From positions 1 through 39,386 of the forward strand of contig JAIBAE010000037.1 of the NCBI GenBank assembly GCA_019695345.1: a stretch of DNA of 39,386 nt, in the 5' to 3' direction. The translations under genes were made by a program, and so were the position numbers. Each line of letters opens with the position of its first letter. Position 1 is the first letter of the stretch. This document shows positions 1 through 39,386 of this stretch, in pieces. The DNA comes from Bacteroidota bacterium. Its GTDB lineage: Bacteria > Bacteroidota > Ignavibacteria > Kapaibacteriales > NICIL-2. The notes under the pieces are model-generated. The model was not told where the DNA came from. It ran no database searches and saw nothing but the letters and a program-made list of their open reading frames with translations.

Positions 1-21
1 GTTTAATACTATAGGTTTCAT
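1..21 (-). CDS. Start of next ACIII operon gene, probably actF (partial)
   Basis: An ATG at 19-21 on the minus strand opens a frame that runs off the window after seven codons (MKPIVLN). It lies one base beyond the actE stop codon (23-25), so it is almost certainly translated from the same mRNA. In alternative complex III operons the gene after actE is normally actF, a membrane subunit related to ActC. The identity rests on gene order alone, because seven residues say nothing about the protein family. Confidence 0.45.
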
Positions 22-22
22 A

Positions 23-688
23 TTATTTTCCTCCTCCGTTTGCAGGTTGTGTTGTATCTACAGCCGGTGTTGCTTGTGCAGGCATTGATACGCCTTCTTT
101 AGCAGCGGCTTTCGATTGTAATTCACGTACATAATGAACAATTGCCCAACGGTCAGCTTCGTTAATTCTGTCACCATATGCAGGCATAATGTTTTGACCT
201 ACACTTATAATGTGAAACAATTTACCATCTGTATATCCGCGTGCAACATCACGTGTTAAATTCATTGTCTCTTGTGCACCGAAACCCTTTTTCTGTACCA
301 AACCATCGCCACCTGCGGTATAGTTATGACAAGGTGAGCAAAAGGTATTGAATCTGTTCTGCCCTCTGGCAAGTACAAACTCAGAATTTTTAACAGGGTT
401 ACCGGATGCAAATTGCGCTTCGGCTTTATCAACATCTCCCATCGAGAACGGATAAACATGCCCATCGCGTGGAACAGTGTTTTCGATAGGGTCACGGTTT
501 GATTTCCTATCTGCAAATAAAGTAGAACCCGTTTGTGGTTTTACGCGAAACTGGTTATCCATATCAGCAATTACTTGCAATGGAGCGTCTTCGCTAAACC
601 ACATAATGTTCCCTGTTAATAGTAACGCTACAAAGACCGCTGTTGCAAGTCCTAACGTACCCCAAAGAATTGGAAACTTAACTTTCAT
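23..688 (-). CDS. actE: Alternative complex III monohaem cytochrome c subunit ActE
   Basis: This 221-residue protein is the monohaem cytochrome c subunit of alternative complex III, the quinol:cytochrome c/oxidase oxidoreductase that replaces the bc1 complex in many bacteria. Residues 5-27 form an N-terminal membrane anchor. The haem c site is CSPCH at residues 117-121, and Met168 in the segment GQNIMPAYGDR is the likely distal ligand. The C-terminus is a low-complexity Ala/Pro/Gly tail. ActE of Rhodothermus is a lipoprotein, but no lipobox cysteine is visible here, so anchoring by an uncleaved helix is more likely. It follows actD by 50 bases and is followed by the start of another gene one base after its stop. 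Assignment is strong from the haem motif together with the act gene order. Confidence 0.9.
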   Translation of the reverse strand: MKVKFPILWGTLGLATAVFVALLLTGNIMWFSEDAPLQVIADMDNQFRVKPQTGSTLFADRKSNRDPIENTVPRDGHVYPFSMGDVDKAEAQFASGNPVKNSEFVLARGQNRFNTFCSPCHNYTAGGDGLVQKKGFGAQETMNLTRDVARGYTDGKLFHIISVGQNIMPAYGDRINEADRWAIVHYVRELQSKAAAKEGVSMPAQATPAVDTTQPANGGGK

Positions 689-738
689 GGTATTGATGTT
701 TCTGTTATACTTATTTATCTAATTAAGAATATGCTGTC

Positions 739-1281
739 TTAGTTATGCTCTTCACCTTCGTGAACAACACGAACATCCGTAGCGCCTGCCGACTGCAATA
801 ATGCAATCACATTTTCCTGATGATAACGGCTATCGTTGGCATATATACCAATTACAAATTCATCATCCATTGCTTTGGCAAAACCTTTATCACTTTGGAA
901 TGGATTCCACCATGTTGGCAATTTGCACAAGTGAAACAATCCAACTACAGTACTAATTGCACAAACCAAAACGGTTAACTCAAAATCAATCGGAATTGAA
1001 AATTGTAAAGCAAATAATGGTTTGCCACCAATATTTAATTTATAGTCAACGGCACCGGTCCAGGATTGTAAGCCGATAGCAGTCATTAACCCAATACATC
1101 CGCCAACAAACGATATGTATGGTAAAATGGTTCGTTTAACTCCCATAGCTTTATCTAAGCCGTGAACAGGATACGGAGTAAAGCAATCCCAACTGGTATA
1201 CCCTGCCTCGTTTACTTTAGAAGCTGCGGAAACGATTGCATTTACATCGGTAAAATTTCCTAAAACACCTACTGCTTTCAT
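739..1281 (-). CDS. actD: Alternative complex III membrane subunit ActD (DUF3341)
   Basis: The 180-residue product matches the DUF3341/ActD family: a soluble N-terminal part carrying WDCFTPYPVHGLDKAMG, two transmembrane helices at about residues 54-75 and 95-117, and a cytoplasmic C-terminal domain of about 60 residues. The YPVHGLD segment is the family hallmark. ActD is a cofactor-free subunit packed against the NrfD-like ActC in known ACIII structures. The gene lies 37 bases downstream of actC and 50 upstream of actE, in the canonical order. It has the usual length for the family. Confidence 0.92.
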   Translation of the reverse strand: MKAVGVLGNFTDVNAIVSAASKVNEAGYTSWDCFTPYPVHGLDKAMGVKRTILPYISFVGGCIGLMTAIGLQSWTGAVDYKLNIGGKPLFALQFSIPIDFELTVLVCAISTVVGLFHLCKLPTWWNPFQSDKGFAKAMDDEFVIGIYANDSRYHQENVIALLQSAGATDVRVVHEGEEHN

Positions 1282-1318
1282 TGATTCTCCTGATAGCTGT
1301 ATTATTTATATTCAATAA

Positions 1319-2707
1319 TTAATGTTCTTCGTGTTCATCGTGATGATGATGTGGTTGCGCATTAGGCATTACACCTTTTACTTCCGCAATTGCAATCACG
1401 GGAATAAATTTCGCAAACAACAAGAACAAGGTTAAGAAGATTCCAAAAGTGCCGGCAAAAATCGAAACCTCCACCCATGTCGGTGAGTAATATCCCCAAC
1501 TTGATGGTAAGAAGTCATGGTGAAGTGAGGTTGAGATAATAGTAAAACGCTCAAACCACATTCCGATGTTTACAAAGATTGAGATTACAAACATGACAGG
1601 AATGCTTCTACGCAATTTTGCAAACCAGAACACTTGTGGTGAAATAACATTACACAACACCATTGTCCAGTAAGCCCAAGCGTAATCACCGGTAGCACGG
1701 TTTAAGAAAACAAAGCCTTCGTATTTATTACCTGAGTATTGCGCTATAAACATTTCCATAGCATACGCATATCCCACCATCATACCTGTAGCAAGGATAA
1801 TCTTATTCATATTATCCAAGTGCTTTAAGGTAATGTACTCTTTTAAGTCTAGAATTTCACGGGCAATCACTAACAGTGTTACCACCATCGCAAAACCGGA
1901 GAAAATAGCACCGGCAACGAAGTATGGTGGGAAGATTGTTGTGTGCCAACCTGGAAGTATACCAACGGTAAAGTCAAAACTCACCACCGAGTGTACTGAA
2001 AGTACCAGCGGTGTACTTAATCCGGCTAAAATCATATAAGCCATCTCGTAGTGATGCCACTTACGCATCGAGCCATCCCAACCTAACGAGAATATTGTAT
2101 ACACCTTTTTAGCAATATTCGATTTTACATATTCACGCATAGTAGCTAAATCAGGCACCATACCAATAAACCAGAACATCAACGATACCAATAAATAGGT
2201 GTTTACCGCAAACACGTCCCATTCAAGTGGCGAACGGAAGTTAGTCCACATATTCATCTGGTTACCCGGTGTAGGAATCAACCATGTAAACAACCATTGG
2301 CGTCCGGTGTGAGAAAGTACCATAGTAGTAGCATTCAATACCGCAAAGATTGTCATAGCTTCAGCCGAGCGGTTTATGGCAGTACGCCACTTCTGACGGA
2401 ATAAGAAAAGAATAGCGGAGATTAGTGTACCGGCGTGACCAATACCAACCCAAAATACGAAGTTGGTAATATCCCAACCCCAGCCAATCGGATTGTTCAA
2501 GCCCCAAACCCCGATACCGTTAAACACGGTGTATAAAATACACCCAATACCCCAAGCCATTAACGTTGCCGAAAAACCCAATGCAGTTAAAAACTTCATA
2601 TTAGGTTTCGATTCGGCAATCCCTGCAATCTTTGCTGTAATATCATGCAGCGTCGGATTGCCTAAAATTAGCGGCTCACGTTCGTGACGAATTGCTGTTG
2701 TTTGCAT
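1319..2707 (-). CDS. actC: Alternative complex III NrfD-like quinol-binding subunit ActC
   Basis: This 462-residue polytopic protein belongs to the NrfD/PsrC superfamily and has about ten predicted membrane helices. ActC holds the quinol site of alternative complex III and passes electrons to the ActB iron-sulfur clusters at the periplasmic face. Recognisable stretches include [33 protein letters not shown] and [18 protein letters not shown]. The C-terminus is rich in histidine ([10 protein letters not shown]), which may bind metal but could simply be a soluble tail. It is separated from actB by 131 bases, the widest gap in the operon, and that gap holds a half-copy of the intergenic repeat family described below. 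There is no sign of truncation. Confidence 0.95.
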
Positions 2708-2746
2708 ACTCTAACGAATAAATGTTATACGTTTAATTTTTCTTTG

Positions 2747-2812
2747 TTGTTATCACAGCGGCACCGGAAAATTATCTTCCAATTACCAATGCCTTGCCGG
2801 ACAAAATCCTCA
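2747..2812 (+). repeat. Half-copy of intergenic inverted-repeat element, in actB-actC gap
   Basis: The stretch begins with TTGTTATCACA followed by GCGGCACCGG (2747-2767), a diverged form of the box TTGCTATCGCA-NN-ACGGCACC found at seven other intergenic sites in the window. The second box, GCCGGACAAAATCCTC, starts at 2796, 49 bases after box 1. This spacing is the same as in the copies at 7074 and 21230. No mirrored right half is seen, so this is a half-copy. It sits inside an operon, so it is probably transcribed as part of the actA-F mRNA. Confidence 0.6.
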
Positions 2813-2838
2813 TGCTTCAAACTCGCCAACATCATAGA

Positions 2839-5800
2839 TTATCCGTGATGTTCAGCTTTGTGTTCATTTTCAATATTTCTAACTTTAGCTAAATATCCTA
2901 CCGATGGGCGTACATTCAATTCTTCTAAAACTAAGAAAGAACGTTGGCTGTTCATCATCTTCGATACTTTGCTTTCCGGGTCATTTGTATTACCAAAATA
3001 AATAGCATCAGCCGGACATGCCTGCTGGCATGCGGTGACTAGGTCACCATCAGGAACTCGTGCATGACCGTTGTCTTTAGCATGATATTTAGCTTCATTA
3101 ATACGTTGCACGCAGAATGTACATTTCTCCATAACCCCGCGCATACGCACTGTAACTTCAGGATTAAACACGTATTGCAATGGCGATGGATTAGCATTAC
3201 CCATTTTGTCACGATACATATTCTCACGATAATCAAGGAAGTTAAAACGACGTACTTTGTACGGACAGTTATTTAAACAATAACGAGTTCCAACACAACG
3301 GTTGTATGTCATCTCATTCAAACCTTCTGGCGAGTGAGTTGTAGCAGCAACCGGGCACACATTCTCACAAGGAGCGTTTTCGCAATGCTGGCATATCATT
3401 GCCTCAACAACAGTTTGTGGATTCTCAGGTTCACCTTTGTAGTAACGGTCTAATCTAATCCAGTGCATCTCACGTCCGCGAATTACCTGCTCCTTACCAA
3501 CAGTAGAAATATTATTCTCCGATTGGCAAGCAATTACACAAGCATTACAACCCGTACATGAAGAAGTATCTATCACCATTCCCCATTTATGCCCTTTATA
3601 CTTATACCCTTGGTTCAAGTCTAACGGTATAATGTGTTTTTTACCTTCAGCTTCTTTACCAGCAAACTCTTCTTGTTTCTTAATGACATTTCCTTTTTGT
3701 ACATCAGCGAAGGTCATGTCACGAACTATATCACGATATTTGCTTTCATCAGCATTTGGATCCCATTCGGTCCCTTTTGCATGTTGGTAGTGGAAATATC
3801 CTTGTGTACGAGCTACTACATTTTTATTTCCGGTGTCAGTTATTTCTGCACCAAAATATCCAACGGATTGAGCAGTTTTACTCAGCTTATATGCATTCGA
3901 ACCGTACTCTTTACCAATGTTTCCTGTATAACGACCCCAACCTAATGTTGTAGCTATTAAGCCATCTTCCATTCCTGGTTGAATCATTACGGGCAAATCA
4001 ATTGAGGCAGCACCAACTTTAACGTTAATAACCCGGTTATCTACAACATTCAATCCTTCAGCAGTCTTTTTACTCATCAATGCAACGTTTTCCCAAACAT
4101 GTTTTGTTATAGGATCAGGGCATTCAAGCATCCATGGATTGTTTGTGTAAGCACCATCATACACTCCATAACTTGGAGTAATACAAACAACATACTTACT
4201 ATTAATTGCATCTGCTTTTTTCAATCCGTTAATTGCTCCGGTGTTTGCGCTACCTACAGAAGTAGTTGAAATTGAGGTAACAAAGCCCTCTCGTAATGCT
4301 TTTTCCCAACCTTTATCATCACCTACAACTTGCATCCAACGAGTTTTAACGTACGTAAAGAAATTAGGTACTTCGGCAAACATTGCTGGGTTAACAGCTT
4401 TAGCCAAGGTAAGTACAAAATCACCTGTTGATAAAGAGCCTTCGTTCAACGGTAAAATAAGCGGCTGTTGAATGGATAATGTTCCATCAAAACTGATAGC
4501 ATCACTCCAAGACTCAAATTGATGCGCGGCCGGTATTGCGATACTGCAAATATTAGCAGTTTCATCATCATATAGAGAATAAGCAAAACGATTTTTTACT
4601 GAAGATAAAAGATTCTTCAAATCAGAATCTGCATTATACTCAGCGTTTGTATCACAGAATAACACAACATCCACTTTACCGGAACGCAAATCATTACGTA
4701 ATGTATCTATACCGTTACCCTTTGCGTTACTCATTGGTAAAACATTCTTAAATACTTTACCTTCGCCAATAGAACCAAGCATAGAGTTTATTGCCATACC
4801 AACACCATTAGCAAACGGCGAAAGATGTGGACCTACTAAAACACATGATTTGTCGCCTGCGGCTACTAAATCATGAGCACATTTTTGAATGTGTGCGTTA
4901 TACTTACCTGCACCACCACTCATTGTAGCCATACCTTTGGCAGAAGCAATTGCATTGTATAATGCTACTACAAACCCATCATAATCATTTGGGGATACTT
5001 TTACTCTGATATCTGCATTGGAGCCTGTTAACGAATATGTTGATTCAGCAACATATACTTTACTCATTACTGGATTGTCTTTAGATGGGCGGCGCTTGGA
5101 AGCAAATTTAGCAGTGTGATATACTGAATTCTTATCAGTACCTAAAAAGTCATTATCAATCGAAACAATAACATCGGCAGCCGATACATCAGGAACAAAC
5201 TCTCCGTCAATGCCAAACAATGCGCTGTTAGCTATGCTGGCACCATCTGCAACTATGGATGGTACAGTTACAAACTTTACAGAAGGATTGTTTGTTTCAA
5301 CTTCCTTTATCAAAGCGTCTAACGATGGTGAGCAATGTTCAGCCATTAATACACGGGTTTCTTTACCGGAATCTTTGGCTTCGTTAATTGCCTTTGCAAT
5401 CATAGTAATTGCATTGCTTGGAGTAGAAAATCCGCCGGACTTTTTATCACTTGAATTTCTACCAACAACTGTTTGTCTGATACGGTCTGGGTCGTACAGA
5501 TTCATTAACTCTGCTTGTGTATATGCGCCGGATTTACCTCTAACTACCGGATGCATATCGTTACCCTCAACTTTAACCGGGCGTCCTTCACGAACTTTCA
5601 TCAAGATTGGCTGTGCTGCATTTTTGTGCATGAACACAGTTGTATAATAGTTCGGCAATCCCGGTGTGATATACTCAACACCTTTTACTGCAGGAACAAG
5701 TCTGTGGTCAGGTCTGCGGCAAGCTGCTGCTGTTACTGCCATCGAAGCCGATAAAATTGCCATAAATGAACGGCGACTTATCGGACTCTCGAACGTTGGA

Positions 5801-5910
5801 ACAGCATCATACCCTGGTGCAAATTCTTCCTGAACACCTTCAGGACTACCTGACAAATCATTAAGATTTTTCCAGTATGTCTGTGTTTGAGATGACTCGT
5901 ATTTCGACAT
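2839..5910 (-). CDS. actB: Alternative complex III molybdopterin-oxidoreductase-like / iron-sulfur subunit ActB
   Basis: This 1023-residue protein is a fusion of a molybdopterin-oxidoreductase-like domain (about residues 80-720) and a PsrB-type iron-sulfur domain (about 770-1000). The N-terminus has a twin-arginine motif (SRRSFM, Arg46-Arg47) followed by a lipobox-like Cys64, so it is likely exported folded through Tat and possibly lipidated. The ferredoxin domain has cysteine groups CTGCNACVIAC, CQHCENAPCENVC, CVGTRYCLNNC and a last group CTFC...CQQAC. In the third group a non-cysteine replaces the usual second cysteine, which fits the single [3Fe-4S] cluster known for ActB beside three [4Fe-4S] clusters. 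In characterised ActB the Mo-type domain carries no molybdenum cofactor. The gene follows actA by 70 bases. Confidence 0.96.
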   Translation of the reverse strand: MSKYESSQTQTYWKNLNDLSGSPEGVQEEFAPGYDAVPTFESPISRRSFMAILSASMAVTAAACRRPDHRLVPAVKGVEYITPGLPNYYTTVFMHKNAAQPILMKVREGRPVKVEGNDMHPVVRGKSGAYTQAELMNLYDPDRIRQTVVGRNSSDKKSGGFSTPSNAITMIAKAINEAKDSGKETRVLMAEHCSPSLDALIKEVETNNPSVKFVTVPSIVADGASIANSALFGIDGEFVPDVSAADVIVSIDNDFLGTDKNSVYHTAKFASKRRPSKDNPVMSKVYVAESTYSLTGSNADIRVKVSPNDYDGFVVALYNAIASAKGMATMSGGAGKYNAHIQKCAHDLVAAGDKSCVLVGPHLSPFANGVGMAINSMLGSIGEGKVFKNVLPMSNAKGNGIDTLRNDLRSGKVDVVLFCDTNAEYNADSDLKNLLSSVKNRFAYSLYDDETANICSIAIPAAHQFESWSDAISFDGTLSIQQPLILPLNEGSLSTGDFVLTLAKAVNPAMFAEVPNFFTYVKTRWMQVVGDDKGWEKALREGFVTSISTTSVGSANTGAINGLKKADAINSKYVVCITPSYGVYDGAYTNNPWMLECPDPITKHVWENVALMSKKTAEGLNVVDNRVINVKVGAASIDLPVMIQPGMEDGLIATTLGWGRYTGNIGKEYGSNAYKLSKTAQSVGYFGAEITDTGNKNVVARTQGYFHYQHAKGTEWDPNADESKYRDIVRDMTFADVQKGNVIKKQEEFAGKEAEGKKHIIPLDLNQGYKYKGHKWGMVIDTSSCTGCNACVIACQSENNISTVGKEQVIRGREMHWIRLDRYYKGEPENPQTVVEAMICQHCENAPCENVCPVAATTHSPEGLNEMTYNRCVGTRYCLNNCPYKVRRFNFLDYRENMYRDKMGNANPSPLQYVFNPEVTVRMRGVMEKCTFCVQRINEAKYHAKDNGHARVPDGDLVTACQQACPADAIYFGNTNDPESKVSKMMNSQRSFLVLEELNVRPSVGYLAKVRNIENEHKAEHHG

Positions 5911-5980
5911 GATACTTCTGTTGATATTGTTAACAAATTTTCTATATCATAATGCTTGCAACGTATGCAAACAACCTACG

Positions 5981-6745
5981 TTAATGGTGGCATGCAGAAC
6001 AATTCTCTGGTCCGTATCCCGGAACCTTAGGATGTGCAATACCGTCTACTTCTTTTTTAGGAATATCAGTTTCAAACTGACCAAACTGTGGCTCAGTAAT
6101 TGGTCGTACTCTACCATCAACCCCTTTAACCAAATCTGGATTATGCGATTTAAACATTGCCGCAACATCATTCTGGTTTGGCATGTTTACACGAGCTCCG
6201 GTAAAGATACCCGATATCTCGCGTGCTGGTATAATTAATTTCTCCGGATTACGATGGCAGTCTAAACACCAACCCATTGATAAAGGTTTGTTTTGCGCAA
6301 TCACACCTTGCTCTTCAACTTTACCGTGGCACGATTCACAGTCAATCTGATTGCGGATATGGCGGCTGTGGTTAAAGTACACATAGTCCGGTAATTTGTG
6401 AACACGTTTCCACTCAATTGGAGTACCGTTTTCCCAACTATCACGAACTGGTTTTAACTTCGGGCTTTCGGGTAAAATCACAAGATGGCATCCCATACAT
6501 GTGCTGGTTGCCGGAACTGGTGAGTGTTCTGATTTCTCCACACCGGAGTGACAGTATTGGCAATGCATTCCCAGCTGCCCTGCATGGAGTTTATGCGAAA
6601 ACGGTACCGGTTGTTGTGGACGGTACCCGGTATCTGTAACTCTGTTTTGTAAACCAAAGAAAGCAATCGTTACCAAAACAAACAAACCAAGAGCACCACC
6701 AATGATACCCTTTTTAATAGTCATGTCTGCGGATCTTGAAAACAT
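5981..6745 (-). CDS. actA: Alternative complex III pentahaem cytochrome c subunit ActA
   Basis: The 254-residue protein has one N-terminal membrane helix (about residues 12-31) and five haem c attachment motifs: CQYCH (62-66), CMGCH (83-87), CESCH (136-140), CLDCH (160-164) and CSACH (249-253, at the extreme C-terminus). Five CxxCH motifs in this arrangement identify the pentahaem subunit of alternative complex III. Further histidines such as those in FSHKLHAG and YFNHSRH are likely distal ligands. The start at 6745 (MFSRSADM) is preceded by a weak AAGGG. A second ATG at 6724 would shorten the protein by seven residues and cannot be excluded. It is the first structural subunit gene of the operon, 36 bases after a small membrane-protein gene. 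Confidence 0.96.
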   Translation of the reverse strand: MFSRSADMTIKKGIIGGALGLFVLVTIAFFGLQNRVTDTGYRPQQPVPFSHKLHAGQLGMHCQYCHSGVEKSEHSPVPATSTCMGCHLVILPESPKLKPVRDSWENGTPIEWKRVHKLPDYVYFNHSRHIRNQIDCESCHGKVEEQGVIAQNKPLSMGWCLDCHRNPEKLIIPAREISGIFTGARVNMPNQNDVAAMFKSHNPDLVKGVDGRVRPITEPQFGQFETDIPKKEVDGIAHPKVPGYGPENCSACHH

Positions 6746-6781
6746 ATTTCAACCCTTTTGATACGGAAATTATTTATCAAT

Positions 6782-7030
6782 TTAATTGTGTGCCTGTTTT
6801 AACGCCGAATGCTTCTGAAATTGCCATCGCATAAAGAAGTAACCAAACAATAATAGTCCGGTAAACATTGCTAAAAAGAACACAACACTCCAAGAATAAC
6901 TTTCACCAATTCCTGCATCGCCCGAACCTGCATCGTAAGCATCCTTACAATTTGGGCAAGACATCAGTGTTGAATATGCCTGCAAGAGCAATACAACAAC
7001 GGATGCAAAAAATAGTTGAACGTTTTTCAT
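6782..7030 (-). CDS. Small CPNCK-motif membrane protein at head of ACIII operon
   Basis: I do not recognise a named family. The 82-residue product has a hydrophobic N-terminal helix (residues 6-22) ending just before SCPNCKDAYDAG, so a CxxC pair (Cys25, Cys28) sits on the outer face at the end of the helix or at a new N-terminus after cleavage. A second helix follows at about residues 47-67, and the C-terminus is short and basic. It lies 36 bases upstream of actA in the same orientation, which makes it the probable first gene of the ACIII operon. A membrane-tethered CxxC near a multihaem cytochrome operon suggests a metal, thiol or haem-delivery accessory role, but that is inference only. Confidence 0.75.
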   Translation of the reverse strand: MKNVQLFFASVVVLLLQAYSTLMSCPNCKDAYDAGSGDAGIGESYSWSVVFFLAMFTGLLLFGYFFMRWQFQKHSALKQAHN

Positions 7031-7042
7031 TTAACAAAATAC

Positions 7043-7061
7043 ATCAGTTTACAAAGCTGAT
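7043..7061. promoter_or_regulatory. Palindrome ATCAG-N9-CTGAT upstream of ACIII operon
   Basis: Perfect 5-base arms (7043-7047 and 7057-7061) flank a 9-base centre, 13 bases upstream of the ATG of the first ACIII operon gene. A similar palindrome with the same arms and an 11-base centre occurs upstream of the oxidase operon at 13795-13815. It could be an operator or a small leader hairpin; the arms are short enough that chance is possible. Confidence 0.25.
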
Positions 7062-7073
7062 ACTAATTATCTG

Positions 7074-7246
7074 TTGCTATCGCAGTCGGCTCCGAACCAT
7101 GTACAATAAAGAACCTAACTGTGCCGATAGAAACATTCATTTTTCAAATCACCTTCACGGTGAAGGATTTTTTATTAAGCGAGTATTTTCTCCCGCCGAA
7201 TAACGGATTTATTGTTGATGCCATTTGGTGCGGTCTGCGGTAGCAA
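7074..7246. repeat. Intergenic inverted-repeat element, full copy (173 bp)
   Basis: The left end is TTGCTATCGCA at 7074-7084 followed by GTCGGCTCCGAAC. The right end is the inverse, TTTGGTGCGGTCTGCGG then TAGCAA (7224-7246). The second box, GCCGAT, begins 49 bases from the left end. A CCTTCA/TGAAGG hairpin followed by a T-run lies in the middle (7152-7173). The right end stops one base before the stop codon of the DUF420 gene (7248), so the element fills the 217-base space between the oxidase and ACIII operons. Confidence 0.75.
7152..7173 (+). terminator. Possible hairpin terminator inside repeat element
   Basis: CCTTCA at 7152-7157 pairs with TGAAGG at 7161-7166 across a CGG loop, followed by ATTTTTTATT on the plus strand. 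The T-run is on the plus side although flanking genes are minus-strand, so it would act on antisense transcription, or on minus-strand transcripts only as a hairpin without a U-tract. Confidence 0.35.
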
Positions 7247-7247
7247 A

Positions 7248-7808
7248 CTAAGAAGCAAACCAAACGTACAACATACAATACACTAACACCCCTGTAACCG
7301 TTACATATAACCACAAAGGAAAAGTAATCCTTGCAATTTTTTTATGTTTTTCAAATTCTCCGCGCCAAGAACGTAGTATGGTAAAAAGTGCTAACGGAAC
7401 AATAATAGCAGCAAGCACAATATGTGTGATGAGTATCAGGAAATACACCCATCGGATTATCCCCTCGCCTGTAAACACAGTTGGCTCTGTTTTTTGGCTA
7501 TGATAAAACACATACGATAAAAGAAATATACATGAAAGTATAAATGCCGAAATCATAAGTGTTTTATGCAACGCAATCTTTTTGTTTCGTATGGCAATGA
7601 ATCCTACTGTTAACAATACTGCGCAAGTACCATTGATAAACGCATGTAATTTGGGAGCATACTCTACATTATACTTCCCCATACTTAGTGCACTTGGAAA
7701 CATCATTAAAAATGCAACCAATAATATCACGACAATGGTTAGAGAGTATACAATTAATGATATACCTTTTTCATCTATGCGTTGTATGTACGAATCTGAT
7801 GTTTTCAA
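7248..7808 (-). CDS. DUF420 membrane protein (cytochrome oxidase-associated)
   Basis: The 186-residue protein has five or six hydrophobic helices and matches the DUF420 (YozB-like) family. Features include KLHAFINGTCAVLL near residues 53-66, an HKTLMISAF segment in the middle and THIVLAAIIVPLALFTILR towards the C-terminus. Conserved histidines within helices are typical, and DUF420 genes are usually found beside SCO and haem-copper oxidase genes, but the biochemical role is not established. Its start is four bases after the SCO gene stop, making it the last gene of the oxidase operon. A repeat element begins one base after its stop codon. Confidence 0.85.
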   Translation of the reverse strand: MKTSDSYIQRIDEKGISLIVYSLTIVVILLVAFLMMFPSALSMGKYNVEYAPKLHAFINGTCAVLLTVGFIAIRNKKIALHKTLMISAFILSCIFLLSYVFYHSQKTEPTVFTGEGIIRWVYFLILITHIVLAAIIVPLALFTILRSWRGEFEKHKKIARITFPLWLYVTVTGVLVYCMLYVWFAS

Positions 7809-7812
7809 TGAA

Positions 7813-8412
7813 CTACTTCTCTTGTAAAAGTGAAGAAATACTATTACGAAGTTCTTGTACTTTTACAGAGTCCATACTATCATAATATCCTCGAATCATC
7901 CCCTTTTTATCCACAAGTATAAACCTTGGTGAATGTGCAGATGGTTCTACCGGGTCGCTAACTAAGAACCCTTTTACCGCTAATCCTCTAACACTATCTA
8001 ATGGCATCCGAACAAAGAACCAAGAGTAAGGATTTGCATTGTATTCTTTTGCATAATCAGCCAGCACTTCCTTAGTGTCTGTTTCAGGATCAACAGAAAT
8101 TGACACAAATTTGACATTGCTCTTCGAATATTCCTGTTGTAAAGTTGATTGCCTACCATTCATCACAGGACAAACACCTGAGCATGAAGTAAACATAAAT
8201 GATGCAACCCACACATTACCTTTCAAAGAACTACTGTTAAATGTAGTACCATCAGAGTTTTCTGCCGTGAATATTGGAGCAGACTTCACTTCGGGTAATT
8301 CACTCTTATATTCTAAGTTTTGCTTTGGTTCATTACAACTGTGTATTGTAGTACTTATGAGTAATACAATCAAACAAAATGCAAAACTACCTATACTTTT
8401 CCATGCAATCAT
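7813..8412 (-). CDS. SCO1/SenC family copper chaperone lipoprotein
   Basis: This 199-residue thioredoxin-fold protein belongs to the SCO family, which delivers copper to the CuA site of cytochrome oxidase subunit II. The copper-binding motif CSGVCP is visible (TSCSGVCPVMNG, about residues 78-89), and the third ligand is the histidine in SAHSPRFILVD near residue 160. The N-terminus has a hydrophobic segment ending IHSCNEP, a plausible lipobox-type cleavage site, so it is probably an outer-face lipoprotein. The gene starts seven bases after the cox IV stop and four bases before DUF420, so it is transcribed with the oxidase it matures. Confidence 0.92.
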   Translation of the reverse strand: MIAWKSIGSFAFCLIVLLISTTIHSCNEPKQNLEYKSELPEVKSAPIFTAENSDGTTFNSSSLKGNVWVASFMFTSCSGVCPVMNGRQSTLQQEYSKSNVKFVSISVDPETDTKEVLADYAKEYNANPYSWFFVRMPLDSVRGLAVKGFLVSDPVEPSAHSPRFILVDKKGMIRGYYDSMDSVKVQELRNSISSLLQEK

Positions 8413-8419
8413 GAACTTC

Positions 8420-8743
8420 TTATGGATGATTAAATGTTTCTAAAACATTTAATGCAAACACCATTACTATAAATAAGAAAATAGGAACATACACAAATGC
8501 ACGGAGATATTTATTATCAAATTTTAGGTGCATGAATATATACATTACCAGAACAACTTTTATAGTTGCGATGATTAAGCCAACAGTCATGTTTACATAC
8601 GTACCACCTGTATGTCCAAACATTGTGGCAAAAAAAGTATCTATTTGTGAGGCAAGAATTGTTAACGCTGTAAAACCCATTAACAAATAGAACACCTTCA
8701 TATATGATTTTTTGATAGCTGCTTCGTCGTGTGAACCTGCCAT
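8420..8743 (-). CDS. ctaF: Cytochrome c oxidase subunit IV
   Basis: This 107-residue protein has three transmembrane helices and the prokaryotic COX4 signature, including IKVVLVMYIFMHLKFDNKYLR. Subunit IV is a non-catalytic membrane subunit that stabilises the aa3-type oxidase. It starts 19 bases after the cox III stop and is followed by the SCO gene after seven bases. Length and position are typical of oxidase operons that pair with alternative complex III. Confidence 0.9.
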   Translation of the reverse strand: MAGSHDEAAIKKSYMKVFYLLMGFTALTILASQIDTFFATMFGHTGGTYVNMTVGLIIATIKVVLVMYIFMHLKFDNKYLRAFVYVPIFLFIVMVFALNVLETFNHP

Positions 8744-8762
8744 TTCTTTCTCCTTAAATTAA

Positions 8763-9374
8763 TTAATGTCCACCATGATGTGCACCCGGGAATAACAGGT
8801 ACAACGCCGGGAAAAGGAAAATCCAAACTAAGTCAACAAAGTGCCAATACAAACCAAGTATTTCAACGCGAACATGATTTGTATATCCTTTTTTGGTAAA
8901 AGAACGTAAGAACATCCATACCATAGGTATAATTCCGCCAATTACGTGAGCAGCGTGGAAACCGGTCATCATAAAATAGAAAGCAAAAAAGATACTTTTA
9001 CTTGGTAGCAAATGATGCTCAAATTTTGCACTATACTCAAAGTATTTTACAACTAAAAAGCCAAATGCACATAAAATAGTTATTCCCATGAACACTTGAA
9101 ACATTTTGGTATTTTTCTTTTCCAAGTTCAAAATGGAGAGGGCCATGGTTAATGAACTTGTTATCAGGAATACCGTGTTAATTGTTGCCATAGCAACATT
9201 AAGATGCGTTGTGCCTTCCATGAAGATATCGATGTTTGCATTACGCAACACGGTAAACGCTCCGAAGAAACCGGAGAAAAACATAATTTCAGAAGCGAGA
9301 AATGCCCACATTACCATTTTTCCATGCGGTATTCCGCTGACCGGTTCGTGACGTAAATCTAAAGCTAATGACAT
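8763..9374 (-). CDS. ctaE: Cytochrome c oxidase subunit III
   Basis: The 203-residue protein is a five-helix form of oxidase subunit III. Diagnostic stretches are KMVMWAFLASEIMFFSGFFGAF near the start, FYFMMTGFHAAHVIGG in the middle and GLYWHFVDLVWIFLFPALYL near the end. Subunit III is cofactor-free and supports proton uptake and stability of subunit I. The short five-helix form without the first two helices of mitochondrial COX3 is normal in bacterial A2-type oxidases. The gene lies 23 bases after haem O synthase and 19 before subunit IV. Confidence 0.95.
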   Translation of the reverse strand: MSLALDLRHEPVSGIPHGKMVMWAFLASEIMFFSGFFGAFTVLRNANIDIFMEGTTHLNVAMATINTVFLITSSLTMALSILNLEKKNTKMFQVFMGITILCAFGFLVVKYFEYSAKFEHHLLPSKSIFFAFYFMMTGFHAAHVIGGIIPMVWMFLRSFTKKGYTNHVRVEILGLYWHFVDLVWIFLFPALYLLFPGAHHGGH

Positions 9375-9397
9375 ATATATTGCCTTTTAATAATTTA

Positions 9398-10318
9398 TCA
9401 GAGTTTATCTACAAACATAAATATGAATAAGCCCATTAAGTAGGCATACGAAGCAAGTAGCGTTTTTCTGGCATTTACTACTGTAGTTGATTGTATTAGG
9501 ATTATTGCTGAATACAGTAAATAACCACTCAGTAACAATGAACCTAACAAATACAAATATCCGGTAATTCCAAAGTAGGTTAACGATAAACCAACCGGAA
9601 TTAGAACAAGCACATATATAAGTAAATGTTTAGCTGATATTGTACTACCGTTTTCTTGATTTCCAAGCAGAACAAATCCACCTTGTTCATAATCTTTTCT
9701 GTACATAATAGCTAAAGCCAAAAAGTGAGGCATTTGCCATATAAACATAATAAGAAAAATTATCCATGCACCGGCATCAACTGAATTCAAACCAGCAGTC
9801 CATCCTCCCATTGCGGGTAATGCACCTGGTATTCCACCTAACACCATTGCAAACCAAGTTTTCTTTTTTAATGGTGTATAGAGAGCGATATAACTAAGAT
9901 GGGTAACTAAGGCTAAGCCTAAAGTTAACATGTTAATATATCCCAGAAAAAGTGCACCTAATACCGAGGTAATCACTCCAAAAATTAGTGCATGGACTGG
10001 TGAAATAATTCCTGATGGAATTGGCCGATTCTTAGTTCTTTTCATCAAACCATCATCATAGCGTTCCAAATACATATTTAATGTACAAGCACCAGAACTA
10101 ATTAATGCTGTTCCAAGCATTGCAATAACAAAATGGAACAAATTTTGGATTGATGTAAAGTATGCAACATCACGTATTGAAAGATAATACCCAGCTGCGG
10201 CTGTAACTACAACCATTTGTGTAATACCTGGCTTTGTAAGCTGATAATATGCGCGTATAGAATCAGCAGTTGTTACGTGCTGTTCTTCAATGATATTTTC
10301 TGTTACTGCTGCTTCCAA
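9398..10318 (-). CDS. ctaB: Protohaem IX farnesyltransferase (haem O synthase)
   Basis: The 306-residue polytopic protein is a UbiA-superfamily prenyltransferase that attaches a farnesyl group to haem B to make haem O, the precursor of haem A. The first aspartate-rich motif is recognisable as NMYLERYDDGLMKRTKNRP followed by IPSG (about residues 81-103), and a second polar loop contains YRKDYEQGGF around residues 205-215. The N-terminal region TKPGITQMV is typical. It is encoded between subunits I and III with gaps of 19 and 23 bases. No haem A synthase (ctaA) is present in the window, so that gene must be elsewhere if the oxidase uses haem A. Confidence 0.95.
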   Translation of the reverse strand: MEAAVTENIIEEQHVTTADSIRAYYQLTKPGITQMVVVTAAAGYYLSIRDVAYFTSIQNLFHFVIAMLGTALISSGACTLNMYLERYDDGLMKRTKNRPIPSGIISPVHALIFGVITSVLGALFLGYINMLTLGLALVTHLSYIALYTPLKKKTWFAMVLGGIPGALPAMGGWTAGLNSVDAGAWIIFLIMFIWQMPHFLALAIMYRKDYEQGGFVLLGNQENGSTISAKHLLIYVLVLIPVGLSLTYFGITGYLYLLGSLLLSGYLLYSAIILIQSTTVVNARKTLLASYAYLMGLFIFMFVDKL

Positions 10319-10337
10319 TGGTTAATCTTTTAAATAA

Positions 10338-12167
10338 TTAATGTGCATGTGAAGGATTCAATTTCTCAGCCTCAATTTCTTCCTCAGTTGGAGGAACCCA
10401 TTGTGGCCAATAATCTGATTCACGATTTTCATGCGAGTATTCATACGGTCCACGATACACTGTAATATCCGTATCAAAATTTCCGTGTCCGGGATGCGGA
10501 GGGGCTGCCCACTCCAAAGTATTTGAACGCCAAGGATTTCTTGGTGCTTTCTTTCCGTAATTAAGATTCCAAATAATATTAAATAACAGAATAAACTGTG
10601 TAAACCCTAAACCGATAGCTGACCAAGTAATAAATGCATTCATTCCTTGGAAAGGTTTTAGGAAGTCATAAACAGTAGGGTCTGCTATACGGCGCATATG
10701 TCCTCCCACACCAATAATGTGCATGGGGAAGAAAGTAAGATTGAAGAAAATGAATGACCAAATTACGTGCATTCTACCCCAACCTTCATTAAGCATTTTA
10801 CCGTACATTTTTGGGAACCAGTAGTAGATTGCAGAGAATACACCAAATATTGATGCACCAAACAACACATAATGGAAGTGTGCAACAATAAAGTATGTAT
10901 CGTGGATGTAAATATCAACAGCTGCCGAAGCCATGAAGATACCGCTCAAACCACCAATAATAAACATGGAAACAAATGCTACAGCACACATCATTGCTGC
11001 TGTGTAGCGAATACTTCCGCCCCATAATGTACCAAGCCAGTTAAAAATCTTAATAGCTGATGGCACCGCAATAACAATGGTTGAAAGTACGAATGTAGTT
11101 CCAAGTAACGGACTCATACCGGATTGAAACATATGGTGCCCCCATACAATAAATCCTAAGAACCCGATACCCATGATAGCAAAAATCATGGCTTTGTAAC
11201 CGAATATTGGCTTGCGTGCAAACGTTGCCATAACATCGGATACTACACCCATTGACGGAAGTATCATAATATAAACAGCAGGGTGCGAGTAGAACCAAAA
11301 CAAATGCTGGAACAACAACGGTTGTCCGCCACCTGACCAATGGTTTGTGCCATCTAGTGCTGATGTTGCTAATAGATTTGTTGGGATAAAAAAGCTAGTA
11401 TGAAGAAAGTTATCAAAGAAAAGCATTACTAAGGCAGATGCTAACACGGGTGTACCTAATGTAATAAGGACAGCGGTGATAAATAATGCCCAAATAGTCA
11501 TAGGCATTCTGAACATCGACATACCTTTAGCCCGTTTATTCAGTACAGTAGCAATGTAATTTATACCACCCATAATGGAGGCAAAACCAACAAGGAACAA
11601 CCCTACAATCCACATTGTTTGCCCTGCGCCTTGTATTGCAGATAGTGGCGGATAAGCCGTCCACCCTGCTGTAGCCATACCACTTTCCAAAACAAAACCG
11701 CCCATTAACAACATCGCTGCAGGTATATTCAACCAAAAGGAGAACATATTCAGTGTCGGTAATGCCATATCATCAGTACCAATCATTAATGGAATGCAGA
11801 AGTTACCAATCATTCCATTTACCATTGGTATGATAACAAGGAATAACATAATAGCACCGTGCATCGTCATTAACTGCGAGTAGAATCCCGGCTGGATAGC
11901 ACCAGTAGATCCTCCCCATGCTTCAGGCAGCAAGCTCCCTAAAAATGGTACCGGTTCACCCGGAAATGCAATTTGCCAACGTACTAACAAAGCTGCTAAA
12001 CCACCAACCATAAAGAAAAACAAGGTGGTGGTCATAAATTGTTTAGCAATAACTTTATGATCGTTGGAAAAAATATATTTACGGACAAAAGAAAGACTAT
12101 GATGATCATGTGCATGCGAATCACCATGATCATGGTGGGCTTCGTGTGCAGATGCAATTGCTTCCAT
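10338..12167 (-). CDS. ctaD: Cytochrome c oxidase subunit I, A2-type
   Basis: This 609-residue protein is the catalytic subunit of a haem-copper oxidase. The haem a ligand is His103 (TMHGAIM), the CuB histidines are in WGHHMF (His344-His345) and WFYSHPAVY (His295), and the last haem ligands are in the AHFHYVLFG segment (His430, His432). The D-channel glutamate of A1 enzymes (HPEVY) is replaced by YSHPAVY at 293-299. That YSHP motif defines A2-type oxidases such as the Rhodothermus and Thermus caa3 enzymes. The K-channel lysine is present as Lys373 (AIKIFNW). The N-terminus is histidine-rich. It starts 42 bases after subunit II. Confidence 0.98.
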   Translation of the reverse strand: MEAIASAHEAHHDHGDSHAHDHHSLSFVRKYIFSNDHKVIAKQFMTTTLFFFMVGGLAALLVRWQIAFPGEPVPFLGSLLPEAWGGSTGAIQPGFYSQLMTMHGAIMLFLVIIPMVNGMIGNFCIPLMIGTDDMALPTLNMFSFWLNIPAAMLLMGGFVLESGMATAGWTAYPPLSAIQGAGQTMWIVGLFLVGFASIMGGINYIATVLNKRAKGMSMFRMPMTIWALFITAVLITLGTPVLASALVMLFFDNFLHTSFFIPTNLLATSALDGTNHWSGGGQPLLFQHLFWFYSHPAVYIMILPSMGVVSDVMATFARKPIFGYKAMIFAIMGIGFLGFIVWGHHMFQSGMSPLLGTTFVLSTIVIAVPSAIKIFNWLGTLWGGSIRYTAAMMCAVAFVSMFIIGGLSGIFMASAAVDIYIHDTYFIVAHFHYVLFGASIFGVFSAIYYWFPKMYGKMLNEGWGRMHVIWSFIFFNLTFFPMHIIGVGGHMRRIADPTVYDFLKPFQGMNAFITWSAIGLGFTQFILLFNIIWNLNYGKKAPRNPWRSNTLEWAAPPHPGHGNFDTDITVYRGPYEYSHENRESDYWPQWVPPTEEEIEAEKLNPSHAH

Positions 12168-12209
12168 ATATTATACCTGTTGTATTTTTTCTAAGAAAGT
12201 CTAACTGAA

Positions 12210-13064
12210 TTATTTACCATGTTCTGTTGTACCACCTGCTGTAACAGCAGGTGTAGCTGTTGTATCAGCTGTAGGTGCAGTAGTACCCAAGGCTTGAGCT
12301 AATTGCTCAGATTTAGCTTTGGTTTGCTCATCGTACCATTTGTTGTAATCATCAAGTGAATGCATGTATAATAGTCCACGCATATTATAATGGCTTGCGC
12401 CACATAATTCCGCACAGGCAATTTCATACTTTCCGGCTTTAGTACCATTAAACCATACTTTCATCCAGGAACCCGGTAAAGCATCTTGCTTTACACGGAA
12501 ATTTGGTAAGAAGAAACTATGTAAAACATCTTTAGCCGATAAATTCACTAAGATGTTTTTATTAATCGGCAAGTGCATTTCTGTTTCAATGATAAAATCA
12601 TCTTTACCATGTTCATCCTTTGGGTCAACACCAAAGATGTTATCATTTGTTTTGAACTCAGGTGCTCTACGGCCCAATATTCCGTCGGCACCCGGATAGC
12701 GATACACCCAGTTAAACTGTTGCCCCATAACATCTATAGTTACATCCGGTTTAGGAATATGGCTAACGTTTTTAGTTTTTTCCCAAGCACTATCTGTATA
12801 GATACCTAACCCCGCAAATAAAAACGTAGGCAGAATGGTCCATGTAAATTCCAACATATTATTACCATGATATCCAATTGCGCGTACGCCTGGTTTTTCA
12901 CGGTATTTTATCAAGAAATATATAAGTAATGCGTAGGTTAAGATAAATATGGCAACACAGATATACCATATCAAAATAAACATCCCGTCCAACTCTGCCC
13001 CAAACGTACTTACGTTTTCCGGGAACCAAGCTGGAAAGTCGAAGTATTTAAACCAATCGAACAT
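12210..13064 (-). CDS. ctaC: Cytochrome c oxidase subunit II (CuA)
   Basis: The product carries two N-terminal membrane helices and a periplasmic cupredoxin domain. CuA ligands are in LHSFFLPNFRVKQD and in CAELCGASHYNM, giving the complete Cys-x3-Cys-x3-His-x2-Met set. I start it at the ATG at 13064 (MFDWFKYF, 284 residues). A GTG at 13100 would add twelve residues but is less likely. No CxxCH follows the cupredoxin domain; the C-terminus is an Ala/Thr-rich tail. So, unlike true caa3 enzymes, the haem c domain is not fused here, and a separate cytochrome c gene lies 67 bases upstream. Confidence 0.94.
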   Translation of the reverse strand: MFDWFKYFDFPAWFPENVSTFGAELDGMFILIWYICVAIFILTYALLIYFLIKYREKPGVRAIGYHGNNMLEFTWTILPTFLFAGLGIYTDSAWEKTKNVSHIPKPDVTIDVMGQQFNWVYRYPGADGILGRRAPEFKTNDNIFGVDPKDEHGKDDFIIETEMHLPINKNILVNLSAKDVLHSFFLPNFRVKQDALPGSWMKVWFNGTKAGKYEIACAELCGASHYNMRGLLYMHSLDDYNKWYDEQTKAKSEQLAQALGTTAPTADTTATPAVTAGGTTEHGK

Positions 13065-13131
13065 ATATATAGATAGAGTAACTTTTAAAATAGTACACAC
13101 AGGTATGTGTGTTGATTTATCTCAATAAAAA

Positions 13132-13671
13132 TTATAACGGTTGTTGTAATTCGGGCTCCGTCATTGCACCGTTTCTCGATTTCGTTTTTTCACGAACATC
13201 TTTTACTTGGTCAGCTGTAATTGCGCCGCCGGTATTTCCCCAACTTGTTCGTACATACGATAAAATTTCTGCAATTTGCTGGTCGTCAAAGTTTGATTTC
13301 CAAGCAGCCATTACACCATTAATTTTCTGACCGTTACGTTCAATTTCTCCTTTAAATCCATGCAATACAATACGGATTGGTTTTGTTGCATCAGCATCGT
13401 TTGCCATTGCAGAACCTGCCAACGGAGGAATTGCACCGGGTAAACCTTTACCGGCACCACCATGACATGCAGCACAGTTCTTACTAAAAAGTGCCTGGCC
13501 TGGTACACCGACATCTGGGCCTTTTGATGATTTCGCATTAGGATCAACCCAAACAGGGTCGTCACCTTGTTTTGTAAAAAAACCTTTGATATTACACGAG
13601 GTAATAAATAGTGTTGATGAAGCAACCCCAAATATTACGAACAAACGGAAGGCAATAATATATTTCCCCAT
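13132..13671 (-). CDS. Monohaem cytochrome c lipoprotein, oxidase operon
   Basis: Starting at the ATG at 13671 the protein has 179 residues: a hydrophobic leader ending FITSCN (lipobox Cys26), a linker, and a class I cytochrome c domain with CAACH at residues 66-70 and the probable methionine ligand Met121 in INGVMAAW. A TTG start at 13707 would add twelve residues, but the ATG gives a normal signal sequence. It is the first gene of the oxidase operon, directly before subunit II, which lacks a fused haem c domain. It is therefore the likely electron donor or a loosely attached subunit standing in for that domain. Confidence 0.9.
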   Translation of the reverse strand: MGKYIIAFRLFVIFGVASSTLFITSCNIKGFFTKQGDDPVWVDPNAKSSKGPDVGVPGQALFSKNCAACHGGAGKGLPGAIPPLAGSAMANDADATKPIRIVLHGFKGEIERNGQKINGVMAAWKSNFDDQQIAEILSYVRTSWGNTGGAITADQVKDVREKTKSRNGAMTEPELQQPL

Positions 13672-13720
13672 AAAACTGTAGCTAATGTACAATATTAATA
13701 TTATCAATAACCGACGGCCA

Positions 13721-13752
13721 CGAATTTACAATCACTTGGATACGTAGCCAAA
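13721..13752 (-). promoter_or_regulatory. Candidate promoter of the oxidase operon
   Basis: On the minus strand TTTG (13749-13752), a 20-base spacer and TAAATTCG (13721-13728) match the Bacteroidota-type promoter TTG-N19/20-TAnnTTTG with one mismatch. It lies about 50 bases upstream of the cytochrome c ATG at 13671. The same element form is found before the tRNA-Ser and glycosyltransferase genes in this window. Confidence 0.45.
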
Positions 13753-13792
13753 CATTTTTCTCTGTTTGTTGAAAAGATTTTTACTCAGTTAC

Positions 13793-13817
13793 AAATCAGA
13801 TAAACTTAGTCTGATTT
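13793..13817. promoter_or_regulatory. Palindrome upstream of oxidase operon promoter
   Basis: AAATCAGA (13793-13800) and its exact inverse TCTGATTT (13810-13817) flank a 9-base centre. The site lies about 40 bases upstream of the candidate -33 element of the oxidase operon. It shares the inner ATCAG/CTGAT arms with the palindrome before the ACIII operon. It may be an operator for a dimeric regulator; the identity of any regulator is unknown. Confidence 0.35.
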
Positions 13818-13918
13818 ATATACTTACAGTCAACATCATACAAACAACTACGTTACAGAGAATTGCTTTTAACAGATACTAACTTGTATGTTTTTACACA
13901 CATGTTAAATTTATTTTG

Positions 13919-14092
13919 TTGCTATCGCAAGACGGCACCAAACAACGTTCAATACCAATCCTCTACATGCCGTTCAACTTCTCAACAAATCAAAAACACT
14001 TATCGTGATAAATGTCTATTACTTTATAAAGATACTTTCCCGCAGGTGAATTTTTTGCATACAACAAATGCCTGGTGCGGCTGCGTTAGCAA
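13919..14092. repeat. Intergenic inverted-repeat element, full copy (174 bp)
   Basis: The left end is TTGCTATCGCA (13919-13929) followed by AGACGGCACCAAAC. The right end is TGGTGCGGCTGCG then TTAGCAA (14073-14092). A central hairpin with arms ACACTTATC and GATAAATGT (13996-14015, one mismatch) is present. The right end is three bases from the pyrC stop codon. Together with the palindrome and promoter described separately, this accounts for most of the 424-base gene-free stretch 13672-14095; nothing else is evident there. Confidence 0.75.
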
Positions 14093-14095
14093 AAA

Positions 14096-15379
14096 TTATA
14101 ACATACAATCCACCATCTTTAAATTATTAAACACCCGAACAGGTTTACCTTTAAACTGATACTCAGTGAATGGAGTATTTTTAGATTTGGTTAAAAATCT
14201 TTCTGGTATTACCGACCACTCAGCATCAGGATTAAAAATCGTAATGTTTGCTATTGCGCCTTGTTGAAGTAAAGGTTGCGGAAGATTAAGAACCTTTCTT
14301 GGGTTAACACTCATTTTCTCAATAAGTTTATCTAACGATACTACATTTCTGTGAAGAAGTTGAGTACAGGCAACACCAATTGCCGTCTCCAAACCAACAA
14401 TACCGTTAGGCGCGTTATCAAACTCCACCATTTTTTCCTCGAAGGTATGTGGTGCATGGTCGGTAGCTATTACATCTATAACATCATCCGAGAGTGCTTG
14501 CCACATGGCTTCTACATCGGCTTGTGTGCGGAGTGGCGGATTCATCTTTGCGTTGGTGTTGTAACCTCGCACTGCCTCATCGGTAAGTATAAAGTGATGC
14601 GGTGCAACCTCCCCACTCACCCGCTGACCTCGTTTTTTTGCGTCGGCAATTAGCCGTACTGAACCTTTGGTACTTAAATGTGCAGCATGGTATCGCCTGT
14701 TACCACAGTACTCAGCCAACAAAATATCACGTGCTACAATAATATCTTCAGCAACGGAGGGATACCCCTTTAATCCTAAATCTGCCGAGACACTTCCCTC
14801 GTGCATTGCAAAGTTCTTCGTCATAGAATGTTCTTCGCAGTGTTGGGTTAGTAAGGCATCGAAAGGTGAAGTATAATCGAATGCCCTTCGCATCATATCT
14901 GCACTTTCAACACAACCACCATCATCGCTGAACATTACGGCTCCTGCTTCTACCATCGAAAGCATGTTCGCTAATTCGTCACCTTTTCTTGCTTTGGTAA
15001 TAGTTGCACAGCAATGAACATTTACAATGTTATTAGCAGAACGGTTCTTGATAAACTCTAATGTTTGGATGGAATCTATGGCGGGCTCGGTGTTAGGCAT
15101 ACATACAACGCCGGTAAAACCGCCATTAGCGGCCGAATCTGTCCCTGTTTCGATTGTCTCTTTGTGAGTTTGCCCGGGTTCGCGCAAGTGGACGTGCATA
15201 TCAAAGAATCCCGGAGCGGCAACAAGGTCATTCCCCTTAAGGATTTCAACATCGTTTGGCACATCAGGCCGTTGTTCACCAACGTATTCTATTATTCCAT
15301 TCTTAATCCATAAATATCCGGTAATGTGTAACTGTTGTACCGGCGATACAATTCGGATATTTTCATAACAAACATTCAT
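14096..15379 (-). CDS. pyrC: Dihydroorotase
   Basis: This 427-residue amidohydrolase catalyses the reversible cyclisation of N-carbamoyl-L-aspartate to dihydroorotate in pyrimidine synthesis. The metal-binding and substrate motif DMHVHLREPGQTHKET is at about residues 60-75, MPNTEP near residue 95, and the C-terminal catalytic segment ATDHAPHTFEEK near residue 307. These features and the length fit the class I (PyrC/AllB-like) dihydroorotases. The start codon overlaps the rnhB stop by one base (TAATG), so the two are translationally coupled. An alternative allantoinase role is less likely, as no purine-degradation genes are near. Confidence 0.93.
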   Translation of the reverse strand: MNVCYENIRIVSPVQQLHITGYLWIKNGIIEYVGEQRPDVPNDVEILKGNDLVAAPGFFDMHVHLREPGQTHKETIETGTDSAANGGFTGVVCMPNTEPAIDSIQTLEFIKNRSANNIVNVHCCATITKARKGDELANMLSMVEAGAVMFSDDGGCVESADMMRRAFDYTSPFDALLTQHCEEHSMTKNFAMHEGSVSADLGLKGYPSVAEDIIVARDILLAEYCGNRRYHAAHLSTKGSVRLIADAKKRGQRVSGEVAPHHFILTDEAVRGYNTNAKMNPPLRTQADVEAMWQALSDDVIDVIATDHAPHTFEEKMVEFDNAPNGIVGLETAIGVACTQLLHRNVVSLDKLIEKMSVNPRKVLNLPQPLLQQGAIANITIFNPDAEWSVIPERFLTKSKNTPFTEYQFKGKPVRVFNNLKMVDCML

Positions 15380-16074
15380 TACTTCTCTCCAAACAATGTG
15401 TATTGAGTTTCAAATAGTTTCCTTAGGAAGGTACTTCTATGTACTTCACACGTTCCATGTTGTAAAATTGCGTGGCGGTGTGCTGTTGTTCCATACCCTT
15501 TGTTCTTAGCAAAACCATAAACAGGATAATCTAAGTGTAACGCATCCATGATTCTATCGCGAGTTACCTTTGCAACAATCGAGGCACATGCAATACTTAA
15601 CGATGAATCATCTCCGGCAACAATGGTTTTAAATGGTATTGTACTTTCGGTAAAACGGTTTCCATCAATGAGCAAGAATTCCGGAACAGGTTGTAATTGA
15701 GCTATTGCATCGTTCATAGCACAATAAGTTGCTTGCAAAATGTTAATCTCATCAATAACATCGTGTTCAACTATACCAACACCAATACAAACAGCTATCC
15801 CCGTAATCTCCTCCAACATTTCCTCGCGCTGTTTATGCGTTATTTGTTTGGAATCGCGTACACCGGAAATACTCTTGCAATGCCTGGGTAGAACTACTGC
15901 CGCTGCAACAACAGGACCTGCTAACGCACCTCTACCTGCTTCGTCAACCCCTGCAACATAATCCAAGGTATTCCAAAGTAGTTGTTCTTGTTCGGTATGT
16001 GGATAGCCGATAGTTCCTCCGCTTACAATCTGATTACAAAAATACAGAAGCTGTGTTGTAGTATAATCATTCAT
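15379..16074 (-). CDS. rnhB: Ribonuclease HII
   Basis: The 231-residue protein cleaves RNA in RNA-DNA hybrids and removes single ribonucleotides from DNA. The type 2 RNase H signature VAGVDEAGRGALAGPVVAAA lies at about residues 41-60 with the first two catalytic acids (DE). Further acids are in LLIDGNRF and ACASIVAKVTRDR. An unusual N-terminal extension of about 35 residues precedes the core. It is the first gene of a two-gene unit with pyrC. The 186 bases upstream consist almost entirely of a repeat element. Confidence 0.95.
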   Translation of the reverse strand: MNDYTTTQLLYFCNQIVSGGTIGYPHTEQEQLLWNTLDYVAGVDEAGRGALAGPVVAAAVVLPRHCKSISGVRDSKQITHKQREEMLEEITGIAVCIGVGIVEHDVIDEINILQATYCAMNDAIAQLQPVPEFLLIDGNRFTESTIPFKTIVAGDDSSLSIACASIVAKVTRDRIMDALHLDYPVYGFAKNKGYGTTAHRHAILQHGTCEVHRSTFLRKLFETQYTLFGEK

Positions 16075-16080
16075 TTGTTG

Positions 16081-16259
16081 TTGCTATCGCAGACCACACC
16101 AAATCGCCTCCATTTTTAAACCTTCACGGTGGGAAGAAACAATCATATATAAAAATACCCTCTATCGTACACGATAAAGGGTATACCTTGTGTGAGCTTC
16201 TTTCCCGCTGTATACGTTTAGTTCGTGTAAACGACGATTGGAGCGGATTGCGAAAGCAA
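16081..16259. repeat. Intergenic inverted-repeat element, full copy (179 bp)
   Basis: The left end is TTGCTATCGCA (16081-16091), followed by GACCACACCAAAT. The right end is TTGGAGCGGATTGCG then AAAGCAA (16238-16259). It fills the space between the folE stop codon (16261, one base away) and the rnhB start codon (16074). Its middle is a strong hairpin listed separately as a terminator. Confidence 0.75.
16149..16184 (-). terminator. Rho-independent terminator downstream of folE
   Basis: ATACCCTCTATCG (16155-16167) pairs with CGATAAAGGGTAT (16172-16184) around a 4-base loop, a 13-pair stem with a single mismatch. Reading in the folE direction (minus) the stem is followed by TTTTTATATAT. It lies within the repeat element and would end queD-folE transcripts about 75 bases after the folE stop. 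Confidence 0.7.
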
Positions 16260-16260
16260 A

Positions 16261-17013
16261 TTATTCTCTGGCCAGACTTAAAAACTCATTCCGTAGAGTT
16301 GAATCGGAACGCAGTCCACCTCGTAACACTGAGGTTATCATATCTGCATGTTCTTCATCGGCGTTAACCCCACGCGCAATCATACAATAGTGTCTTGAGT
16401 TAATTACAACGCCAAGTGCCTTTGGCTGAAGCAGTTCCATTAAATAATCGGCAATCTGCTCGCCTAATTCTTCCTGAATTTGTCCGCGGCGAGAGAACCA
16501 ATCAACAATTCGGGTAAGTTTGCTAATGCCGATTACATGTTTATCGGGCAGATAACCAATAATACACGTACCCGTAATTGGTTGCCAATGGTGCGAGCAA
16601 ACGCTCATTACTTTTATACCTTTACTGATTACTAACTCATCAACATGTTTACGGTTAGGGAACACTGTAACCTTTGGGGCAGATTCGAAACGACCAGCAA
16701 ATAGTTCATTCACCCACATCCGCGCTAAACGTTTTGGAGTATCTGTAGAATTGGGGTCGTTACGGTCGATACGGAGAATATCCAACACCTCTCCAAACTT
16801 GTGCTCTAAGGCAGTAATCATTTCAGCACGTTCATCTCCACATAGGTTTTGATTTCCGTTAGCATCAAACAATGAATACCCCAAAGCACTGGTTGTTGGG
16901 TGGCTTACCGATTGTTCATCGGTGGAATTAGTAAATCCCGATGAAGCACTCCACGTTGATTGCGCCATCCGAAGTAAATCGTTTTCATTTAAATGTTTTT
17001 CGTTGTTATTCAT
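16261..17013 (-). CDS. folE: GTP cyclohydrolase I
   Basis: The 250-residue enzyme converts GTP to 7,8-dihydroneopterin triphosphate, the first step to folate and to queuosine-type deazapurines. The zinc-binding and active-site region reads VCSHHWQPITGTCIIGY, followed by ISKLTRIVDWFSRRGQIQEELGEQIADYL and HYCMIARGV, all in family order. The N-terminal 70 residues are a non-conserved extension. The start codon overlaps the queD stop by four bases (ATGA). Pairing with a 6-carboxytetrahydropterin synthase suggests that the dihydroneopterin triphosphate feeds queuosine synthesis, though folate supply is not excluded. Confidence 0.95.
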   Translation of the reverse strand: MNNNEKHLNENDLLRMAQSTWSASSGFTNSTDEQSVSHPTTSALGYSLFDANGNQNLCGDERAEMITALEHKFGEVLDILRIDRNDPNSTDTPKRLARMWVNELFAGRFESAPKVTVFPNRKHVDELVISKGIKVMSVCSHHWQPITGTCIIGYLPDKHVIGISKLTRIVDWFSRRGQIQEELGEQIADYLMELLQPKALGVVINSRHYCMIARGVNADEEHADMITSVLRGGLRSDSTLRNEFLSLARE

Positions 17014-17471
17014 AGTGTTTGAATGCTTACTGTTGAATGGCTAACATCATACCGTTTAATTGTTACCGGCTCGCCAAAGTACTCTACAAAATTGTTCTCG
17101 CTTTCAAACAGTTTGATACAATGTAAAGTTCCCTCGGTTATCTGGGGCTCTAATATTTGCCAAAAGCACAAACAGATATTTTCGGCAGTTGGAATAATAC
17201 CTTGTAGAAAATCAACATCAAAGTTTAAGTGTTTGTGGTCAACCTTGTCAATCAAATGTTCTTCAATAATATCCCGCAGTTTTTTTAGATCAATAACATA
17301 CCCTGTTTCCGGGTCAGGAATACCTTTCACTGTAACATCTAACGTATAATTGTGTCCATGCCCATGTGGGTTGTTACACTTATCAAAGACTGCTTCATTT
17401 TTTTCGTTAGTAAATGTAGGGTTAAACAATCTATGTGCAGCCGAAAAATGGGTTCTTCTGGTAACGTACAT
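17010..17471 (-). CDS. queD: 6-carboxytetrahydropterin synthase (QueD / PTPS family)
   Basis: I start this at the ATG at 17471, because a perfect GGAGGT lies seven bases upstream, giving MYVTRRTHFSAAHRL (153 residues). An ATG directly before it (17474) and a longer frame opening at 17504 are less well placed. Zinc ligands are the His of FSAAHRL and the HGH of NNPHGHGHNYTLDV; the catalytic cysteine is in FDKCNNP; VDHKHLN and the late LFESENN segment complete the family pattern. QueD makes 6-carboxy-5,6,7,8-tetrahydropterin for queuosine. The gene overlaps folE by four bases, forming a two-gene deazapurine or pterin operon. Confidence 0.93.
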   Translation of the reverse strand: MYVTRRTHFSAAHRLFNPTFTNEKNEAVFDKCNNPHGHGHNYTLDVTVKGIPDPETGYVIDLKKLRDIIEEHLIDKVDHKHLNFDVDFLQGIIPTAENICLCFWQILEPQITEGTLHCIKLFESENNFVEYFGEPVTIKRYDVSHSTVSIQTL

Positions 17472-17503
17472 CATGTGTACCTCCGATGTTTGGTTGAAAA
17501 TCA

Positions 17504-17518
17504 CCTACCATTGGTAGG
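17504..17518. promoter_or_regulatory. Perfect 15-bp palindrome in queD / DUF4292 divergent region
   Basis: CCTACCA-T-TGGTAGG is a perfect palindrome 30 bases upstream of the queD start, in the 117-base space between two divergent genes. Its short single-base centre suits a DNA operator better than an RNA hairpin. No preQ1-type riboswitch fold is recognisable here. Confidence 0.3.
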
Positions 17519-17588
17519 ATAATCATTATGATGTCAGTTCGTCTCAATACAAAATTGCTATATTGCCTAAACTTTTACCACAACGTTT

Positions 17589-18416
17589 ATGATTACCAAG
17601 TTAACACTAAAACACGTTTTGATAGTTCCTTTGTTGTTGGGAAATTTACTTTTAGTGGATTGCTCATCGGCAAAAGCTCCGGAAACTACCACACCAACTA
17701 CTCCAAAAACTACAACTAAGGTGGATTCCATTGCGATACCTGAGCTAAAGGTTGTATCTATCCCTTTACCCCATAACCGTAAAGAATTACAATCTTTTAA
17801 AGCAGATTGTGATGTATCTGTTGACAACGACGGTACCTCATTACCTGGAACTTGCACTTTAGCAATATTGAGAACCGATTCTCTACTGATGAATATTGGC
17901 GGACCTTTTGGTGTAGTAGTTGGTAAGTTATCAGCAGCCCCTACCAATATGATTTACATGGATGCCTTACGCAGTGAGGTATTTGAAGGAAATCCACAGA
18001 ACCCGGAGATGCAATCTAAACTACCGTTCCCATTAAGTTATGAGGATATTGTTTTTTTAATGAGGGCAGAAGTACCTTTTGCAGGAGATGCTTATACATT
18101 AACAAAAGATGCAGATGGCAAACAGTTGTTTACATATTCTAAGAACGACCAGTACATAGATTTTGTACAACTTTCTGTTAAAGATTCCACAATATTAGCA
18201 TACCAACGGAAATCACGTAGTGGCGAATTGTTGTTCAATGTTAATTACAACGCATATTCCACAAAAAATGGTATTAAATATCCAGTATCTATTTCGTTAC
18301 ACTTCCCTATGCGCAAGCTACAAGCAAAATTTACAGTAACAGATATTGTTGTTAACACACTTGCCGAAAAATATTGGTTCTCAGTTCCAAAGAATATGAA
18401 ACGAACCAAACTTTAA
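17589..18416 (+). CDS. DUF4292 lipoprotein
   Basis: The 275-residue protein has a signal peptide ending LLLVDCSS, a lipobox at Cys25, then a Thr/Pro-rich linker and a domain resembling DUF4292. That family is found in Bacteroidota and its relatives and has an LolA/LolB-like lipoprotein-carrier fold. Visible segments include FKADCDVSVDNDG, MNIGGPFGVVVGKL and a late KYPVSISLHFP stretch. The function is not established. It lies 34 bases upstream of the LptD-like gene in the same direction, which fits a role at the outer membrane. Confidence 0.75.
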   Translation: MITKLTLKHVLIVPLLLGNLLLVDCSSAKAPETTTPTTPKTTTKVDSIAIPELKVVSIPLPHNRKELQSFKADCDVSVDNDGTSLPGTCTLAILRTDSLLMNIGGPFGVVVGKLSAAPTNMIYMDALRSEVFEGNPQNPEMQSKLPFPLSYEDIVFLMRAEVPFAGDAYTLTKDADGKQLFTYSKNDQYIDFVQLSVKDSTILAYQRKSRSGELLFNVNYNAYSTKNGIKYPVSISLHFPMRKLQAKFTVTDIVVNTLAEKYWFSVPKNMKRTKL

Positions 18417-18450
18417 TTAGTCATTTCAGCAAACTACAACAGCAGATTCA

Positions 18451-21225
18451 TTGAAGAATAGTCCCCATACATCTACTATACATCACGTAATTACATCGCT
18501 TTTGTTGATGTTATTTAGTGCTTTGTTTGTACATGCCCAAGCCCCAACTGTTATAAAAAAAGGTAGTCAGGGAAAACCATCTGAAACAAGCAAAACACCA
18601 TCAACAAGCGCTCCTACAGTATCTGATGATATACCACCAACTACGTCAAGTCCATCGCTGGTTATTAAAACGGATAGTTCAAAAACAGTACTTAATGATT
18701 CTACTGCAAAATCCTCCGGCGGAATAGATAGCGTCGTAACGTACAAAGCAAGAGACTCTGTTGTTTTTTATGCTAAGAAGAAGCACATGCATCTTAAAGG
18801 CGATGCAACCGCAAAGTATAAAACCCAAAAACTCGATGCAGAGGTTATCGATATCTACTTTGATAAGTCGTTAATGCAAGCTAATGCGGCAAAAGATAGT
18901 ACAGGAAGAACCAGAGGTTACCCAATGTTTAACGACAATGGGAAAGAATTTGTAGGCGAGACAATTAAATATAATTTCAAAAACAAAGCAGGAACAGTAA
19001 CCATGGGTGAAACCACCATGGAGAATGGCTTCTATTACGGTTCCAGAATTAAGCGGGCAGATGAAAACACCCTGTATGTAGAGAATGGCTGTTATACAAC
19101 TTGCGATCACCCACACCCACACTTCTACTTTTCATCACCACGTATGAAAGTAACTCCGGGTGACAGAATCTTCTTCGAGGATTTATATCTGTATGTTCAA
19201 GATATACCTGTACTGTACTTACCAATTGGTGCATTCTTTCCTAATCGCGGAGGCAGGCAATCAGGATTATTAATACCTGTTCCCAGTTCCGATGCCAACC
19301 GAGGCGTAGTATTCAGAGGTATTGGCTATTACTTTGCTTTAAGTGATTATCTGGATACTAAGATTACAGCAGATATTTACTCAAAGGGTGGAATTCAAAT
19401 AAATAACTTTTGGCAATACAAGTTGTTGTATAACTTCAATGGTTCACTCGATTTAAAATACGCTTATCTGCGTGATAACCCTGCATCCCCATTTAATACA
19501 CAGTATAGTGTTGGGATGTCGCATTACCAAGAGCTGACCCCTCAAACAAAACTATCAGCAAATCTTGCTTTTCAATCTAACGATTTTAACAGGTTAGCTG
19601 CTGCTACACTATCCGATAGGATTAAGCAAAACATTACTTCATTTGCAGCTCTTACCCATACATTTGATAATGGTATCACAACTACAATTGATTACAACCG
19701 TAATCAAGACGTAATCCTGAAAACGTACAATCAAACACCACGGTTTTCTATGTCGGTTCCAACATGGACGCCATTCAAATCTACATCCGGGTCCGGGGTG
19801 TTTGATAACTTAGCAATATCATACGGATTAAACGCTCCATACGTTGATTCTTACGATCAAACAATTACATCAAAAAGATATGTAGAGAATGATACAATTA
19901 AAACTCAAACAGACACAGCATTCACCAGTAATTACCGATTTTCCATTCAACATTCACCCTCTGTAACTATATCTCCTAAACTTGGTTTCTTCACCATACA
20001 ACCATCCATCTCGCTTGGATGGAATACCTATACCCGGCGTATAAATAGAACGTACGATGCAGTTTCGCAACAATCAAAGGACGAAGTTGAGTACGGAGTT
20101 TTTAACGAAGTACGCTATGGTTTTGGAGTATCAACGTCAACCACATTGTACGGCATAGCAAAACCACGAATTCTTGGTATTAATGCTATCCGCCACACAT
20201 TCCGTCCAACAGTTAATATGAACTACAGTCCCGACCAATCAGGGAATGATAATTATTGGCGAACATATACTTCCCCTAGTGATTCATTAGTTACAACAAA
20301 GGACACACTTCGCAAGGCAGCAGATACTGTTCAGTACTCACGGTTTGCATTAGATGGCGGTGGCATTTCTAATCGCTCAAAATCACTTAGTATGAACTTC
20401 GCACTAAGCAACTACTTCGATATGAAGGTTGCACAAGGTGATAGTGCAGATAAAAATGTTGAGTTGTTTGGTGTAGATATCAATAGTTCCTATAACTTTA
20501 TTGCTCCAAGTTTTAAGTTGAATCCAATTAACTTTTCCATTCGCACGCCATCGTTGGGTTTTATTAACTGGAGCGCAGGTGGTACGTTTAATCCCTACAA
20601 AGAAATACTTGCTCCATCAAAGCAATATGCAAAAGTTCTTACACCAACACAGATTGATGAATACCTCGGGTTTAGCGATGGATTGGTTCGCCTTACAAAC
20701 TTCAACATTTCCATGTCATTTTCATTTCAGGGTGGGTCTTCAACACCTGCAACTACTTCAGCAACAACAACAGATTCAACTAAAAAAGATTCAACCAACA
20801 ACGTTATTGGTTCGCGCTTTCAAAGGCGTATGGAATACACCGAAACAGATGCAGATTTATTTGGCGATAATTCTCCCGGTTACTCCAAACTCGCAATGCC
20901 TTGGGATGTAAGTGGCAATATTAACTATACATTTAATAAAGCATCTTCTTTCCTTGCGTCAACTTCATCATTAAACATGTCCGGAAGAGTACATGTGCGT
21001 TTAACAAACACATGGGATGTTAGCACAGGTTTCAATTACGATTTTGTGAATAATGTATTCGGAGCAAATACTGTAAACATCACAAAACAAATTCACTGTT
21101 GGGCATTAAGTTTTACATGGACTCCATCGGGACCGTATGCCGGCTACTACTTACGCTTCGGAGCATCCGCATCATTGCTTCATGACTTACAATTAGAAAA
21201 ACGAAGCTCCCCAATTTTCCGCTAA
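18451..21225 (+). CDS. lptD: LptD-like outer-membrane LPS assembly protein
   Basis: The 924-residue protein has a signal peptide (cleavage after VHAQA) and a low-complexity Ser/Thr linker. An OstA-like beta-jellyroll region at about residues 95-240 contains VVFYAKKKHMHLKGDATAKY and FEDLYLYVQDIPVLYLPIGA. A long C-terminal region of alternating polar and aromatic strands is typical of a beta-barrel. This fits LptD, which inserts lipopolysaccharide into the outer leaflet. The only usable start in the frame is TTG at 18451, since an in-frame stop lies at 18418. It is convergent with lptB, whose product drives the same transport system. Confidence 0.8.
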   Translation: MKNSPHTSTIHHVITSLLLMLFSALFVHAQAPTVIKKGSQGKPSETSKTPSTSAPTVSDDIPPTTSSPSLVIKTDSSKTVLNDSTAKSSGGIDSVVTYKARDSVVFYAKKKHMHLKGDATAKYKTQKLDAEVIDIYFDKSLMQANAAKDSTGRTRGYPMFNDNGKEFVGETIKYNFKNKAGTVTMGETTMENGFYYGSRIKRADENTLYVENGCYTTCDHPHPHFYFSSPRMKVTPGDRIFFEDLYLYVQDIPVLYLPIGAFFPNRGGRQSGLLIPVPSSDANRGVVFRGIGYYFALSDYLDTKITADIYSKGGIQINNFWQYKLLYNFNGSLDLKYAYLRDNPASPFNTQYSVGMSHYQELTPQTKLSANLAFQSNDFNRLAAATLSDRIKQNITSFAALTHTFDNGITTTIDYNRNQDVILKTYNQTPRFSMSVPTWTPFKSTSGSGVFDNLAISYGLNAPYVDSYDQTITSKRYVENDTIKTQTDTAFTSNYRFSIQHSPSVTISPKLGFFTIQPSISLGWNTYTRRINRTYDAVSQQSKDEVEYGVFNEVRYGFGVSTSTTLYGIAKPRILGINAIRHTFRPTVNMNYSPDQSGNDNYWRTYTSPSDSLVTTKDTLRKAADTVQYSRFALDGGGISNRSKSLSMNFALSNYFDMKVAQGDSADKNVELFGVDINSSYNFIAPSFKLNPINFSIRTPSLGFINWSAGGTFNPYKEILAPSKQYAKVLTPTQIDEYLGFSDGLVRLTNFNISMSFSFQGGSSTPATTSATTTDSTKKDSTNNVIGSRFQRRMEYTETDADLFGDNSPGYSKLAMPWDVSGNINYTFNKASSFLASTSSLNMSGRVHVRLTNTWDVSTGFNYDFVNNVFGANTVNITKQIHCWALSFTWTPSGPYAGYYLRFGASASLLHDLQLEKRSSPIFR

Positions 21226-21229
21226 TTTT

Positions 21230-21407
21230 TTGCTATCGCATGACGGCACCGAACAACTACACAAAACGCCCTTACTATGCCGGAGAGAACCACATTAAAA
21301 CAAAGTTACCATCTTCACTTGTTGAATAATTTATTCTAAAATTTCACAAGCGATGCTGCAACGCTCTGCCCCGCCCGTGTGACGGCGCAGTTGGGTTGCT
21401 TCGGCAG
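21230..21407. repeat. Chimeric intergenic repeat: type-1 left half, type-2 right half
   Basis: The left end is TTGCTATCGCA (21230-21240) plus TGACGGCACCGAAC, with box 2 GCCGGAGAGAACC starting 49 bases later; this is the type-1 pattern. The right 58 bases (21350-21407) instead match 27883-27940 with 51 of 58 identical positions, including CCCGCCCGTGTGACGGCGC and GGGTTGCTTCGGCAG. The left end lies four bases after the lptD stop codon. The element fills the space between the convergent lptD and lptB genes. Confidence 0.7.
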
Positions 21408-21421
21408 TAGTGGGATACAAA

Positions 21422-22168
21422 TTATTCTTTTGAATCGTAGCGTTCTAAACTGAAATTATGCCCTAAGTACAATCTGCGTACTTCTTCATTTGAGGCAATT
21501 TCTTCGGCTGAACCTGAGCAGAAAACGTTACCGTCTATCAGGATATAAGCGCGGTCGGTGATGCTTAATGTTTCGTGTACATTGTGGTCGGTAATCAACA
21601 CACCTATGCCCCTATCTTTCAATGCACGAACAATGTTCATGATGTCTTCAACAGCAATGGGGTCAACACCTGCAAACGGTTCATCTAACAATACAAACTT
21701 TGGCTCGGAAGCTAGAGCACGCGCTATCTCTGTGCGTCTTCGTTCTCCTCCCGATAACATATATCCTTTACTTTTACGGATGTGTTGAATATTGAAGTCA
21801 CTAAGGAGTTCTTCGAGTTTTTCTTTGCGTTGTTTACGGTTGAGTTTTTGTAGCTCCAATATGGCCATGATATTGTCTTCTACACTTAACTTTCGGAAAA
21901 CAGATGGCTCTTGCGGTAAATAACTGATACCCATTTTAGCACGTTTGTACATGGCTTTAGAGGTAACCTCTTTGCCATCCATAAATACAGCGCCTTTGGT
22001 TGGCTTAACCATTCCTACAATCATGTAAAAGGAAGTTGTTTTTCCGGCGCCATTGGGTCCGAGCAACCCCACACACTCACCTTGTTTAATAAAGTACGAG
22101 GCGTCTTTTACAACTGCTCTCTTTTTATATACTTTCCGTATGTTCTTTGCTTCGAGTGTGCTGGACAT
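21422..22168 (-). CDS. lptB: LPS export ABC transporter ATP-binding protein LptB
   Basis: The 248-residue ATPase powers lipopolysaccharide transport from the inner membrane. It has Walker [10 protein letters not shown] (about residues 36-44), a Q-loop within [12 protein letters not shown] typical of LptB, the ABC signature LSGGERRR, Walker [14 protein letters not shown] and the switch histidine in LITDHNV. The membrane partners LptF/G are not in the window. It is 15 bases downstream of the HtrA gene and convergent with lptD. Confidence 0.95.
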
Positions 22169-22183
22169 AATCTGTATTTATTA

Positions 22184-23389
22184 TTAACGACGTTTTTCTA
22201 AAGTAAGACTTTTTGTGAGAACATCATTATCACGTTCAACTTTTATGGTAACAGTCTGGCCTACAACAGCATCGTACATGGCAACTTGAAAATCATCATC
22301 GTTATTAATTTTCTTTCCATCAATCTCAACAATTATATCACCGGGTTCAATACCTGCCTTGTCGGCTGGCGATTTAAACTCTACCTGATATACTATTACT
22401 CCTTCAGATTTCTTAGAACGATAGTAGCGCTGTTTTTGTTCATCTAAAAGGTCAATCACCATACCATGATGTACCGCACGGTCGAACTTTTCGCCACCTT
22501 TTAATTTAGAAACAACTGTCTTTACCCTATTAATAGGAATAGCATACCCAATACCAATACTACCAGCACCGCGACCATTTGTAGCTGTTGAGAAAATTAC
22601 CGTGTTTATTCCAATTACCTCACCATTAGCATTAATAAGTGGGCCACCTGAATTACCGGAGCTAATAGCTGCATCCGTTTGAATCATATTCTTGTACACA
22701 CGCACAGCATTCTGACCATACTCAGCTTGTTCCGAAAAACTAACACCAAGATTTGAAACTATGCCTGCTGTAACAGTTGGTCTGGCATTTTTATCAAACA
22801 AACCAAAGGGATTTCCAAAGGCAATAGCCCACTCGCCCACCATTACATCATCCGAATTGCCAAGTTTAACATAAGGAAGATTCTTTGCATCAATTTTTAA
22901 CAATGCTACATCTGTTGTTGGGTCTGTTCCGATTATTTGAGCGTCGTACTTTTCGCCACTTGTCATGGTGACTACAACTTTAGATGCACGACCTGCTACG
23001 TGGTCGTTAGTAAGTATATACCCATCCGATGAAATAATAAATCCTGAGCCTAATGAATGTACTTTTTGTTTTTGTTTACCATAATACTGACGCCCAAAAA
23101 ACTGTTGGAAGAAAGGATCGTTATCGAACATAGAAAATCCCGGAAACCCAACGTTATATTCACGTACTTCAGTAACATTAATCCCAACAATGGCCGGAGA
23201 ACAATCTTTAGCAGTTTTGGTAATTGCATTTTGTCTGGAACCATTTATGGTAGCGTTATTGTCTGCAACGGCAACAACATTATGAGATTCCTGATAAATC
23301 GGTGACTCACCTTCTTTATTTTTAGATGAACATCCAACTGTGGCCGAAAGTAATACCAACCAACCGAGTAATAACTTCTTCATACGCAT
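22184..23389 (-). CDS. HtrA/DegP-type periplasmic serine protease, lipoprotein
   Basis: With the start at the ATG at 23389 (MRMKKLLLGW) the product has about 401 residues. The leader ends in SATVGCSS, a lipobox, so this is probably a membrane-anchored form rather than a soluble DegP. The catalytic triad is visible as LTNDHVAGRA (His), DPTTDVALLKI (Asp) and SSGNSGGPL (Ser). One PDZ domain occupies the C-terminal 90 residues (SPADKAGIEPGDIIVEIDG). A longer start at 23428 would hide the leader. The role is envelope protein quality control. It lies upstream of lptB with a 15-base gap. Confidence 0.92.
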   Translation of the reverse strand: MRMKKLLLGWLVLLSATVGCSSKNKEGESPIYQESHNVVAVADNNATINGSRQNAITKTAKDCSPAIVGINVTEVREYNVGFPGFSMFDNDPFFQQFFGRQYYGKQKQKVHSLGSGFIISSDGYILTNDHVAGRASKVVVTMTSGEKYDAQIIGTDPTTDVALLKIDAKNLPYVKLGNSDDVMVGEWAIAFGNPFGLFDKNARPTVTAGIVSNLGVSFSEQAEYGQNAVRVYKNMIQTDAAISSGNSGGPLINANGEVIGINTVIFSTATNGRGAGSIGIGYAIPINRVKTVVSKLKGGEKFDRAVHHGMVIDLLDEQKQRYYRSKKSEGVIVYQVEFKSPADKAGIEPGDIIVEIDGKKINNDDDFQVAMYDAVVGQTVTIKVERDNDVLTKSLTLEKRR

Positions 23390-23469
23390 TGTATTTAGTT
23401 GATTATTTCTACAAACTTTGTGGTTCATATACGGTGAGTTATATTCTTTATTGTCCGTTAAATGTTAAG

Positions 23470-24600
23470 TTATTTAAAATGTTCACGAATCCAGATAGCT
23501 ACTGTTTTAGTAATCTCCGGAGTCATCCAATGAACACCTTCAAACGGAATATATTTTGTTTTAATGCCTGCTTTCGCAAACAACGATTCAATTAATTCTG
23601 AAGTCTGAAACGGAACTGTTGGATCATCTTTGCCATGCACATGCAGGAACTCCAGTCCGTAGCGTTTTACTTGTTCTAATCGTTCGGCAATACCGCCAAA
23701 CTCATAATAACTGGCACACATAATAACTACTGTTTTGAAGCGTTCCGGATGACGTGATGCAAGTACCGATGCGTAAAACCCGCCCTGAGAAAATCCCACA
23801 AGAATCGGAAGTTCATTATATAACGGTAATTCCGCTAAAGCAGAATCTAACACCGTGAGATACCACTTTGCAGAGTAGTTAACAATGTGCTTCTTTGCTT
23901 GTTCAGGTAAACCCAAGTCTTCCCCAGCTGCCGAATAAATTATCTGCCCCTGCTGTAACGATTCAAGTTGCTTAACATAGGTGCCTTCCGGGCAGACAAA
24001 AATCACATCCTCCATCTGGAGTTCTTTTGCCCAATTTAACATTACGCTTGGGTCCTGACCGTTTCCGTGCAACAACAATACTAAATGATATTTCTTGGAC
24101 TTATCATAATCCTTTGGGTAAAGAAGTTGATACCTTCCAAATCTTATCTGTTCTGCATAGTGATATGGGAAAGGAGTATTATCCATATTAACGGTAATCA
24201 ATTCTAAAATTCTCTTGAATTCCTGCGTAGTACGTAAAGGTACAAAATCTGTATCCTGAGCAACTGCTCTATAATTTTTATATCCTGCCTGTGTACATTT
24301 ATATAACGTCTCTAAAGCTCTATCGGGAAACACTAGGCGCATTTGGCAACGTGCAAGGTTAATATATGCAGTTGTATCTCTGGGGTTGGATACAATCCAA
24401 TGTTCGTATTCAGTTTTAGCAAGTTGATAATCGCCCTTTCTAAAAGCAGCATCTGCTAACTGACGGGATGTTCGAGGTTCAAATTTTGTGTGGTTATTAG
24501 AAGTTTGGGGTGTTTGCTGTGCAATAGCAGGATTCGATAACAATAGCAGCACAACACCAATAAAGAGTGCCCGGAACAGGAGTCGAACCTGCACGTTCAT
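23470..24600 (-). CDS. TPR plus alpha/beta-hydrolase (predicted esterase), secreted
   Basis: The protein combines TPR-like repeats (SRQLADAAFRKGDYQLAKTEYEHWI, then DTTAYINLARCQMRL) with a carboxylesterase/phospholipase-type hydrolase. The nucleophile is in LVGFSQGGF, the acid in VHGKDDPTVPF and the histidine in FEGVHWMTPE. I place the start at the ATG at 24600, giving 376 residues with a clear signal peptide (hydrophobic LFIGVVLLLLS, cleavage after PAIA). That start lies inside the tRNA-Leu gene; no ATG downstream of the tRNA leaves a signal peptide. The frame is open to 24666, but the extra residues (MAELADAL...) are a translation of tRNA sequence. The substrate is unknown. Confidence 0.8.
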   Translation of the reverse strand: MNVQVRLLFRALFIGVVLLLLSNPAIAQQTPQTSNNHTKFEPRTSRQLADAAFRKGDYQLAKTEYEHWIVSNPRDTTAYINLARCQMRLVFPDRALETLYKCTQAGYKNYRAVAQDTDFVPLRTTQEFKRILELITVNMDNTPFPYHYAEQIRFGRYQLLYPKDYDKSKKYHLVLLLHGNGQDPSVMLNWAKELQMEDVIFVCPEGTYVKQLESLQQGQIIYSAAGEDLGLPEQAKKHIVNYSAKWYLTVLDSALAELPLYNELPILVGFSQGGFYASVLASRHPERFKTVVIMCASYYEFGGIAERLEQVKRYGLEFLHVHGKDDPTVPFQTSELIESLFAKAGIKTKYIPFEGVHWMTPEITKTVAIWIREHFK

Positions 24601-24651
24601 TCGAACACTACACCCTGAATATAGCGCGTCTGCCAATTCCGCCATCCGGGC
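24568..24651 (-). tRNA. tRNA-Leu (anticodon CAG)
   Basis: The minus strand folds as a class II tRNA. The acceptor stem GCCCGGA/TCCGGGC is perfect, the D-arm has GCG/CGC, and the anticodon stem is CTATA/TGTAG with loop TTCAGGG (anticodon CAG at 24615-24617). A long variable arm has a GTTC/GAAC stem, and the T-arm loop is TTCGACT. The discriminator is A at 24568 and no CCA is encoded. The 3' end overlaps the start of the esterase gene. Confidence 0.96.
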
Positions 24652-24685
24652 TATGAACATTTCCATACATCCGTGAGTTGTGCTG

Positions 24686-24693
24686 CAAATATA
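24686..24693 (-). promoter_or_regulatory. Candidate -7 element between tRNA-Ser and tRNA-Leu
   Basis: TATATTTG followed by CAGC occurs 35 bases before tRNA-Leu, identical over twelve bases to the -7 region before tRNA-Ser. No TTG is found 19 bases upstream, since that place is within tRNA-Ser. It may be a weak internal promoter for tRNA-Leu. Confidence 0.4.
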
Positions 24694-24700
24694 GCCAGAG

Positions 24701-24788
<88 letters not shown>

Positions 24789-24810
24789 TATGGCTACCTT
24801 ATGGGGGCTG

Positions 24811-24840
24811 CAAATATAAGGTCTGCCTTTGGCAGTACAA
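24811..24840 (-). promoter_or_regulatory. Promoter of tRNA-Ser, TTG-N19-TATATTTG
   Basis: On the minus strand TTG (24838-24840), exactly 19 bases, and TATATTTG (24811-24818) give a full match to the Bacteroidota primary-sigma consensus. The -7 box ends 24 bases before the mature tRNA-Ser 5' end. This is the best promoter match in the window and supports the taxonomic inference. Confidence 0.65.
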
Positions 24841-24943
24841 GAGGAAAAAATCTACGGCATATCAGAATACGTAGAAGTACGGCGGTAACTACATGCTTTG
24901 TAGGAACTTATGTTTGCAAAAATTTTCAAAACAGGTAAATTTT

Positions 24944-25117
24944 CCGCTAACGCATTACGGCACCAAGCCTTAGCAAAAGGTAGTACTCAAATTTTGCCGG
25001 AATGAACCTCATCCCAAAACCGATACGTTTCCCATGACGCAATGAGAACCTACAAGTTGCAATCCCGCAATGCAGCATACTTTGTTAGTTGAGGTTGGGT
25101 GCGGTCACGCGGAAGCA
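24944..25117. repeat. Intergenic inverted-repeat element, full copy (174 bp)
   Basis: The left end is CCGCTAACGCA (24944-24954) plus TTACGGCACCAAGC. Box 2, GCCGGAATGAACCTC, begins 52 bases later, and the right end is TTGGGTGCGGTCACGCGG then AAGCA (25095-25117). The right end is four bases from the MATE stop codon (25122). The 120 bases between the tRNA promoter and this element (24841-24943) hold nothing I can identify. Confidence 0.7.
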
Positions 25118-25121
25118 GAAA

Positions 25122-26543
25122 TTATACTTTTGCCTGCATCCACTTTTTACTATACACACTAACCAAAGCAATGATGGAAAACAGCCCATATCCACCGGCA
25201 CTGCCAATCCAAATTCCAACCTGATTCCAGTGAACAACGTTACACAAAATGTAAATTAACGGAAGCTGTAACAGAAGAATTGAGCCGGCAACAATTGCCA
25301 AGCTAAAATACGCAGAGCCGGCACCGCTAATCACCCGCGCGGAGACAATACCAACTGCAAATGCTAAATAGGCAAATACAGAAACGTGAAAATACTTTTG
25401 TGTTTCCTCGATTACTATTGGGTTATTACTATACATGGCTGTAAAATGCGATCCAAAGAAGAAAATTAACGTACCCAAAACCGCAATTACTCCCAACAGA
25501 ATTTTGATTCCAGCTTTATGATAACCAAATACACGTTCAAACTTTTTAGCTCCTATGTTTTGTCCGGTAGCAATCTCAACAGCAACGCCAACTGCAAACA
25601 CAAACATAAATACGATAAAATCAACGTTCATACCAAGAGTGTATGCAGCCATGATGTTTTCACCAAACTGAGCTACCATTTTAAAAATGGCTATACGTGT
25701 TATACTAACAGAGAACATTTGGATAGATGATGGAATTCCCAACAATAATACACTCCAAATAATTGCTCTATCAAAACGGAATCCCTTTAGTTGAAGTTGA
25801 ATTCCGGCTTTTCCGTTAATAATACTATATATGTTGATAGCACAACCTATTAATTGTGCCGATGCCGTTGCCAGTCCGGCACCGTACATTCCCATGTTGA
25901 ACACAAAAATGAAGATAGGAGCAAGTATAGCATTGATAACGGTAGTCAGTACCAAAATGATAGTAGGATACACCGGATTACCAGTTGAGCGCACAATGGC
26001 GTTTATCTGGAACGACAAAAGGTTTCCCGAAAAACCAAACAAAATAGCAGAGAGATACGCTTGTGCTAATGCCGATACATTTGGACTGGCCCCAAACTTA
26101 GCCAGCACAAACGGTAACATCAACTGAAGTACAACAGTTAACAATACTGTTGTAACCAACATAAAAATGATGGCTTGTGTTGCGGTATAATTAGCTTTTT
26201 CTCTGTTCCCTTCTCCAATTCTACGAGCTACAATAATACCTGTCCCCATACTAAAACCGGAACCAAGTGTAAACACCAAGAAGTTCATTTGGTCGCCTAA
26301 ACCTATTGCCGCAATAGCATCTGTTCCAAGCCGACTAATAAACCAGCGGTCTATTAAGCTATATGCCATATTTATCAGAAAACTCAAGGTCAATGGTATT
26401 GAGAATTTCACTAATGTGGATATATAACTACCGTTTAGTAAGTCCACATGACCTGCCGCCCGCTTTTGTGCTTGGGGCGGTGGTGTTTGTTCTGGTTCTG
26501 GTTCGAGTTGTGTATGTTGGGAAGATATATTTTCGGTGCTCAT
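25122..26543 (-). CDS. MATE family efflux transporter
   Basis: This 473-residue membrane protein has twelve predicted helices and the MATE fold. The first half includes FSIPLTLSFLINMAYSLIDRWFI and GLGDQMNFLVFTLGSGFSMG; the second half includes AYTLGMNVDFIVFMFVFAVGVAVEIATGQNIGA. The N-terminal 30 residues are a Gln/Pro/Glu-rich cytoplasmic tail. MATE proteins export cationic drugs or metabolites using Na+ or H+ gradients; the substrate cannot be told from sequence. It is divergent from the glycosyltransferase gene. Confidence 0.93.
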   Translation of the reverse strand: MSTENISSQHTQLEPEPEQTPPPQAQKRAAGHVDLLNGSYISTLVKFSIPLTLSFLINMAYSLIDRWFISRLGTDAIAAIGLGDQMNFLVFTLGSGFSMGTGIIVARRIGEGNREKANYTATQAIIFMLVTTVLLTVVLQLMLPFVLAKFGASPNVSALAQAYLSAILFGFSGNLLSFQINAIVRSTGNPVYPTIILVLTTVINAILAPIFIFVFNMGMYGAGLATASAQLIGCAINIYSIINGKAGIQLQLKGFRFDRAIIWSVLLLGIPSSIQMFSVSITRIAIFKMVAQFGENIMAAYTLGMNVDFIVFMFVFAVGVAVEIATGQNIGAKKFERVFGYHKAGIKILLGVIAVLGTLIFFFGSHFTAMYSNNPIVIEETQKYFHVSVFAYLAFAVGIVSARVISGAGSAYFSLAIVAGSILLLQLPLIYILCNVVHWNQVGIWIGSAGGYGLFSIIALVSVYSKKWMQAKV

Positions 26544-26612
26544 GCTAGCTCTTTATGGTTTAGTTACGCAAGTTACAAATTACAAGGAACTCTTTTGATG
26601 AATTGAACTTCA

Positions 26613-26643
26613 TTTGCGGAAGTGCTTTGTTGTTGTAGTTTCG
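26613..26643 (+). promoter_or_regulatory. Candidate promoter of the glycosyltransferase gene
   Basis: TTTG (26613-26616), exactly 19 bases, and TAGTTTCG (26636-26643) match the TTG-N19-TAnnTTTG pattern with one mismatch. This is the same variant as in front of the oxidase operon. Transcription would start close to the ATG at 26657, leaving a leader of only a few to about 12 bases. Confidence 0.45.
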
Positions 26644-26656
26644 CGTTCTCAATAAC

Positions 26657-27775
26657 ATGATAATGCAAGAACTACTATACTATATTGCAATACTGATATA
26701 CACTTCGCGAGTAGTGTATTTCTTTATTGGTGCAGCAAAGGAACGTAATAAAAAGTCCGGCAATGTTAACGATGCAGATTTACCATTTGTTTCAATCATT
26801 ATACCTGCCCGAAACGAAGAATTGAATTTAGTGGAATGTATAGAATCGGTTTTCTCAGTTGATTACCCCAGAGAAAAATTCGAAGTGATAATAGTAGATG
26901 ATAGATCGTCGGATTCAACTCCTTCGCTCTTGTTGATGCAACAATTCCGTTTTCCTAATCTTATTACCGCAAGAATAAACTTCGATGGCGAAAAGAACCT
27001 GCAAGGCAAAGCAGGTGCGTTAGATTACGGCATACAGCGAGCTAAAGGTGAGATACTATTGTTTACCGATGCAGACTGCACAGTTCACACTCAATGGGTA
27101 CGAGAACATGCAAAAGTTTACCAAGATTCAAAAGTTGCAATGGTGTGTGCTTTTACTTTAATCGACGGCAATAATCTGTTCCAGAAAATACAATCGGTAG
27201 AATGGATTTCTACACACACAATGGCAAGCGCAAGTGTGTATTACAAACAGTTTTTAGGATGCTTCGGCAATAATCTATCAATCAAAACCACTATGTACAA
27301 GCAGTTGGGTGGTTATGCTTCTATCCCGTTCTCAGTTACCGAAGATTTAGCATTAATGCAACAGGTAGGCAAACAACGCCAAACCATACGCTACCTCTGT
27401 TCAATCGAGTCATCTGTTAAAACCAAACCATGTATATCATTCTCAGAGTACCTGCAACAACATAAACGTTGGGTTCGTGGTGCTACGCAGTTGGGTTGGC
27501 GTGCAACGGTTTTTGTTTCTACTTCTATGGCTTTTTGGGTTGGTTTGGCACTTTCCATTATCACCTTACATCCCTGGTGGTTTTTTGGATTTTTGACTTT
27601 ACGACTTATTGGCGATTACGCAGTAAACGCACCAACACTAAGCCTTTTAAAACGGAATTATTTATTGATATACAGCTTCCCTACAGTTATCTTTTTCAGT
27701 TTGCTTGAACTTTCCTTACCATTTATGTTGCTCGACCCTACCATATCATGGAAAGGCCAGAAACTCAAAATGTAA
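26657..27775 (+). CDS. Membrane glycosyltransferase family 2, processive type
   Basis: The 372-residue protein has an N-terminal membrane helix (about 5-25), a cytoplasmic GT-A domain and C-terminal helices (about 290-365). Nucleotide-sugar and catalytic motifs are present: VSIIIPARNEE, VDDRSSDST, FTDADCTVHT (DxD), VTEDLALM (TED) and QHKRWVRG (QxxRW). The QxxRW motif with flanking helices points to a processive or lipid-linked transferase of the cellulose/hyaluronan-synthase-like group. The product is unknown. It stands alone, divergent from the MATE gene and convergent with rpoD. Confidence 0.9.
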   Translation: MIMQELLYYIAILIYTSRVVYFFIGAAKERNKKSGNVNDADLPFVSIIIPARNEELNLVECIESVFSVDYPREKFEVIIVDDRSSDSTPSLLLMQQFRFPNLITARINFDGEKNLQGKAGALDYGIQRAKGEILLFTDADCTVHTQWVREHAKVYQDSKVAMVCAFTLIDGNNLFQKIQSVEWISTHTMASASVYYKQFLGCFGNNLSIKTTMYKQLGGYASIPFSVTEDLALMQQVGKQRQTIRYLCSIESSVKTKPCISFSEYLQQHKRWVRGATQLGWRATVFVSTSMAFWVGLALSIITLHPWWFFGFLTLRLIGDYAVNAPTLSLLKRNYLLIYSFPTVIFFSLLELSLPFMLLDPTISWKGQKLKM

Positions 27776-27792
27776 AAAGGTGTTCCCCACCT

Positions 27793-27940
27793 CTTCCGAA
27801 GCGAGCCATACTGCGCGCCAACCCGGTGCGAGCCAACTGTTGTGCTGCGCAATTGAATCTACACATTTACAAAGTTCTACCTGCGATGCTGTACCACTCT
27901 GTCCCGCCCGTGTGACGGCGCTGAAGGGTTGCTTCGGCAG
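27793..27940. repeat. Type-2 intergenic inverted-repeat element (148 bp)
   Basis: The left end CTTCCGAAGC (27793-27802) is mirrored by GCTTCGGCAG at 27931-27940, with one mismatch. The pairing continues weakly inward with GCGCGCC against GGCGC. The right 58 bases match 21350-21407 at 51 of 58 positions. It begins 18 bases after the glycosyltransferase stop codon. It is GC-richer than its surroundings. Confidence 0.65.
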
Positions 27941-27952
27941 CTGACCTACCAC

Positions 27953-27990
27953 AAAAAATAATGGCTGAACGATTTGCACCGAACAGCCAT
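27953..27990 (-). terminator. Rho-independent terminator of rpoD
   Basis: On the minus strand ATGGCTG (27990-27984) pairs with CAGCCAT (27967-27961) around a 16-base loop, followed by TATTTTTTG. It lies about 20 bases beyond the rpoD stop codon. The stem is short (7 pairs) but the U-tract is good. Confidence 0.6.
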
Positions 27991-28011
27991 GAAATAGATT
28001 ATGTAGTTGGG

Positions 28012-28875
28012 TTATCCCAAATAAGTACGCAATGCTTTGGAACGTGAAGCATGACGAAGGCGACGGATAGCTTTTTCCTTAATCTGGCGTACGCGCTCGC
28101 GAGTGAGATTAAACTTCTCACCAATTTCTTCTAACGTTAAGCATTGTTTGTCTTCTAAACCAAAGTACAACCGTACAACTTCAGCTTCCCGTTCGGAAAG
28201 TGTTTTAAGTACCTGTTGAACTTCGATGCGAAGTGATTCGAGCATCAAATCTGAGTCCGGCGGTGGCTGTAAATCGTTTGGAAGAATATCCAGCAAACGA
28301 TTATCCTCGCCTTGAACAAACGGTGCATCTACCGAGAGGTGACGACCTGAGATTTTAATTGTTTCTGCAATTTCGTTGATGCTCATATCCAATTGTTCGG
28401 CAAGTTCTGCAGCTGTTGGTTCGCGCTCGTATAATTGCTCCAACTCGCTGAATTTTTTACCAATCTTGTTAAGTGCACCTACCCTGTTTAATGGCAAACG
28501 AACAATACGTGATTGTTCTGCCAAAGCTTGCAGAATTGACTGACGAATCCACCAAACTGCGTACGAAATGAACTTAAAACCGCGCGTTTCATCGAATCGT
28601 TTTGCTGCTTTTATCAAACCAAGATTTCCTTCGTTGATTAAATCGCCGAGTGAAAGACCCTGATTTTGATATTGCTTTGCAACCGAAACCACGAAACGAA
28701 GATTGGCTTTAACCAATCGTTCTAACGATAACTCGCCATCTGGGCCGCCACGTTTTATGGACTGCGCCAAAACAATTTCGTCGTCGCCGGTTAATAATTC
28801 AACGCGTCCAATCTCCTGAAGGTATTTATCCAGTGATTGGCTTTCGCGATTTGTGTATTGTTTAGTAATCCTCAT
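28012..28875 (-). CDS. rpoD: Primary sigma-70 factor RpoD/SigA (short form)
   Basis: The 287-residue sigma factor starts almost directly at region 1.2 ([15 protein letters not shown]) and has no region 1.1, as in Bacteroidota and Chlorobiota primary sigmas. Region 2 contains [19 protein letters not shown], followed by [15 protein letters not shown]. Region 3 starts near residue 135, and region 4.2 includes [20 protein letters not shown] with RVRQI for -35/-33 recognition. It should recognise the TTG-N19-TAnnTTTG promoters seen elsewhere in the window. It lies 69 bases after the PIN-like gene, with its own terminator downstream. Confidence 0.95.
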
Positions 28876-28944
28876 GTTGTTCAGTCCGATATGAACGTTA
28901 CTGTAAACCTGTTATTTGCTTTGAGTTGTGTTTACGAAAATGGC

Positions 28945-29361
28945 TCAACGAATATCACTTGGTTTTATTGTTACTACATTTTCGAGCCGCGAATATACCG
29001 CGTAAAAGCGGTTTGTAATAATTGGAAGTGAAGATTCTTGTGAAATAGTTGCTGTAATTGCACATCGAAGAGCAACATTTGGAGCTATTTTCTTAAGAAC
29101 CACCAGGTGTTTTGCAATGGTTTCTGAATACCGTGGATGTATTCCTAAAATGCGCATACCAACATAACATTTACTAATTGTTTCTTGTTCGGTATGTGAT
29201 TCAGATATCTCCAATAACTCGGTAACCTGTATAACGGTAGTATAACAAGGTTTCAAAAGTAGAAAATCCTTAATGGTAATATCAGAACCTAATAATAATG
29301 ATTCAGCCAATACATCAGTTTCCAGCATCAACCCCTTAGATTTTTCGATAGGATCTTTCAT
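28945..29361 (-). CDS. PIN-domain-like protein with incomplete acidic site
   Basis: The 138-residue protein resembles VapC-type PIN domains in outline: MLETDVLAE at residues 12-20 (Asp16, first acid), TTVIQVTELLE at 41-51 (Glu48, second acid), and a C-terminal block CAITATISQESSLPIITNRF followed by LENVVTIKPSD. In active VapC proteins the C-terminal block begins with an aspartate before ALIAA; here that place is Cys100 after an arginine. So the nuclease site looks incomplete, and no VapB-like antitoxin gene is adjacent. It overlaps the DUF1289 gene by four bases (ATGA) and lies just upstream of rpoD. The fold assignment is by eye. Confidence 0.55.
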   Translation of the reverse strand: MKDPIEKSKGLMLETDVLAESLLLGSDITIKDFLLLKPCYTTVIQVTELLEISESHTEQETISKCYVGMRILGIHPRYSETIAKHLVVLKKIAPNVALRCAITATISQESSLPIITNRFYAVYSRLENVVTIKPSDIR

Positions 29362-29561
29362 CGGTTACAACGCATATCAATTGGTCGAATAAATTGTTTA
29401 CGTTGGTCAAGTTCCCGCATAATCTTGAATCGCTCATCGTTCTGCATCATTCCCCAGCGGGCTATTTCTGCTCTTGTTCTGTAACACCCCTGGCATAACC
29501 CAGATGAAATATCAATTTTACAAATTTCAATACAGGGAGTTGGAATACTTTTTTTAACCAT
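29358..29561 (-). CDS. DUF1289 small cysteine protein
   Basis: The 67-residue protein matches the DUF1289 (YdhL-like) family: TPCIEICKIDISSGLCQGCYRTRAEIARWG, with four cysteines at residues 10, 14, 23 and 26. The pattern C-x3-C-x8-C-x2-C could bind a metal or Fe-S cluster, but no function has been established for the family that I can cite. Its start overlaps the upstream small gene by eight bases and its stop overlaps the PIN-like gene by four, so it is translated from a polycistronic mRNA starting at ctpA or before. Confidence 0.85.
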   Translation of the reverse strand: MVKKSIPTPCIEICKIDISSGLCQGCYRTRAEIARWGMMQNDERFKIMRELDQRKQFIRPIDMRCNR

Positions 29562-29799
29562 TGATCAGCCCCTTCAATTTTATATGAAGTGTGCTTTCAG
29601 GATGGACAGAACCAACCGAATCTAATAAGCTATAAACAATATTCTCTTCTAATGATTGAACTTTCATAATCTGCTGTACTTTTTTGTCATCATCAACAAA
29701 TAACTCAATATCTGCCTCTTTCCCTAAAGCTGATATTGGCAAACCATCATCAATAACCTCTAACCTATTTTGGGCTACAATTTTTACTCTGTACTTCAT
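29554..29799 (-). CDS. Small hypothetical protein, coupled to ctpA
   Basis: I do not recognise this 81-residue protein. It is acidic, without membrane segments or cysteines, and predicted to be mostly beta-stranded with a short helix (EENIVYSLLDSVG). Its start overlaps the ctpA stop by one base (TAATG) and its end overlaps the DUF1289 start by eight bases. The overlaps are good evidence that it is a real translated gene. Confidence 0.7.
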   Translation of the reverse strand: MKYRVKIVAQNRLEVIDDGLPISALGKEADIELFVDDDKKVQQIMKVQSLEENIVYSLLDSVGSVHPESTLHIKLKGLING

Positions 29800-31451
29800 T
29801 AGTGTTTGGTATAGGTTGGTGTTCTTAGTAGTGCTCTGTAGGATTCACTTCGTAAAATCTCACACGTTCTGTTTACAACATCATCTGTTTTTAATTCTGC
29901 TATAAACTGTGCTTTTGTTGATTGAAACCTCGAGCGTATTTCTCTATCCAGTTCTGCAACAATTTGTTTAGAATGAATTTTAAACTGCTTTGTATGCTCT
30001 GCTTGGAGGATTTTTTCGGTGTCATCAACTTGTTTTAACACTTCTTTGGTTGCTTTTTCATCTTGGAGTGATTTCTTCAATTCTTCGAGTTTTTTCTGAG
30101 CAGTGCTTTCAAAACTAAACTTACTTTTCTGTGCAAACTTTTCAACTTCATCTACTAAAGAGTTCGCATTAAAATTAGCTGGTAAGTTTTGATAAGTAGC
30201 TGCATATTCGTTTGCGAACCTGAATATTAATCCTCTATCTGTTAATTGTTGAACAAACGGAGTTACATCATGGGGTTTTATGGTTGAATCAGGAATAATA
30301 CCCGAAGCATCTACAACCGGACGACGGTTAGTTGTATAAAATGTCTTCACCATTGATGCATCAGTATTTTTGCCCATTCGTTTCTTTAAGTAGTCAACTT
30401 TCTGAATACATCTACCACTTGGTGTATAGTACTTTTGAGTTGTAATCTTTAAACTGCCATTGTACGGCATTGGATAGGAAGATTGCACTAAACCTTTACC
30501 AAAAGATTGCTCTCCAATAACAATTCCTCTGTCTAAATCCTGAATAGCACCTGCAACTACCTCGCTTGCACTTGCGCTCGATTTATCTATCAAGATAGCC
30601 AACGGTTTATCGCCTTCATAAGGATACGATGAAGAAGTGTAGACTTTACCTTCGGCATTATATCTTCCTTTTGTGGTTACAATTATACTTTGGTAAGGAA
30701 CAAATGATTCACAAATTGAAATTGCTGCATCAAGTAAACCACCGGGATTTCCCCGTAAATCCAATATAAAATTCTTTACACCACTCCTGTTTAAAGAATC
30801 AACTGCATCACGTATTTCCTGCGCTGACCTTCTGGAAAACCTATCAAGCTTTATATAACCAGTTTCGTTGTTCACTATACCTAAATACGATACACTTTTC
30901 ATAGTGATTTCTTCTCGGGTTAACGTAAGAGTAATAGTATCTTTCAAACCATCTCGTAAAAAACGAACTATCGCCATACTTCTCTTTTCACCACGGGTAT
31001 ACTTGCGTAATTCTTTCGATGTTAACTTTAATGTGTTTACTGAATCAATCATTACAATTCTATCACCAATCCGTACACCGTTTCTCGATGCTGAGTACCC
31101 ATCCGTAACACCGGTAATCGTTAGCATACTATCCACAGTACCTGCTTGTATACCAAACCCAACATATACTCCATTTATCTGGGAATCAAAGTCACCATAT
31201 TCTTCCTGATCCATATATACAGTATAAGGGTCCAGATTATTCAACATCCCGTCCATCCCACTACGTATCATAGTTTCAGGGTCAACATCATCCACATAAT
31301 TTTGCGATACTTCTCTAAAAACAGCACCAAATACTTCCAGCGACTTATTGATCTTAAAGTACATAGAATCTGTACCAACATACCAGCCTACGGTAAACAT
31401 TGTGGTAGCCAACAATGCCAATACTATCCATTTCTTAAAATATAGATTCAT
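29799..31451 (-). CDS. C-terminal processing peptidase (S41 family)
   Basis: I start this at the ATG at 31451 (MNLYFKKW, 550 residues), which has a GAAGGAA ribosome-binding site. It has a signal anchor (residues 5-25) and a PDZ domain (about 90-170, GVYVGFGIQAG to IGDRIVMID). The S41 catalytic domain contains FILDLRGNPGG, SSASASEVVAGAIQDL with the Ser nucleophile, and GEQSFGKGLVQ with the general-base Lys. A helical, lysine-rich C-terminal region of about 150 residues follows. Such proteases trim envelope proteins after a C-terminal signal. It heads a coupled set that runs towards rpoD. Confidence 0.93.
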   Translation of the reverse strand: MNLYFKKWIVLALLATTMFTVGWYVGTDSMYFKINKSLEVFGAVFREVSQNYVDDVDPETMIRSGMDGMLNNLDPYTVYMDQEEYGDFDSQINGVYVGFGIQAGTVDSMLTITGVTDGYSASRNGVRIGDRIVMIDSVNTLKLTSKELRKYTRGEKRSMAIVRFLRDGLKDTITLTLTREEITMKSVSYLGIVNNETGYIKLDRFSRRSAQEIRDAVDSLNRSGVKNFILDLRGNPGGLLDAAISICESFVPYQSIIVTTKGRYNAEGKVYTSSSYPYEGDKPLAILIDKSSASASEVVAGAIQDLDRGIVIGEQSFGKGLVQSSYPMPYNGSLKITTQKYYTPSGRCIQKVDYLKKRMGKNTDASMVKTFYTTNRRPVVDASGIIPDSTIKPHDVTPFVQQLTDRGLIFRFANEYAATYQNLPANFNANSLVDEVEKFAQKSKFSFESTAQKKLEELKKSLQDEKATKEVLKQVDDTEKILQAEHTKQFKIHSKQIVAELDREIRSRFQSTKAQFIAELKTDDVVNRTCEILRSESYRALLRTPTYTKH

Positions 31452-31508
31452 AATTATTCCTTCAGTCAATTCAGATACAATCACGAACTTGAACCATCAT
31501 TGGTGTTT

Positions 31509-31578
31509 TTGCTATCGCAAACGGCTCCTTAAAAACTTCATTACATGCAACCTCTACTTGCCGGACAGAACCTCAATA
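31509..31578 (+). repeat. Half-copy of intergenic inverted-repeat element
   Basis: TTGCTATCGCA (31509-31519) plus AACGGCTCC, and box 2 GCCGGACAGAACCTC starting at 31560, 51 bases later. The right half is missing. It lies between the cytochrome b stop codon (31590) and the ctpA start (31451), so it would be in the ctpA leader. Confidence 0.65.
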
Positions 31579-31589
31579 GTGGTACATAT

Positions 31590-32759
31590 CTATTGAAGAT
31601 TTCCAATCACAGTAAACACAAGAGCACTCAATAATAATGTTATGGAAATCGCATATGTAAAAGCCTTATTGCGTATTCCGTTGGATAAAATCGGCAGACA
31701 AACTAGCAATGAAATCCATCCTGTAATAATGGTAACGGCTAAATCTGCCGGAAGCACTTTCATCAAAAAAAACGGTGCTGCGAAATACCATTCTGGGCGT
31801 ACATTATCAGCTACTATCACTCCGGATACAAACGGTTTACCAACGGTAAAACCAGTAACACTTGCTAACAACAAAATGCTCAAAATAGTTATCTGTATAA
31901 CCGGTACTTGTAGTTTTGCAGTACCAACTAATCGTTTCATCCCATATATACATAACAACATCATGGTTGGCATCCAAACAACATGAAGTGAGTACATTGT
32001 AGGTAATAACTTTACATCATCAAACTTATTTAACAAACCTTCAATCAGGTCGCCAACGAGTGGAAGGTATGTTCTGGCAGTAGATAAAACAATCATTGCC
32101 GCTTCATGTCCTCTGATATCCCAAGGTAAAACTGAGCCACTCCATGCTGCAAAGGTAACCACTATAAACAACAATGATGTATATACCCACAATAGCTCAA
32201 AAGGTTGTTGATAATATCTGCGTAGTATGTACAGTCCTATAACAACTACAATGCAACAAACTAATAAGTAAGAACTAACAATATGTACTGTCCGTACAAA
32301 AGATTTTTCAAGCAAACGTACACTCATGTTAGTACTATTTACACCCAAACCATAATCAACTTCAGTGTCGGGTATTAATAACTGGAAATCATCTCCACGA
32401 ACAACTTTTAATGGTTTATTGGTTGTTGGATTCAATAAACAACTGTCCTGCTCAGAGTACGGCAAATACACTACATCCTGTATACTTTGGTACAATGTAT
32501 CACCATTAGTATCTACAATTACTTTAGTAGGCAGTACAGGAATAAGTTTCCGGTGTTTTACATCCTGTAATACTTCAGCATTGGGTTGGTAGTATAATGT
32601 AAGCACCATCCCCGAAATACATTGAACTACAAGTGTTGCTAAAAGAATTTTAAGTATAACATGGAACAACTTATCTGTATGCAGTAAGTCTTGAAGATTT
32701 GCTCGTTGAACAAACCACCTATTAACAGACTCAACCTTATGATGCAATTTCGTGTTCAT
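31590..32759 (-). CDS. Cytochrome b-like protein with only one haem site preserved
   Basis: This 389-residue protein aligns with cytochrome b/b6 fused to the start of subunit IV. Helix A contains QCISGMVLTLYYQP (46-59), helix B FVRTVHIVSSY (His159), the cd-loop GSVLPWD (208-214), helix D SLHVVWMP (His259), and the quinol-site motif PEWY is at 322-325. Each haem-binding helix normally has a second histidine 14-15 residues on; here those places are Val173 and Gly273/Met274. So the haem bL pair is kept and the haem bH pair is lost. About 70 extra residues lie between helices A and B. No Rieske gene is nearby. It starts one base after the trmH stop. Confidence 0.8.
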   Translation of the reverse strand: MNTKLHHKVESVNRWFVQRANLQDLLHTDKLFHVILKILLATLVVQCISGMVLTLYYQPNAEVLQDVKHRKLIPVLPTKVIVDTNGDTLYQSIQDVVYLPYSEQDSCLLNPTTNKPLKVVRGDDFQLLIPDTEVDYGLGVNSTNMSVRLLEKSFVRTVHIVSSYLLVCCIVVVIGLYILRRYYQQPFELLWVYTSLLFIVVTFAAWSGSVLPWDIRGHEAAMIVLSTARTYLPLVGDLIEGLLNKFDDVKLLPTMYSLHVVWMPTMMLLCIYGMKRLVGTAKLQVPVIQITILSILLLASVTGFTVGKPFVSGVIVADNVRPEWYFAAPFFLMKVLPADLAVTIITGWISLLVCLPILSNGIRNKAFTYAISITLLLSALVFTVIGNLQ

Positions 32760-32760
32760 G

Positions 32761-33366
32761 TTATTTCATTAACCACTCACAAAGTGTGTCGTTCAAGACT
32801 TCAGATGTTAACTGTGGTTGATCGTACAATCCTGCTTTCATCCGTTGCCTGTATGCTTCAAATAATGTTACAGCACAAGCGACTGAAATGTTAAGACTCT
32901 GTACTATTCCTGCCTGCGGTATCAACATATTCCCATCTGCTTTACTAATTGCTTCTTCAGTTACTCCGCTGTGTTCATTTCCAAACACTATTGCCAGCGG
33001 TTTGGTAAAATCAACTTCATACAGTCCAATTGCACTTGAAGTTAAATGAGTGGTAAGTATTGTTTTTCCTTCATTTCTTAAATGATTATAACAACCCTCA
33101 ATAGAATCATGTTGTATCTGATGTACCCACTTTCTGGCACTTGCGGAACTGCGCTCTCCTAAACTTGGAAATTTGTCGTTTCTGTAAACTAAATGAACAT
33201 TCAAAATTCCGGTAGCATCGCAGCTTCTCAACACAGCAGACACATTGTGCGGGTCATCAACATTCTCTAAAACTATAGTTATATCAGTCTGTCTCCGTGA
33301 TAGCACAGATTTAAGTTTCTCCACTCGTTCCGGAGTTCCTAATTTTTCCGGGTCAGCATTCATCAT
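32761..33366 (-). CDS. tRNA/rRNA 2'-O-methyltransferase, TrmH (SpoU) family
   Basis: The protein has the SPOUT-fold motifs in order: IVLENVDDPHNVSAVLRSCDATG (motif 1 with the conserved Asn and Arg), AIVFGNEHSGVTEEA (motif 2) and MLIPQAGIVQSLNISVACAVTLFEA (motif 3, knot). These identify a SpoU methyltransferase, most like TrmH, which makes 2'-O-methylguanosine at position 18 of tRNA. A start at 33366 or 33363 gives about 200 residues. The frame is open to 33411 but the extra N-terminus is unlike the family. It lies between nuoD and the cytochrome b gene with gaps of 61 bases and one base. Confidence 0.88.
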   Translation of the reverse strand: MMNADPEKLGTPERVEKLKSVLSRRQTDITIVLENVDDPHNVSAVLRSCDATGILNVHLVYRNDKFPSLGERSSASARKWVHQIQHDSIEGCYNHLRNEGKTILTTHLTSSAIGLYEVDFTKPLAIVFGNEHSGVTEEAISKADGNMLIPQAGIVQSLNISVACAVTLFEAYRQRMKAGLYDQPQLTSEVLNDTLCEWLMK

Positions 33367-33427
33367 AATACAAAAAAGAAAGGGACAACATTTTGTGTCG
33401 TCCCATTTCACGTAAATCTAAAAATTA

Positions 33428-34714
33428 TTATTTATCTGCTTCACCCATTACAGGGTCAATACCACCAATAATAGCAACAACATCCGAAACCATTGAACCT
33501 TCGGTCATGAACGATAATGCTTGTAGATTAGATGACGATGGTGAACGTATCTTCAACTTCCAAGGATGTCCTGTTCCATCACTTACAATAAAGAACCCTA
33601 ACTCACCTTTTGGAGATTCAATAGCAGTGTAGGTTTCGCCTACAGGTGGTGCAGCGCCAAAATTTACAATAATGAAATCATTAATCAACTCTTCCATTTT
33701 GGTATAAATTTCAGCTTTTTTTGCAGTAACATTAACAGGGTCGTTTAATCTTACTTCACCTGTTGGTGGATTATCCAACAACTGATGAATCATTTTTATG
33801 CTCTCTCTGCACTCTTTCATTCTCACCATATAACGACCATAACAATCACAATCGTTATTGGTAATCACATCAAAGTCTAATCTATCATACCATAAATAAG
33901 GTTGGTCACGGCGTAAATCTCTTGCTATACCGGAACCACGTAATGCCGGACCTGTCAATCCCAAAGTTATCGCTTTTTCTGGTGGGCAATAACCAACACC
34001 AGCCATGCGGTCTACAAATATTCTGTTTCTGTTTACTAAAGCTTCACAAGCAGTTAATTCTTCTGCAAATTTTGTAACCCAATCTCTGATTTTCTTCAAC
34101 ACCCAATCTGGGATATCATTTGCAACACCACCAATTCGTGTGTAGCTGGTTGTAAAACGAGCTCCACAAATCAGTTCAAATAGGTCATACATTTTCTCAC
34201 GTTCGGCAAATGTCCACAAGAAGACGGTCAACGCTCCCACATCCATACACGTTGCACCGGCAGCCAACAAGTGTGACGATAATCGCGCTAATTCACAAAT
34301 TAATGTACGTATCCACTGAGCCCTGGGTGGAGCTTCAATTCCCATAGCATTTTCAATTGCCAATGCTATTCCGGTGTTGTTACTTAACGGAGCAAGATAA
34401 TCCAAACGGTCGGTATGCGGTATAAACTCATGCAGAGTAGTGTTCTCAGCTAATTTTTCGTAGCCGCGATGCAAATACCCTAATTCAGGAACACACTTAA
34501 TAACAGTTTCGCCATCCAAGCGTAACAGAACCCGCAATACACCGTGCGTAGCAGGATGTTGAGGTCCCATATTCAGCACCATATCATTTTCTAACGGGTC
34601 TTCAAATAATACCGATGTGTCTTTATCAAGAAGTTCTTTGTATATCTTATTCTGGCGTGTGTACCGGGCTCGTTCTAGTTTAGCCGACCCCGAACCAAGG
34701 ATAATTTCGTCCAT
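33428..34714 (-). CDS. nuoD: NADH-quinone oxidoreductase subunit D
   Basis: The 428-residue protein is the 49-kDa subunit of complex I, which helps form the quinone-binding cavity next to NuoB. Typical stretches are MGPQHPATHGVLRVLLRLDGE (near residues 49-69), LGYLHRGYEKLAEN, PLSNNTGIALAIE and the C-terminal IGGIDPVMGEAD. The first 40 residues are a non-conserved extension. A good AGGAGAT lies before the ATG. No other complex I genes are present on either side; it is followed by trmH. So this subunit gene is separated from the rest of the nuo set, at least within this window. Confidence 0.96.
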   Translation of the reverse strand: MDEIILGSGSAKLERARYTRQNKIYKELLDKDTSVLFEDPLENDMVLNMGPQHPATHGVLRVLLRLDGETVIKCVPELGYLHRGYEKLAENTTLHEFIPHTDRLDYLAPLSNNTGIALAIENAMGIEAPPRAQWIRTLICELARLSSHLLAAGATCMDVGALTVFLWTFAEREKMYDLFELICGARFTTSYTRIGGVANDIPDWVLKKIRDWVTKFAEELTACEALVNRNRIFVDRMAGVGYCPPEKAITLGLTGPALRGSGIARDLRRDQPYLWYDRLDFDVITNNDCDCYGRYMVRMKECRESIKMIHQLLDNPPTGEVRLNDPVNVTAKKAEIYTKMEELINDFIIVNFGAAPPVGETYTAIESPKGELGFFIVSDGTGHPWKLKIRSPSSSNLQALSFMTEGSMVSDVVAIIGGIDPVMGEADK

Positions 34715-34821
34715 TATATCTCCTGTTGATTCTAATCAGAATTTTGGCGCACGAAAATACGGAAACCAACAATACACACATCGTATTTTCTTGATGATTT
34801 GCAATCAATTATATGTTTTCT

Positions 34822-35041
34822 TTGCTTACGCATGACGGGACCGAACCTTTACCATCAATGTAACCTTTCTTTCCCGGAAAGAATCTTCCCATAACCAGTT
34901 AATTCATCATGTAATCACTAACAAAGTTCTTTCAAAACATTAAAAGGTCAACAAAACGATTGCCGTGTACATTTGAATGTGGTTCTGTCCGGCAGAGTAA
35001 GGGCAAATTTTTGCAAGGATTTGGTGCCGTCTGGCACAAAA
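34822..35041. repeat. Intergenic inverted-repeat element, longest copy (about 220 bp)
   Basis: The left half has TTGCTTACGCA (34822-34832), TGACGGGACCGAAC and box 2 CCCGGAAAGAATC starting 51 bases in. The right half has both boxes inverted: GGTTCTGTCCGGC (34981-34993) and TTGGTGCCGTCTGGCA (35021-35036). It is the clearest case of box1-box2 / box2'-box1' symmetry. It lies between divergent nuoD and the LD-carboxypeptidase gene and accounts for half of the 443-base gene-free stretch 34715-35157. The other parts hold the nuoD leader and a promoter-like -7 box. Confidence 0.7.
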
Positions 35042-35130
35042 AAATCAATAACTTTCAATTACTTTTACCATAATCGTAAAAAAGATGGTTTTTTCTTGAT
35101 TTTTCTGGTGTGAACATGCGCGTAACATTG

Positions 35131-35138
35131 TAAATTTG
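35131..35138 (+). promoter_or_regulatory. Candidate -7 element of LD-carboxypeptidase gene
   Basis: TAAATTTG matches the TAnnTTTG consensus exactly and is followed by CAAAGG, 20 bases before the ATG at 35158. No TTG lies 19 bases upstream, so support is limited to the -7 box and its position. Confidence 0.4.
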
Positions 35139-35157
35139 CAAAGGCATAAATGAAGTT

Positions 35158-36252
35158 ATGAAACTAACACGCAGAACATTTATTTCAACCGTTGCAGCGG
35201 CATCTGTTCAAAGTACAAATGTACTAGCCAACAGTGCTGTATTACCCCATACGTCACCTTCCACAACCAAGGGGTTTCTTCGCAACGATGGGTATATATT
35301 ACCTCCTTCCATAAAAGAAGGGGCAACTATTGCTGTTACCGCACCTGCAAGTGGTGTTAAACGAGATGAATTAGATTCGGGGATTGAATTCTTAAAACAG
35401 TTAGGAATCAAAGTTGTATTAGGCAAGTGTATTTACCGGAATAATGGGTTTTTATCAGCTCCTGATGAACAGCGTGCTGCTGAATTCATGGAGTTCATTG
35501 AGCGTAGCGATGTTGATGGAATAATGTGTGCACGTGGAGGTTACGGCGTAATGCGCATCCTCCCGATGCTTAACTTTGATACGATACGGAATAACCCGAA
35601 GCCGGTTATTGGTTATAGTGATATTACTGCATTGTTGATTGCGATTTTGAATAAGAGTAAAGTAATATCTTACCATGGACCTGTATGTTCATCGGAATTT
35701 GATACAATAACAACAACATCGTTCATACAATCTTTGATAACCAATAAACAATCGCCCGATCCAATGTCACCACCTATCCAACAAATAGTGTATCAGGACA
35801 GCGGGTTTGATGTTATTGCTAATGGGCAAGGAGCAGGTAAGCTTGTTGGTGGAAATTTAACGATGATATGCAGTACTTTGGGTACTCCGTACGAAATTGA
35901 TACAAAAGACTCAATTTTGTTTTTAGAGGATGTATCGGAGGAACCCTACAAAATTGATAGAATGCTAACACAACTTTGGCTTGCCGGTAAACTTGATAAA
36001 GTTTCCGGAATTGCCTTAGGTGTTTTCAAAAATTGTGACCCATACCGTAGAGGCGATAAATCAAAAAACGAAGATTTACCGGCTGCTTTACGCGAAGTAT
36101 TTGAGTCGAGATTAGGAATGCTTAAGGTACCCATTGTATCAGGTTTGCCTTTTGGACATGTAAAAAGTAAACTAACCTTACCTTTAGGGGTTAATGCTTT
36201 ACTTGATGCAGAAAGTAAGTCACTCAGTTTTATGGAACCGAGTGTTTCATAA
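35158..36252 (+). CDS. LD-carboxypeptidase (peptidase S66), Tat-exported
   Basis: The 364-residue protein begins with a twin-arginine signal (LTRRTFIS at residues 3-10, then an Ala-rich segment). The S66 LD-carboxypeptidase domain follows: VTAPASGVKRDELDSG, MCARGGYGVMRILP, the nucleophile in IGYSDITALL (Ser154), the glutamate in LFLEDVSEEPYKIDRM and the histidine in GLPFGHV. The family removes the terminal D-alanine from tetrapeptides of peptidoglycan or acts on related peptides. Most S66 enzymes are cytoplasmic, so a Tat signal indicates an envelope location here. The next gene begins 60 bases downstream. Confidence 0.92.
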   Translation: MKLTRRTFISTVAAASVQSTNVLANSAVLPHTSPSTTKGFLRNDGYILPPSIKEGATIAVTAPASGVKRDELDSGIEFLKQLGIKVVLGKCIYRNNGFLSAPDEQRAAEFMEFIERSDVDGIMCARGGYGVMRILPMLNFDTIRNNPKPVIGYSDITALLIAILNKSKVISYHGPVCSSEFDTITTTSFIQSLITNKQSPDPMSPPIQQIVYQDSGFDVIANGQGAGKLVGGNLTMICSTLGTPYEIDTKDSILFLEDVSEEPYKIDRMLTQLWLAGKLDKVSGIALGVFKNCDPYRRGDKSKNEDLPAALREVFESRLGMLKVPIVSGLPFGHVKSKLTLPLGVNALLDAESKSLSFMEPSVS

Positions 36253-36312
36253 ATAAATGTGACAGAAGTTGAATTACGTAGTCTTTGATTATTATTATTT
36301 ATTACAATTTAC

Positions 36313-39300
36313 ATGGAGCAGTATATGCAAACGATGAAGTATATGAAGGCTAGCCTTCGAGTTGTTATTCTTCTGCTGATAAGTATTAGCAGTAGCATAA
36401 CTACTTATGCCCAAAACTTCTCGATTTTTAATGTGGACGCATCAAAATTTCCAACTATGTCTGCGCGCATAGTTGCAGTTGATGCCCAAGGTAAGGAATA
36501 CACCAACTTCCAGGCAAATGAATTTGATTTGAAGGAAAATGGTGTATCTATGAATAGTTCAGTTGCCATCCGATGTACAACAATTTCAGTTGCTCCGGCA
36601 GCAGATGTAATTCTTGTTGTTGATAGAAGCGGATCGATGAGTGATAAAATTGGGAACGAAACCCGATGGGACTGGGTGAAACAAGGTGTGACAGAATTCG
36701 TGAATCAGTTCCCATTTAACCCGCCATCTCAAGTTGCACTTCTATCGTTTGGCTCTACAGCACAGTTAGATCAAGATTTTGTCAATAATAAAACACCCAT
36801 TATTAATGCGATAAATACCATATTACCTCAAGGTGGCACAAACTACAACTATCCATGTTTAGATACCAATATAGGTATTATTAAATTGATGAAAAAGAGA
36901 AATGCGATCAACCCTCAGATACGTAAAATTGTAATTTTCCTAACCGATGGAGACCCACAGGTTACGCCATTAACTGACTCAATAATCAGAGGACTTAATG
37001 GACAGGGAGTTGTATTCTACTCTATTACTGTTGGTCTACCTATGAATCCTGAGTTACGTAGGATTAGCAACAGCACAGGTGGCAAAACATTTGAGGTATT
37101 TACTAAAGATAAACTTGCTGAAGTATATCGTTTAATTGCTCTTGAAACAACTTTACAAACACTGTGCTCAATTGAATGGACAGCACCATATGGTTGTGAC
37201 TTAACTAGTTTGATACGTAATGTTGATTGTGGTTTTAAACGGCTTAGTCCACCATTAACTTCGTCAACTCAATATGTAGCCCCGGATAGCTCTATAGCTA
37301 AAGTAGGCTTAAGTTCTAGTATCGTATATTTTGGAGACCCTGATAAAGATCCACCAAATAATACACAAACAAACACCATTACTTTTACTGCTACTAACAC
37401 TCCATTAAGAATTGATTCTTTGGATATCAAACCAACGACTTTCTTTAGAATCACAGATATGGCAGGAAAGTCATATCCTATTTATTTAAAAAAGGGTGAA
37501 TCTTGGACTCCAACAATAACATTCACTCAACAAGGTTCAAAGGCATATCGTCAGGCGAAACTTATAATGATTGGATATCCATGCCCACCTACTGTTACTT
37601 TAGTTGGTGGACAAACTTCTGTTCAAGTAGTGTATCCTAACGGTAATGAGATTATTTCCGCATGTGATAGCATTAATATTCAGTGGGCCGGTGTAGGCCC
37701 TCAGCAAGAAGTTGCAATTTCATATACAACAGATGGTACTGTAGCCAATCCAAACTGGAACTTGATTACTGGCAGCGCAAAAGGGTTATCGTACCGTTGG
37801 AAACCACCGGTACAAGGTTTAAAATACAGATTGCGTATAACTGCAAATCCACCTAAAGATTACTTATGGGTATCAACTGTTAGTAGTACAGAGATGGATT
37901 CATGTAGATCTATAGCGTTAGATGCACAGCAATTATTTGTCCATACAGCGGGCTACTTTAATGGTTCTGCGCGTTTGGATGCACAAACACAGCTTACTTC
38001 AGCCGGATATGCAGATGCCTTTATTGCCCGATATGATTCTGATGGAAATTTAATTTGGGCTAAATCCGGTGGTGGAAACAACGATGATAGAGCAATAGCA
38101 GTTACAACAGATAATAACGACGGAATTTGGGTAACTGGTAATTTTACAAGTAAATCTGTACAATTTGGTGCAGTTCAGTTAAACATGCCCAACAATTTAG
38201 ATATTAGTAACTTCTTCCTTGTAAAATACGATGTAAATGGCAATGCATCCATAGCTCGCCAAGGTGGCGGAACAAGCACAGCAGCATGCAATGCTAAAGT
38301 TGATTCCATTGCTTTTTTCAATAATCAGATTTATGTGTTTGGAAAATTTACCGGAACAATGAATATTTCTCCTTCTGTTAATCCACCATATTATGAACGG
38401 TGGTCTGCGGTTGGAACAAATCCAAATCCATTTACTGCAGTGTTTGATTTAAATGGAAAGTGTGTTACACATTATTCAAATTTTGTAAGTGCTCCATATA
38501 CAAAATCAACTGTTACCGATAAAAATGGTAACCTTTATGAAACCGGTGGATTTTCAGGTCAAATGAAGAGTGGTTCCATAACATCTAACAGCGCAGGATC
38601 TTTTGATGCCTATGTACGTAAGTATGGCGGTCAGTCCAGTAGTGCAGACATCAGCGACACAACTTTTAAGGTAACATCTCCAATTCTGCAATCAAATTAT
38701 CCTACACTAGATGTTGGTAAAATTGCACAAGGCCAACAAGGAAGTAAAACATTTACTGTGGCTGTTTGTAATAAAGGGGATTTACCATTATTAATTGATT
38801 CTACCTCAACCATTGTAGGTATAAACGGTTCAGAATTCAAACTCATTTCGCGTATTGCAAAGAGAAACCTTTTCCCTGGTGAGTGTTTGGATTTGGAAAT
38901 ACTATTTTCCCCAACAGACATTGGTCCGCGCAGTGCAACACTCAATGTAATACCTAACTGTGGGCAGACCTTAACAATACCAATTATAGGGGAAGGTTTA
39001 AAACCATGTGGTTTCAGAAACCAAACACCAACAATTGGATCATCAAGTGTGAATATTCCCAAAACTGTATCACGTTCAACCTCACCAAACTCATGTATTC
39101 TTATCAATGATGCTATAGAGGCAAAAGCTATCTTAGTTCAGTTAGTTGGGACCAATGCCAGTGAGTTTGATGTTACAGTTACCGCAACCGGTTCAAATCA
39201 AAGTTGTAAACCCAATGGAACAGGTTGTACAATAACATTACAACCCGGCGAGTGTTTAGCATTTGATGCTGTATTTACTCCTCTTTCTTCTGGCACAAGA

Positions 39301-39386
39301 ACAGCCAAATTAGTTTTTAGTACCAACCGCGAACGTCGGGGTAATCATCAAATAAGTATTGCCGGAGAGGGTACTGCACCGCGATT
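36313..39386 (+). CDS. Large secreted vWA / propeller / choice-of-anchor-D protein (3' partial)
   Basis: A frame from the ATG at 36313 is open to the window end (1024 codons, no stop). The signal peptide ends TYAQ near residue 33. A von Willebrand A domain spans about 97-285 with the metal site DRSGSMS (Asp104, Ser106, Ser108). Next come immunoglobulin-like regions (about 335-520), then a propeller-like stretch at about 543-776 of SBBP type (DAFIARYDSDGNLIWAKSGG). At least two choice-of-anchor-D/HYDIN-type beta domains follow, near 796-900 and 905-1020 (VGKIAQGQQGSKTFTVAVCN). Such modular proteins are surface-exposed or secreted in FCB bacteria. Any C-terminal sorting domain lies outside the window. 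Starts at 36325, 36334 or 36343 are also possible. Confidence 0.85.
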   Translation, partial: MEQYMQTMKYMKASLRVVILLLISISSSITTYAQNFSIFNVDASKFPTMSARIVAVDAQGKEYTNFQANEFDLKENGVSMNSSVAIRCTTISVAPAADVILVVDRSGSMSDKIGNETRWDWVKQGVTEFVNQFPFNPPSQVALLSFGSTAQLDQDFVNNKTPIINAINTILPQGGTNYNYPCLDTNIGIIKLMKKRNAINPQIRKIVIFLTDGDPQVTPLTDSIIRGLNGQGVVFYSITVGLPMNPELRRISNSTGGKTFEVFTKDKLAEVYRLIALETTLQTLCSIEWTAPYGCDLTSLIRNVDCGFKRLSPPLTSSTQYVAPDSSIAKVGLSSSIVYFGDPDKDPPNNTQTNTITFTATNTPLRIDSLDIKPTTFFRITDMAGKSYPIYLKKGESWTPTITFTQQGSKAYRQAKLIMIGYPCPPTVTLVGGQTSVQVVYPNGNEIISACDSINIQWAGVGPQQEVAISYTTDGTVANPNWNLITGSAKGLSYRWKPPVQGLKYRLRITANPPKDYLWVSTVSSTEMDSCRSIALDAQQLFVHTAGYFNGSARLDAQTQLTSAGYADAFIARYDSDGNLIWAKSGGGNNDDRAIAVTTDNNDGIWVTGNFTSKSVQFGAVQLNMPNNLDISNFFLVKYDVNGNASIARQGGGTSTAACNAKVDSIAFFNNQIYVFGKFTGTMNISPSVNPPYYERWSAVGTNPNPFTAVFDLNGKCVTHYSNFVSAPYTKSTVTDKNGNLYETGGFSGQMKSGSITSNSAGSFDAYVRKYGGQSSSADISDTTFKVTSPILQSNYPTLDVGKIAQGQQGSKTFTVAVCNKGDLPLLIDSTSTIVGINGSEFKLISRIAKRNLFPGECLDLEILFSPTDIGPRSATLNVIPNCGQTLTIPIIGEGLKPCGFRNQTPTIGSSSVNIPKTVSRSTSPNSCILINDAIEAKAILVQLVGTNASEFDVTVTATGSNQSCKPNGTGCTITLQPGECLAFDAVFTPLSSGTRTAKLVFSTNRERRGNHQISIAGEGTAPR

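Follow-up and report, generated by a model that had tools for sequence, protein, structure and literature searches.

The cytochrome b gene at positions 31590..32759 (minus strand) of the window, that is, of the whole 39,386-nucleotide stretch of DNA that was analysed, encodes a protein which, judged by its sequence, has lost the haem bH site and conserved the haem bL site. The explanation that we somewhat favour is that this protein would belong to a minimal Rieske/cytochrome b complex with haem bL alone, carrying out linear, non-bifurcating oxidation of menaquinol beside alternative complex III. The one-haem, Rieske-paired anatomy as such is considered highly probable.

The gene comes from a Ca. 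Kapabacteria genome of 4.56 Mb (99.9% complete), and its product is a membrane protein of 389 residues. The Pfam models (PF13631/PF00033) Cytochrom_B_N_2 (E 1.9e-12) and Cytochrome_B (E 3.8e-9) matched it above their cut-offs, the Cytochrom_B_C match fell slightly under its own (18.6 versus 20.7 bits), and no second PF00033 match was present anywhere in the window's genome. A search of the PDB with a profile of 17 homologues returned cytochrome b/b6f subunits exclusively (best E 8.9e-31). The AlphaFold model is rough (mean pLDDT 59) and too weak for haem placement; at this low confidence, it comprises helices A to G after an N-terminal helix, and the insertion between A and B is partly beta in it. 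Re-alignment of the model by VIA-align gave Z scores of 10.2–13.0 over 242–298 residues, with each of the 50 chains listed being cytochrome b of a bc complex, and the Foldseek E-values were above 0.001. Both the profile match and the fold of the cytochrome b family, the latter read from this weak model, were present in the window protein.

The 17 divergent homologues are 18–27% identical to the window protein, and only seven columns of their alignment are invariant, H159 and H259 being two of them, so that the pattern exceeds chance. These two histidines, located on helix B (32283..32285, minus strand) and helix D (31983..31985, minus strand), are assigned to haem bL by position, as had been proposed in the sequence-only reading, and both are histidine in 71/71 cytochromes b surveyed from the class of the window's genome. 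The same holds for the bL-pocket glycines G50 on helix A (32610..32612, minus strand) and G208 on helix C (32136..32138, minus strand), which are glycine in 71/71. The partner places for haem bH had been read as Val173 on helix B (32241..32243, minus strand) and Gly273/Met274 on helix D (31938..31943, minus strand), and the alignment of class cytochromes b confirmed them: the helix B place holds histidine in 21/21 ordinary members and 0/47 bH-less ones, and at neither place does any of these 47 homologues carry a histidine. In this sample, which, like that of the phylum, was gathered as homologues of the window protein and leaves room for bH-less forms elsewhere in bacteria, both bH histidines are absent in 47/71 cytochromes b and present in 21/71 (the ordinary members), and the helix D histidine alone is retained in 3/71, two of them from family f9 outside the order and one from f3 (G062). 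All 47 bH-less members fall within one order, in families f1 (7), f2 (12), f3 (16), f5 (9), f28 (2) and f6 (1). The state was the same in every member found of the window protein's own family, f1, and no close homologue with the second histidines was found.

The pocket residues changed together with the ligands. In ordinary members, the glycines of the bH pocket precede those of the bL pocket by 14 residues on both helix A and helix C, and it is established for bc1 structures that glycines at these places line the two haem pockets. The corresponding places of the window protein are L36 (32652..32654, minus strand) and T194 (32178..32180, minus strand), which hold glycine in 21/21 and 20/21 ordinary members, respectively, and in 4/47 and 6/47 bH-less members, where bulkier residues have mostly taken over. 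The histidines and the pocket glycines were thus lost together, and the loss is confined to one membrane side, as would be expected if a single haem site had been given up and not from general decay. The expectation that haem bH should be absent is thus supported by both lost ligands and lost pocket glycines, on which the predicted absence rests. In a maximum-likelihood tree, the lack of bH was strongly clustered (2 changes versus 20 in shuffles), although the deep branches of this tree are long and partly of weak support, and family f1 is not united in it.

It had also been stated that no Rieske gene is near, which is correct for the surroundings of the gene in the window's genome, but the implied lack of a partner did not survive a genome search. 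Five Rieske-domain genes were found, and one of them (C143) is of the type that is operonic with bH-less cytochrome b in f3: with an HMM built from the operonic Rieske proteins, it scored 87 bits, versus 56, 56, 22 and 19 for the others. This gene is located on another contig than the cytochrome b gene and adjoins panC, as it does in the f1 relatives. The Rieske gene stands directly in front of cytochrome b in 17/17 f3 genomes with the gene and in 2/2 f28 genomes, and in several of the f3 genomes it runs into the beginning of the cytochrome b gene; in f1, f2 and f5, the Rieske and cytochrome b genes occupy separate places. When 123 genomes of the order, some of the surveyed genomes being incomplete assemblies, were searched with the Rieske alignment, a strong match (E<=1e-23) was found in 54/60 genomes with cytochrome b versus 1/63 without it (Fisher p 8e-27), and within the bH-less families in 47/48 versus 1/11 (Fisher p 2e-9); this threshold was set once the data had been inspected, and the p values ignore relatedness. 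The lone genome with the Rieske type and without cytochrome b, G002, is 86% complete. From this co-occurrence, we infer a physical Rieske/cytochrome b partnership in f1, where the genes are apart, and the synteny of C143 likewise points to such a partnership in the window's own genome.

In 14 aligned partner Rieske proteins, the cluster cysteines and histidines (CxH...CxxH) and the disulphide cysteines are invariant. Also invariant in these proteins is an Arg-Arg pair near the N-terminus, ahead of the membrane anchor, as in Tat-exported Rieske proteins; this alignment (A3) includes those from L079, L064-L067 and L057-L060. None of the loci read showed a dedicated c-type subunit of the cytochrome c1 or f kind beside the Rieske/cytochrome b pair. 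In f3, genomes of genus g6 (G043, G139 and others) have seemingly lost both the bH-less cytochrome b and the Rieske gene and have kept alternative complex III.

In bc complexes, the second quinol electron normally passes from bL through bH to the Qi site. Since there would be no bH here, the path from bL to Qi would be cut, and the earlier claim that a normal Q-cycle cannot run is supported by the apparent loss of the bH ligands and pocket. In the proposed mechanism, menaquinol would bind at the Qo site, and its first electron would pass to the Rieske cluster and from there to a c-type cytochrome. The second electron would reach haem bL and, without haem bH, could not cross the membrane to the Qi site, so it would go back to the Rieske chain, either via a Qo semiquinone or after bL-to-bL sharing in the dimer. 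Such a complex would operate as a linear quinol:cytochrome c oxidoreductase, with scalar protons released and no charge moved through haem b. Engineered or antimycin-blocked complexes are slow and leak superoxide, which counts against the linear model. At the same time, an engineered Rhodobacter bH knockout still reduces bL although it is cut off from Qi, and electrons pass from bL to bL within the Rhodobacter dimer fast enough to matter catalytically (PMC4330944).

The Qo motif PEWY (P322-E323-W324-Y325, residues 322-325; 31785..31796, minus strand) was confirmed as intact in the window protein. Among its relatives, P322 and W324 are near-invariant, and the glutamate and tyrosine are often lost: genus g3 has PxWH or PAWY; f2 has PSWY, PEWI, PAWF and similar forms; f3 has mostly PWWx; and f5 has PEWY or PAWY. 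Retention of Pro and Trp with drifting Glu and Tyr would fit a relaxed demand on bifurcation chemistry. The same drift is the main ground for doubting fast quinol oxidation in some members, and in the many relatives without the Qo Glu/Tyr, quinol oxidation may be impaired.

Intermediate forms were found in f9. One cytochrome b of this family, L055 from G050, has four histidines, a Rieske gene in front and the same insertion between helices A and B as the window protein. Two others, from G021 and G040 (L054:6312-7730 and L056:6479-7912), lie beside a Rieske gene, carry the insertion and retain three histidines: tryptophan replaces the helix B bH histidine, and the helix D histidine and both glycines are kept. 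Tryptophan occupies the helix B bH place also in most f5 members and several f3 members, where the helix D histidine is lost too. Read from the alignment and not as a dated series of events, these forms suggest an ordered loss of the bH histidines. We give about even odds to the wider proposal that the order holds a natural class of functional one-haem Rieske/cytochrome b complexes that would oxidise menaquinol without bifurcation, derived from a Q-cycle enzyme via four-His, then three-His plus Trp, then two-His states, with alternative complex III also doing the job of complex III.

The presence of alternative complex III in the host, asserted earlier, was borne out by its operon at 23-6745 of the window. 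Alternative complex III was rejected as a discriminator of the bH-less state, being encoded in 107/123 genomes of the order, including those with ordinary cytochrome b. In the stretch 23-13707, DUF420-like, SCO, caa3-type oxidase and cytochrome c genes come after those of alternative complex III, all of them on the minus strand, and at 36313-39384 the end of the contig truncates a large secreted protein that has a von Willebrand A-like segment. The cytochrome b gene itself begins one base downstream (TAA-C-ATG) of a trmH-like RNA methyltransferase gene (32761..33411, minus strand), which separates it from nuoD (33428..34714, minus strand), the sole PF00346 match of the window's genome; the order nuoD-trmH-cytb was found in 7/7 family members with the gene. 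In the window, nuoD is apart from any other complex I gene and in line with trmH and cytochrome b, an order kept in f1. The named relatives identified through NuoD belong to Ca. Kapabacteria and include the genomes KatS3mg039 and KatS3mg040.

This position in f1, a single base after trmH and in a row with the sole nuoD of the genome, gives some weight to a different explanation, in which a catalytically relaxed complex is kept mainly as a structural or assembly part, e.g. stabilising complex I or another respiratory assembly. The degraded Qo motif in genus g3, f2 and f3 points the same way, and a role of this kind was proposed for the bc1 without bH and Rieske ligands of acidophilic Acetobacteraceae (PMC10715153). 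We nevertheless regard this explanation as unlikely. The Rieske cluster and the bL ligands are invariant here, unlike in the Acetobacteraceae precedent, and no link to nuoD was seen in the f3, f28 and f9 loci. Moreover, the dN/dS values of close bH-less gene pairs (0.09-0.31) indicate purifying selection, somewhat weaker than that on two pairs of ordinary cytochrome b genes (0.05 and 0.13).

The extra segment on the outer side between helices A and B bears on another alternative. About 70 additional residues had been noted, and by loop length the insertion comprises about 74 (approximately 32355..32576, minus strand), the A-B stretch being 99 residues in the window protein versus 25 in most ordinary class members; in the low-confidence model, it is partly beta. 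Families f1, f2, f5 and f28 and most of f3 retain an outer insertion of considerable size, which the bH-less f6 lacks. Within f3, the segment measures 126 residues in the bH-less L127 (G172) versus 34 in L128 (G173). As a cause of haem loss, the insertion was rejected, because L055 combines it with four histidines and f6 lacks both the insertion and bH; the size noted earlier stands, with the correction that insertion and haem loss do not go together. Its wide retention could be taken to mean that bifurcation persists with another low-potential acceptor, either a protein docked at the outer insertion or the bL of the dimer partner and then quinone, and catalytically relevant bL-to-bL transfer in Rhodobacter (PMC4330944) would be in line with the second route. 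The distribution of the insertion, present in the four-histidine L055 and missing from the bH-less f6, argues against this reading, and neither a conserved extra ligand nor a partner gene was found, so that we consider persisting bifurcation quite improbable.

The sequence-only reading had left open whether the protein is a non-bifurcating quinol-linked subunit or a sensor. The former survives as part of the favoured linear complex. As for the latter, a single-haem redox sensor or regulator of the quinol pool would agree with one redox centre and with the degraded Qo motif of some members, but there is no adjacent signalling domain or regulator gene and the partner is a Rieske protein. Since the Rieske type is operonic with bH-less cytochrome b in f3 and co-occurs with it over the order, a stand-alone sensor is much less likely than a reduced complex, and we rate it as very unlikely.

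Binding of haem bH through non-histidine or otherwise unconventional ligands could be imagined from M274, which occupies the helix D +15 place in the window protein. This methionine is unique to the window protein among the 17, and the bH-pocket glycines have mostly given way to bulkier residues. Apart from Met1, none of the other histidines, methionines and cysteines of the window protein is shared by more than 3/17 homologues, so that no conserved replacement ligand, histidine or other, emerged, and a histidine five residues after H159 in f2 and f6, considered as a substitute ligand, is off the bH spacing. Retention of bH by such ligands is accordingly rated as extremely improbable. Sequencing error, frameshift or a decaying pseudogene, for which the draft metagenome assembly might speak, is scarcely credible given that the 47 homologues from different assemblies share the same state with open frames and dN/dS well below 1, which agrees with the earlier view of a conserved variant rather than a decaying gene.

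Rieske/cytochrome b complexes are regarded as defined by bifurcation between the Rieske cluster and a two-haem b chain. A lineage that naturally has Rieske and bL and no bH would offer a ready test of bL alone, of short-circuit control and of the stepwise dismantling of the Q-cycle. The finding of Rieske and cytochrome b also amends the account of Kapabacteria, in which an earlier report had detected no complex III genes (PMC6338057). A search of the open literature found no paper describing a bH-less complex from nature whose Rieske protein is intact, which does not prove absence; the only natural bH-less precedent found there is that of acidophilic Acetobacteraceae, in which the Rieske protein is lost or broken.

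With the cytochrome b of bc1, bcc and b6f complexes (PF00033/PF13631/PF00032), the window group shares helices A-G, the bL ligands and pocket glycines, the helix C-cd and ef parts of the Qo region and the Rieske partner, and differs from it in the lost bH ligands and pocket glycines, about 74 extra A-B residues and an often degraded Qo motif. Alternative complex III shares the quinol:cytochrome c role in these genomes, but its NrfD/molybdopterin-like architecture is unrelated. The f9 proteins of G021 and G040 (L054, L056) resemble the window group in the Rieske neighbour, the outer insertion and the replaced helix B bH histidine, whereas they still have the bH histidine of helix D and the two pocket glycines, which makes them an intermediate state. 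In Acidiphilium and Acidocella, Degli Esposti et al. (2023) reported a cytochrome b that lacks the bH histidines and is invariably accompanied by loss or breakage of the Rieske protein; they named it deranged and proposed that its role is structural (PMC10715153). This deranged bc1 likewise lacks both bH histidines, and linear electron transfer has been discussed for it (PMC10715153); its Rieske protein, however, is lost or without cluster ligands, whereas the window group has every Rieske ligand in place and keeps the pair throughout the order. The H212N bH knockout of Rhodobacter capsulatus, in which bL is kept and reducible and bH is removed together with the Qi connection (PMC4330944), is similar in this respect to the window group, but it is an artificial mutant, whereas the window group is natural and its bH pocket appears to have been filled by evolution.
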